DNA from: Ruminococcus sp.
GTDB lineage: Bacteria > Bacillota > Clostridia > Oscillospirales > Ruminococcaceae
Reading direction: 5' to 3'
Assembly (NCBI GenBank): GCA_015066805.1
Contig: SVNP01000020.1
Location: 1-43,582, forward strand
Length of the DNA: 43,582 nt
The notes below the pieces were generated by a model. It had not been told where the DNA came from. It saw only the letters and a list, made by a program, of their open reading frames with translations, and made no database searches. Below are positions 1-43,582 of this stretch, in pieces; the stretch's first letter is position 1, and the number at the start of each line of letters is the position of its first letter. The translations under genes and the position numbers were made by a program.

Positions 1-155
1 AGCTTTTTGCTCTCAACTCTTCTTATAGCCTGTGCTTGGCTTGATCCAATCTCTCGATTAGATCGGAATTTCAAGGGTTTTTCTTGTAAAGCATTGTTCA
101 ATTTTCAAGGTGCCGTTGCTTAGATCTTGCTGCTGCTCTCGCAAGCAGCCTATCT
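1..155 (-). other. Probable rRNA operon leader, transcribed leftward out of the window
   Basis: No protein gene is credible here. Read on the minus strand, the region begins just after a consensus promoter, forms a hairpin (GCTGCT at 132-137 with AGCAGC at 144-149), then carries CACCTTGAAAATTGAACAAT (about 93-113). That phrase is of the kind found in leaders and spacers of clostridial rRNA operons next to boxA-type antitermination signals. The 16S gene would lie left of base 1, so the assignment is inferred from context only. Confidence 0.6.
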
Positions 156-184
156 ATTATATCACATCTCGTGAGCTTTGTCAA
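156..184 (-). promoter_or_regulatory. Consensus sigma-A promoter P2 of the leftward rRNA-type unit
   Basis: Minus strand TTGACA (184-179), 17-bp spacer, TATAAT (161-156). Both hexamers are perfect. An A/T-rich stretch directly upstream (185-215) resembles an UP element, as at rRNA promoters. Confidence 0.85.
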
Positions 185-262
185 CCCCTTTTTGAATTTT
201 TCTCAAAAAGTTTTTCGACGCTCTCTTCTGTGATCCGTCCTTCCCTTGCGGGCGACTTGTTT

Positions 263-291
263 AGTTTACCACACTTCGGGGGAAATGTCAA
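263..291 (-). promoter_or_regulatory. Upstream tandem promoter P1 of the rRNA-type unit
   Basis: Minus strand TTGACA (291-286), 17-bp spacer, TAAACT (268-263). It lies 107 bp upstream of the second promoter and points the same way. Tandem promoters about 100 bp apart are usual for bacterial rRNA operons. Bases 185-424 otherwise hold only the terminator at 385-423. Confidence 0.7.
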
Positions 292-384
292 GGGATTTTT
301 TTCAATTCGGCGGATGGCACAAATACCCGCTGCAAATGAGAAATGATTGCGGTCATTTTGTCGCATTCTCGAGGATTTCCTCAT

Positions 385-423
385 AAAAAACGAGGTGTGC
401 CATTGGCAATACCCCGTTTTTTT
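385..423 (-). terminator. Intrinsic terminator of the CorC-like gene
   Basis: The AAAACG-GGT and ACC-CGTTTT arms pair with one mismatch and enclose an inner TGCC-ATT-GGCA hairpin. On the minus strand the stem ends in a U-run, directly after the stop codon at 425. Confidence 0.7.
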
Positions 424-424
424 A

Positions 425-1747
425 CTATTCAGCCGATTCCGCATTACTTCCGGCAGGTACGATCCGTTTCGCCTCAATGCGGCAGATCCAATTGTCCTCA
501 TACTCCACCAGTGTATAGCAAACGCCCTCATGCTCTACGGATTGTTTCTCGCCCGGCACTGGAATACGTCCCAGCAGGTTCACCACGAAAGCACTCATGG
601 TATCAAAATCCTCGCCCAATTCAGGCTTCACGCCCAGCATCGGCAGAATATCCTCCGGATCCGCAGCACCGTCTATGGAGAATACGCCCTCGGAAAGCTC
701 TGTCAGCTCCGCCTCCTCGTCATCATATTCATCCTGAATATTGCCTACGATCTCCTCCAGCAGATCCTCCATGGTCACCATACCCGCAGTACCGCCGTAT
801 TCGTCGGAAACAATCACAAGCTGGATCTTCTCACGCCGCATCCGCTGGAACACATCCCTGCACTTGGCAGATTCCGGCACAAAGGCAACCTCACGCATCA
901 AGGGAATGATAGAGCTGTCCTTGGTCTTGCCGATATACCGCAGCAGATCTTTGACCAAGACAACACCTACAATGGTATCCACGGTACCTTCATACACAGG
1001 GATACGGGAGAAGCCCTCCTCTCTCGCCATTTCCGCCACTGCGAAAACCGTAGCATCCTTGGGCACCGCACTCATATCCTTACGGTGCGTCATGACCTCC
1101 GATACCGTGACATCATCAAAGGCAAATATGTTGTTGATCATCTCCCGCTGGCTTTCTTCAATGACACCCGTTTCATTACCCGCATCCACCAGCATACGGA
1201 TCTCTTCTTCCGTCACCACTTCCGTGTTTTCCGCAGCGGATACGCCAAACATCCGGCAGAGCAGTCTGACGATGCATCCGGAGAGCCATACAAAGGGCGC
1301 AAGGAAGATCCGCAGCAAGCGCACCGAAGATACCGCATGACGAGCAAACCGTTCCGGATTGCGGCGAATCAGGCGTTTGGGCAGCAGATCGGTAAAAACC
1401 GTCAGCACAAAAGCCGTCACCGGCGCAAGCAACGCCCCCGCAAGCAGCACACTGTCCCGTATGGGGAACAACGCAGCCAGTGGCTCCCCGAAGATACCCA
1501 AAGCCAGCACACCGATCCACACAGCGGAAAGCACCCGATGTGCGGTAAAGCAGGTCAGCAGTCGGCTCGGCTCGGCGATCATGCGATCCAGCTTCCGCCA
1601 TTTCGGGTCTTCCTCTGCCAGAGCGTGCACTTTGGCATCATTGACTTCGGTCAGAGCAGCCTCGCAGGCAGAAAACCAAGCCCGCAGCAGAACGCAGCAG
1701 GCCAGCAGCGCAAGCAGCAGCCACAATCGGTCACCATCAATATCCAT
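425..1747 (-). CDS. CNNM/CorC-type membrane protein with CBS pair (HlyC/CorC family)
   Basis: This 440-residue protein has the full order of the family once called hemolysin C. An N-terminal DUF21-type membrane part with hydrophobic segments lies within residues 1-180, a tandem CBS pair at about 205-340, and a C-terminal CorC_HlyC domain at about 350-430. The signature [19 protein letters not shown] lies in the second CBS domain. Family members act in cation (Mg or Co) efflux or homeostasis; CBS pairs usually bind adenine nucleotides. The substrate cannot be read here. The AAAGGA ribosome binding site is about 12 bases upstream of ATG 1747. The gene is a single unit with its own promoter (1812-1840) and terminator, and it lies immediately upstream of the leftward rRNA-type promoters. 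Confidence 0.88.
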
Positions 1748-1811
1748 AAAGCAAGAGAGATCCTTTCTGTTTACATATAAAAGATTCCCGCCCGCAGGCA
1801 GGTTACCTTAT

Positions 1812-1840
1812 ATTATACGGCATCCCGCAGGGATTGTCAA
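1812..1840 (-). promoter_or_regulatory. Sigma-A promoter of the CorC-like gene
   Basis: Minus strand TTGACA (1840-1835), 17-bp spacer, TATAAT (1817-1812), about 65 bp upstream of the start codon. Confidence 0.85.
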
Positions 1841-1869
1841 GGCAGAAACGGAAATTTCCCCTTACCGCC

Positions 1870-1898
1870 TTGAAAATTTCCCATTTGAGTCATATTCT
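1870..1898 (+). promoter_or_regulatory. Probable promoter of the D-Ala-D-Ala carboxypeptidase gene
   Basis: TTGAAA (1870-1875), 17-bp spacer, TATTCT (1893-1898), 56 bp before the start codon. It is divergent from the promoter at 1812-1840. Confidence 0.55.
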
Positions 1899-1953
1899 GC
1901 CCTCCACATCACATAAGCTGTTGCATCCATACATCACAATAAGGAGCCGGACC

Positions 1954-3102
1954 ATGCATCACACCCGTTTTCTGCGTATCACCGCCATCACAATCTCCGC
2001 CCTGCTGATATCCCTGTCTTTTCCCATTCGGGCATCGGCACAGCCACCTGCCGTATCCGCAGCCGCCTATGTACTGATGGATGCCCAAACCGGGCAGGTG
2101 CTTTGCGGCAGTCATCACAATGATAAGCTGCCCATGGCAAGCACTACAAAGATCATGACCACGCTGCTGACACTGGAAAGCGGCGATCCGGACACACCCT
2201 TTGTAGCAGATGCGGAAGCGATCTGCGTGGAGGGCTCTTCCATGGGGCTGCAAACAGGTGATGTAGTCACCAAGCGCGCCCTGTGCATCGGTATGCTGCT
2301 GCCTTCCGGCAATGATGCCGCCAATGCCGCTGCGGTGGCTGTCGCAGGCAGTATCCCCGCATTTTTAGAGCTGATGAACCGCCGTGCCGCAGAAATCGGC
2401 ATGACCCGCACCTATTTTGCCTCTCCCTCGGGGCTGGATGCAGAGGGGCATGGTTCTTCTGCCTATGATATGGCTCTGCTGACCCGAACCGCCCTGCAAA
2501 ATCCCGATTTCGCAAGCATCTGCGGCAGCATCTCCATGGAGCTTTCGTTCGGCAATCCGCCCTATGTGCGTACACTATATAATACAAACAAGCTGCTCAC
2601 CATGGATGACACCATCATTGGCGTGAAAACAGGCTTCACCGATGCCGCAGGACGTTGTCTGGTCAGTGCTTGCGAAAGAAACGGCGCAAGGCTCATCTGC
2701 GTAACACTAAATGATAAAAACGATTGGGCAGATCATCTCGCCCTGTATGATTACGGTTTTTCCCGTGCGGCTCCGTATACCGTACCGCTGCCGGAAGATC
2801 TTTCCCTGCCTGTTGAGGGTGGAGAGGTTACAGGGGTATTTGTCTACGCCAAGGAGCCTCTGACCCTGACCGCATGGAACGGCAGGCCTGCGGAGATCTC
2901 CGCCACCGTGCTGCTGCCTCCTTTTCTGACAGCGCCCATTGCCAAAGGAGAAATACTGGGCACATTGCAGTACACCACTCCCGAGGGTCTGGTGGTTGGC
3001 GAGCTGCCTTTGTACGCCGCTGATACCGTTCCCATCACCGACGAAGCACCGCCGCAATCATGGTGGGCCGCCCTGCTGGATCGGCTTTACGGCATCCGAT
3101 AA
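1954..3102 (+). CDS. dacF: Serine-type D-alanyl-D-alanine carboxypeptidase (DacF/PBP5-type, peptidase S11)
   Basis: This secreted penicillin-binding protein of 382 residues removes the terminal D-Ala from peptidoglycan pentapeptides. All three active-site motifs are present: S63-T-T-K66, S118-G-N and K225-T-G. A signal peptide covers residues 1-29 (LISLSFPIRASA). The C-terminal part from about 275 fits the beta-rich PBP5_C-like domain of the family. I chose ATG 1954 because AAGGAG (1941-1946) sits seven bases upstream and because the frame opens upstream without a signal sequence. No C-terminal amphipathic anchor is obvious, though the last residues (SWWAALLDRLYGIR) could serve as a short membrane-binding helix. 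The gene symbol is by family resemblance; dacB-type sporulation paralogues cannot be excluded. It is monocistronic and ends at the bidirectional terminator 3104-3141. Confidence 0.9.
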   Translation: MHHTRFLRITAITISALLISLSFPIRASAQPPAVSAAAYVLMDAQTGQVLCGSHHNDKLPMASTTKIMTTLLTLESGDPDTPFVADAEAICVEGSSMGLQTGDVVTKRALCIGMLLPSGNDAANAAAVAVAGSIPAFLELMNRRAAEIGMTRTYFASPSGLDAEGHGSSAYDMALLTRTALQNPDFASICGSISMELSFGNPPYVRTLYNTNKLLTMDDTIIGVKTGFTDAAGRCLVSACERNGARLICVTLNDKNDWADHLALYDYGFSRAAPYTVPLPEDLSLPVEGGEVTGVFVYAKEPLTLTAWNGRPAEISATVLLPPFLTAPIAKGEILGTLQYTTPEGLVVGELPLYAADTVPITDEAPPQSWWAALLDRLYGIR

Positions 3103-3103
3103 A

Positions 3104-3141
3104 AAAAGACTCGCTGCATTCCTATTTGCGGCGAGTCTTTT
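3104..3141. terminator. Bidirectional terminator between dacF and the RHH/XRE locus
   Basis: AAAAGACTCGC (3104-3114) pairs perfectly with GCGAGTCTTTT (3131-3141) around a 16-base loop. It serves the convergent genes on both strands. Confidence 0.85.
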
Positions 3142-3238
3142 ATTTCCGAAGCTGTTTACAGTTGGTGCGCCCAAGGATATAATCCACGGAAACATCATAA
3201 AAATCCGCCAGAATCAGCAGATGCTCTACGGGGATGGT
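3140..3238 (-). pseudogene. Remnant: C-terminal tail of an XRE-family HTH regulator
   Basis: Directly after the amber stop (3239-3241) of the ribbon-helix-helix gene, the same frame continues for 32 codons (beginning TIPVEHLLILADFYDV) to a TAA at 3140-3142. This matches the last helices of XRE/Cro-type repressors, where the tail IPVE.L..LADFY.VSVDY.LGRT is highly stereotyped. The DNA-recognition helices are missing, and there is no start codon or ribosome binding site for it. I read it as the stub of an HTH gene left by a deletion that fused it to the upstream gene. Confidence 0.65.
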
Positions 3239-3436
3239 CTATTTCATCTTGCCTTCCGATACATCTGCGCTATCCTTGTCCATTTCCATATGCTGCAAAG
3301 CATACTCACAGCACTGGATTACCAGCCGGTTAAAGGAGATATCATGTTTGGCAGCCAGTTGCTCCAGCGTGTCAATCAGCGTATCGGGCATCCGAATGGT
3401 TTTATTGGAAGCCGTTGGCTTTTGAATGCGAAACAA
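3239..3436 (-). CDS. Small ribbon-helix-helix (Arc/CopG-like) regulator
   Basis: This 65-residue protein has the ribbon-helix-helix pattern: a short basic strand (NKTIRMP, 11-17), helix A (about 18-31) and helix B (about 34-50). Such proteins dimerise to form a DNA-binding beta ribbon and often act as antitoxins or autoregulators, but no toxin gene is adjacent. The start is TTG 3436, nine bases after GGAGG; no in-frame ATG precedes it. The last residues, SEGKMK, look like the loop before the final XRE helices, and the XRE tail follows in frame after TAG. The mature protein may therefore be a truncated hybrid. Its own promoter is proposed at 3469-3498. Confidence 0.65.
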   Translation of the reverse strand: MFRIQKPTASNKTIRMPDTLIDTLEQLAAKHDISFNRLVIQCCEYALQHMEMDKDSADVSEGKMK

Positions 3437-3468
3437 AGTGCAGCACCTCCGTAGTATTTGATAGTGTT

Positions 3469-3498
3469 ATCATATCGCAAAAATCGCCATATAAACAA
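3469..3498 (-). promoter_or_regulatory. Possible promoter of the RHH gene
   Basis: Minus strand TTGTTT (3498-3493), 18-bp spacer, TATGAT (3474-3469), about 30 bp upstream of the TTG start. Confidence 0.45.
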
Positions 3499-3536
3499 GA
3501 ATCATATTTGCATCGTATTTTTACTTGCATTTTTGC

Positions 3537-3565
3537 TTGCATTCCAAACTGTGATGTGTTATAAT
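3537..3565 (+). promoter_or_regulatory. Plus-strand promoter firing into a terminator hairpin
   Basis: TTGCAT (3537-3542), 17-bp spacer, TATAAT (3560-3565). Transcription would begin near 3572 and meet the hairpin at 3587-3623 at once. No gene follows on this strand. The -35 is the third of three TTGCAT repeats (3508, 3525, 3537). Confidence 0.4.
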
Positions 3566-3586
3566 ACCATTGTCACGGAGAAAAGC

Positions 3587-3623
3587 AAAAACGCTGTGTC
3601 ACCCGAAAGTGACACAGCGTTTT
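3587..3623. terminator. Terminator of gap, bidirectional
   Basis: ACGCTGTGTCAC (3591-3602) pairs with GTGACACAGCGT (3609-3620) around CCGAAA. Flanking A and T runs extend the stem and give U-tracts on both strands. It lies 29 bp past the gap stop codon. Confidence 0.9.
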
Positions 3624-3651
3624 GTTTGCGTATTCGTATAAGAACGAGCAA

Positions 3652-4689
3652 TTAGCCCAGCTCTGCGAAGTACTTGATGGTGCGAACCATCTGGCTGGTG
3701 TAGGAGTTCTCGTTGTCGTACCAGGAAACAACCTGAACCTCGTACAGATCATCAGCGATCTTAGCAACCATGGTCTGGGTTGCATCGAACAGAGAACCGT
3801 AGGTCATGCCGATTACGTCGGAAGAAACGATCTCATCGGTGTTGTAGCCGAAGGAATCGGAAGCAGCAGCCTTCATAGCAGCATTGATGCCTTCCTTGGT
3901 CACATCGGTGCCCTTAACAACAGCAGTCAGAATGGTGGTGGAGCCGGTGGGAACAGGCACACGCTGTGCAGAACCGATCAGCTTGCCGTTCAGCTCGGGG
4001 ATAACCAGGCCGATTGCCTTTGCAGCACCGGTGGAGTTGGGAACGATGTTTGCTGCGCCGGCACGTGCACGACGGTAGTCACCCTTGCGGTGAGGACCAT
4101 CCAGAATCATCTGGTCGCCGGTGTAGGCGTGAATGGTGCTCATGATACCGCTCTGGATGGGAGCGTAATCGTTCAGAGCCTTAGCCATGGGAGCCAGGCA
4201 GTTGGTGGTGCAGGATGCTGCGGAGATGATGGTGTCATCAGCAGTCAGGGTCTTCTCGTTTACGGAGAATACGATGGTAGGCAGATCGTTGCCTGCGGGA
4301 GCAGAGATAACGACCTTCTTTGCGCCTGCATCAATGTGAGCCTGGGACTTCTCCTTGGAGCAGTAGAAGCCGGTGCACTCCAGAACAACGTCAACACCCA
4401 GCTCGCCCCAAGGCAGCTCAGCAGCATTTGCCTTTGCGTAGATGGTCAGAGTCTTGCCGTCTACGGTGATGGTGCCTGCCTCATCATCAGCGATCACAGT
4501 GTGCAGGTTCTCGCCGATCTTGCCGCAGTAGCCGCCCTGAGCGGTATCGTACTTCAGCAGCTGAGCCAGCATGGAGGGCTTGGTCAGGTCGTTGATAGCG
4601 ACAACCTCATAACCCTCTGCGCCGAACATCTGGCGGAATGCGAGACGGCCGATACGGCCAAAGCCATTGATAGCAACTTTAACGGACAT
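3652..4689 (-). CDS. gap: Glyceraldehyde-3-phosphate dehydrogenase, type I
   Basis: This is the phosphorylating dehydrogenase of glycolysis; it converts glyceraldehyde 3-phosphate to 1,3-bisphosphoglycerate in the cytosol. The 345 residues open with the Rossmann motif NGFGRIGR (8-15). The catalytic Cys160 lies in [12 protein letters not shown] and the catalytic His187 in the HAYTGDQ segment. The acidic residue after the second strand (AIND) favours NAD as cofactor. The length is normal for the family (about 330-345). AGGAGG precedes ATG 4689, and the promoter is at 4722-4750. It is separated from pgk-tpiA-gpmI, which lie 7.4 kb away on the other strand, but the two promoters share an unusual common sequence around the -10. 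Confidence 0.97.
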
Positions 4690-4721
4690 TGGAATTACCT
4701 CCTGATAATTGTGATACCCCT

Positions 4722-4750
4722 ATTTTACACTATTTTTTCTCAAATTGCAA
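4722..4750 (-). promoter_or_regulatory. Promoter of gap
   Basis: Minus strand TTGCAA (4750-4745), 17-bp spacer, TAAAAT (4727-4722). The segment AAAATAGTGTAAAATA spanning the -10 recurs with one change at the pgk promoter (12032-12047). Confidence 0.75.
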
Positions 4751-4827
4751 GAGCTTTGACAAAAAAATAACACATCCGCCGGAAAAAGCGGTATTTTGTG
4801 CATCCTGCAATAGAAAAGAAGCCGTTT

Positions 4828-4845
4828 TTTGTGGATTATCACAAA
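4828..4845. promoter_or_regulatory. Inverted repeat in the gap / 4975-gene divergent region
   Basis: TTTGTG-GATTAT-CACAAA is a perfect 6-bp inverted repeat with a 6-bp centre. It resembles a Rex or CRP-type half-site pair, but the spacing differs from the Rex consensus by two bases. It lies between the two divergent promoters and may be an operator. Confidence 0.3.
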
Positions 4846-4869
4846 TTGAAAAAAATTCTCGGAATGCCC

Positions 4870-4898
4870 TCGCATATTTCCGAAATTTCGTGTATAAT
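4870..4898 (+). promoter_or_regulatory. Weak promoter candidate for the 4975 gene
   Basis: A perfect TATAAT (4893-4898) has only TCGCAT at the -35 distance. A direct repeat AACGTCGAA (4912 and 4922) follows in the leader. Confidence 0.45.
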
Positions 4899-4974
4899 GG
4901 GAATGGTTTAAAACGTCGAAAAACGTCGAATGCGAAGTGCTTGCATCGCAGTATTTTTGGTAGGAGGAACGCTT

Positions 4975-6045
4975 ATGGAACTGACAAACGAACAAAAGCA
5001 AGCACTGGATTGTCTTTACGGAAAAAAAACGCTGCCCGTCTGTGCCGTGGGCAGCAATGCACAACTGCTTTGGCAGAATCTCTGCTACGAGCAGCGGTAT
5101 CTGCTGCTGCTTTTAGGACAGATGCCGCAGGATGACGGTTTTCATCCCCCGGCAGAAATGCATCTGCGGGAAAGCGGCGGTTTCATACGCTGCACAGCTG
5201 AACGGATGGGCGATGATCCCCGCAGCTTCTATCTGCTGCAATTTCAGCCTGCTGCCGCTTATACAGATCGATCCGCTGCCTTCACGGAAACACTGCAAGC
5301 CTTTGCCGCAGGCAACCGTCTTGCCGCAGGCGATGCCCTGTACGCACTGGGCGATCTGCACCGCTCCATCGTCAGCAGTAATTGCGGAGAACCCGCCTTT
5401 TTAGCCGCAGACCGCCTGTTGGCGGCTTGCTATCGCCTGCTGCACCAGGCATTGCATTGCGAGGAACTTGCATGGTACGCAGAGGAAAAAGAAAACGAAC
5501 CTGCCCCCGTTACGGATCTGGCAGAGCAATGCAGCCGTCTGAGCCTTGCCATCCAACGCATTGCAGGTGATCTGCTGCCCCATCATTACTCCGGAAGCCA
5601 TGTGTCTCTGTGGGTGCGCGCCCACGAAGACCGCCTGTTTTTTGCGCTGCTGGCTATGTATCTGCTGATTCATCGTTATAACGGCGAGAACACCCCGGTA
5701 CATATCCGCTGTGAAGAAAACGGCACCTTCGGCGTGATCTCCATGGAGACAGAGCCACAGGATGATCACCGGTGCACAGGCGCACATGTACCTGCCCCAT
5801 CTCCCGCCGACTCCACCGAGCTGTCCGACGAAGCCCTGCTCCGCCGCTTCTGCAGCCGATATCACGGCACGCTGCTGCGGCATAAAACAGAAAAAGGCAG
5901 TACGCTCTCTCTGCGTCTGCCCCTGACCGAGCCGGATACCCTGATCTTTGAGTCTCCCCACCGCACTGTGGATGAAGGCAGGTATTCTCCCGAGCAGATC
6001 ATGCTATCCGCTTTGGTGGATTATCGCCATATGGGTCGCTTTTAG
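4975..6045 (+). CDS. Protein of unknown function with a degenerate histidine-kinase-like C-terminus
   Basis: This cytosolic protein of 356 residues has no signal peptide or clear membrane segment. Residues about 180-330 follow the rhythm of a sensor kinase ATPase domain: a helical pairing-like region, a stretch like an N-box helix (HEDRLFFALLAMYLLIHRY), and the closing GSTLSLRLPL typical of the last HATPase strand. The phosphorylatable His box and the glycine-rich G1/G2 boxes are not recognisable, so it is probably not an active kinase. It could be a scaffold or an anti-sigma-like ATPase relative. AGGAGG precedes ATG 4975, and the open frame upstream lacks a ribosome binding site. It stands alone, divergent from gap, with no response regulator nearby. 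Function unknown. Confidence 0.6.
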   Translation: MELTNEQKQALDCLYGKKTLPVCAVGSNAQLLWQNLCYEQRYLLLLLGQMPQDDGFHPPAEMHLRESGGFIRCTAERMGDDPRSFYLLQFQPAAAYTDRSAAFTETLQAFAAGNRLAAGDALYALGDLHRSIVSSNCGEPAFLAADRLLAACYRLLHQALHCEELAWYAEEKENEPAPVTDLAEQCSRLSLAIQRIAGDLLPHHYSGSHVSLWVRAHEDRLFFALLAMYLLIHRYNGENTPVHIRCEENGTFGVISMETEPQDDHRCTGAHVPAPSPADSTELSDEALLRRFCSRYHGTLLRHKTEKGSTLSLRLPLTEPDTLIFESPHRTVDEGRYSPEQIMLSALVDYRHMGRF

Positions 6046-6112
6046 TGGTTTTGCACGAACATTCGGCTTCATTTTTGTGTAACCTGCACTTCACAAATTG
6101 TTCATGATTCTA

Positions 6113-6141
6113 TTGACATTCCCTGTGGTTTGTGTTATACT
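6113..6141 (+). promoter_or_regulatory. Strong sigma-A promoter of the prepilin gene
   Basis: TTGACA (6113-6118), 17-bp spacer, TATACT (6136-6141). Transcription would start near 6148, giving a leader of about 70 bases. Confidence 0.85.
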
Positions 6142-6219
6142 GATAGTGGAATATGGGCAGTTTTTCATTGTTACGTCAAAGGCTGCCCCATCATCATCCA
6201 TCAAGGGAGGGTCTTTACT

Positions 6220-6957
6220 ATGTCCGGAAAGAAATTCACCCGCCAAAAGGGTTTTACATTGATTGAATTGATCGTGGTTGTAGGCATCATTGGTGTACTG
6301 CTGACCGTTGCAATCCCCACCATCAGCTCTTATTTGCAGCGCAGCCGCCTGAAGTCCTCCAACGCAAATGCCAGACTGATCTTCAACTCCATCCAGACCA
6401 TCTGCCAGGAGCTTGAATTTGCAGAGCGCAACGACCCCGTGACCACCTTCTACGGCGGTGAACCCCTGCTGGACGGCAGCGGCAACCCCGTGACCAAGAA
6501 CGGCGCAGAGGTCTCTGTGGGTATCACCGACGGCAGCCTGTTGATCTATTCCATTAACGGCACAGCTACCGTAACGGTATGGCAGAACGCCGATGGCGAT
6601 GCCGATAACATCCCCGATACCCCTGAAAGCGCAACCTTTAATACCGCATTGGCCGATACGCTCAACGATGACACCACCCGTTCTTCCTTTATGAACCGCA
6701 TGGAGCGTCTTTTCGCTAGCCAGAACGATACCACCTGGGTCGCATACATCAACGGCTTCCAGGTGCAGGCTGTGATTTGCTCCGATGCCGACAACAACCG
6801 CTATGTAGGCGCATGTCCCATCAGCACCACCGAGACATTTGATGACGTGACCGACAGCGCAGGCATCACTGAGGCAAACAGCATCCACCAGCTCATGAGC
6901 GATGCAAACTTCTTCACCAACTTCCGCAACGCTTTCGTGGTTCCCGCTTGGGATTGA
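6220..6957 (+). CDS. Type IV prepilin-like protein (class III signal peptide)
   Basis: The 245 residues begin with a textbook prepilin leader. A basic ten-residue stretch ends at Gly11; cleavage before Phe12 would leave mature Glu5 (residue 16), followed by a hydrophobic helix to about residue 34. The remainder (35-245) is hydrophilic, as in pilin or pseudopilin heads. Such subunits are exported, processed by a PilD-type peptidase and assembled into type IV pili or competence/secretion pseudopili. No assembly ATPase, platform protein or peptidase gene is present in this window, so it is an isolated subunit gene. GGGAGG lies seven bases before ATG 6220. It is monocistronic with a strong promoter and a strong UUCG-loop terminator, suggesting abundant expression. 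Confidence 0.85.
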   Translation: MSGKKFTRQKGFTLIELIVVVGIIGVLLTVAIPTISSYLQRSRLKSSNANARLIFNSIQTICQELEFAERNDPVTTFYGGEPLLDGSGNPVTKNGAEVSVGITDGSLLIYSINGTATVTVWQNADGDADNIPDTPESATFNTALADTLNDDTTRSSFMNRMERLFASQNDTTWVAYINGFQVQAVICSDADNNRYVGACPISTTETFDDVTDSAGITEANSIHQLMSDANFFTNFRNAFVVPAWD

Positions 6958-6975
6958 CCGAATACTGATGAAAAT

Positions 6976-7010
6976 AAAACGAGATGTTCTTCGGAACATC
7001 TCGTTTTTTG
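6976..7010 (+). terminator. Strong terminator of the prepilin gene
   Basis: AAAACGAGATGTTC (6976-6989) and its perfect complement (6994-7007) enclose a TTCG tetraloop closed by C-G, followed by T residues. Confidence 0.92.
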
Positions 7011-7038
7011 TGTGATTCACCGATATTTTTCGCCGCCC

Positions 7039-7067
7039 TTGCAAAGCGGAGGCGCAAATGCTATAAT
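7039..7067 (+). promoter_or_regulatory. Promoter of the MATE/Nudix/PfkB operon
   Basis: TTGCAA (7039-7044), 17-bp spacer, TATAAT (7062-7067). It lies 32 bp before the MATE start codon. Confidence 0.8.
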
Positions 7068-7099
7068 AGTATCATCAAAACAAAGGAAGTAAAGAAGCT

Positions 7100-8488
7100 A
7101 TGTCACAAGCACAAGTCCCCGCAGCCGAAAACAAAATGGGAATCAAGCCCATTGCGCCCCTGCTGCTGCAGATGGCTCTGCCCATGATGCTCTCCATGCT
7201 GGCGCAATCTCTATATAACGTAGTAGACAGCGTGTTTGTTTCCCAGATCAGTGAAAACGCCCTGACCGCTGTTTCACTGGCATTCCCCGTACAAAACCTG
7301 ATGATCGCCTTTGCCGTAGGTACCGGCGTAGGCATCAACGCACTGCTTTCCCGCAATCTGGGCGAGAAAAACTTCAAAGCAGCCAATCAGGTCGCCGTGC
7401 ACGGTCTGCTGCTGGAGTTCATCACCTCCCTGCTGTTTTTGCTGTTCGGCGTGTTTTTCACCACCGCTTTCATGCATTCTCAGACCGAGATCGACACCAT
7501 CCGCAGCTACGGCATTGATTACCTGCGTGTGGTCACCATTGGCGGAACCGGCCTGTTTTTGCAGGTCACCTTTGAACGTCTGCTGCAATCCACCGGCCGT
7601 ACCGTTGCTTCTATGGCCATGCAGCTTACCGGTGCAGCCACCAATATCCTTTTTGACTGGCTGCTGATTTTCGGCATCGGGCCTTTCCCGAAGCTTGGCG
7701 TGGCAGGAGCCGCTTATGCCACTATCCTGGGTCAATGGCTGGCAGCACTGGTGGGATTGATACTCAACCACCTGCTGAATAAGGAGATCCGTCTCAGCTT
7801 CCGCCGTTTCCGTTTTTCCCCTGCTGCCGTGGGCAGGATCTACGCCGTGGGCGTACCCTCCATTTTGCTTTCCGCCCTCAGTTCTGTTATGACCTTCGGC
7901 ATGAACCGCATTCTGATCAAGTTCTCCGAAACCGCCGTAGCGGTGTTCGGTGTGTATTTTAAGCTGCAAAGCTTTGTTTTTATGCCTGTATTCGGACTGA
8001 ACAACGCCATGGTGCCCATTCTGGCATATAATTACGGCGCACGCAAGCCCAAGCGCATGATATCCACACTGCGCTGTGCCATGATCTGTGCCGTAACCGT
8101 TATGCTGCTGGGACTTTGCGCCTTCCAGTTTGCCCCGGAGCTGTTGCTGAAGCCCTTTAAGCCCTCCGCAGATATGCTGGCCATCGGCATACCCGCCCTG
8201 CGGCTCATCAGCCTGTCATTTTTGGTGGCAGGCGTAAATATCATTTCCATTTCGTCCTTCCAGGCACTGGGCGATGGTCTGATCAGCCTGCTGGTTGCTG
8301 TGATCCGTCAGTTATTCCTGCTGCCCACCGCCCTGCTGCTGGCACAAACCGGCACTCTGCACCTGATCTGGTGGGCGTTCCCCATAGCCGAGGCAGTTGA
8401 TCTGCTGCTGGCTTTGTTCTTCCTGTTCCGTCAGAACAAGAAAAAAATCGCACCGCTGGCAAATCCTCTGCCCGATGCCGCGATCTGA
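7100..8488 (+). CDS. MATE-family multidrug/toxin efflux transporter
   Basis: This 462-residue polytopic membrane protein has about twelve hydrophobic segments in two MatE repeats (about 20-180 and 245-405). Characteristic stretches include PLLLQMALPMMLSMLAQSLY in the first helix and the loop QSTGRTVASM (about 175-184). MATE proteins exchange cationic drugs or metabolites for Na+ or H+ across the inner membrane. This one resembles the NorM/DinF-type proteins common in Clostridia; its substrate cannot be told. It is the first gene of a unit with an unknown membrane protein, a Nudix hydrolase and a PfkB kinase (gaps of 17, 15 and 27 bp). A purine-rich AAGGAAG site precedes ATG 7100. Confidence 0.9.
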   Translation: MSQAQVPAAENKMGIKPIAPLLLQMALPMMLSMLAQSLYNVVDSVFVSQISENALTAVSLAFPVQNLMIAFAVGTGVGINALLSRNLGEKNFKAANQVAVHGLLLEFITSLLFLLFGVFFTTAFMHSQTEIDTIRSYGIDYLRVVTIGGTGLFLQVTFERLLQSTGRTVASMAMQLTGAATNILFDWLLIFGIGPFPKLGVAGAAYATILGQWLAALVGLILNHLLNKEIRLSFRRFRFSPAAVGRIYAVGVPSILLSALSSVMTFGMNRILIKFSETAVAVFGVYFKLQSFVFMPVFGLNNAMVPILAYNYGARKPKRMISTLRCAMICAVTVMLLGLCAFQFAPELLLKPFKPSADMLAIGIPALRLISLSFLVAGVNIISISSFQALGDGLISLLVAVIRQLFLLPTALLLAQTGTLHLIWWAFPIAEAVDLLLALFFLFRQNKKKIAPLANPLPDAAI

Positions 8489-8505
8489 TTCCAAGGAGGT
8501 CACCT

Positions 8506-8997
8506 ATGCTGCAAGCATCTGTGATTGTAATGCAGGCACCCGAATACCTGCGATATCTGCTGACAGGCATTGCCACCGTGCTGCTGCTGGGATTGTTCTG
8601 TCGGTTTCTGGGCAGAATGATCACCCCCTTTGCCGAGTGGGTCACCTTCAGAGGTACCTGCACCCACAGAGAACAAACGCCCCAAGGCACACTGCTGGTG
8701 GTACAGTTTCAGGATCATAACCGCCTGAGCCATAAGGTGGCTTTTCTGACAGCACATCCGAGTGCCGCAGGCCTTCAGCCAGATGACAACATTAAGATCG
8801 CCATGCGTGCCAAGGTGTTTGCGGCAGGAGAATACTCCGATACTACGCCGGAACCGCTGCACGCACGCAATATCTTCCCCGCAGCAGAACAGAAAAAGCT
8901 GCTGCGCCGTACTCTGCTGAAGGAACTGCTTGTGGGGTTCCTGAGCTGCGGTGCCGCTTTTTTAGTGTTTTATCTCGCCATGAAGCATTTTTTCTGA
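8506..8997 (+). CDS. Unknown membrane protein with two terminal transmembrane helices
   Basis: This 163-residue protein has a hydrophobic helix at about 15-34, a soluble middle (about 45-135) and a second helix at about 140-160. The middle contains a beta-rich stretch around GTLLVVQFQDHNRL that could be a small barrel, reminiscent of NfeD- or DUF3592-like membrane proteins; this is only a resemblance. AAGGAGG precedes ATG 8506. It sits between the MATE and Nudix genes in the same transcription unit. Function unknown. Confidence 0.6.
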   Translation: MLQASVIVMQAPEYLRYLLTGIATVLLLGLFCRFLGRMITPFAEWVTFRGTCTHREQTPQGTLLVVQFQDHNRLSHKVAFLTAHPSAAGLQPDDNIKIAMRAKVFAAGEYSDTTPEPLHARNIFPAAEQKKLLRRTLLKELLVGFLSCGAAFLVFYLAMKHFF

Positions 8998-9012
8998 AAT
9001 AAGGAGGCAGCT

Positions 9013-9465
9013 ATGCGTCCCACAGAACAAGCCGAATTTACCGTCCTCTGTCTGTTGAAGGACGGCGACCGCATCCTGCTGCAAAATCGGGTAAAAACCG
9101 ATTGGCAGGGCTATACGCTCCCCGGTGGCCATGTAGAACCGGAAGAATCCTTTGTGGAAGCGGTCATCCGTGAAATGCAGGAAGAAACCGGACTGACCGT
9201 TTATCAGCCCCGTCTGCGGGGCATCAAGCAATTCCCCATAAAAGGCGGCAGATACATCGTTGCACTGTTTCAAAGCGAGCAGTTCAGCGGCACGCTCCGA
9301 TCTTCTGCGGAAGGCGAAATGCACTGGGTCAGCCGTGCCGACCTGCCAAAACTGCCTGTCGTAGAGCATTTTGCAGAGCTGCTCCAAGTAATGGAGGACG
9401 ATGCGTTCTCCGAATTCCAATACATAGAAAACGCAGATGGCTCCTGGCAGCCCAGACTGCTGTAA
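9013..9465 (+). CDS. Nudix hydrolase (MutT-like)
   Basis: This 150-residue soluble enzyme has a complete Nudix box: Gly39, five residues, Glu45, seven residues, then R53-E-M-Q-E-E-T-G60-L. The box coordinates the metal that hydrolyses nucleoside diphosphates linked to another group. The N-terminal strand (FTVLCLLKDGDRILLQNR) and overall size match 8-oxo-dGTP or NTP pyrophosphatases of the MutT/YjhB type, but the substrate cannot be read from the box. AAGGAGG lies before ATG 9013. It is the third gene of the MATE operon. Confidence 0.88.
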   Translation: MRPTEQAEFTVLCLLKDGDRILLQNRVKTDWQGYTLPGGHVEPEESFVEAVIREMQEETGLTVYQPRLRGIKQFPIKGGRYIVALFQSEQFSGTLRSSAEGEMHWVSRADLPKLPVVEHFAELLQVMEDDAFSEFQYIENADGSWQPRLL

Positions 9466-9492
9466 TATTGTAATGCGAAGGAGGCCTTTTCC

Positions 9493-10407
9493 GTGATCGC
9501 AACCGTTACCCTGAACCCTGCCATTGATTATACCGTTTCGCTTGCCGACACATTACGGAAGGATGCCGTAAACCGCACCGCCGCTGAATGTCTGACTCCG
9601 GGCGGTAAGGGCATCAATGTTTCCGTGATCTTGCATCGGTTGGGTGTTCCCACAGTCATACACGGCATTCCTGCCGGCATGACAGGGCAGATGCTTTGCC
9701 ACACCATTGCCGATATGGGTATACAGGCAAGCTGGCTGCCCCTCAATGACGGCAGCAGCAACCGCATCAACATGAAGCTTGCAGATGCCGACGGCATTAC
9801 AGAGATCAACGGCAGTGGCATTACCATGACTGCCGAGCTGCAGGATGCTCTGCTGCGGAAACTGCAGAGCTATGGCGAAAAGGATATCATTGTACTGGCA
9901 GGCAGCATACCAAAGGGCGCAGACAAAAATCTGTACGGAAATATCATGGCGGCACTGCAAAAAAACGGCGTTCAATTTGCCGTGGATGCCGAAGGAGAAT
10001 CCCTGCGCTGCACCCTGCGCTACCGTCCCCTGATCATCAAGCCCAATCTGCCTGAGCTGTGCGGATTGTTCGATGCACCGCAGATCACAGGCGATGAGGA
10101 TCTGTATTACTATGCACAGCTCCTTCAAAGAGAGGGTGCACGGAACGTACTGATCTCGTTGGGCGGTGACGGTGCATTTCTGCTGACCGAGGAAGGAACC
10201 TGCTTCCGCATGGAAGCCCCCAAGGGAAAGCTCCAAAGCACAGTAGGTGCGGGAGATTCCATGCTGGCAGGATGGCTTGCGGGCTATGTCAAAGGCTGTA
10301 CCGCCGAAGAATGTCTGCGTATGGGCATTGCTGCCGGCTCCGCCACGGCTTTTGCACCATGGCTGGCAGAACGCTCCCATGTGGAAGCCTGCCTGCAAAT
10401 GCTATAA
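9493..10407 (+). CDS. PfkB-family hexose-phosphate kinase (1-phosphofructokinase-like)
   Basis: This 304-residue kinase has both PfkB signatures: TPGGKGINVS (about 35-44), which contacts the sugar, and TVGAGDSMLAG (about 250-260) with the catalytic base Asp255. The opening MIATVTLNPAIDYTV is typical of the FruK/LacC branch, which phosphorylates fructose 1-phosphate or tagatose 6-phosphate to bisphosphates that enter glycolysis. No PTS or tagatose genes are nearby to decide between them. The start is GTG 9493, preceded by AAGGAGG. It ends the four-gene MATE/Nudix unit at the terminator 10414-10443. Confidence 0.87.
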   Translation: MIATVTLNPAIDYTVSLADTLRKDAVNRTAAECLTPGGKGINVSVILHRLGVPTVIHGIPAGMTGQMLCHTIADMGIQASWLPLNDGSSNRINMKLADADGITEINGSGITMTAELQDALLRKLQSYGEKDIIVLAGSIPKGADKNLYGNIMAALQKNGVQFAVDAEGESLRCTLRYRPLIIKPNLPELCGLFDAPQITGDEDLYYYAQLLQREGARNVLISLGGDGAFLLTEEGTCFRMEAPKGKLQSTVGAGDSMLAGWLAGYVKGCTAEECLRMGIAAGSATAFAPWLAERSHVEACLQML

Positions 10408-10413
10408 ACACAA

Positions 10414-10443
10414 AAACGCCCCATACCAAAGTATGGGGCGTTT
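10414..10443. terminator. Bidirectional terminator between the PfkB gene and tRNA-Val
   Basis: AAACGCCCCATAC (10414-10426) pairs perfectly with GTATGGGGCGTTT (10431-10443) around CAAA. It serves the convergent kinase and tRNA genes. Confidence 0.9.
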
Positions 10444-10447
10444 GCGA

Positions 10448-10521
<74 letters not shown>

Positions 10522-10536
10522 GCAATCGACTGTATT

Positions 10537-10565
10537 ATTATAGCACATACATCGCATTTTGTCAA
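10537..10565 (-). promoter_or_regulatory. Consensus promoter of tRNA-Val
   Basis: Minus strand TTGACA (10565-10560), 17-bp spacer, TATAAT (10542-10537), 16 bp upstream of the tRNA 5' end. Both hexamers are perfect. Confidence 0.9.
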
Positions 10566-10645
10566 GGGCTTTGGCAGGAAATTTTCTCTCTGCGCCCCAA
10601 AGTCACCCAAATCCTGTGAAAAACAGGCGAAAATTGCTGAGATTC

Positions 10646-10674
10646 TTGACATACGGGCGGTTTTGTGGTATCCT
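10646..10674 (+). promoter_or_regulatory. Promoter of the tandem lipoprotein genes
   Basis: TTGACA (10646-10651), 17-bp spacer, TATCCT (10669-10674), 35 bp before the start codon. Confidence 0.75.
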
Positions 10675-10709
10675 AAATACGATTACAAATGGGAAGGAGA
10701 CCATGTACC

Positions 10710-11351
10710 ATGGCTCACAAATTCACCAAACGCCTGTCGGCTGTTCTGCTGGCTGCCGCAATACCGGCAAGCCTTACTGCCTGCAAGGATGACAACATCA
10801 TCACCGAGGACGAAATGCCCTACGGCGCCACCATTGCCGTCAACCGGGAAGACTATATTCTCCCCGTACAGTACGATTACCGCTTTGTCAGCGAAGAAAT
10901 GCTCAACACCATACTGCGGTACTACTACGCCATCCAGTCCAACGATGTGGAGCTGTTTACGGAGCTGCAGCACCCCCTGTATATGGAATATCAACTGGAG
11001 GAAGTGCTGGGCGGCAAGTTCACCAATGAGGATATTCTGGATAACAGCGGCGAAGCACTTCGCACCTTCAATGAGGGCGATTTCGCTTTCTCCTTTATTG
11101 ATATCACAGACTGCATCCCCGCACAGGAGCACACCACAAGTGCCACTTTGATGGAGATCCTGGATACCCTTTCCAAAGAAAAGGACGGCTCCAAGATCTC
11201 TAAGGATATCACACAGTTCTGCGAGCTGAGTGTGACCCGTTATCTCACCGATGCCGACTCCGGCATCAAGGGGGAAACCAACAAGGTAATGTACGATGAA
11301 AAGCTGTTTGTCTTTGAGTGCAAGGACGAATGGTACATTATTTACAGCTGA
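10710..11351 (+). CDS. Lipoprotein of unknown function (first of a tandem pair)
   Basis: The 213-residue product has a lipoprotein signal: basic start, hydrophobic helix, then the lipobox LTAC with Cys at about residue 22. It would be lipid-anchored on the outer face of the membrane. The mature part shows a helical segment (LRYYYAIQSNDVELF) resembling the start of NTF2-like folds, and it ends in a beta stretch, EWYIIYS. The same plan appears in the next gene, which suggests a duplication. I chose ATG 10710 because AAGGAG (10694-10699) is ten bases upstream. Function unknown. Confidence 0.7.
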   Translation: MAHKFTKRLSAVLLAAAIPASLTACKDDNIITEDEMPYGATIAVNREDYILPVQYDYRFVSEEMLNTILRYYYAIQSNDVELFTELQHPLYMEYQLEEVLGGKFTNEDILDNSGEALRTFNEGDFAFSFIDITDCIPAQEHTTSATLMEILDTLSKEKDGSKISKDITQFCELSVTRYLTDADSGIKGETNKVMYDEKLFVFECKDEWYIIYS

Positions 11352-11360
11352 GGTACCGCT

Positions 11361-11921
11361 ATGAGATTCCTGAAGACAGGTGCAGTGCTTTCCGCTGCCG
11401 TTATGCTGCTTTGCAGCTGCTCCCAAAAGGAAGGCTCCGCTGAGGGTATTGCCGCCGCTTACGATGCCGCAAACTTCGAAAAAGGCTTTGCCGATTGCAT
11501 TTCCGCTTACTTTGAAGCCGTGCAGAACAAGGACTTCATAGCGTACAAGCAAACGGTATATGCCCCCTATGCCGAGGTTTACGGCAACTATCTGGAAAGC
11601 AAGGGCAAAACATTGGAAGCCTCTTTTTCCTCCATGGCAGACCAGTTTAACGAGGACGGCTATGAAAGCTGGGACTTTACCGAGATCCAACTGAATTACC
11701 ACCCCAATGAGGACGTGGATGACTTCTTTGATACATGGGTGGAGATCGGTGTCTTCGATGAACAATTTGCCGAAGACTGCAAGGCGGAAGCCATTGCCAT
11801 CCGTGATGTGGAGTTTACTCTTTTCGCTCTGTACAAGGGCGATAAAGCCGCTGTTCCCGTGGTGCAGGGCGGCGAAATGATCATGATACAGACCGAAAAA
11901 GGCTACTTCCTTTTCGGCTGA
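11361..11921 (+). CDS. Lipoprotein of unknown function (second of a tandem pair)
   Basis: The 186-residue product has a signal peptide and a lipobox LCSC, with the lipidated Cys at about residue 20. The mature part starts with a helix (ISAYFEAVQNKDFIAYKQTV) like that of the preceding protein and ends KGYFLFG, again a closing strand. Together they suggest two diverged NTF2-like lipoproteins. It begins nine bases after the first gene stops. A hairpin TTTTGTC/GACAAAA at 11949-11968 lies downstream without a clear U-tract. Function unknown. Confidence 0.7.
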   Translation: MRFLKTGAVLSAAVMLLCSCSQKEGSAEGIAAAYDAANFEKGFADCISAYFEAVQNKDFIAYKQTVYAPYAEVYGNYLESKGKTLEASFSSMADQFNEDGYESWDFTEIQLNYHPNEDVDDFFDTWVEIGVFDEQFAEDCKAEAIAIRDVEFTLFALYKGDKAAVPVVQGGEMIMIQTEKGYFLFG

Positions 11922-12016
11922 ACGACCACGCTGCCACTCCCCCTCCGGTTTTGTCGCTTTGGACAAAAACACGGCGGATATGCCCGAAATTTTCTTTGCG
12001 GATTTGGTGAAAGCTC

Positions 12017-12045
12017 TTGCCAAAACGCAGAAAATAGTGTATAAT
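12017..12045 (+). promoter_or_regulatory. Promoter of the pgk-tpiA-gpmI unit
   Basis: TTGCCA (12017-12022), 17-bp spacer, TATAAT (12040-12045). The -10 region AAAATAGTGTATAATA matches the gap promoter at all but one position. Confidence 0.85.
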
Positions 12046-12054
12046 ATAGTGTGG

Positions 12055-12072
12055 TTGTGAAAATATTCACAA
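12055..12072 (+). promoter_or_regulatory. Rex-type operator at the pgk promoter
   Basis: TTGTGAAAATATTCACAA is a perfect palindrome of two 7-bp arms around AATA. It fits the consensus TTGTGAA-N4-TTCACAA known for the NADH-sensing repressor Rex. It covers about +3 to +20 of the predicted transcript, a position where a bound repressor would block transcription. The rex gene itself is not in the window. Confidence 0.75.
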
Positions 12073-12123
12073 GCTGTTTGTACTACACCCCAAAATTCTA
12101 TTTTTGAAAGGATGTTTTTTCAT

Positions 12124-13344
12124 ATGGCAGGTTTGAACAAAGTCTCTGTTGACGACATTCAGGCAAAGGGCAAAAAAATTCTTGTCCGTTGCGACTTCAA
12201 CGTTCCCCTGAAGGACGGCGTGATCACCAACGATAACCGTATCACCGCTGCACTGCCCACCATCAAGAAGCTGATCTCCGAAGGCGGCAAGGTGGTTCTG
12301 TGCTCTCACCTGGGCAAGCCCAAGAACGGCCCCGAGGATAAGTTCTCTCTGGCTCCCGTAGCTGCCCGCCTGGCAGAGCTGGTGGATACCAAGGTCGTTT
12401 TCGCTAAGGATGACACCGTTGTGGGCGAGAACGCCAAGAAGGCCGTTGCAGAGATGCAGGACGGCGAGATCGTGCTGCTGGAGAACACCCGTTTCCGCGG
12501 CGCAGAGGAAACCAAGAACGGCGAGGGCTTCGCTTCCGAGCTGGCTGATCTGGTTGACAACCAGGTGTTCGTAATGGATGCTTTTGGCTCCGCACACCGT
12601 GCACACGCTTCTACCGCAGGTGTTGCTTCCTATGTGAAGGAGACCGCCGTGGGCTACCTGATGCAGAAGGAGATCCAGTATCTGGGCAATGCCGTTGAGG
12701 TTCCTGCACGTCCCTTCGTTGCCATTCTGGGCGGCGCAAAGGTTGCTGATAAGCTCAACGTCATCTCCAACCTGCTGGAGAAGTGCGATACCCTGATCAT
12801 CGGCGGCGGTATGGCTTACACCTTCATCAAGGCACAGGGCGGTTCCATCGGTACCTCTCTGGTGGATGAGGAGAAGCTGGACTACTGCAAGGAGATGCTT
12901 GCAAAGGCAGAGTCCCTGGGCAAGAAGATCCTGCTGCCCATCGACACCGTGATCGCAGCAGAGTTCCCCAACCCCATTGACGGCGAGATCGCAGTTGACG
13001 TTTGCGATTCCATGGCAATTCCCGCTGACAAGATGGGTCTGGACATTGGCCCCAAGACCGCTGCTCTGTTCGCAGAGGCTGCAAAGTCTGCAAAAACCGT
13101 TGTATGGAACGGCCCCATGGGCGTGTTCGAGAATCCTACCCTGAAGAAGGGTACCGTTGCTGTCTGCGAGGCTCTGGCTGAGGCAGATGCAACCACCATC
13201 ATCGGCGGCGGCGATTCCGCTACCGCAGCAATTCAGCTTGGCTTTGCCGATCAGATGAGCCACATCTCTACCGGCGGCGGTGCTTCTCTGGAGTACCTGG
13301 AGGGCAAGGTTCTGCCCGGCGTTGCTGTCATCGCTGAGAAATAA
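12124..13344 (+). CDS. pgk: Phosphoglycerate kinase
   Basis: This 406-residue cytosolic enzyme transfers phosphate from 1,3-bisphosphoglycerate to ADP, the first ATP-forming step of glycolysis. Typical stretches are [11 protein letters not shown] (about 19-29), CSHLGKPK with the substrate-binding HLG (about 60-67), a hinge region [13 protein letters not shown], and the nucleotide-side [10 protein letters not shown] (near 360). I prefer ATG 12124 over the in-frame ATG 12112, because MAGLNK is the usual family start and because AAAGGA lies at the proper distance from it. It is first in the unit with a small ORF, tpiA and gpmI, behind a Rex-type operator. High use of preferred codons suggests strong expression. 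Confidence 0.97.
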
Positions 13345-13359
13345 GCAAAGATCAATACG

Positions 13360-13393
13360 ATTCGGGCGGGTATGCGACTGTATTCGCCCGAAT
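13360..13393 (+). other. Intercistronic hairpin after pgk
   Basis: ATTCGGGCG (13360-13368) pairs with CGCCCGAAT (13385-13393) around 16 bases. No U-run follows, so it is more likely an RNA-stability or processing element than a terminator. Confidence 0.5.
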
Positions 13394-13418
13394 TGCAGTA
13401 TATTCATGAGGTGATACC

Positions 13419-13628
13419 ATGAGCTATATCGTCATGTTTTCCGATGGCAGCTATGTGCAGAGGGAGGAATACGAGGAATTTCTGGATGCGCTGGAAGCCT
13501 ACGCCCTGCATACTGCCCAAAAAAATCGTACCGTTCTGCTGGTGGATTACGACACCGACGAGATCATCCGTGAGTTCCACTATGGCTCCGGCGGCGACCA
13601 TGTGTCTGTCACCCCCATCAACGAATAA
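13419..13628 (+). CDS. Small protein of unknown function between pgk and tpiA
   Basis: This acidic 69-residue protein has alternating strand and helix character: a strand (YIVMFSDGSY), a helix (REEYEEFLDALEAYALH), a strand (RTVLLVDYD) and a further strand (IIREFHY). It has no signal peptide. GAGGTGA sits five bases before ATG 13419, and the stop lies 14 bp before tpiA, so it is cotranscribed with the glycolytic genes. I do not recognise the family. The position suggests a small partner or regulator tied to glycolysis, but nothing in the sequence proves it. Confidence 0.7.
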   Translation: MSYIVMFSDGSYVQREEYEEFLDALEAYALHTAQKNRTVLLVDYDTDEIIREFHYGSGGDHVSVTPINE

Positions 13629-13642
13629 AAAGGAGTTTTATC

Positions 13643-14410
13643 ATGAACAAGAATCTGAGAAAGGCTATTATTGCCGGTAACTGGAAGATGAATATGGACC
13701 GCAAGGGCGCAGAGAAGCTCATCACCGAGCTGAAGCCCATTGCTGCCGATAAGACCTGCGGCGTGGTCATCTGCGTACCCTACACCGATCTGGAGACCGC
13801 ACTGCGCCTGACCGAAGGCACTAACATCGCAGTAGGAGCCGAGAACTGCCACTTCAAGAAGAGCGGCGCATTTACCGGCGAGATCTCTGCCGATATGCTG
13901 AAGGAAATGGGCGTGGAGTACGTCATCATCGGCCACTCCGAGCGCAGACAGTACTTCGCTGAGACCGACCTGACCGTAAACCGCCGTGTCAAGGCTGCTC
14001 TGGCCGCCGGTCTGAAGGTCATCCTCTGCGTGGGCGAGATGCTCTCCGAGCGTGAGGACGGCATCACCGAGGACGTAGTTGAGCTGCAGACCGTTGCTGC
14101 CTTCACCGGTATTTCCGCTGAGGATGCAAAGAACGTTGTCATCGCTTATGAGCCTGTATGGGCCATCGGCACCGGCAAAACCGCTACCGCAGAGCAGGCC
14201 GAGGAAGTCTGTGCATTCATCCGCGGCGTTGTGGCAAAGCGTTACGATCAGGCAGTTGCAGATGGCATGACCATCCAGTACGGCGGCTCCATGAACGAGA
14301 AGAACGCTGCTGAGCTGCTGGCTAAGGAGAACATCGACGGCGGTCTCATCGGCGGTGCATCTCTGGTTGCCGAGAAGTTCGGTGTGCTGCTGGCTGAGGC
14401 TTCCAAGTAA
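13643..14410 (+). CDS. tpiA: Triosephosphate isomerase
   Basis: This 255-residue TIM-barrel enzyme interconverts dihydroxyacetone phosphate and glyceraldehyde 3-phosphate. All catalytic residues are visible: Asn13 and Lys15 (AGNWKMN), His98 (IIGHSERR) and Glu170 (AYEPVWAIGTG). The phosphate-binding loop near the end (YGGSMNEKN, then GGLIGGASL) is intact. The length is normal. A ribosome binding site, AAGGAG, precedes ATG 13643. It is the third gene of the pgk unit. Confidence 0.97.
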   Translation: MNKNLRKAIIAGNWKMNMDRKGAEKLITELKPIAADKTCGVVICVPYTDLETALRLTEGTNIAVGAENCHFKKSGAFTGEISADMLKEMGVEYVIIGHSERRQYFAETDLTVNRRVKAALAAGLKVILCVGEMLSEREDGITEDVVELQTVAAFTGISAEDAKNVVIAYEPVWAIGTGKTATAEQAEEVCAFIRGVVAKRYDQAVADGMTIQYGGSMNEKNAAELLAKENIDGGLIGGASLVAEKFGVLLAEASK

Positions 14411-14437
14411 TCACAGCCCCCTTTACACAAAATCATG

Positions 14438-14467
14438 CAGGAGACCCCGTGCGGTCTCCTGTGTTTT
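14438..14467 (+). terminator. Weak terminator or attenuator between tpiA and gpmI
   Basis: CAGGAGACC (14438-14446) pairs with GGTCTCCTG (14453-14461), followed by TGTTTTG. The broken T-run suggests partial termination, with some transcripts continuing into gpmI. Confidence 0.5.
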
Positions 14468-14503
14468 GCCCCATCACCATTCAATTCGGAAAGGAATGTT
14501 ATT

Positions 14504-16027
14504 ATGAGTAAAGCCCCTGTTGCTTTGTTGATTATGGACGGCTTCGGCATCAACAAGGATGCCTACGGCAATGCCATTGCCGCTGCCGCAACCCCGAATC
14601 TGGACAGATATTTTGCAACCTACCCCAACACCACCATCGGTGCTTCCGGTCTGGATGTGGGTCTGCCCGACGGTCAGATGGGTAACTCCGAGGTAGGTCA
14701 CACCAACATCGGCGCCGGCAGAATCGTTTACCAGATGCTGGTGAAGATCACCAAGTCCATTCAGGATGGCGATTTCTTTGAGAATGCCGCACTGGTCAGC
14801 GCAATGAACAACGCCAAGGAAAAAGGCTCTGCCCTGCATCTCATGGGTCTGCTTTCTCCCGGCGGCGTGCACAGCCATATGGAGCATCTGTACGGTCTGT
14901 GCGAGATGGCAAAGCGCTTCGGCCTGGAAAAGGTCTATGTACACGCTTTCCTGGATGGCCGTGATGTACCGCCTTCCTCTGCCGCAGAGTTTATGGAGCA
15001 GGCTGTTACCGAGATGAACAAGATCGGCGTGGGTAAAATCGCTACCGTTATGGGCAGATTCTACGCCATGGACCGTGATAATGCTTGGGATCGTGTGGAA
15101 AAGGCATATGCCGCTATGGTTTACGGCGAAGGCGTTGAGGGCTGCTGCCCCGTACAGGCTATCAAGGATTCCTACGCAAACGGCGTGACCGATGAGTTTA
15201 TGCTGCCCACCGTTACCGACAAAAACGGTATGATCGGTGCAGATGACAGCGTAGTGTTCTTTAACTTCCGCCCCGACCGTGCAAGACAGATCACCCGTGC
15301 CTTTGTGGATGCCGATTTTGCAGGCTTTGAGCGCAAAAAGGGCTTCTTCCCCCTGAATTTTGTGTGCATGGCTCAGTATGATGCTACCATGCCCAATGTT
15401 TCCGTGGCCTTCCCCCCCGAGGCTCTGACTATGACCCTGGGCGAGTACCTCTCCGCCTGCGGCAAAACGCAGCTTCGTATTGCCGAGACTCAGAAGTACG
15501 CCCACGTTACCTTCTTCTTCAATGGTGGCGAGGAGCGTCAGTTTGAGGGCGAGGACAGAATCCTCATTAAGTCCCCCGATGTGGCTACCTTTGATATGAA
15601 GCCCGAAATGAGCGCATATGAGGTAACCGATGCTGTGCTGGAAACCATCGCAGCCGATAAGCATGATGTGATCATCCTGAACTATGCCAACTGCGATATG
15701 GTCGGTCATACCGGTATTTTCGATGCCGCTAAGGCCGCTGTGGAAGCTGTTGACGAGTGCATCGGCAAGGTGGCAGATGCTGTGCTGGCAAAGGGCGGCA
15801 AGGTCATCATCACCGCTGACCACGGCAATGCCGATAAGATGTACGAGCCTGATGGTGCGCCTTTCACGGCACACACCACTTACCCCGTGCCCTTTATTGT
15901 GGCAGGGGAAGGCGATTGCAAGCTCCGTGAAACCGGCGTGCTGGCAGATATCGCACCCACCATGCTCCGTCTGCTGGGTCTGCCCCAGCCTAAGGAGATG
16001 ACCGGCACCTCCATGATCATTGACTGA
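14504..16027 (+). CDS. gpmI: 2,3-bisphosphoglycerate-independent phosphoglycerate mutase
   Basis: This 507-residue metalloenzyme interconverts 3- and 2-phosphoglycerate with two Mn ions. The first metal Asp12 is in MDGFG, and the phosphorylated Ser62 is in MGNSEVGHTNIGAGR. The late metal-ligand motifs NYANCDMVGHTG and ITADHGNADKM are present. The length is standard (about 510). ATG 14504 was chosen because AAGGA lies just upstream and because MSKAPVALLIMDGFG is the usual start; the open frame further upstream runs into the hairpin at 14438-14461. It is the last gene of the glycolytic unit and ends at terminator 16043-16076. Confidence 0.97.
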   Translation: MSKAPVALLIMDGFGINKDAYGNAIAAAATPNLDRYFATYPNTTIGASGLDVGLPDGQMGNSEVGHTNIGAGRIVYQMLVKITKSIQDGDFFENAALVSAMNNAKEKGSALHLMGLLSPGGVHSHMEHLYGLCEMAKRFGLEKVYVHAFLDGRDVPPSSAAEFMEQAVTEMNKIGVGKIATVMGRFYAMDRDNAWDRVEKAYAAMVYGEGVEGCCPVQAIKDSYANGVTDEFMLPTVTDKNGMIGADDSVVFFNFRPDRARQITRAFVDADFAGFERKKGFFPLNFVCMAQYDATMPNVSVAFPPEALTMTLGEYLSACGKTQLRIAETQKYAHVTFFFNGGEERQFEGEDRILIKSPDVATFDMKPEMSAYEVTDAVLETIAADKHDVIILNYANCDMVGHTGIFDAAKAAVEAVDECIGKVADAVLAKGGKVIITADHGNADKMYEPDGAPFTAHTTYPVPFIVAGEGDCKLRETGVLADIAPTMLRLLGLPQPKEMTGTSMIID

Positions 16028-16042
16028 TCACGGCAATCACCA

Positions 16043-16076
16043 AAGCCGAGGAAACGTTATGTTTCCTCGGCTTTTT
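16043..16076 (+). terminator. Terminator of the glycolytic unit
   Basis: AAGCCGAGGAAAC (16043-16055) pairs with GTTTCCTCGGCTT (16061-16073) around GTTAT, followed by a T-run. Confidence 0.93.
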
Positions 16077-16110
16077 TGCCCCTTGGCGAACTCATGTGGG
16101 GGCTTGTTAT

Positions 16111-16165
16111 GGGTTTCCAAAGGGACAATGTCCCTTTGGCAGGGTTTGGGACAGCGTCCCAATAT
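16111..16165. repeat. Double palindromic intergenic element (REP-like)
   Basis: Two hairpins stand in tandem. CCAAAGGGACA (16117-16127) pairs with TGTCCCTTTGG (16129-16139), and TTGGGAC (16146-16152) pairs with GTCCCAA (16156-16162). The surrounding GGGTTT and AGGGTTT phrases resemble dispersed palindromic repeats that I associate with Oscillospiraceae genomes. Only one copy lies in this window, so dispersal is not shown here. Confidence 0.55.
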
Positions 16166-16200
16166 CCATCCACAAAGATCGCATTGCATGTCAATGGGGG

Positions 16201-16229
16201 TTGCATTCGGGCTGCTTTTGTGTTATAAT
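16201..16229 (+). promoter_or_regulatory. Promoter of the amino-acid ABC genes
   Basis: TTGCAT (16201-16206), 17-bp spacer, TATAAT (16224-16229). A short inverted repeat CATTG-CATGT-CAATG (16182-16196) just upstream of the -35 may be an operator. Confidence 0.75.
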
Positions 16230-16279
16230 GAGATAAAGCGTCAAAACGAGTCCATCAAATATGTGGAGGAAGAGAAAAT

Positions 16280-16984
16280 ATGTCCGGTTCGGAAATCTTA
16301 GGCGTAGTAAAAATACTACTGAACTACTTAGGCCCCACGCTGAAGCTCTTTGGCTTTACGCTGCTATACTCTATTCCGTTGGGTATGGTGGTTGCTCTGC
16401 TGAAGATGTGCCGGTTCAAGCCGATTTCGTGGCTGACTAACCTATACATACTGGTCATGCGCGGCACACCGCTTATGCTGCAGATCATTGTGGCCTATTT
16501 TGCTATCCCCATGCTGCGCCGTGCCGAGGGTCTGCCTGCGTTTTTATCGGATTTCCTCAACGGTATTCAGATCCAGGGGGAGCAGTTTGTATTCCGTGCG
16601 GTATTGTTTGCCTTTGTATTCAACTATGCCGCATATTTTGCTGAGATCTTCCGTGGCGGCATTGAGTCCATCCCCCAAGGTCAATACGAGGCTGCCGCTG
16701 CACTGAGCATGACCAAAATGCAGACCTTTTTCCGCATCATCCTGCCCCAGGTGATCAAGCGTGTGGTGCCTGCCAGCTCCAATGAAATCATTACGCTGGT
16801 CAAGGATACCTCCCTTGCTAATGTGGTAGCCTATGCGGAGATCACTCTGAAGGCAAAGGAGCAGATGCAGAATTACTCCTCTCTGGTACCGTTGTTCATT
16901 GCAGGCGCATTCTACTTTATTCTTGCAACGATCCTCACGCTGCTCTCGTCCTTTGTCGAGAAAAAGCTCAACTACTACAAATAA
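16280..16984 (+). CDS. Polar amino-acid ABC transporter permease
   Basis: This 234-residue membrane protein has about five hydrophobic segments and the HisM/GlnP-type hallmarks: VMRGTPLMLQ (about 60-69), the coupling helix EIFRGGIESIPQGQYEAA (about 120-137) that docks onto the ATPase, and LVKDTSLANVV near 175. Such permeases form homodimers that pass glutamine, cystine, histidine or similar amino acids. A GGAGG site lies before ATG 16280. The ATPase gene follows after 12 bp. No periplasmic-type binding protein is encoded nearby, so the substrate is undetermined and the binding protein is presumably elsewhere. Confidence 0.92.
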   Translation: MSGSEILGVVKILLNYLGPTLKLFGFTLLYSIPLGMVVALLKMCRFKPISWLTNLYILVMRGTPLMLQIIVAYFAIPMLRRAEGLPAFLSDFLNGIQIQGEQFVFRAVLFAFVFNYAAYFAEIFRGGIESIPQGQYEAAAALSMTKMQTFFRIILPQVIKRVVPASSNEIITLVKDTSLANVVAYAEITLKAKEQMQNYSSLVPLFIAGAFYFILATILTLLSSFVEKKLNYYK

Positions 16985-16996
16985 GGAGGCACGATC

Positions 16997-17752
16997 ATGG
17001 CAATGCTGGAAGTCAAACATCTGCGAAAAAGCTTTGGCAGCCTTGAGGTGCTGAAGGATATCTCGTTTACCGTTAACAGCGGCGATGTGGTTGCGGTTAT
17101 CGGCCCCAGCGGATCGGGAAAATCCACCCTGCTGCGCTGTATCAATCAGTTGGAGAAAGCCACTGACGGAGAGATCTGCGTATGCGGCAAGGAAATGCTG
17201 GTGAAAAATCCTAAGGGCAATGTGACCTACACCGACCCCAAAACCCTTCGTGAGATCCGTCTGCACATCGGGCTGGTGTTCCAGAATTTCAATCTGTTCC
17301 CCCACTTTACCGTGCTGCGGAACATCACGGAGGCACCCATCCATGTGCTGAAACAGAATCGGGCAGAGGCGGAGAAAAACGCCATGATCCTTCTGGAGAA
17401 AATGGGGCTTTCTGCCAAGGCAAACGCCTACCCCTGCGAGCTTTCCGGCGGACAGCAGCAGCGTGTTTCCATTGCACGGGCCCTGGCACTGCACCCGGAT
17501 GTGCTGTTCTTTGATGAGCCCACCTCTGCACTGGATCCCGAGCTGACCGGTGAGATCCTCAAGGTCATCCGTGAACTGGCTGCCGAGGGTATGACTATGG
17601 TGATCGTCACACACGAAATGGCCTTTGCAAGAGATGTAGCCGATCGTGTGATCTTTATGGAAAACGGCATCATCGTGGAGGAAGGTACCCCCGATGTGCT
17701 GTTCAGTGAGAACGCCTCGGAGCGTACCAAACAGTTTTTGCAGCGATATTAA
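16997..17752 (+). CDS. Polar amino-acid ABC transporter ATPase (GlnQ/HisP-type)
   Basis: This 251-residue nucleotide-binding subunit has Walker [10 protein letters not shown] (36-44), the Q-loop Gln at about 96 ([12 protein letters not shown]), signature LSGGQ (149-153), Walker B VLFFDEP (169-175), the D-loop SALD and the switch His in IVTHEM. The PAAT-family ATPase drives amino-acid uptake with the preceding permease. AAGGAGG precedes ATG 16997. The insertion around residues 70-80 ([13 protein letters not shown]) is slightly longer than usual. The two-gene unit ends at the strong terminator 17758-17796. Confidence 0.95.
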
Positions 17753-17757
17753 ACACA

Positions 17758-17796
17758 AAAAGCAGTCCTGTTTCCCATAGAAACAGGACTGCTTTT
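17758..17796. terminator. Bidirectional terminator between convergent genes
   Basis: A perfect 17-bp stem (17758-17774 with 17780-17796) around CCATA is rich in A/T at its base and gives a U-run on both strands. Confidence 0.93.
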
Positions 17797-17801
17797 TTGA
17801 T

Positions 17802-20800
17802 TTACTGCATGGTTTTTTCCTTGCGGTACAGCAGCTCCACATTGGCTGCCTTGGGTACATGGTGAGATTCATCTACACGGAATGTAACAAAATAATCGTA
17901 CCGCTGCAGATCCAGATCGCCATCGCTGAGATCCGTAAAATCCTTGTAGGAGAAATTCAGCTTCCCCTTTGCCCACTGAATATTACCCTGCCGGGTAACG
18001 GGGTTGAACAAACCGATCCGTCCCGCACAGCGGTCATCGGCAAAGGCTCTTTTTTCCAGCACATGGGTTCGCAAAGCTTCTCTGTCCAGTGCGGATTTTG
18101 CAAGCTCTCTGGCAATGGCAATGGTGTTGGGATCGGAAGCATTGGCAGTCAGATAGGTCAATGCGGTGCTGCAAGCTGCCTGCTGATCGCCGGAAAGACA
18201 CTGTAACTGCATCCGATATCCCATGCGCACCACATTGGGCAGCAGATATCCGTGGCTTTCCATAGCCTGTCGGAAAACGGTTTCATCATTGCAGCGCAGG
18301 CAGGCGTGGTAAATCAGCTCCATGCCCTTATCGGGAGGCAGCATAGCCTGCCGCAGCATGGTGTAGCCGATCTGTGCAACCTTTGCCATATCCTGTGCAG
18401 CTTCTGCCTCAGCCATGGCTTGTTCCAAGGCATGTTTTTCCTCTGCGATCACTGCCGCATAGGTAGGCAATGTCAGATTTTCCGCATCCATCTCGGTGAC
18501 AGTCAGAGCACCTTGGGCATCCAGCGCAAAGGTCACACGAAGCTGTTGCCCCAGATCATAGCCGCTGAGATCGCCGGGGGCTTCAAAATTCCCCATGGGG
18601 CACTGCAAGCGCAGACCATCCACTCCTAAGGGCGAAACCACATCGGCAAGCTGCTGCTTGGCAATGACCTGTACTGCGCTTCGGGCAAGCACGCCCGGCT
18701 CTGCGGATTTATGATACACACAGCGATACAGCACAGCCTGCCGCAGGAAATCCTGCTGCTGCATCCAGCCGGTGGTGACTGCATCGCCAAAGGTACCTGC
18801 GTGGCAGCGGATCTTTTCATCCACGGTAAAATAGGTTCCGGGGCGGTAAGCACCTGCAACAGTACCCTCCTGCCAGGGAAGCTGCTGCAGCAATGGCTCA
18901 TCAAAGGCACGCAGCTTATGCACACGCAGCTCACCGTTATGCAGCCGCAAAGAATACAGACAGGGCATGGAAGCCGCACCGCCTTGCTTCAGAATGCGGT
19001 CAGGCTCCGTACCGATCACATTATGAATACGGAAGGGGTATTGCCCGTTGACCTTGCCGCTGAGTGCGGCGGTCATATAATGGGTCACAACGCCCGCAAA
19101 GAACAGCTCCTTGATCTCCCCGACGGGAATGGCTGTCTGCTGTCCGTCATTTTCTAAGGTCAGTACATCCTCTGCAAAGGACACAAAGCGGCCGAATACA
19201 TTCTCATCCTGCTTGCGCTCTACCAGCATGGTTTCCCCTTGGCAGAACTGCAGCCGATGATATTCGTCTTCCGCCAAGGGCTGCACCACAGGCTCCTTCG
19301 GTGCTGCCTCGGGCTTGGGCAGACGCTCCAGCACCACCACATTGGTAGCACGCCGCGGCAGGCCGTTTACATAATTAAAGGCCACCTTATAGTGGTAGTG
19401 ATAGGTATCCAGCGGCATTTCGGGATCCATATCCGTTTGCTCAAAGAAGATATTGCCTCGTTCGGCAACGCCGTAATTCATCTCATGGCAGATATAGCCA
19501 CTGCGGGCAGCGGTGCGGAACAGCATCACATAGCCGATCTCCTTATCCGCCATATTTTCTGCTGTGCAGCGGTTTGCAGGGAACTCCGGCTCAGTGGAAG
19601 GCTTGGGCAGCTCTGCATCATCGGCATCTGCCATTACACGGATCATCTCTGCGATATCCACGTACTGCTGCTTTTTCTTGTTGTAGCGTGGCTGCAGGCC
19701 CTTGTAGAAGTACACTACCGCACCATAACGGATCCGTGCCGCTTCTTCAATGGACATATTATGCGTCACAAAGCTATAAGTATGTCCTTCGGTATCGGTG
19801 ATGACACCAAAGCCGTTGGCAGGAATAAACAGCGTGATCTTACCGCAGCGTTCTCCGGGAGCAAGGGGTGGCAGAGGGGCTGCTTCTTCTGTCATATCCG
19901 CCTCGATCTGTACAGGCTCCGGCTGCTTTGCGGCTTCTGCCGCACCAAAATCGGTATTGGTCAGCAGTTCAAACAGCTTACGGCAGCAGATCGCCGTGTC
20001 ATTGTCGCTGAGTACATCTTCAGGCACCACAGCACCCACAGCAACAGCATAATGAGCCATCGCCCGCAGATAAGGCAGCTCTGCACCACGGCACCATTTT
20101 GCCGTCAGATCGGTCAGCACAGCGGCACTGCCCTGCTGTTCGCACAGTACAGCCAGCAGGCGCAGCAAATTCTCATCATTGGCGCACAGGCGATCCCAAT
20201 GAACAGAAAAGCACTCCAGAGCAGCACTGCGCTCCTCATTGCCCCCTGCCATCAGTGCCACTTCACCAATAATAGACAGCAGCGGCACACTGGCATAATA
20301 GGTATTGGTCACCTGGATCAGCTCTGCCAGAATACGGGGCGTGCGCTGATATTTTGCTTCATACTCGTTGATTTTAATGGCATTCTGCAAAGAATTCAGC
20401 TTTGCATTGCATTCTCCCGCCAGCGTTCCGTCCTCACGCAGGCGTGCCTGCAATGCATTCAACGCCATTTTTGCCTGTTCCAGAGGAGCAGACAGCTCCA
20501 GCAGGCGATCGGCAGCAGTCAGCTTACGGGGAGCAGGTGCAGCAAAGGCAGAGCTTTCTGCCGGTGCGGACTGTGCAGGTGCCGCTGCTGCAGGAGCAGG
20601 CACCACAGCGGGTGTGGCGACAGACACCGGGGCAGCAGCCGTTGCTGTGCCCACAGTAAACATTCCGATATAATCCAGCATGACCATGGTTTCCAATCCA
20701 TTGGCCCCACGGATACAAATAACTTTTTCATCCAGCTCCACAGGTACACCGCTGATCTGCACGCCGTTTTTGGTAGTCAGCACCACCGATTTTTTTTGTT

Positions 20801-21029
20801 CCAGGCAGCCACGCAGGCGATAATGCAACTGACGCTCCGCCGATTTTTCAAAGGTTCCTATGATACCGTAATCAATAAACTGAGAGGACCCGTCGGTGCG
20901 GCGCAGAATAACGCTCTGCGGTAAAAACTGATCCACAATGCCGCAGCATTCCTGACCGTTGATGTAAGTAATACAGACAGGATCACCCGGCTGGAAGGAT
21001 TGCTGCAAAAATTCTTTTGTTTTTGTCAT
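17802..21029 (-). CDS. Large protein with Sm-like and cold-shock-like modules (putative RNA-binding)
   Basis: By eye this 1075-residue cytosolic protein is modular. Residues 6-62 and 68-127 are two short beta-barrel-like repeats with Sm/Hfq rhythm (VCITYINGQECCGIVDQF; then VVLTTKNGVQISGVPVELD). An Ala/Pro linker (128-168) and a helical region (169-365) follow. Cold-shock-like barrels lie at 395-465 (CGKITLFIPANGFGVI), 497-570 (ending RRATNVVVLERL) and 1002-1070 (CAGRIGLFNP, ending PKAANVELLYR). A third Sm-like piece lies at about 598-648, and a helical region resembling TPR at 853-998. I infer single-stranded RNA binding or chaperoning; the aromatic RNP residues of CspA are only partly kept. 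ATG 21029 follows GGAGG. The promoter at 21108-21136 leaves a leader of about 70 bases with a hairpin. No family recognised with certainty. Confidence 0.6.
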   Translation of the reverse strand: MTKTKEFLQQSFQPGDPVCITYINGQECCGIVDQFLPQSVILRRTDGSSQFIDYGIIGTFEKSAERQLHYRLRGCLEQKKSVVLTTKNGVQISGVPVELDEKVICIRGANGLETMVMLDYIGMFTVGTATAAAPVSVATPAVVPAPAAAAPAQSAPAESSAFAAPAPRKLTAADRLLELSAPLEQAKMALNALQARLREDGTLAGECNAKLNSLQNAIKINEYEAKYQRTPRILAELIQVTNTYYASVPLLSIIGEVALMAGGNEERSAALECFSVHWDRLCANDENLLRLLAVLCEQQGSAAVLTDLTAKWCRGAELPYLRAMAHYAVAVGAVVPEDVLSDNDTAICCRKLFELLTNTDFGAAEAAKQPEPVQIEADMTEEAAPLPPLAPGERCGKITLFIPANGFGVITDTEGHTYSFVTHNMSIEEAARIRYGAVVYFYKGLQPRYNKKKQQYVDIAEMIRVMADADDAELPKPSTEPEFPANRCTAENMADKEIGYVMLFRTAARSGYICHEMNYGVAERGNIFFEQTDMDPEMPLDTYHYHYKVAFNYVNGLPRRATNVVVLERLPKPEAAPKEPVVQPLAEDEYHRLQFCQGETMLVERKQDENVFGRFVSFAEDVLTLENDGQQTAIPVGEIKELFFAGVVTHYMTAALSGKVNGQYPFRIHNVIGTEPDRILKQGGAASMPCLYSLRLHNGELRVHKLRAFDEPLLQQLPWQEGTVAGAYRPGTYFTVDEKIRCHAGTFGDAVTTGWMQQQDFLRQAVLYRCVYHKSAEPGVLARSAVQVIAKQQLADVVSPLGVDGLRLQCPMGNFEAPGDLSGYDLGQQLRVTFALDAQGALTVTEMDAENLTLPTYAAVIAEEKHALEQAMAEAEAAQDMAKVAQIGYTMLRQAMLPPDKGMELIYHACLRCNDETVFRQAMESHGYLLPNVVRMGYRMQLQCLSGDQQAACSTALTYLTANASDPNTIAIARELAKSALDREALRTHVLEKRAFADDRCAGRIGLFNPVTRQGNIQWAKGKLNFSYKDFTDLSDGDLDLQRYDYFVTFRVDESHHVPKAANVELLYRKEKTMQ

Positions 21030-21072
21030 AAAGAGCCTCCGTTTTTTATTTTTAAAGTTCTTTCTCTCATTG

Positions 21073-21098
21073 GCCGAACTCGCATTTTTACATTCGGC
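21073..21098 (-). promoter_or_regulatory. Hairpin in the leader of the Sm/cold-shock-like gene
   Basis: GCCGAA (21073-21078) and TTCGGC (21093-21098) pair near the 5' end of the transcript around an A/U-rich loop. Structured leaders are typical of cold-shock mRNAs, but a thermosensing role here is only inference. Confidence 0.4.
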
Positions 21099-21107
21099 TA
21101 CCTTTTC

Positions 21108-21136
21108 ATTATATGTCATCTTTCACGAAAAGTCAA
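21108..21136 (-). promoter_or_regulatory. Promoter of the Sm/cold-shock-like gene
   Basis: Minus strand TTGACT (21136-21131), 17-bp spacer, TATAAT (21113-21108). Confidence 0.85.
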
Positions 21137-21201
21137 GGGTAAGCCGATGCTTTTCACACAAATTTTATCCTTTTTCCGCTATATTGCGACATTCTGCCTC
21201 C

Positions 21202-21226
21202 TCTGTGACAGCAGGTGCTTCACAGA
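21202..21226. promoter_or_regulatory. Inverted repeat between divergent promoters
   Basis: TCTGTGA (21202-21208) and TCACAGA (21220-21226) are perfect complements separated by 11 bases, just upstream of the -35 at 21238. It is a possible operator for the divergent pair. Confidence 0.3.
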
Positions 21227-21237
21227 TCAAAAGGCTC

Positions 21238-21266
21238 TTGCAATTCCTGTAAGAATCTTGTATAAT
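21238..21266 (+). promoter_or_regulatory. Promoter of the zinc-ribbon membrane protein gene
   Basis: TTGCAA (21238-21243), 17-bp spacer, TATAAT (21261-21266), 31 bp before the start codon. Confidence 0.8.
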
Positions 21267-21296
21267 AGTAGTATCTATGTGAAAGGATGGTGCATC

Positions 21297-22430
21297 ATGG
21301 CACTGAACACGCAAAAATTCAGCGAATCCACAGAACTGTTCTACGAAAAAAAAGACAGCGTCTTCTGGGGAGATTACAACGGTTTTCCCATCTGCCTGCA
21401 CTATAACAGTCAGCGAAGCTACTTCACCTTTGCCCTCTGCGCTGCCGTACCCGACGCAGAAGCCTTTGCACAGGCTCTGAAGGAATGGGAACGCAGTATA
21501 CAGGGCATCTCTCAAAGCGTTTATGAGCGCAATATGCTGCGCTGTATCATTACCATCCCCGGTATGCAGAGCAACGAAAAAGCAAAAATCAGTCTGGATT
21601 CCATTACCACCTTTGCACGGCATAACGGATTGATCCCCTGCTGTGCCACCTGCGGCGATACCACATATTACGCCCCCCATATGGTCAATGAAAATCTGGT
21701 GATGCAGCTCTGCGATTCCTGTGCAGGACGCATTGAAAACAGTTTTGAAGAAACAAAAGCACAGGAGGATACTGCAAAGCCCAATTGGGGCGGTATTCTG
21801 CTGGGCATCCTGATCGGTGCGGCGGCTCTGTTTGGTCTGACCTATCTGCTGCATCAACTGGGCAGACTGCATTTTATCAGTGGCTATATCGGCGTGATGA
21901 TCTCCCTGTTCTGCATGAAAAAGCTGGGCAAAAAGATAACCGTACCCGCCGCCTTGCTGGCTGTAGTCGCTTGTCTGGCGGTGGCATACATCACCCCATG
22001 CTTTGCCATGGCACAGGATCTTTCCAAATTTGTACGGGAGGATTTTACCCCTGATATGCAATCCAAAGGCTACACCATTACCGCACTGAATGAATACATC
22101 ATGCTGGTGGATGAAGGCCTTGCCACCATGAGCGACAGTGAGATCCAAGAGAATTTTGGCGGTACCCGTGCGGAATTGCAGGAATCACGCACCGCACTGA
22201 ACGAAGCACTGGTGCTGATGAAGGATTACCCCACCACCAAAGCCTGCTTCTTAAACATCTGGGAGCTGAGCAGTCTCCGTATTATGGAAACCGATGACAG
22301 CTCCGTGAAAAATGAGTTGATTAAGAGCATTCTCTGGGGTGTTTTCTCCGTAGCAGTGGGCGCATTGCTGACCATTCCCGGTGTGTTCCGCAGCAACAAA
22401 ACGCGGTATAAGATCCGCCGTTTGGCATGA
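21297..22430 (+). CDS. Membrane protein of unknown function with a C4 zinc-ribbon-like motif
   Basis: This 377-residue protein has an N-terminal cytosolic domain (1-160). The domain ends in two CXXC knuckles, Cys116-x2-Cys119 and Cys139-x2-Cys142, suggesting one bound zinc. Hydrophobic helices follow at about 166-185, 191-206, 216-236 and 347-366. A charged, mostly helical loop (about 240-345) lies between the last two. I do not recognise the family. ATG 21297 was chosen for AAAGGA just upstream and a promoter at 21238. It is divergent from the Sm/cold-shock-like gene and overlaps the flavoprotein gene by four bases (ATGA), so it is translationally coupled to it. Confidence 0.65.
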   Translation: MALNTQKFSESTELFYEKKDSVFWGDYNGFPICLHYNSQRSYFTFALCAAVPDAEAFAQALKEWERSIQGISQSVYERNMLRCIITIPGMQSNEKAKISLDSITTFARHNGLIPCCATCGDTTYYAPHMVNENLVMQLCDSCAGRIENSFEETKAQEDTAKPNWGGILLGILIGAAALFGLTYLLHQLGRLHFISGYIGVMISLFCMKKLGKKITVPAALLAVVACLAVAYITPCFAMAQDLSKFVREDFTPDMQSKGYTITALNEYIMLVDEGLATMSDSEIQENFGGTRAELQESRTALNEALVLMKDYPTTKACFLNIWELSSLRIMETDDSSVKNELIKSILWGVFSVAVGALLTIPGVFRSNKTRYKIRRLA

Positions 22431-23635
22431 AGCGGCGTGTTTTGGTAGCAGGCGGCGGAGCCTCCGGACTGGCGGCTGCCCTGACCGCAGCCAAAGCGGG
22501 CGCACAGGTTATTCTTCTTGAGCGTTTGCCCCGTGTGGGGAAGAAAATCCTTGCAACCGGCAACGGCAGATGCAATCTGGGGCATACAGGCTGCGATTTT
22601 TCCAAGTATCACGGCACGGTGCCCCAATACAAAAGCATTTTGCAGCAGTTTGATACGCAGGACTTTTTTGCAGAGCTTGGTATCCTCACCCGCACTGACA
22701 GCGAAGGCAGAATGTATCCTGCCAGCGGTGCAGCGGCATCTGTACTGGATGCTTTGCGGCTGGCCTGTGCCCGTTGGGGCGTACAGGAGATCTGTGACTG
22801 TAAGCTGACAGGCTTGCAGCAGAAAAACAGTCATTGGCAAGTGATTTGTGAAGATCGCAGTTTTTTCGCAGATGCGGTGATCCTTGCGGCAGGGGGCTGT
22901 GCGGCTCCCAACTGCGGTACCGATGGCAATTTGCTGCCCTTGCTGGAATCCATGGGGCATACGGTGATCAAGCCCCTGCCCGCATTATGCCCTGTACCTG
23001 TGCAAGCCGATTGTTTACGCAGTCTGAAGGGAATGCGTGTGCAGGCAGAAGTCACTTTGCTGGCAGATGGCACTCCACGCAAAACCGAGCGGGGTGAGGT
23101 ACAGTTTGCCGATACCGCGCTTTCCGGTATCTGTGTTTTCAATCTCAGCCGTTTGGCTGCTGTTTACGGCAAGCGGGCACAAATTGCCTTGAATCTGCTG
23201 CCGGATCTGGAGGATGAGGAAGCAGACCGCCTGCTGACACAGTGGATCACGCTGCACAGCGAGGACGAAGCCGAATCTCTGCTCATCGGGCTGGTGCCCA
23301 AACGGGTCGGCAGCGTTTGCATTAAGCTGGCTGCCGGCAAGTCACAGGGCAAGGTAAAAGAGCTTTTCCCCAATGCAGCCACCCGAAGAAAGCTCTTGGC
23401 ACTGCTGAAGCATTGGGTGTTCCCCGTAAAAGGAATGGCTGCTTTTTCTCAGGCACAGGTCACAGCAGGCGGTATCTCCGGACGATGTGTGACCCCTCAG
23501 TTGGAATCCCGATTGGCCAAAGGATTGTTTTTCTGCGGTGAGCTGCTGGATGTTGACGGCGATTGCGGCGGATATAATCTGGATTGGGCGTGGGCTTCCG
23601 GCTGCTGTGTAGGCAAGGCTGCGGCAAAAGAATAG
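22427..23635 (+). CDS. NAD(P)/FAD-dependent oxidoreductase, HI0933/BaiN family
   Basis: This 402-residue flavoprotein opens with a dinucleotide-binding loop VLVAGGGASGLAAALTAA (5-22). It continues with the family hallmark GKKILATGNGRCNLGH (about 38-53), and closes with a second FAD-contact segment around LDVDGDCGGYNLDWAWASG. The family includes BaiN, implicated in bile-acid dehydroxylation, but most members have unknown substrates, and annotation as a bile-acid enzyme would not be justified here. The start ATG 22427 overlaps the upstream stop. A terminator (23641-23676) follows directly. Confidence 0.9.
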   Translation: MKRRVLVAGGGASGLAAALTAAKAGAQVILLERLPRVGKKILATGNGRCNLGHTGCDFSKYHGTVPQYKSILQQFDTQDFFAELGILTRTDSEGRMYPASGAAASVLDALRLACARWGVQEICDCKLTGLQQKNSHWQVICEDRSFFADAVILAAGGCAAPNCGTDGNLLPLLESMGHTVIKPLPALCPVPVQADCLRSLKGMRVQAEVTLLADGTPRKTERGEVQFADTALSGICVFNLSRLAAVYGKRAQIALNLLPDLEDEEADRLLTQWITLHSEDEAESLLIGLVPKRVGSVCIKLAAGKSQGKVKELFPNAATRRKLLALLKHWVFPVKGMAAFSQAQVTAGGISGRCVTPQLESRLAKGLFFCGELLDVDGDCGGYNLDWAWASGCCVGKAAAKE

Positions 23636-23640
23636 TGTAC

Positions 23641-23676
23641 AGCAGCGCAGATCCGCATTTTCTGCGCTGCTTTTTG
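23641..23676 (+). terminator. Terminator after the flavoprotein gene
   Basis: AGCAGCGCAGA (23641-23651) pairs with TCTGCGCTGCT (23661-23671), followed by a T-run. Confidence 0.9.
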
Positions 23677-23688
23677 TGAGGAAATCAT

Positions 23689-23754
23689 ATGGAATTTCGT
23701 ATTCATCCACAGAGCAAGTATGTGAAAAGGAAAGAAGGTGATGGCGATGTCTGA
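23689..23754 (+). CDS. Possible 21-codon leader ORF overlapping the sigma factor start
   Basis: ATG 23689 follows GAGGAAA and opens a 21-residue basic peptide (MEFRIHPQSKYVKRKEGDGDV). It ends with TGA at 23752-23754, inside the first codons of the sigma factor gene. If translated it would couple the two starts. It may equally be chance; no sigma-A promoter is clear between the terminator and this point. Confidence 0.25.
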   Translation: MEFRIHPQSKYVKRKEGDGDV

Positions 23755-24316
23755 TCCGGAATTGCTGGATCTGCTGCTGCATGATCCGGAAGAAGGCTGC
23801 CGTGTGCTGCTGACACAGTATACAGGCTTTGTACTGGCCATTGTGCGAAAACGCATTGGCGGCGTATGCAGTCCGCAGGAGATGGAAGAGCTGGTCAGCG
23901 ATATTTTGTTTGATCTCTATTGCAGGCGGCAGCGCATCCAATTGGAAAAAGGCAGTATCAAGGGATTGCTTGCCACCATGACCATGCATCGCTGCACCGA
24001 CTGGTATCGGCAATACACCTCACAGCAGGCAAAGGCTGTGCAGGTGGATGAAACCCTTCTGCCCGAGGCGGCAGATCCTGCATACGATCCCGAGGAGCAG
24101 TACCTGCACAAGGAGCAATGTGAGCTGCTGTTTGCTGCTATGAAACAGCTCAGTGAAACAGACCGTAACCTTATTATGTGGAAGTATTACTTCGGAGAAA
24201 CCGCATCGGAGATCGCCGAACGGCTTTCCATGCGGGTAGGTGCCGTGGAAATGCGGATCTCCAGAGCGAAAACCAAACTGCGAAAACTGTTGGGAGGTGA
24301 TATCAATGTTGTCTGA
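23747..24316 (+). CDS. ECF-type RNA polymerase sigma factor
   Basis: This sigma-70 family protein of about 189 residues has only regions 2 and 4. Region 2 (about 10-85) includes the EEMEELVSDILFDLY-like core-binding helix (as QEMEELVSDILFDLY). Region 4 (about 130-185) carries LSETDRNLIMWKYYFGETASEIAERL and the recognition helix VGAVEMRISRAKTKL. Such factors redirect polymerase to a small set of envelope or stress promoters. Three starts are possible in frame: GTG 23738, ATG 23741 and ATG 23747; I prefer the last for its spacing from AGAAGG. It overlaps the following gene by 11 bp, the usual arrangement with a cognate anti-sigma factor. Confidence 0.88.
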   Translation: MSDPELLDLLLHDPEEGCRVLLTQYTGFVLAIVRKRIGGVCSPQEMEELVSDILFDLYCRRQRIQLEKGSIKGLLATMTMHRCTDWYRQYTSQQAKAVQVDETLLPEAADPAYDPEEQYLHKEQCELLFAAMKQLSETDRNLIMWKYYFGETASEIAERLSMRVGAVEMRISRAKTKLRKLLGGDINVV

Positions 24317-25280
24317 AAACAAAAAGCTGTCTGCTATGCTTCATGACTTAAATGATGACCAGCTTGCAGAGCTTCTTGGCACGATGGAACTGCCCGCTGC
24401 CTCTGCTGCCGAGGAACAGCGCATTGCGGCCCGTTTTTTTCAAAAGGCGCAGATGCAGCCCGCTAACACAACAACATCTGCCGAAACCATTCACCTGACC
24501 CACCAACTGCCCCGCTCCGCAAAGAAAAAGCATTGGTATTCTCTGGCTGCCGTTGCCTGCCTTGGGTTGATGATCACAGCCACCGCCGCCATGCTGATGC
24601 ATCTGCCGCGCCTGCAAATTCAGGACAGCACCCCCCCTTCGGATTCTACCACCACTGCAAGTACTACCGCATCAACGCCTGAGGATTCTGATGTGGATTC
24701 TACTGTTTCCGCAGTCACCACCACCATCACTCAAGGCTCTGAGCATTCGGATTCCGTCAGTGCAAGTGCTACTACCCCCGACACTTCCTCGGAAGAAAGC
24801 AGCACCACTACCGATTCCACTTTCAGTACAACGGTTCCCCCTGTCACCACTAACGTTCCCTCTGCCACATCTACCACCACAACCACCTTGACCACTACAA
24901 GCTCTGCCACGCCGCCTGTTCTTTCCAGCACGACCACTGCCACCACTTACACGCCGCCCCTCAGCACCACAACACCGCCTTATACCAGTGTGGTACCGCC
25001 CCAGAGCACCACCACCTATTCCCGATTGACTTCCACCACTACCACCACAACAACCACAACAACCACTATCAGAACAACATATACCACATTGCTGACCACA
25101 ACCACCGCGTCCCTGCCGATCTTCACATCCAGCACAGCGGCAAGCATCTGGCCTGAAACCACCTCAGAAACCACAACAACAATCACAACCACGGAGCTGC
25201 CATCTGCCGCTGCTGTTTATCTGCGCTCCTGTTCCATGGCAGATCTCATTCGTTGGAACCGGAATCAACAAAGTCAATAA
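24306..25280 (+). CDS. Putative anti-sigma factor with Thr-rich extracellular domain
   Basis: The 324-residue protein has a cytosolic N-terminus (1-75) of helical, acidic character, one transmembrane helix (about 78-98) and a long exported region. Most of residues 105-295 is Thr, Ser and Pro with runs of Thr. The tail contains a single Cys near residue 309. Overlap with the ECF sigma gene and the membrane topology suggest it holds the sigma factor inactive until an outside signal arrives. The sequence is not clearly a ZAS-domain anti-sigma factor, since no HxxxCxxC motif is seen. The Thr-rich part is probably a cell-wall-spanning, possibly glycosylated spacer; unlike RsgI proteins it has no sensing domain at the end. 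GGGAGG precedes ATG 24306. Confidence 0.65.
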   Translation: MLSENKKLSAMLHDLNDDQLAELLGTMELPAASAAEEQRIAARFFQKAQMQPANTTTSAETIHLTHQLPRSAKKKHWYSLAAVACLGLMITATAAMLMHLPRLQIQDSTPPSDSTTTASTTASTPEDSDVDSTVSAVTTTITQGSEHSDSVSASATTPDTSSEESSTTTDSTFSTTVPPVTTNVPSATSTTTTTLTTTSSATPPVLSSTTTATTYTPPLSTTTPPYTSVVPPQSTTTYSRLTSTTTTTTTTTTTIRTTYTTLLTTTTASLPIFTSSTAASIWPETTSETTTTITTTELPSAAAVYLRSCSMADLIRWNRNQQSQ

Positions 25281-25281
25281 C

Positions 25282-25319
25282 AAAAAACGAGCCTCACGAT
25301 CAAGTGAGACTCGTTTTTT
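25282..25319. terminator. Bidirectional terminator between anti-sigma gene and sugar ABC operon
   Basis: AAAAAACGAG (25282-25291) and CTCAC (25293-25297) pair with GTGAG (25304-25308) and CTCGTTTTTT (25310-25319), with one C-A mismatch. It ends transcription from both sides. Confidence 0.88.
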
Positions 25320-25333
25320 ATGGATGAAAGCAA

Positions 25334-26506
25334 TCAGCCAACCAGACCGGAACGCTCAATACCCTCTGTGAAATGTCTTTGCAGGCACGCATAGAGAATG
25401 AGCATCGGTGTAATGGAAATCAGACAGCCGGATTCCAGCCAGACGATCTTTTCACGGGCGCTGACCTGTGCATTGGCGTTGTTGAAGATCGCCAGATTCA
25501 GGGTAGTATCCAGGTTCTTCAGCACCAGAGCAATGGTCTTGGTGTTGGTGAAGAAGGAGCTGCTAACGTAGAAGTCGTTCCAGTACCAGACGATGGAAAA
25601 CAGAAATACCGTCAGGAAGGAAGATGCTGCGTTGGGCACCATAACACGAATAAAGGTGTTGAAGGGGCCGCAGCCATCCAGATAAGCCGCATCCTCCAGT
25701 TCCTTGGGCAGACCACGGAAGAACTGACGGAAGATGAAGATCATCAGGCCGGAACGGATACCGTTTGCCATCATGGCGGGCAGATACATAACTGCAAACT
25801 TGTCGATGAGGTTAACGGCACCGAACATAAAGTTCTTGAAGGTCATATACAGCGGAATGGAAAGGATCTGGGTAGGCACCAGAATCATCAGAATGACGAT
25901 GCCGAACAGCAGATCTCTGCCCTTGAATTTGAAGCGGGCGAAGCCGTAGCCGGTAATGGCACAGGTCAGCACCTGCAGCAAAGAACAGCCCAGATTCAGA
26001 ACCAGCGTATTGAACAGCGGATTCTGGCGGTTGGCAATGGAATTGGTCAGACCCATTGCGTTGATGGTCTGCTTCATGACCTTCAGGGTCAGGTTGCGGG
26101 GGATCCACATAACGGTGGGGTCGTTCATATCGCCGCTTTCACGGAAGCCGTAGCTGATCATGAACATCAAGGGGGTAAGGATAACAAAGCCCAGACCAAA
26201 GAGAATCAGGAAACGGAATACGGGCCACGCCTTTTCAAAGATCATCTTACGGCGCAGGTAGCCGATCTCCTGCTTGGTCATGCTCTTCATGCGGATCTTC
26301 ATTGCCTCCTTGGGAGACATACCGCTGCCCACTTCCTTCTCCTCGTGCACAACAGGCTTGGCGGATTCGGGAATATAGCCTTCCGGCAGATTGTGGGGAC
26401 GATCCGAAGAGGACTTTGCAGGTGCAGCCTCCACAGCAGGCACCTCCACAGGCGGGGTTTCGCCCTGCTCCTGCGGGGTCGGGGTGATCAAGTTTTCATT
26501 TTCCAT
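25334..26506 (-). CDS. Sugar ABC permease, MalG-type, second pair, with long N-terminal extension
   Basis: This 390-residue inner-membrane permease has six hydrophobic segments within about 95-385. The MalG-type coupling loop ELEDAAYLDGCGPFNTFIRVMVP (about 277-299) contacts a shared ATPase. Residues 1-90 form an unusual cytosolic extension rich in Pro, Glu and Ala, absent from ordinary MalG proteins of about 280 residues. It is the last of eight genes in the operon, 12 bp after its MalF-type partner. The operon encodes no ATPase, so a genome-wide MsmX-type ATPase is expected. The extracellular part between helices 1 and 2 is long, as in permeases for large oligosaccharides or uncommon substrates. 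Confidence 0.9.
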   Translation of the reverse strand: MENENLITPTPQEQGETPPVEVPAVEAAPAKSSSDRPHNLPEGYIPESAKPVVHEEKEVGSGMSPKEAMKIRMKSMTKQEIGYLRRKMIFEKAWPVFRFLILFGLGFVILTPLMFMISYGFRESGDMNDPTVMWIPRNLTLKVMKQTINAMGLTNSIANRQNPLFNTLVLNLGCSLLQVLTCAITGYGFARFKFKGRDLLFGIVILMILVPTQILSIPLYMTFKNFMFGAVNLIDKFAVMYLPAMMANGIRSGLMIFIFRQFFRGLPKELEDAAYLDGCGPFNTFIRVMVPNAASSFLTVFLFSIVWYWNDFYVSSSFFTNTKTIALVLKNLDTTLNLAIFNNANAQVSAREKIVWLESGCLISITPMLILYACLQRHFTEGIERSGLVG

Positions 26507-26518
26507 AGCTGCACCCCC

Positions 26519-27439
26519 TTATTCTACTTCGTAGAAGATAAACTTGTTGATGATGACGGTAATAATGCCCACCACGATCATGACAATGGCAAAATAGCTC
26601 CACGCCATGGCCGCTGCGTAGCCGTAATCCCACTCCAACTGCTTTTCCAGAACTCTGGACATAACGCCGTTATCGGTTGCGGTAAAGGAATCAATAACAG
26701 TGTAGATGAAGTTTGCAAGGATCATGGGGCTGACATAGGGCAGAGTGATCTTCCAGAAATACTCCCATGCGGTAGCACCCTCCATGGAGGCAGCCTCCTT
26801 GGCAGAGGGGGGGATATTCTGCAGGGCAGCCAGGAAGATCAGAATCTGGATACCGGAGCTCCACACCAATCCGAAGATATCGGTGGTCACGGTATTGATG
26901 ATCTCACTGAGGCTGTCGCTGATGTTCATAACACCCAGAAACTCCAGCAGCTCATCCACGATATCCGTCTGGAACAGAGTGGAGAACTGTGCGCCGCTGT
27001 CGGCACCGGTGCTGGCAATATCACCGTTGATAATGTTGTACACAGGACCGGTTGCAATGATAACAGGCAGGAAGAAAATGGCACGAGCAAAACCTCTGCC
27101 CTTAAATTCCTGGTTCAGGATCACGGCGATGAACAGAGAAAACACAAGGATCATGGGGGTGGTGAGGGCGGTATCCTTCAGCACCTCCAGCAGCTTCTGC
27201 TTATAGGAAGGATCGGTTGCAAAGGCATACTTGAAGTTGGCGATCCAACCCCAGTCGGCCAGAGGCAGCCACTCCTTGTTCATGCCGCCCACCTCAGGCT
27301 TCAGAGAACCGTTATCCATGAAGCAGTAACAAAGGGATTCTACCATAGGCTTAAGGAACCAGAGAATGGTGCCTACCAGCCACAGCGCAATAAAACCGTA
27401 TCCGTAGAGGGATTTTCTGCGTTCATATGGGATCTTCAT
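26519..27439 (-). CDS. Sugar ABC permease, MalF-type, second pair
   Basis: This 306-residue permease has six hydrophobic helices and the coupling motif SAKEAASMEGATAWEYFWKITLP (about 212-234). After the first helix it has an extended external loop (about 35-85) with the segment GGMNKEWLPLADWGW, resembling permeases of the LplB/YteP branch but longer. It should pair with the MalG-type subunit 12 bp downstream. Its start overlaps the stop of the DUF5696-like gene by four bases (ATGA on the minus strand), tying its translation to that exported protein. No ATPase or second binding protein accompanies it. Confidence 0.9.
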   Translation of the reverse strand: MKIPYERRKSLYGYGFIALWLVGTILWFLKPMVESLCYCFMDNGSLKPEVGGMNKEWLPLADWGWIANFKYAFATDPSYKQKLLEVLKDTALTTPMILVFSLFIAVILNQEFKGRGFARAIFFLPVIIATGPVYNIINGDIASTGADSGAQFSTLFQTDIVDELLEFLGVMNISDSLSEIINTVTTDIFGLVWSSGIQILIFLAALQNIPPSAKEAASMEGATAWEYFWKITLPYVSPMILANFIYTVIDSFTATDNGVMSRVLEKQLEWDYGYAAAMAWSYFAIVMIVVGIITVIINKFIFYEVE

Positions 27440-29802
27440 TCAAACACCACATCTCCTTCCTCTACATAATCGCGCAGGTAGCGGGTTTCGCCGTCAATGC
27501 TCACAGAGCAGTTTGCCAGATCCACCACAGTTTTTACGCCATTTGCATAGGTGGTGGAGATCACATCGTCCTCCTGCACATAGCTGACGATGTAGGAATC
27601 ACTGGTCTTTGCCAGAATATCCTTGGTGAATTGATAATACTGTGCAGCATTTTCCACCCAGTACTCGTAGTAGCCGTAGTAGTAGATGTCAAAATCCGTA
27701 TCCTTCAGCTCACTGGTCTCGGCATAGAGCATATCAAAGCGCAGGTTGCTGCCGGATGCCAGTGCCAGCATCACCAGACGCTCTGCGTCGGCACTGCCGT
27801 TGACTGCTCTGGTGGAATAGGGAATCACGCCATGCAGCACCATCTGATACAGGGGGATATCCTCATCCAGAATATCAAAGCCGCTGGAGTACAGAGGAAT
27901 ATCGGTAATCGTATCGGTATAGGGCAGCACATAGGCGTTGGGATCCTGAGAAAGCACGGTTCCCACCTCGGTACGAAGGGTAGACAGGCTGTTTTCAATG
28001 GCCTGCATGGTCTGCTCACGGGAGGTTGCGGACTTTTTGCCGTAATCGCCGTACAGCAGGGAGGACATCTCACCGATGCTTACGCTGGTAAGACCGGCCT
28101 TCTTGTAATTCTTGGCCAGCTTCTCGTACAGCTCGGTAAAGGTGGAGGGCGAAAGCAAGGACATGGTCTTCTTTTCGCCGTAGGGCACGCCATAGGCACG
28201 CTCGTAGTCCACGATTCTTGCGAAGGAACCGGAAACACGGACAGCGGTATCGGTCAGGGAGAAATAGCCTGCGCCGGAGTAATAGGCGTAGTTATTCACC
28301 GTGGGAAACCACTGCACGCTGTTGCCGTTCATGTAATCCACCAGATCGTTGAAATCAGACTTGCCGCCCAGCGTACCGGAGGGCTTTGCCTTGTAATCTA
28401 CCTTGCCGCTGATGCCTGCGTTGGTCCAGTTGTTCATGGAAACAACCAGATTCTCCGCACCTGCGGTCTTTAACTGTTCCAGGATCTTCTGTGTTTCCTC
28501 GTAGCTGGTCATACTGGTTTTCATGAACACGGGGAAGCCCAGAATATTTCTCTGCTTCATGGTGCCGCCGTACACATCCACATAGCACAATGCGCTGTTA
28601 GCCTGTGCCTTGACCTGCACGCCTTCATCCTCCAGCAGATACTCACGATATCTTGCGGCGATGTCCACATAATCCAGTTCCTTGCCGCCGTCGGCGTTGA
28701 CCTCATCCTCCGTGCAAAGAGGATAATATCTCGCCTGCATGGTCACCTGGGGCATATTTTCCTGATACACCGCCAGGGGGGTAAGCTGATCGTTGCCCAG
28801 ATAGTATTCATCGGCACTGCGGGTCACAAACTCAAAGTAGCAGATGTTGTACTCGGTGTTGGACTGACCCGTACCGCTGACAGCCGCCTTGATATTGCAG
28901 TTGCCATCGCCGGAGGTTGCCACAGCCAGCAGAGCGTTCTCACCCTTGACGATACCGTACATGGGAAGAGAGATGCCCTCAGTCACCGCACCCTTGGTCT
29001 TGGGAACAGCAGTCACATCCTTGCCGTAGATGGGCTGGTTGTAGGTTTTTGCGCTGTACTTGCGGTTGTTGAAGTTGATCAGTGCGCCGCTGCCATCGGG
29101 AATGACAAAGTAGCCGTCCTCATCTGAGCCGGCAGCACCAAATGCGTTCAGCATGGAAAGTGCCTGTGTAAGAACAGGGCCTTCCTCGTGATCGGGACCG
29201 TATTTCTCGGTAATATCGGAGGAATCAATGGTAACCTGAAGATAATCCTCCCCCAGCTCATACCGCACGGGAATCTTGATGCCCACCTTACGGTAGTTGT
29301 AAGTGACCTCAATACCGTTGCTCAGGCTCTTGTAGCTGATGGAGGTCTTGGAGGTATCGCCGGAACGCACCGTAGTGGTGGAACGGTCATCAATTTCGGC
29401 GGCAGTCAGGATCAGTCCGGAGGACAGACCCTTTGCCAGCACGGGTGTTGCAATGGAATCCCCTGCGGCATTGATCGGCGACGACCACCAGATATAGCCG
29501 TTTTTCTTGTTCTTCAAAGCGAACACGTCTTCGGGCTTCTCGTCGTTGTCCTCATCCACTTTATCCTCGTCCCAGGCATACAGGGCAAGGTTATCGTTTT
29601 CGGCAACGATCTTCATCTTCTGCAGAACTTCTTCTTCGGTGCGGTCTACCCAGACCTCCTCATCGTCGTCGCTGTCGGTTCCCGTAGTGGAATCGGCTGC
29701 GGAATCGGCGGGGTCATCGGCCAGGGCAGGCAGTGCGCTGATACCCGTAGGCAGCAGCATCGCAGATGCCAAAAGGCAAGCGATCATTCTTTTTTGTTTC
29801 AT
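27436..29802 (-). CDS. Exported DUF5696-like protein, possible glycoside-hydrolase-type fold
   Basis: The 788-residue product has a signal peptide (about 1-28, ending ALPALA), then an Asp/Glu-rich segment, beta-rich domains (about 90-400) and an alternating helix/strand part (about 430-700). The latter looks like a TIM barrel: GFPVFMKTSMTSYEETQKIL followed by SMNNWTNAGIS and later WFPTVNNYAYY. I recall DUF5696 proteins of similar size next to YIP1 and sugar-permease genes in Paenibacillus and Clostridia. Hydrolase activity is inference; the catalytic acids are not identified. I chose ATG 29802 over GTG 29817, because a signal peptide starts there and GGCGGTGA lies upstream. It sits between YIP1 and the second permease pair. 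Confidence 0.7.
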   Translation of the reverse strand: MKQKRMIACLLASAMLLPTGISALPALADDPADSAADSTTGTDSDDDEEVWVDRTEEEVLQKMKIVAENDNLALYAWDEDKVDEDNDEKPEDVFALKNKKNGYIWWSSPINAAGDSIATPVLAKGLSSGLILTAAEIDDRSTTTVRSGDTSKTSISYKSLSNGIEVTYNYRKVGIKIPVRYELGEDYLQVTIDSSDITEKYGPDHEEGPVLTQALSMLNAFGAAGSDEDGYFVIPDGSGALINFNNRKYSAKTYNQPIYGKDVTAVPKTKGAVTEGISLPMYGIVKGENALLAVATSGDGNCNIKAAVSGTGQSNTEYNICYFEFVTRSADEYYLGNDQLTPLAVYQENMPQVTMQARYYPLCTEDEVNADGGKELDYVDIAARYREYLLEDEGVQVKAQANSALCYVDVYGGTMKQRNILGFPVFMKTSMTSYEETQKILEQLKTAGAENLVVSMNNWTNAGISGKVDYKAKPSGTLGGKSDFNDLVDYMNGNSVQWFPTVNNYAYYSGAGYFSLTDTAVRVSGSFARIVDYERAYGVPYGEKKTMSLLSPSTFTELYEKLAKNYKKAGLTSVSIGEMSSLLYGDYGKKSATSREQTMQAIENSLSTLRTEVGTVLSQDPNAYVLPYTDTITDIPLYSSGFDILDEDIPLYQMVLHGVIPYSTRAVNGSADAERLVMLALASGSNLRFDMLYAETSELKDTDFDIYYYGYYEYWVENAAQYYQFTKDILAKTSDSYIVSYVQEDDVISTTYANGVKTVVDLANCSVSIDGETRYLRDYVEEGDVVFE

Positions 29803-29822
29803 TAACAATGTGTTCACCGCCT

Positions 29823-30452
29823 TTACACGCGCACTCGATACAGGATCTCTGTATAGATGGAGTAGACAAATACATAGAAGTTCTGGAACAGGCTGAGCAG
29901 CAGCACTGCCAGGAACAGGATGATCAGCATAGCGATCAGTGTCAGCACAATGGCGATGACCGTTTTGGTGAATGTATACTGATGCACCGCTTTAATGGCG
30001 GAGAACAGCAGCATGCCCGACCAGATCAGACCGATGTAATACACCGTGGTGAAGAACACCTGCTCATCCTGAATGAGGATGTGAGAGAGCACCACCTCTA
30101 TAAAAGTTGCTACGATGTAGGGGATCAGCGCATAGGAGCTGTAAATGCAGATATTCTTCATGGTGCCTTCGCCGTCCAGCAAGGTGCAGACCGACCAGTT
30201 GCCGATCACCCATGCGCCAAAATACACAACGCTCATCATGATGTAGGGCACCACGCTGAACATGGCATCGGGCAGGGGGCGGAACTGGAAGCCGCACCAG
30301 CGATCGTAGGCGATCATGGAAAGGAACAGGAAGAAGATGATGATGAAGGTATAGGAGAGCTTTCCTGCTTTTTTCCAGCGCAGATCTTCAAAGCCTTCAA
30401 AGGGGTGGAAGATCGCATGTTTGACAAATTGGGGCTGTGTTAAATCCAACAT
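29823..30452 (-). CDS. YIP1-family membrane protein
   Basis: This 209-residue polytopic protein has about five hydrophobic helices (near 34-50, 66-86, 103-125, 131-152 and 165-195). It has the Yip1-like motif of a small cytosolic N-terminus followed by YDRWCGFQFRPLPD, and a charged LLDGEGTMKNICIYSSYALIPY loop. In bacteria the family often accompanies transport operons, with no established biochemical role. It is cotranscribed between the NHL/TPR and DUF5696-like genes (gaps of 18 and 20 bp). It may be a membrane scaffold for this transporter; this is inference. Confidence 0.78.
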   Translation of the reverse strand: MLDLTQPQFVKHAIFHPFEGFEDLRWKKAGKLSYTFIIIFFLFLSMIAYDRWCGFQFRPLPDAMFSVVPYIMMSVVYFGAWVIGNWSVCTLLDGEGTMKNICIYSSYALIPYIVATFIEVVLSHILIQDEQVFFTTVYYIGLIWSGMLLFSAIKAVHQYTFTKTVIAIVLTLIAMLIILFLAVLLLSLFQNFYVFVYSIYTEILYRVRV

Positions 30453-30470
30453 GATGAAAGCACCTCCTTT

Positions 30471-32009
30471 TTACTCTTCTTCCGGCGTTTTGGGCACCGG
30501 AACTGCGGCTGCCGCGGCAAGCTTTGCATCACGGCGTTTTTTCAGCAGACGCTTTGCCACCTGCCATACCACAAACAAGGCAACCACCGCCACAAGGATC
30601 CATGTCAGGTTGGCCTTCAGGAACTCGGAACGGTATCGCTCAAAGGCCTTGTTGTATCTGCCGGAGGCATCTGCCTTTTTGGCGTACTCCATGGCATCCT
30701 GATACTGACCCATGTTGTAGTAGGCACTGGCAATACCCAAATACGCACGGCGATAGTTACCATCACGCTTGAGCACCTCCAGCCAGGGATCCAGTGCTTC
30801 TTCGTAGTAACCGCCGTTGTAAAGTGCAGTGGCATCGTGTACAATACCGCCGAACACGGTCTGCTCAAAGATGGTCACGGTACCCTTGGTGGCATCCAGC
30901 ACCAGAACTGACTCACAGTTTTCGCCCATGGTTTCCACGGCAACAACACCGCCGGAGGAGAATGCACCTACCTGCTCACCGATGGTACCCATGATGAACA
31001 GCAGGGAGGCTTCCTCATCGTACTGGAACACACGGCCGGTGGTGGCATCCAGACAGTTGATGGAGCCGTCATCGCCGATATCAATATCCACGATCTTGGT
31101 TTTGTAGGTGGTACCGCTGTACCATGTGGAGAACAGATCGCCCCACATAAAGTTAGACATATGGCTGAACAGGTTATGACCCTCCGGGTTTACCTTCTTC
31201 ACGATGTCGGTATCGGTACTGCCCGAAGAGGTAGAGGTATAGATAAAGCCCTTGGTAATGTCGATATCGAAGTTATCAAAGGCTGTGGGGGTGCTTCTGG
31301 CGCGGTATTTTTTCTCCTCCTCGGAGGCAATGGCGTTCCAGAAATGGTTTGCGATTACTTCGGCGGTAGCCGCAACGGCATTGGCACCGTAATAACCGAT
31401 AAACTCGCCATTACGATCGAACATTGCCGCACCCTTGGTGGTGTTGTTCAGCACGATGTACACATTGCCCGCATTATCGCAGAGGATCTTCTGGGGCAGG
31501 AAGGTCAATGCCTGATCGTACACGGTGGAGGTGGGCTTTACGATTTCCATCTGCACCTTCAGGTCGGCATCCACCACCAGCGCACGGGAATTCTCATTGT
31601 CTGCAATGTAGATCAGACCCGTATCCGGAGAAACATAGATGCCCTTAGGGTTCTTCAGCGTAGTTTTGGAGCCGTCGGGCATGGTAAAGGTATCCAGAAT
31701 CTCCAGCACCTCGGTAAACTCGGGGTTGATCTTCAGGATACGGTTATTGCCCGAATCCACGATATAGAAGTTGTTGTCAATATCCTTGAACAGATCCGAG
31801 GGCGCCTTCAGGGCAGTGGTGCCCAGATCCAGACCGGAAACGGAACGCTCTGCCAGATAACCTGCCTGAGAAGGCACGGCTTCACCCAGATAGTTGTAGT
31901 TGTAAACATCATATGGCTCATCGGCAGAAACAGTTGTAACCAGTGCCGAAGCCGCCATCACAGCGGCGATACCGGCAGAAGCGATCTGCCGCAACAGGTG
32001 TTTCTTCAC
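30471..32009 (-). CDS. Secreted/membrane NHL-propeller protein with TPR and C-terminal anchor
   Basis: This 512-residue protein has a signal peptide (1-29). A six-bladed-propeller-like NHL region spans about 60-390 (repeats such as APSDLFKDIDNNFYIVDSGNNRILKI and NPKGIYVSPDTGLIYIADNENSRALVV). TPR units follow at about 395-455 (ALYNGGYYEEALDPWLEVLK, AYYNMGQYQDAMEYAKKA). A transmembrane helix lies at 468-487, then a basic and Ala/Pro tail. The propeller and TPR would face outside, anchored at the C-terminus. Such propellers bind proteins or sugars. It is the fourth gene of the operon, and its job may be to dock the binding protein or substrate to the permeases. Confidence 0.78.
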   Translation of the reverse strand: MKKHLLRQIASAGIAAVMAASALVTTVSADEPYDVYNYNYLGEAVPSQAGYLAERSVSGLDLGTTALKAPSDLFKDIDNNFYIVDSGNNRILKINPEFTEVLEILDTFTMPDGSKTTLKNPKGIYVSPDTGLIYIADNENSRALVVDADLKVQMEIVKPTSTVYDQALTFLPQKILCDNAGNVYIVLNNTTKGAAMFDRNGEFIGYYGANAVAATAEVIANHFWNAIASEEEKKYRARSTPTAFDNFDIDITKGFIYTSTSSGSTDTDIVKKVNPEGHNLFSHMSNFMWGDLFSTWYSGTTYKTKIVDIDIGDDGSINCLDATTGRVFQYDEEASLLFIMGTIGEQVGAFSSGGVVAVETMGENCESVLVLDATKGTVTIFEQTVFGGIVHDATALYNGGYYEEALDPWLEVLKRDGNYRRAYLGIASAYYNMGQYQDAMEYAKKADASGRYNKAFERYRSEFLKANLTWILVAVVALFVVWQVAKRLLKKRRDAKLAAAAAVPVPKTPEEE

Positions 32010-32045
32010 AAGTATCTCATCCTTTCTGTATGTATTTGCCGGAGA

Positions 32046-32918
32046 TCAATCTTTAATGCCGGAATGCGCCATAGTCTCCATAACCTGACTCTGGGCAAGG
32101 ATAAAGAAGAGTACCGGCGGCACAAAGAGGATGACCGCAGCAGCCATGGTAACGCCCTGACGGGAGATACCGGCGGAGGCTGCCTGCTGGATCACGGTTG
32201 GCAGGGTCTTCAGTGCTTCATCGTACACAAGGCTGCCACCCGTAATGTTCCATGCACCCTGGAAGGCGAAGATCGCCATGGTCATCAGTGCGGGCTTCTG
32301 GTTGGGGATGACGATGCGCCAGCAGATGGTAAACAGGTTTGCACCATCCACCTTTGCAGCTTCGATCATGGCATCGGGAATGGAAGTCATGCTCTGACGC
32401 ATGAGGTACAGGCCCATGGAAGATGCCACTGCGGGCAGGATCAGTGCGGAATACTCGTTGATCATGTTCAGCTCAGCCATGACCATGTACTGCATCAGGT
32501 AAATAACATTGCTGTTATACAGCAGTGCCAGCACGATGATGTTGTTGATGAGCTTATTGCCGGGGAACTTTACCTTGGAAAGACAGAACGCCGCCATAGA
32601 GGCGAATACGCACTGAAGCACGGTAACTGCCACGGTAACAAACACACTGTTGAATACATAACGGGAGAAGGGCACCCACATGGCACCCAGCACACGGTAG
32701 GTATCCTTGAAATTATCCAGTGTGGGGTTAAGGGTATACCACTTGGGCGGGAAGATGAACATTTCGTTCACGGGCTTGATGCTGTTAACAACCATCAGCC
32801 AGATGGGCAGCACCATAAAGGTGCCCAGCAGCAGCAGGAAAATAAAGATGGCAATGGAGCCGCCGATCTTACGTCCTGCTCTGCGGTTAGACGCTTTGAG
32901 CTTCTTTGGATCTTTCAT
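32046..32918 (-). CDS. Sugar ABC permease, MalG-type, first pair
   Basis: This 290-residue permease has six hydrophobic segments and the coupling loop IPDAMIEAAKVDGANLFTICW (about 185-205). It resembles the YtcP/LplC branch, which imports oligosaccharides or complex sugars. It starts 12 bp after the MalF-type gene stops, so it is the third gene of the operon. The start context carries GGAGG (in AAAGGAGGCC, upstream of ATG 32918). A shared ATPase must be supplied from elsewhere. Confidence 0.93.
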   Translation of the reverse strand: MKDPKKLKASNRRAGRKIGGSIAIFIFLLLLGTFMVLPIWLMVVNSIKPVNEMFIFPPKWYTLNPTLDNFKDTYRVLGAMWVPFSRYVFNSVFVTVAVTVLQCVFASMAAFCLSKVKFPGNKLINNIIVLALLYNSNVIYLMQYMVMAELNMINEYSALILPAVASSMGLYLMRQSMTSIPDAMIEAAKVDGANLFTICWRIVIPNQKPALMTMAIFAFQGAWNITGGSLVYDEALKTLPTVIQQAASAGISRQGVTMAAAVILFVPPVLFFILAQSQVMETMAHSGIKD

Positions 32919-32930
32919 CGTCGGCCTCCT

Positions 32931-33869
32931 TTAATCCATGTATTTGCCCAGCAGACCACTGATGAACTTGTTCGCCACATACATGACGACGAACAGCACC
33001 ATACAGATCGCAGAGGCATAGCCCATCTCATAACGGATCCAGCCGTAGTCAAAGGCGTGGGTCATAATGGTATGGGCGGCGTAATCGGTGCTGGGGAAGC
33101 CTACCAGGTTTCTCGCAACGATATCTGCGGTAAAGGCGGAAACGATCTGCATCACGGCTGCGAACATCAGAGAAGGACCCATGCCGGGGATGGTGATGTA
33201 GATCAGCTCCTGCCAACGGTTCTTAATGCCTTCAATGGCACCGGCCTCATACTGGCTGCGGTCGATGTTCTGGAAGCCTGCACGCATTGCAAGGAAGCCT
33301 GCGCCCATGCTGACCCAGAGCTGCACGATGATGACCACTGTCAGGATGTACTGGGAGTCGGTCAGCCACTGGATGGCAGAAGTGGTGATGCCCAGGTTCA
33401 TCAGGGCGGAGTTTGCAATACCGTAGCTGTCACCGCTGAAGATAAGCTGCCAGACAGCGTACACGCCGGATGCCATGGAAGGTGCGTAGAAGATCAAAGT
33501 GAAGATGACCTTCAGGGTCGCATTCAGCTCATTGATGAGCCATGCCAGCAGGAAGCTGAGAAAATAGCTCAGGGGGCCGGTGAAAATTGCAAACACCAAT
33601 GTCACACGGATGGCTTTGACGAAAATGCTGTCATTGAGGAACAGGTTATAGAAGTTGCTCAGTCCCACATAGGTGGGGGGGTACTTGACCATGTCGAAAT
33701 CGGTAAGACCGATGGGCAGCGACATGATAACCGGGATGATCGTGAAGATCAGGAACATAAGCATAAAGGGCAGCATCATCAGATATGCTTCCTTGCTCTG
33801 CTTCATCTGCAGCCACATCAGCCGCCGCTGTTCCGCTTTGGATCTCACGCCGATTTGTTCCTTATCCAA
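32931..33869 (-). CDS. Sugar ABC permease, MalF-type, first pair
   Basis: This 312-residue permease has six helices and the coupling segment SQYEAGAIEGIKNRWQELIYI (about 225-245). In place of the usual EAA it reads EAG, as in many LplB-type proteins. The N-terminus (1-30) is basic and cytosolic (RRLMWLQMKQSKEAY). It follows the binding-protein gene by 48 bp and precedes its MalG-type partner. Together with 32046-32918 it forms the first of two heterodimeric channels in the operon. Confidence 0.92.
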   Translation of the reverse strand: MDKEQIGVRSKAEQRRLMWLQMKQSKEAYLMMLPFMLMFLIFTIIPVIMSLPIGLTDFDMVKYPPTYVGLSNFYNLFLNDSIFVKAIRVTLVFAIFTGPLSYFLSFLLAWLINELNATLKVIFTLIFYAPSMASGVYAVWQLIFSGDSYGIANSALMNLGITTSAIQWLTDSQYILTVVIIVQLWVSMGAGFLAMRAGFQNIDRSQYEAGAIEGIKNRWQELIYITIPGMGPSLMFAAVMQIVSAFTADIVARNLVGFPSTDYAAHTIMTHAFDYGWIRYEMGYASAICMVLFVVMYVANKFISGLLGKYMD

Positions 33870-33917
33870 ACGGGAACCCTCCTTTTTTGCGTTTTACGCA
33901 TTCAGATTTTAGAATTG

Positions 33918-36839
33918 TCAGTTGTCCAGTCCGAGATTCTCACGCTTACGGAGGATCTCATCGTTCATATCGCCGTTATAATACATCAGCGTATCACGCG
34001 GGTTTTCATTGGAGTTGACGGTTTCGCGGAATGCGTTCATGATGTTACGGGTCACTGCGTAGGAAGAAGGCAGGATCGGGATCTCATCCAGAGCCTCCCA
34101 CTGTGCCATCAGCACATCCAGCTCTGCGCCGGACCAGTTGAGCTGTGCCAGAGCATCCACATTGGCAGCCTCATAACGTCCCATCTGACCCAGCAGGCCT
34201 TCCAGGTTCATGCCGTACTCGGTCTGCACATCGCCGGAGCAGAACCACTTGACAAACGTCCATGCGGCTTCCTTATCCTTCACCTTATTGAAGATGACTG
34301 CGCCTGCGCCGCCGGAGTTGGAGGCGTGATTGAGGGTGCCGTCTGCCTGGAGCGTACCGGGCATTACGGTGAAGTCCCACAGACCCTTGATCTCGGGGGC
34401 GGCAACGGAAAGCTGATTGTAGAAGCTGTAATTGGCTACCACCATAGGGTACTGTCCGGTACGGAAGTAGCTGTATGCATCGTAGGTCTGGGTGAACTTA
34501 TACTCACTGTAAAAGTCCGTCCATTTCTCGAAGCACTGGATGGCGGTAACGGAATCAAACTGGGTACGGGTCTGCTCCTCATTATAATAGTTCAGACCGG
34601 ACTGCATCAGCAGGGTTGCAAAGGTATGACCGGATTCGGTTGCGGCTGCCACGTTGGTTGCCGGCAGGATCAGACCCACGCCAAGGTGGTTTCTCTGCAG
34701 ACCGGGCAGCATATCAATGAGGTTATCCCAGGTGCGGGGCAGTTGTGTAAAGCCCAGCTCCGTAAGGATATCGGTACGGTAGAACAGCATCGTCCAGCTC
34801 TGGGTGAGAGGCATGCCGTACACGCCGCCGTTGTACTCATACATAATAGTAGAATCGGGGTGATAGGGCTTGGTGACTTCCTCGAAGTCGGGGAACTGCT
34901 TCATATCCACCAACAGATCACGGCAGGCAAGGTTCACAGGGAACTCGCCGCCCAAAAACAGTGCCACATCAGGGCCTTTGCCTGCCAGAGTAGCTTCCAC
35001 AACGCCGCCTACCACAAGGTTGACGGAAATAGGAATATCGGGATGAAGCTGTGCAAACTCGTTTTCCACCAGCTCTTTTACCACCAGAGCCTGATCACGG
35101 CCCAGATTGACCCATACGGTGATGACATCCTCCGCATCCGCATCAATATCGGAAAGGGTGGTGTAATCTTCGGTAAAGGAACCGATAAAGGCTTTGAACT
35201 GGAAAGCAAACTGCTTGAAGAAGTTAGACTTCAGAGAAGAAAAGTCACGGTCAGCGGAAGCGATCTCGATGTAGTCGATCTCCAGGGGCTGATCGCGGTA
35301 ATCGCAGATAAACGTAGAAATGGTGGAAATATTATCCTTGATCTGGGAAACGTAATTGGGGATACGGCTGGGCTTTGCAATGCACTTATCCAGAATAACG
35401 TACATTCTCTGCAGTGCGGCAGCCTCGGAACCCAGGGTGCCGGAAAGCGCCTCAATGCCCGCCTGTGCATCCTTCAGCTCCTGAGAAAGCCGCTTGAAGT
35501 CATCCATCAGGGTGGGGATGCTTTCTTCCACATAGTAGTCGTTGTACTTATCGGGGTTAGGGCCGGTCAGCATCAGGATCTGCTTGTAGCAGACGTTCAG
35601 ATCTGCCACAACGCCCTCCAGCCGGCGCATGGATTCGCCGATCTCACCGGGCATGGCCTCCAGCGTCAGGGTATGCGCCTCCCCTGCGGTAAGGTACACA
35701 TACACATAATCGTCATCATCGGTGGTAATGGGTGTCAGCTGCCAGTCGGTGCTGTAATAGAACTTCACCTGACCCATTTCGCTGTTGAGCAGCTCGCCAT
35801 CCACCAGCACACGACGGTTGGAATAGAATCCACGCATGACATCCTGACAGGCCTTAATGCCGATCTTATACCAGCCGTCACCCTGCAGCGCATCTGCGGG
35901 AATCTCCCAGGTAATGGCCTGACCTGCCTGATCCCAGTTGGCACCGCCGATAGTGTTGTACACCATCTTTACGGGGTCGGAAGGAGAAATGGTGTAGCTA
36001 TTGTTATCGTAGGCTGGATACAGAGTGGAGGAGGATTTATACACTGCGCTTTCGCCCTCAATACGGTAGAGGGTGGAAGGTGTTTTGTCCAGCTCTGCCT
36101 GAGTGGGCGCCTGATACTCCGCTGTGCCTTCCGGCTGACAGAACCGCAGCATCTCAATGGCTACATTGGCCTTGGTGCCCTTCAGGGTGATGGTATGCTC
36201 GCCTGCCTCCAGATAAAAGCGCAGGGGATCATTGAACAGGCCGTCCTCATCATAGATGAACGCTGTCTGCCATGTGGGCTTTTCGATCTGTGCGGGGCGC
36301 ACCTGATTGCCTCTGGAATCGGTCACGATGTCGTTTTTGTTGACGAACACCTTGTTCAGACAGATGCGGGAAGCAGACTCAAAGGGAGATTTCCCGTCGA
36401 TCTCCATGGCAAGCTCCACCTCATTGGAGGCGGAAGTCATGGCATAGTAGCTCATCTGCAGGGAATACAGACCTGTCTGCGGTACGCTGATCTTATATGT
36501 AACGCTGCCTTCAGGGCTCTCCCACAGAAGAACACCGTCTTTTTTGTCATTTCCTTCGCCGCAGCTTCCCTTAGAGAAGCTGCCGCCCTCGGCAGAATCA
36601 TATTCTGCGCCGTTCACCTTAATTTCCACATCAGGGTACGGCTGACCGAGGTGATCGTCGTAGTAGTCGCTGTAGCTGATCTCCTGCTCGTAGAAGAGTT
36701 CGTACAGCGCATCCTCATCGGCAGCGGATCCTGCCTCAGAGGTTTGTGCGGCATTGCACACCACCGGCAAAGCGGCATTTACCGCCAGCACAGAGGTCAG
36801 TACCGCCGACATCCAACGAGCTGTTGCCTTTTTTCTCAC
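33918..36839 (-). CDS. Very large extracellular sugar-binding protein with N-terminal CBM-like modules
   Basis: At 973 residues this is about twice the size of a normal ABC binding protein. A signal peptide covers 1-30 (PVVCNA-A; no clear lipobox, although a Cys is near the cleavage site). Two beta-sandwich modules resembling CBM6/35 lie at about 65-235 and 255-400 (GLYSLQMSYYAMTSASNEVELAM; YRIEGESAVYKSS). A helical, coiled-coil-like stretch follows (440-560). The MalE/family-1 binding fold lies at about 570-930 (GKGPDVALFLGGEFPVNLAC; NGGVYGMPLTQSWTMLFYRTDIL). I chose GTG 36839, preceded by GGTGGAG, because the upstream ATG lacks a signal sequence. It is the first gene after the promoter. The modules suggest that it grips a polymer or the cell wall while presenting a sugar to the permeases. 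Confidence 0.85.
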   Translation of the reverse strand: MRKKATARWMSAVLTSVLAVNAALPVVCNAAQTSEAGSAADEDALYELFYEQEISYSDYYDDHLGQPYPDVEIKVNGAEYDSAEGGSFSKGSCGEGNDKKDGVLLWESPEGSVTYKISVPQTGLYSLQMSYYAMTSASNEVELAMEIDGKSPFESASRICLNKVFVNKNDIVTDSRGNQVRPAQIEKPTWQTAFIYDEDGLFNDPLRFYLEAGEHTITLKGTKANVAIEMLRFCQPEGTAEYQAPTQAELDKTPSTLYRIEGESAVYKSSSTLYPAYDNNSYTISPSDPVKMVYNTIGGANWDQAGQAITWEIPADALQGDGWYKIGIKACQDVMRGFYSNRRVLVDGELLNSEMGQVKFYYSTDWQLTPITTDDDDYVYVYLTAGEAHTLTLEAMPGEIGESMRRLEGVVADLNVCYKQILMLTGPNPDKYNDYYVEESIPTLMDDFKRLSQELKDAQAGIEALSGTLGSEAAALQRMYVILDKCIAKPSRIPNYVSQIKDNISTISTFICDYRDQPLEIDYIEIASADRDFSSLKSNFFKQFAFQFKAFIGSFTEDYTTLSDIDADAEDVITVWVNLGRDQALVVKELVENEFAQLHPDIPISVNLVVGGVVEATLAGKGPDVALFLGGEFPVNLACRDLLVDMKQFPDFEEVTKPYHPDSTIMYEYNGGVYGMPLTQSWTMLFYRTDILTELGFTQLPRTWDNLIDMLPGLQRNHLGVGLILPATNVAAATESGHTFATLLMQSGLNYYNEEQTRTQFDSVTAIQCFEKWTDFYSEYKFTQTYDAYSYFRTGQYPMVVANYSFYNQLSVAAPEIKGLWDFTVMPGTLQADGTLNHASNSGGAGAVIFNKVKDKEAAWTFVKWFCSGDVQTEYGMNLEGLLGQMGRYEAANVDALAQLNWSGAELDVLMAQWEALDEIPILPSSYAVTRNIMNAFRETVNSNENPRDTLMYYNGDMNDEILRKRENLGLDN

Positions 36840-36956
36840 TGAATCTCCACCTTTCCCGCAGCATAGCAAAGGCCTTTTGCCGCAGATTTTAACGCCGCTT
36901 CTTCAACAAAAACGGCTGTGCGGACGACATTCGCCCACACTTTTCTACATTAGAGT

Positions 36957-36985
36957 ATTATAACAAATCTTGCCGTATTTGTCAA
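36957..36985 (-). promoter_or_regulatory. Consensus promoter of the eight-gene sugar ABC operon
   Basis: Minus strand TTGACA (36985-36980), 17-bp spacer, TATAAT (36962-36957). Both hexamers are perfect, so tight expression control would need a repressor or a leader effect. Confidence 0.9.
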
Positions 36986-37177
36986 GATGCAAGAAAGTCT
37001 TTTCCGAATTTTCAAATAATTTCATCAGACTAACCAAGGAAAATTGCATTTTCTTGCATTTCGGAGAGCATTTTATGCAATATTCACCGAATTTAAGTTA
37101 GCGAAGGAAAACTCCCCCTGTTTTTCGTCCGTTTTGCCGCCTCCGTATCATTTCCATGGATTTTTTTGAAAAAACAC

Positions 37178-37205
37178 TTGCATTTTTTCAGATTTATGGT
37201 ACAAT
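37178..37205 (+). promoter_or_regulatory. Promoter of the ferredoxin gene
   Basis: TTGCAT (37178-37183), 16-bp spacer, TACAAT (37200-37205), about 57 bp upstream of the ferredoxin start. Confidence 0.65.
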
Positions 37206-37261
37206 AGAGGTAACGGATACGGAACGCCGCATCCGGAATATCAAAACGGAGGTACAAACCA

Positions 37262-37432
37262 ATGGCATACATCATCAATGACGAGTGCATCCAGTGCGGC
37301 GCATGCGCAGGTGCTTGCCCTGTTGAGGCTATCAGCGAAGGCGATGGCAAGTATGTGATCGACGCAGACGCTTGCATCGAGTGCGGTGCTTGTGCAGAGG
37401 CTTGCCCTGTGGCAGCTCCCCAGCAGGCATAA
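37262..37432 (+). CDS. 2[4Fe-4S] clostridial-type ferredoxin
   Basis: This small electron carrier of 56 residues was read directly. Two CxxCxxCxxxCP motifs are complete, with Cys at 9, 12, 15, 19 and at 38, 41, 44, 48; each cluster takes three Cys from one motif and one from the other. The order and spacing match ferredoxins that serve pyruvate:ferredoxin oxidoreductase and hydrogenases in Clostridia. GGAGG precedes ATG 37262 by nine bases. It has its own promoter and a GC-rich hairpin after it (37451-37475). Confidence 0.96.
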   Translation: MAYIINDECIQCGACAGACPVEAISEGDGKYVIDADACIECGACAEACPVAAPQQA

Positions 37433-37450
37433 TTCGTGACTGACGAGATG

Positions 37451-37485
37451 CGGCGGCAAGCTCCGGCTGCCGCCGTTTCCGTTTG
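37451..37485 (+). terminator. Hairpin after ferredoxin, probable terminator or attenuator
   Basis: CGGCGGCA (37451-37458) pairs with TGCCGCCG (37468-37475), followed by TTTCCGTTT. The interrupted T-run suggests that some transcripts continue into the lipoprotein gene. Confidence 0.55.
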
Positions 37486-37525
37486 CCGCACCAGGATCAA
37501 AACGCAAATCAGGAGGATATTTCCC

Positions 37526-38185
37526 ATGCAATACAGATTCCGCAAGCCCCTTGCCGCAGTGCTGTGTGCTCTGACGCTCTGCACCTGCCCTTTTCTTGTA
37601 GGCTGCAACGATAACAAGGGCAACGGTGCTTCCGAGCCCGCCGAAACCGCATACTCCCCCACCGTGCCGGACAACCCCGTAAGCCCCGATGAAAAGGGCG
37701 AGGTACTGGAAGCCAAAGTAGGCGATACCGTCAATTACAAGGATAAAGTTTCCGCCACGCTGGATAAGGTCGTGGAGCTGGATAATTCATCTTCCTCCAG
37801 CGGCAGGGTTCTGCTTGCCGAAATGACCATTACCAACAACAGCGACGCCAACATCGACTGCACCATCCTTACCCACTTTACCGCCATTCAGAACGGCCAG
37901 AAGAATGTAGGTATTGTGCGTGATCTGTCGGCATCCATCTTTGCAAGACGGTATTATGTGACCGTCGGCAGCGATCTCATGCCCTTCAACACACCCATTG
38001 CTCCCGGCGAGACCGTAAAGGGTTATGTGTATATGCGTGTGCCTGTTCCCATGGATGAGCTGGTGCTGAGCTACATCCCCTACAAGTATTACAGCAACGA
38101 TACCGTAAACTACACCATCACCGAGGAAGATCTGGAGCATTTTACCCAGCCCTACGCACCACCTTCCAACAACGAAAACAACTAA
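37526..38185 (+). CDS. Lipoprotein with DUF4352-like Ig-type domain
   Basis: The 219-residue product has a lipoprotein signal (Lys/Arg start, hydrophobic helix, lipobox LVGC with Cys at about 28). After a low-complexity linker, residues about 65-200 form a beta-rich domain. Strands such as VSATLDKVVEL and RVLLAEMTITNNSDANI, and the later APGETVKGYVYMRVP, match the telokin-like DUF4352/DUF5067 pattern seen in many Gram-positive lipoproteins. The exact role of these proteins is unknown. AGGAGG is seven bases before ATG 37526, and the longer upstream frame has no signal. It may be cotranscribed with ferredoxin, but a functional link is not evident. Confidence 0.75.
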   Translation: MQYRFRKPLAAVLCALTLCTCPFLVGCNDNKGNGASEPAETAYSPTVPDNPVSPDEKGEVLEAKVGDTVNYKDKVSATLDKVVELDNSSSSSGRVLLAEMTITNNSDANIDCTILTHFTAIQNGQKNVGIVRDLSASIFARRYYVTVGSDLMPFNTPIAPGETVKGYVYMRVPVPMDELVLSYIPYKYYSNDTVNYTITEEDLEHFTQPYAPPSNNENN

Positions 38186-38191
38186 AAAAGC

Positions 38192-38226
38192 AAACGCCTT
38201 CGATGTCAGCCATCGAAGGCGTTTTT
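38192..38226. terminator. Bidirectional terminator between lipoprotein and M23 genes
   Basis: AAACGCCTTCGATG (38192-38205) pairs perfectly with CATCGAAGGCGTTT (38211-38224) around TCAGC, with T residues after it. Confidence 0.93.
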
Positions 38227-38228
38227 CT

Positions 38229-38963
38229 TCAGCTTTCGGCTTCCAGCCATGCAATGGGGTCAATATACACGCCATTGCTCTGCATCTCAAAGTGCAGGTG
38301 AGATTCCAGTGCGGCTTCAGATTCATTGGTATCTCCTGCCGCGCCGATCTCGGTGCCTCGCTCCACGATCTGTCCCGCACTGACGGTCAGACCTTCATTC
38401 AGACCGCAATAACGAGAGGTAAAACCGTCATGGTGCAGAATGGTCACACATACGCCCCAAAGAGGATCCCGCTCCACGGCAGTCACGGTACCATCGGCAA
38501 CCGCAACCACGGCATCGCCCGGGGCAGCGGCAAAATCCACGCCGTTATGGGTCTGCCAGATGCCTGTGGTTGCAGATTTTACCAGCTCCCCATGAGAAAA
38601 CGGCTGCACGATCTCGCCTTCCACGGGGAAAACAGGCTTTTCGGCGGCTGCGGTGGTGGTGGCAGGCACGGTAGTAGTCGCTGTTGTTGTGGTGCGGGGC
38701 GGCAGCACTGCCAATACATCCTCGGTAGAGGGCAAAGTGCGGCGGGTGGTGCTTGCTGCCGTGGTGGCCGTTGTTGTGGTGGTGACCGCCGAGGATGGCA
38801 CCGTGCCCTCTGCGGCGGAGGAATAACCCGGCTCGGGGGCGGTCTGGGGCTTGCCCGTTTTGGAATACGCATACCAGCAGGCCGCACCTACCATGGCAAT
38901 GCAGAGCGAGAGAGCTACATAAAAGCCTTTGCCGGTCATTCCGGCGGAATGTTTGTTGTTCAT
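38229..38963 (-). CDS. Membrane-anchored M23 metallopeptidase
   Basis: This 244-residue protein has one N-terminal transmembrane helix (about 14-32), a Thr/Ala/Ser-rich extracellular linker (about 50-108) and a C-terminal LytM domain (about 110-240). All zinc ligands are kept: His139 and Asp143 (HNGVDFA) and the HxH motif His222-x-His224 (SHLHFEM), so it can be an active peptidoglycan endopeptidase. The plan (helix, linker, LytM) is like SpoIIQ of spore formers, but there is no further sporulation context to confirm that. I chose ATG 38963 for its AAAGGCG site. A TATAAT-like box (39038-39033, minus) has no good -35 partner, so an alternative sigma factor is possible. Confidence 0.86.
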   Translation of the reverse strand: MNNKHSAGMTGKGFYVALSLCIAMVGAACWYAYSKTGKPQTAPEPGYSSAAEGTVPSSAVTTTTTATTAASTTRRTLPSTEDVLAVLPPRTTTTATTTVPATTTAAAEKPVFPVEGEIVQPFSHGELVKSATTGIWQTHNGVDFAAAPGDAVVAVADGTVTAVERDPLWGVCVTILHHDGFTSRYCGLNEGLTVSAGQIVERGTEIGAAGDTNESEAALESHLHFEMQSNGVYIDPIAWLEAES

Positions 38964-39118
38964 AAGCCAACGCCTTTCTGATGAAAAAATGGAAATCGGG
39001 TCTTTGCACATATTGTTGACCGCACAGCACAGATTATACATCGCAAAGCAAGCAAAAAAATACTATTATATATGACATCGGAGCGTTCCGCCGTTTCAAC
39101 GGAATATGGTGGAAATAC

Positions 39119-39148
39119 TTGACAAAACCATGATGATTATGCTACAAT
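39119..39148 (+). promoter_or_regulatory. Promoter of the 39200 gene
   Basis: TTGACA (39119-39124), 18-bp spacer, TACAAT (39143-39148). Confidence 0.7.
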
Positions 39149-39199
39149 GATACAAAGAAACGCAGAGATGATCTTCTGCGAAGAAAGGCGGTCGATCTT

Positions 39200-39886
39200 A
39201 TGTCCGATTTGTTTTTCTGCCCCGAACGCTGGGAGCCGGATCCCATGATCTCCACCAACGTGGCACAGCGTCTTTCCGTCAAAGGCTTCCACGGTGAACC
39301 CACCGATGCCTGGCAGCTTGCCGATTGGTGGTACAACTGGACAACCATCCAATCCAAGATTCCCATTGAAGCCGGCTGGCTGGAGTCCGGACAGGAATAC
39401 CGCTTCTGCTTCTGGCTCAACGGCGGCGAAAACGACCGCTACGACGAGGTCTGCTATCTGGAGATCTTCGGCGATAACTGGGAAGAGCGTCTGACCTTTA
39501 AGCTCAACCGTGATTTTACCGCACCCCTGCTGGAAAAGAACGGCTGGCTGCTGTATGCCATCCCCTTTGTAGCTCCCGAAGCCACCGAGGCTCTTACGCT
39601 GCGCTTTGTAGCCTGCGGTGCCGTGTGCACCATTGCGGGGATCCCCGATATGAACATTGCAGCCTGTGAGGCTCTGGAGCCCGATGCCCGCAGCTTTGAA
39701 CGACCCCAGCGGCATAACATCGTGTTCCCCGGCGGTTGGGAACAGCCCGACCCCGACGCTCTGGTGCTGAAAACCGGAAAGAAAACCGTACACATCACCA
39801 AATCCACGCTGAAGAAGGCCGCCATTGCCGCAGGTGCCGTTGCAGGCACCGTTTTGCTGGGCTGCCTGCTGCGCCGGAAGAAATAA
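39200..39886 (+). CDS. Tail-anchored protein of unknown function with beta-sandwich-like body
   Basis: The 228 residues lack a signal peptide. Residues 1-165 are rich in Trp, Tyr and beta segments (EYRFCFWLNGGENDRYDEVCYLEIFGDNW), reminiscent of jelly-roll or carbohydrate-binding folds. The C-terminus has a helix (about 205-222, AAIAAGAVAGTVLLGCLL) followed by RRKK, a typical tail anchor with a cytosolic body. Because there is no export signal, sugar binding outside the cell is unlikely. AAAGGCGG lies before ATG 39200. The gene is alone under its own promoter, upstream of ychF (80 bp). I do not recognise the family. Confidence 0.65.
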   Translation: MSDLFFCPERWEPDPMISTNVAQRLSVKGFHGEPTDAWQLADWWYNWTTIQSKIPIEAGWLESGQEYRFCFWLNGGENDRYDEVCYLEIFGDNWEERLTFKLNRDFTAPLLEKNGWLLYAIPFVAPEATEALTLRFVACGAVCTIAGIPDMNIAACEALEPDARSFERPQRHNIVFPGGWEQPDPDALVLKTGKKTVHITKSTLKKAAIAAGAVAGTVLLGCLLRRKK

Positions 39887-39965
39887 CCGCTGATCCAACA
39901 GAAAACACATCGCGTCGGCGCACCGTCGGCGCGTTGCTTTGTCAAATCAAGGAGGAATTTTACCC

Positions 39966-41060
39966 ATGAAACTCGGTATGGTCGGTCTGCCCAATGTGGG
40001 CAAAAGCACGCTGTTCAACGCACTTACCAATGCAGGTGCGGAATCCGCAAACTACCCCTTCTGCACCATTGATAAGAACGTAGGCATCGTTTCCGTACCC
40101 GATTCCCGTCTGGAAGCACTGGCAAAATGCTATCAGCCCAAGAAATTCACCCCCGCAACCCTGATGTTCGTGGATATCGCAGGTCTGGTCAAGGGTGCCT
40201 CCAAGGGCGAAGGCCTGGGCAACCGTTTTCTGGCAGATATCCGTGAGATGGATGCCATCATCCATGTGGTGCGCTGCTTTGAAGACGACAACATCGTCCA
40301 TGTGGATGGCTCCATTGACTCTGCAAGAGACGTGGAGGTCATCAATCTGGAGCTGATCTTTTCCGATATCGAGCTGCTGGAGCGCCGCATCGACCGCACC
40401 AAAAAGCTGGCCAAGGGCGATAAGAAATATCTTGCGGATGTAACCCTGATGGAGCGCCTGCTGGCACATCTCACCGAGGGCAGCCCTGTCCGCAGCTTTG
40501 ACTGCACCGATGAAGAACGTGCCGTTCTGGCGGAAACCCCGTTTCTCACCGCAAAGCCCGTGATCTATGCCGCCAACCTCTCCGAGGCGGATTTCTCTTC
40601 CGACTACGAGAACAATGTCCACTATCGTGCCATCAAGGAGATCGCAGAAGCCGAGCAGGCCGCCGTTTTCCCCATCTGTGCCCAGATCGAAGCAGAGATC
40701 TCCGGCATGAGCGAGGAGGATCAGGCTATGTTCCTGGAAGAACTGGGGCTGCAGGAATCCGGTCTCAGCCGTATTATTCAGGCAAGCTACTCTCTGTTGG
40801 GTCTGATCTCCTTCCTGACTGCCGGCAGCGATGAGTGTCGTGCATGGACTATCACAAGAGGTACCAAAGCACCCCAGGCAGCCGGCAAGATCCACACTGA
40901 CTTTGAAAAGGGCTTCATCCGTGCAGAGGTCATCGCATTCGATGACTTTATGGCAAACGGTACCATGGCAGCCGCCAAGGAAAAGGGCCTGGTACGCATG
41001 GAAGGCAAAACCTATGAGGTCGCCAACGGCGATATTATCACCTTCCACTTTACCTCCTGA
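39966..41060 (+). CDS. ychF: Ribosome-associated P-loop ATPase YchF
   Basis: This 364-residue Obg-family protein hydrolyses ATP rather than GTP and associates with ribosomes; it is implicated in translation of leaderless mRNAs and in stress response. The P-loop GLPNVGKST spans 7-15, and the switch II DIAGLVKGASKGEGLGN follows (about 70-86). The base-specificity motif reads NLSE instead of NKxD, which is diagnostic of ATP preference. A TGS domain closes the protein (about 280-364). AAGGAGG precedes ATG 39966. The terminator at 41152-41180 separates it from the ribosomal operon. Confidence 0.96.
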   Translation: MKLGMVGLPNVGKSTLFNALTNAGAESANYPFCTIDKNVGIVSVPDSRLEALAKCYQPKKFTPATLMFVDIAGLVKGASKGEGLGNRFLADIREMDAIIHVVRCFEDDNIVHVDGSIDSARDVEVINLELIFSDIELLERRIDRTKKLAKGDKKYLADVTLMERLLAHLTEGSPVRSFDCTDEERAVLAETPFLTAKPVIYAANLSEADFSSDYENNVHYRAIKEIAEAEQAAVFPICAQIEAEISGMSEEDQAMFLEELGLQESGLSRIIQASYSLLGLISFLTAGSDECRAWTITRGTKAPQAAGKIHTDFEKGFIRAEVIAFDDFMANGTMAAAKEKGLVRMEGKTYEVANGDIITFHFTS

Positions 41061-41095
41061 GAAAGACGCAAAGCCAACAAGGCAGCCCGAAGGTT

Positions 41096-41134
41096 TGCGG
41101 CGGATTCTTGTAAAAATCGCCAAAAGCCGCCGCA
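41096..41134 (+). other. Hairpin downstream of ychF
   Basis: TGCGGCGG (41096-41103) pairs perfectly with CCGCCGCA (41127-41134) across 23 bases. It has no U-run and sits just before the actual terminator. It may protect the 3' end of the ychF message. Confidence 0.5.
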
Positions 41135-41151
41135 TATCATAAAAAAACAGG

Positions 41152-41180
41152 AAAGCAGGCTTGACAAAGCCTGCTTTTTG
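41152..41180 (+). terminator. ychF terminator overlapping the next promoter
   Basis: AAAGCAGGCTT (41152-41162) pairs with AAGCCTGCTTT (41167-41177) around GACA, then TT. The loop and left arm contain the TTGACA -35 of the next promoter (41161-41166). Confidence 0.85.
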
Positions 41181-41189
41181 TGGTATGAT
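41161..41189 (+). promoter_or_regulatory. Promoter of the rpmG-secE-nusG-rplK-rplA operon, nested in the terminator
   Basis: TTGACA (41161-41166), 17-bp spacer, TATGAT (41184-41189). The spacer is the right half of the ychF terminator. Confidence 0.82.
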
Positions 41190-41375
41190 TGTACTACCTC
41201 TTTGCGGAGGTGTCTTTTTTGTGCCTGTCAACGGGCGCAAAGGCGCGTATCCTGCGTTGTGCTTGCGCAGAGTGCGGCCACCCCCGCAGCAATCATAGAG
41301 GGAGGCAAACTTGTTCCGCATTTCGCCGTGCAAATAGCGGAGGAAGCGGAAAATCTGATACAGGAGGTGCCGACA
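41190..41375 (+). promoter_or_regulatory. Long rpmG leader with a 5'-terminal hairpin and U-run
   Basis: The leader is about 180 bases. Near +1, ACCTC (41196-41200) pairs with GAGGT (41207-41211), followed by GTCTTTTTT (41212-41220), which resembles a minimal terminator or a 5' stabilising hairpin. The remaining leader (41221-41375) has GC-rich pieces but no ORF that I trust. Confidence 0.45.
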
Positions 41376-41525
41376 ATGCGTGTGAAAATCACCCTGGCTT
41401 GCACTGAATGCAAGCGCCGGAACTATGTTTCCAAGAAGAACAAGAAGAACGATCCCGACAGAATCGAAATGAAGAAGCATTGCAGATTCTGCAACAAGCA
41501 CACCATCCATAAGGAAACCAAGTAA
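41376..41525 (+). CDS. rpmG: 50S ribosomal protein L33, zinc-binding form
   Basis: This 49-residue protein has four Cys at 9, 12, 36 and 39 (CTEC and CRFC), the zinc ribbon of the C+ form. Paralogues lacking the Cys are used in zinc limitation in some Firmicutes. L33 binds 23S rRNA near the E site. AGGAGG lies ten bases before ATG 41376; the open frame extends far upstream but without a ribosome binding site. rpmG-secE-nusG is the standard order in Firmicutes. Confidence 0.97.
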
Positions 41526-41556
41526 GAACGCAGCTGAAGCCCTTGCCGGCCGATAT

Positions 41557-41582
41557 CCGTTCCTGAACATACAGGATAACGG
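41557..41582 (+). other. Intercistronic hairpin between rpmG and secE
   Basis: CCGTTCCTG (41557-41565) pairs with CAGG-AT-AACGG (41572-41582), with a two-base bulge. No U-run follows. A tRNA-Trp is often found at this place in other Firmicutes but is absent here. Confidence 0.45.
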
Positions 41583-41679
41583 CTTATGATGCCGGTTCTG
41601 CTTCTCGAACGCGCACCATGCGGCGGTTTCTGCACAGCAGAAAAAAGCACCCCGCACAGCGCAGAAAGGAACAAAAGCT

Positions 41680-41934
41680 ATGGCAAAGGACAAAGAGCTG
41701 AACGCCGCAAAAGACGAAAAGGGCAAGAAGGAAAAGAAATCCAAAAAGTCCGGCGGCATCGTCAAATGGTTCAAAGACCTGAAGATCGAGATGAGCAAGG
41801 TCGTATGGCCTTCCAAGAAAGCCGTTGTAAACAACAGCGTGGTGGTATTCGCAGCAATGTTTTTCTGCGCACTGCTCACCTTCCTGCTGGACCGCGGTTT
41901 CCTGTGGCTCCTTGAATTCGCGATCAGCGGTTAA
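41680..41934 (+). CDS. secE: Preprotein translocase subunit SecE
   Basis: This 84-residue single-span membrane protein has a Lys-rich cytosolic N-terminus (1-28), an amphipathic helix (IVKWFKDLKIEMSKVVWPSKK, with the conserved VVWPS motif) and a transmembrane helix (about 52-75). It stabilises SecY in the SecYEG channel. AAAGGA precedes ATG 41680. It is in its conserved place between rpmG and nusG. Confidence 0.95.
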   Translation: MAKDKELNAAKDEKGKKEKKSKKSGGIVKWFKDLKIEMSKVVWPSKKAVVNNSVVVFAAMFFCALLTFLLDRGFLWLLEFAISG

Positions 41935-41999
41935 GCGGCAAACAGTTTGGCCCGAAACAACATCAAACGCGCTTTTGCGCAGAAAGCGGTGGAAACGCA

Positions 42000-42542
42000 A
42001 TGACGAATGAAACCGAAAACAAATCGGCACAGTGGTATGTGCTGCATACCTACTCCGGTTATGAAAACAAGGTTGCGCAAAGCATCATGAAGCTGGTGGA
42101 ATATCACAAGCTCCACGACCTGATCGTGGAGGTACAGATCCCCACCGAGCAGGTCCGTGAGATCACCGATGGCAAGGAGAAGGAAGTCACCCGCAAGATC
42201 TTCCCCGGCTATGTCATCGTCAAGATGATCTATACCGATGAGACAGCCTATCTGCTCCGCACCATCCGCGGCATGACAGGTTTTGTCGGCGCAGACCCCA
42301 ACAACCCCGTCCCCCTCTCCGAAAAGGAAGTCGCCGCACTGGGCGTCGATCTGGGTACGGTGGTCAAAGTCAACCTCAGCGTCGGAGATACCGTCCGCAT
42401 CGCGGGTACTGCGATGGATGGCTTCACCGGCACCGTGCAGAGCGTGGATGCCGAAAACGGCACCTGCAATGTACTGGTTTCTATGTTCGGTCAGGAGACC
42501 CCTACCGAGCTTTCCCTCAGTCAGGTCGTAAGACTGGACTGA
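42000..42542 (+). CDS. nusG: Transcription termination/antitermination factor NusG
   Basis: This 180-residue factor binds RNA polymerase through an NGN domain (about 10-115: [18 protein letters not shown], then FPGYVIVKM). It contacts ribosome or Rho through a KOW domain (about 128-178: [23 protein letters not shown]). It modulates pausing and couples transcription with translation. ATG 42000 is preceded by an AGAAAGCGGTGG stretch, a weak ribosome binding site. It follows secE by 65 bp and precedes rplK by 109 bp, where an L1-type leader element lies. Confidence 0.96.
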
Positions 42543-42581
42543 ATCACCGAAAGACGGCCGCATGCAACCATGCGCTCCGTC

Positions 42582-42630
42582 GTGGGAGAGATGGCACGGC
42601 AAGGGCCGTGTGCATCCCGCCATATACCAC
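42582..42630 (+). promoter_or_regulatory. L1-binding-like leader element before rplK
   Basis: GTGGGAG (42582-42588) and ACCAC (42626-42630) flank a strong hairpin, GATGGCACGGC with GCCGTGTGCATC. GTGG can pair with CCAC, leaving an internal loop with GGGAG/AUA. This resembles the L1 site of 23S rRNA, which L1 uses for feedback on its own operon. Confidence 0.6.
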
Positions 42631-42651
42631 ATTATTTGGAGGTTAATCACC

Positions 42652-43077
42652 ATGGCACAGAAAGTTGTCGGCTTTGTAAAGCTTCAGATTCCCGCCGGTA
42701 AGGCAACCCCCGCACCTCCTGTCGGCCCTGCACTGGGTCAGCACGGTGTGAACATCATGGGCTTCTGCAAGGAGTTCAATGAGCGCACCAAGGGCGATGC
42801 AGGTCTCATCATCCCCGTTGTTATTACCGTTTACGCAGACCGTTCCTTCACCTTCATCACCAAGACCCCGCCCGCTCCCGTTCTCATCAAGAAGGCTTGC
42901 GGCATCGACAAGGCCTCCGGTGTGCCCAATAAGACCAAGGTGGCAACCATCACCAAGGAGCAGGTCCAGAAGATCGCCGAGCAGAAGATGGCTGATCTCA
43001 ACGCAGCTTCCCTGGAAGCAGCAATGAGCATGATCGCCGGTACTGCACGCTCCATGGGCGTTACCGTTGCCGACTGA
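42652..43077 (+). CDS. rplK: 50S ribosomal protein L11
   Basis: This 141-residue protein binds the GTPase-associated region of 23S rRNA. The Pro-rich N-terminal domain ([22 protein letters not shown], in two pieces) senses factors. The C-terminal rRNA-binding domain (about 75-141) ends [18 protein letters not shown] lies ten bases before ATG 42652. It follows a leader with an L1-type element and precedes rplA by 111 bp. Confidence 0.97.
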
Positions 43078-43110
43078 TCCATTTCCCCAAGCCTGCCCCT
43101 GCGTCTGCCA

Positions 43111-43161
43111 GTGGGAGGAGTTATTCCGCTATCCGGCTGCAAAAGCAGACCGGTACACCAC
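43111..43161 (+). promoter_or_regulatory. L1-binding-like leader element before rplA
   Basis: GTGGGAG (43111-43117) and ACCAC (43157-43161) flank the hairpin CCGGCTGC-AAAA-GCAG-A-CCGG. The plan matches the element before rplK, although the inner hairpin sequence is different. Confidence 0.6.
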
Positions 43162-43188
43162 GATTGATGATAAGGAGTGTTCAATTAC

Positions 43189-43582
43189 ATGAAACACGGA
43201 AAGAAATATGTAGATAGCCGCAAGGCACTGGAAGCTGCAAAGCTGTACGAGCCTGCAGAGGCTCTGGGCACCGTTTGCCAGCTTGCAAAGGCAAAGTTCG
43301 ATGAGACCGTTGAGGCTCACATCCGTCTGGGCGTTGACAGCCGTCACGCCGATCAGCAGGTCCGTGGCGCAGTTGTTCTGCCCAACGGTACCGGTAAGTC
43401 CGTCCGCGTTCTGGTCTTCTGTAAGGAGGACAAGTACGAGGCTGCTCAGGCTGCAGGTGCTGAGTATGTAGGCGGCATGGACTACGTTGAGAAGATCCAG
43501 AAGGAAGGCTGGATGGACTTCGACGTGGTTATCGCTTCCCCCGACATGATGGGCGTTGTTGGTCGTCTGGGTAAGGTGCTGG
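43189..43582 (+). CDS. rplA: 50S ribosomal protein L1 (5' part, cut by the window end)
   Basis: The first 131 codons are visible, beginning [18 protein letters not shown] and including the rRNA-binding core segments ([20 protein letters not shown], then [13 protein letters not shown]). The full protein is about 230 residues, so roughly 100 are missing. L1 binds the L1 stalk of 23S rRNA and usually represses translation of its own operon. TAAGGAG lies about ten bases upstream of ATG 43189. Confidence 0.96.

Follow-up and report, generated by a model that had tools for sequence, protein, structure and literature searches.

Hfq and the cold-shock proteins (Csps) are the textbook small RNA chaperones of bacteria and are normally separate and short. 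Hfq forms a homo-hexameric ring; Sm folds, which are typically associated with RNA, join one another via edge strands, and the K-H of the YKHA motif, in the second Sm motif, is part of the Hfq proximal RNA site. Multidomain proteins with cold-shock domains (CSDs) include UNR, with five RNA-binding and four non-binding CSDs (PMC7383231), and the CnuB and CnuC proteins of CoCoNuT systems, a form of type IV restriction with predicted RNA targeting, whose cores are an McrB GTPase or McrC (DUF2357) (PMC11090510). Among the bacterial multidomain CSD proteins described so far, CnuB and CnuC are the closest we encountered, and the main text of the paper describing them contains neither "Sm-like" nor "Hfq". 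Across literature titles and abstract openings (with few subscription journals covered), no bacterial protein was described that joins Sm/Hfq and cold-shock domains, carries tandem Sm folds or combines CSDs with TPRs; given these gaps in coverage, this result is weak evidence of novelty.

The window studied here (the whole analyzed stretch of 43,582 nucleotides, contig SVNP01000020.1 of a Ruminococcus sp. assembly) encodes a 1075-aa protein, P0001, which our data suggest is a single-chain RNA-handling hub of a kind not described before, found to date in three related species. We confirmed its minus-strand open reading frame at 17802–21029 (Table 1), with a start codon at 21029 preceded by a GGAGG ribosome-binding site; an alternative, longer ATG at 21119 lies upstream of the implied transcription start. 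The promoter-like site TTGACT-17-TATAAT is the best of seven in the upstream region, where 3.2 are expected in shuffles, and the contig carrying a 1038-aa relative has TTGACA-17-TATAAT about 73 nt before the ATG (by eye). Both full-length genes are thus predicted to have close-to-consensus sigma-70-type sites and short leaders of ~72–73 nt, while the site of a 657-aa relative, TTGCGT-17-TATACT (by eye), is weaker than either. The first-pass annotation had credited the gene with a long 5' leader and a hairpin in the style of cold-shock mRNAs; we rejected this candidate, as the fold is not significant (z -1.48, with 19/200 shuffles equally stable) and the leader is only ~72–73 nt. At the other end, the terminator-like hairpin parts the gene from a converging ABC-transporter gene (16997–17752, +), so P0001 is probably monocistronic and separately transcribed. 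A 561-codon open frame lies antisense to the gene (19239–20924, +); since the minus-strand protein is conserved, this suggests a shadow frame.

Table 1 Features of the P0001 locus (window positions; residue numbers of P0001 in brackets).
Feature	Positions	Strand	Evidence
P0001 gene	17802..21029	-	ORF with GGAGG ribosome-binding site; relative aligned nearly full length, 42–44% identity
Sigma-70-type promoter-like site TTGACT-17-TATAAT	21108..21136	-	11/12 consensus bases; implied leader ~72 nt
Sm barrel 1, Sm1 (aa 1–62)	20844..21029	-	AF2 helix + 5 strands; Hfq top PDB sequence match; duplicate of Sm2
Sm barrel 2, Sm2 (aa 64–127)	20649..20840	-	
Ala/Pro-rich linker (aa 128–168)	20526..20648	-	Sequence; pLDDT <50
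Helical region 1 (aa 169–358)	19956..20525	-	AF2 helices, partly low confidence; aligned in both relatives
Cold-shock domain 1, CSD1 (aa 393–467)	19629..19853	-	NGFGVI, SFVTH replacing KGFGFI, VFVHF
Cold-shock-like domain 2, CSD2 (aa 496–569)	19323..19544	-	
Probable Sm barrel 3, Sm3 (aa 586–646)	19092..19274	-	AF2 helix + 5 strands; sub-threshold RimP SH3 matches
Conserved region (aa 647–855)	18465..19091	-	42% identical in relative
Helical region 2 (aa 856–994)	18048..18464	-	Eight AF2 helices, pLDDT mostly 45–79
Cold-shock-like domain 3, CSD3 (aa 1000–1069)	17823..18032	-	CSD_V match; related to CSD2
Terminator-like hairpin, 19 pairs	17757..17797	-	Directly 3' of P0001 gene; longest of 5 sites, 3.6 expected in shuffles

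The domain content of P0001 fits an initial reading of three Sm-like and three cold-shock-like barrels with helical spacers. In that reading, two Sm/Hfq-like repeats stood at the N terminus, and both are firmly identified as Sm folds, a helix followed by a five-stranded barrel: Sm2 is backed by structure comparison, and the case for Sm1 combines its predicted topology with the internal duplication and sequence matches. Residues 8–64 and 69–127 form an internal duplication (hhalign E 8.8e-9). In phmmer searches of the PDB, the first match was Hfq (residues 7–68, E 1.2), and a two-row profile found two different Hfqs (residues 5–68, E 0.061; residues 77–133, E 0.17), followed by a designed small barrel. 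Family models gave sub-threshold matches: the first barrel scored 11.8 bits against the Pfam Hfq family (cut-off 27), the N-terminal piece matched three NCBIfam Hfq models (E 0.009–0.12) and, in Pfam, DUF4772 (E 0.0037) ahead of Hfq (E 0.19), and the best Pfam match of the second piece was Flag1_repress (E 0.011). Compared by hhalign with a profile of 20 fetched Hfq sequences, Sm1 scored 17.7 (maximum of 40 column shuffles 15.7, a lead of only 2 score units) and Sm2 scored 19.0 (14.9). A stacked profile of the six N-terminal Sm rows matched Hfq 6gwk in the PDB at E 6e-4, and the other 17 of the 18 matches listed (five Hfq, five LSm4, six ribosomal protein S1 and one FlgA) had E values of at least 0.11.

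A third Sm barrel had also been proposed in mid-protein. AF2 predicts the corresponding helix and five strands; however, pLDDT is only 46–60 over residues 601–640 and lower at the ends, the score against Hfq falls within the range of 40 shuffles, and hhalign finds no clear relation to Sm1 or Sm2; we assign Sm3 tentatively. The K-H pair is present in all 20 fetched Hfqs, but the three proteins lack it in each of their six N-terminal Sm copies. Of the five Sm barrels for which pI was computed, four are acidic (4.2–4.4, with Sm1 and Sm3 of P0001 both acidic and its Sm2 at 8.1). "Hfq-like" should, therefore, not be taken as Hfq-like RNA binding.

The three proposed cold-shock-like barrels stand to different degrees. 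CSD1 is firmly a five-stranded CSD-type OB barrel by both fold and sequence: the best structural match of its model is CspA (1mjc), and its hhalign score against a profile of 10 fetched Csps was 21.0 (maximum of 40 shuffles 13.9). F407 stands where ordinary Csps have the first phenylalanine of RNP1, and F420 where they have the RNP2 phenylalanine; both full-length proteins keep these residues along with NGFGVI and YSFVTH. Sequence gives good support to CSD3 as a CSD. CSD2 is likewise well supported, but as an OB barrel with kinship to CSD3 (hhalign E 6.4e-5), and the structural matches of the CSD2 model are CusF-type rather than Csp-type. RNP1 and RNP2, partly kept in CSD1, are mostly lost in CSD2 and CSD3, which have few RNP aromatics. 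Since both fall within the range of 40 shuffles against Csp, the evidence for them consists of a stacked profile, the PADLOC CSD_V match (CSD3) and the predicted fold (CSD2). CSD_V matched whole P0001 at E 4.8e-6 (best stretch 1002–1065), CSD1 at E 8e-4 and CSD3 at E 4e-4, with no match for CSD2 alone or for the 657-aa relative, P0003, in which F407 is replaced. The stacked profile of eight CSD rows matched a Thermotoga Csp in the PDB (E 1e-3), and 31 of the 34 matches listed were cold-shock, Y-box (YB-1) or CSD-named proteins, the other three being ABC transporters. CSD1 has no detectable hhalign relation to CSD2 or CSD3 (E 0.04 and 0.17), its best Pfam scores came from unrelated families below cut-off (E 0.02–0.09), and PF00313 was not listed for whole P0001 or its pieces. 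The CSDs of P0001 are 13–15% aromatic (13–16% across both full-length proteins); CSD1 and CSD3 are basic, while the CSDs of the 1038-aa relative are about neutral.

That helical regions part the barrels is borne out by the AF2 helices at 169–358 and 856–994, though the models of the helical regions and of CSD3 have low confidence. Residues 647–855 found no sequence match in the PDB, and a search for hidden non-canonical cold-shock barrels in 645–855 gave no support for them: in 12 comparisons, of four overlapping segments with profiles for CSD, Sm and Csp, every score stayed under the best of 25 column shuffles. More generally, AlphaFold predicted OB or Sm barrels for Sm1, Sm2, CSD1 and CSD2 and, with low confidence, for Sm3, as the annotation anticipated. 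The weak sequence signals are for the most part consistent, and no unrelated family matched above cut-off; no Pfam or NCBIfam model reached its cut-off on P0001, and no enzyme family was detected in either library with the whole protein or its pieces. Control profiles with reversed rows found three (Sm) and zero (CSD) sequences, none of them Hfq/LSm or cold-shock proteins. The boundaries of the stacked profiles were set with the domain reading already known, so these controls cover composition rather than boundary choice, and matches of the profiles to their own source proteins arise by construction and serve for coordinates only.

The family is narrowly distributed, occurring in 3/30 genomes of the genus: the window genome, G013 and G014. 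The G013 protein (P0002, 1038 aa) aligns with P0001 over nearly its full length at 42–44% identity and is identical to a protein on a sheep-rectum Oscillospiraceae MAG contig (L009). The G014 protein, P0003, ends after CSD2 with a Pro/Glu-rich tail and has the core order Sm-Sm-helices-CSD-CSD in common with P0001 at 26% identity. Outside the genus, no credible relative appeared in 396 family, 394 order and 398 phylum genomes (overlapping samples that include genus members), nor in plasmids, phages or viral contigs (the last by one pattern scan), and two scans of genome contigs found only the G013 record. Because the first step of these searches was loose, a strongly diverged relative may have escaped detection. 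Four candidates were rejected as an SMC-type coiled coil (L043), a long coiled-coil protein (L069), a frame with internal stops (L044) and a frame among ABC-transporter-like frames (L005). Weak matches comprised L006 (E 0.00987), a sequence with stops in P0001's own genome (L002, E 0.1) and three CSD-profile matches (E 0.01–0.03) in frames of 485–496 aa.

Genomic context differs across the three genomes (the window by Pfam, G013 and G014 frames by eye), with no shared neighbor pointing to a pathway. Pfam identified iPGM, an ABC transporter and an HI0933-like oxidoreductase near P0001. The divergent neighbor (21297–22427, +) is a 377-aa protein without a Pfam match, whose C-terminal half shows membrane helices by eye; it occurs in 25/30 genus genomes and lies on another contig in G013. 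Five long plus-strand frames in 24240–36842 (such as 31161–36842, 1893 codons) likewise lack Pfam matches and may be shadow counterparts of frames on the minus strand, for instance 33918–36869. The genome of P0001 also has an ordinary hfq gene and no PF00313 match over cut-off. Canonical CspA-type genes were found by CSD_V in 0/30 genus genomes versus 10/70 other family and order genomes (several genomes being incomplete, and an eleventh, weak match of 18 positions left out of the count). With the P0001 family in only three of these 30 genus genomes, we rejected a role as a general CspA substitute.

On balance we favor, with a probability of roughly 0.55, a cytosolic and separately transcribed single-chain RNA-handling scaffold in which the CSDs bind RNA, the Sm pair assembles, and the helices space and dock; the most likely predicted function is that of a single-chain RNA chaperone or translational regulator. 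The CSDs, led by CSD1 with smaller contributions from CSD2 and CSD3, would bind single-stranded RNA weakly and jointly, as in multi-CSD UNR. The tandem Sm barrels would mainly assemble the protein rather than form an Hfq-type U-rich RNA site, while the helical regions would keep the barrels apart and offer docking sites to partner proteins. The outcome would be RNA remodeling or control of translation for a subset of mRNAs. The analysis itself establishes the gene, the domains it encodes, a promoter-like site and a narrow occurrence, whereas cellular location, RNA binding, assembly and regulation are inferred. The missing K-H, the acidic Sm barrels and the retained F407 and F420 favor this division of labor between RNA-binding CSDs and an Sm assembly module. 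The scaffold is further supported by CSD identity in sequence and predicted fold, the aromatic-rich CSDs, basic CSD1 and CSD3, the tandem Sm fold, the core order kept in the 657-aa relative, the near-consensus promoter-like sites and the lack of an enzyme family. Counted against it are the computed pI of the whole protein (5.3), acidic Sm1 and Sm3, the lack of K-H, the few RNP aromatics in CSD2 and CSD3, the CusF-type matches of CSD2, the lack of an hhalign relation between CSD1 and the other CSDs, the near-neutral CSDs of the 1038-aa relative, the F407 replacement and missing CSD_V match of P0003, the unexplained region 647–855, the absence of a pathway neighbor and the low-confidence models of the helical regions and CSD3.

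Several of these features would also suit a protein-protein scaffold in which Sm and CSD folds are kept, nucleic-acid binding is lost and only assembly remains. The acidic pI of the whole protein and of four of the five Sm barrels, the absence of K-H from all six N-terminal copies and the degenerate RNP motifs of CSD2 and CSD3 point this way, and pseudo-RNA-binding CSDs exist in UNR (PMC7383231). However, both full-length proteins have aromatic-rich CSDs and conserve the CSD1 motifs, and we consider a loss of all nucleic-acid binding unlikely, if still a serious contender. Binding of single-stranded DNA through the same OB barrels, in replication, repair or competence, seems quite improbable given that no DNA-processing family was found in P0001 or among its Pfam-identified neighbors and that Sm folds keep mostly to RNA. 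In its favor, both RNA and single-stranded DNA can serve as ligands of cold-shock domains (PMC11090510).

Similarly little credence attaches to a role in anti-phage defense or conflict, as kin of the type V retron cold-shock effector or as a sensor of RNA comparable to the CoCoNuT proteins that carry CSDs. Its attraction lies in the best library matches (PADLOC CSD_V and the NCBIfam retron Se72 effector), the patchy distribution, and CoCoNuT CnuC proteins with one or two CSDs, some with HEAT-like helices (PMC11090510). Yet CSD_V also matches 9/14 named control genomes and short Csp-type open frames, so the retron-effector names reflect generic CSD similarity; P0001 has no GTPase, nuclease or DUF2357 match, no relative was found on phages, plasmids or viral contigs, and no reverse transcriptase family was found among ten nearby ORFs scanned (a partial test, as several are possibly shadow frames). 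Returning to the RNA-handling scaffold, the tandem Sm pair could conceivably trimerise into a six-barrel, Hfq-like pseudo-ring with three arms of helical repeats and CSDs. We regard this as rather unlikely; if true, it would be a self-assembling bacterial RNA hub unlike any yet described, in a genus that yielded no free CspA-type protein.

Retron type V cold-shock effectors partner a reverse transcriptase. P0001 resembles the type V and Se72 effectors in having a CSD (PADLOC CSD_V) but differs in length, as their family models span 62–64 positions, and in having no reverse transcriptase among the scanned ORFs. Like CoCoNuT CnuB and CnuC (PMC11090510), whose CSD-like OB folds number one or two and are sometimes accompanied by HEAT-like helices, it is a bacterial multidomain protein, but it has no match to an McrB GTPase or McrC (DUF2357)/nuclease core in Pfam or NCBIfam. 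With Hfq (PF17209; PDB 6gwk, 1kq1), which supplies its top natural PDB matches both by sequence and by structure, P0001 shares the Sm fold with an N-terminal helix and, in Sm1 and Sm2, an NG-x4-G turn; unlike Hfq, it has two (probably three) mostly acidic copies per chain, lacks K-H and stays below the family cut-off. With CspA/CspB (PF00313) it shares the five-stranded CSD barrel and, in CSD1, recognizable RNP1 and RNP2, but it holds three diverged copies within 1075 aa that PF00313 does not match. Tandem copies of both folds in one chain, conserved at 25–44% identity across three species within a single gut genus, would represent a new bacterial architecture for post-transcriptional control, for which eukaryotic UNR/CSDE1 is the natural comparison, without any claim of homology beyond the CSD. 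P0001 has Sm barrels, none being mentioned for UNR in the available part of PMC7383231, as well as helical regions and only three detectable CSDs; like UNR, it strings several CSDs along one long chain, and some of these are perhaps non-binding.
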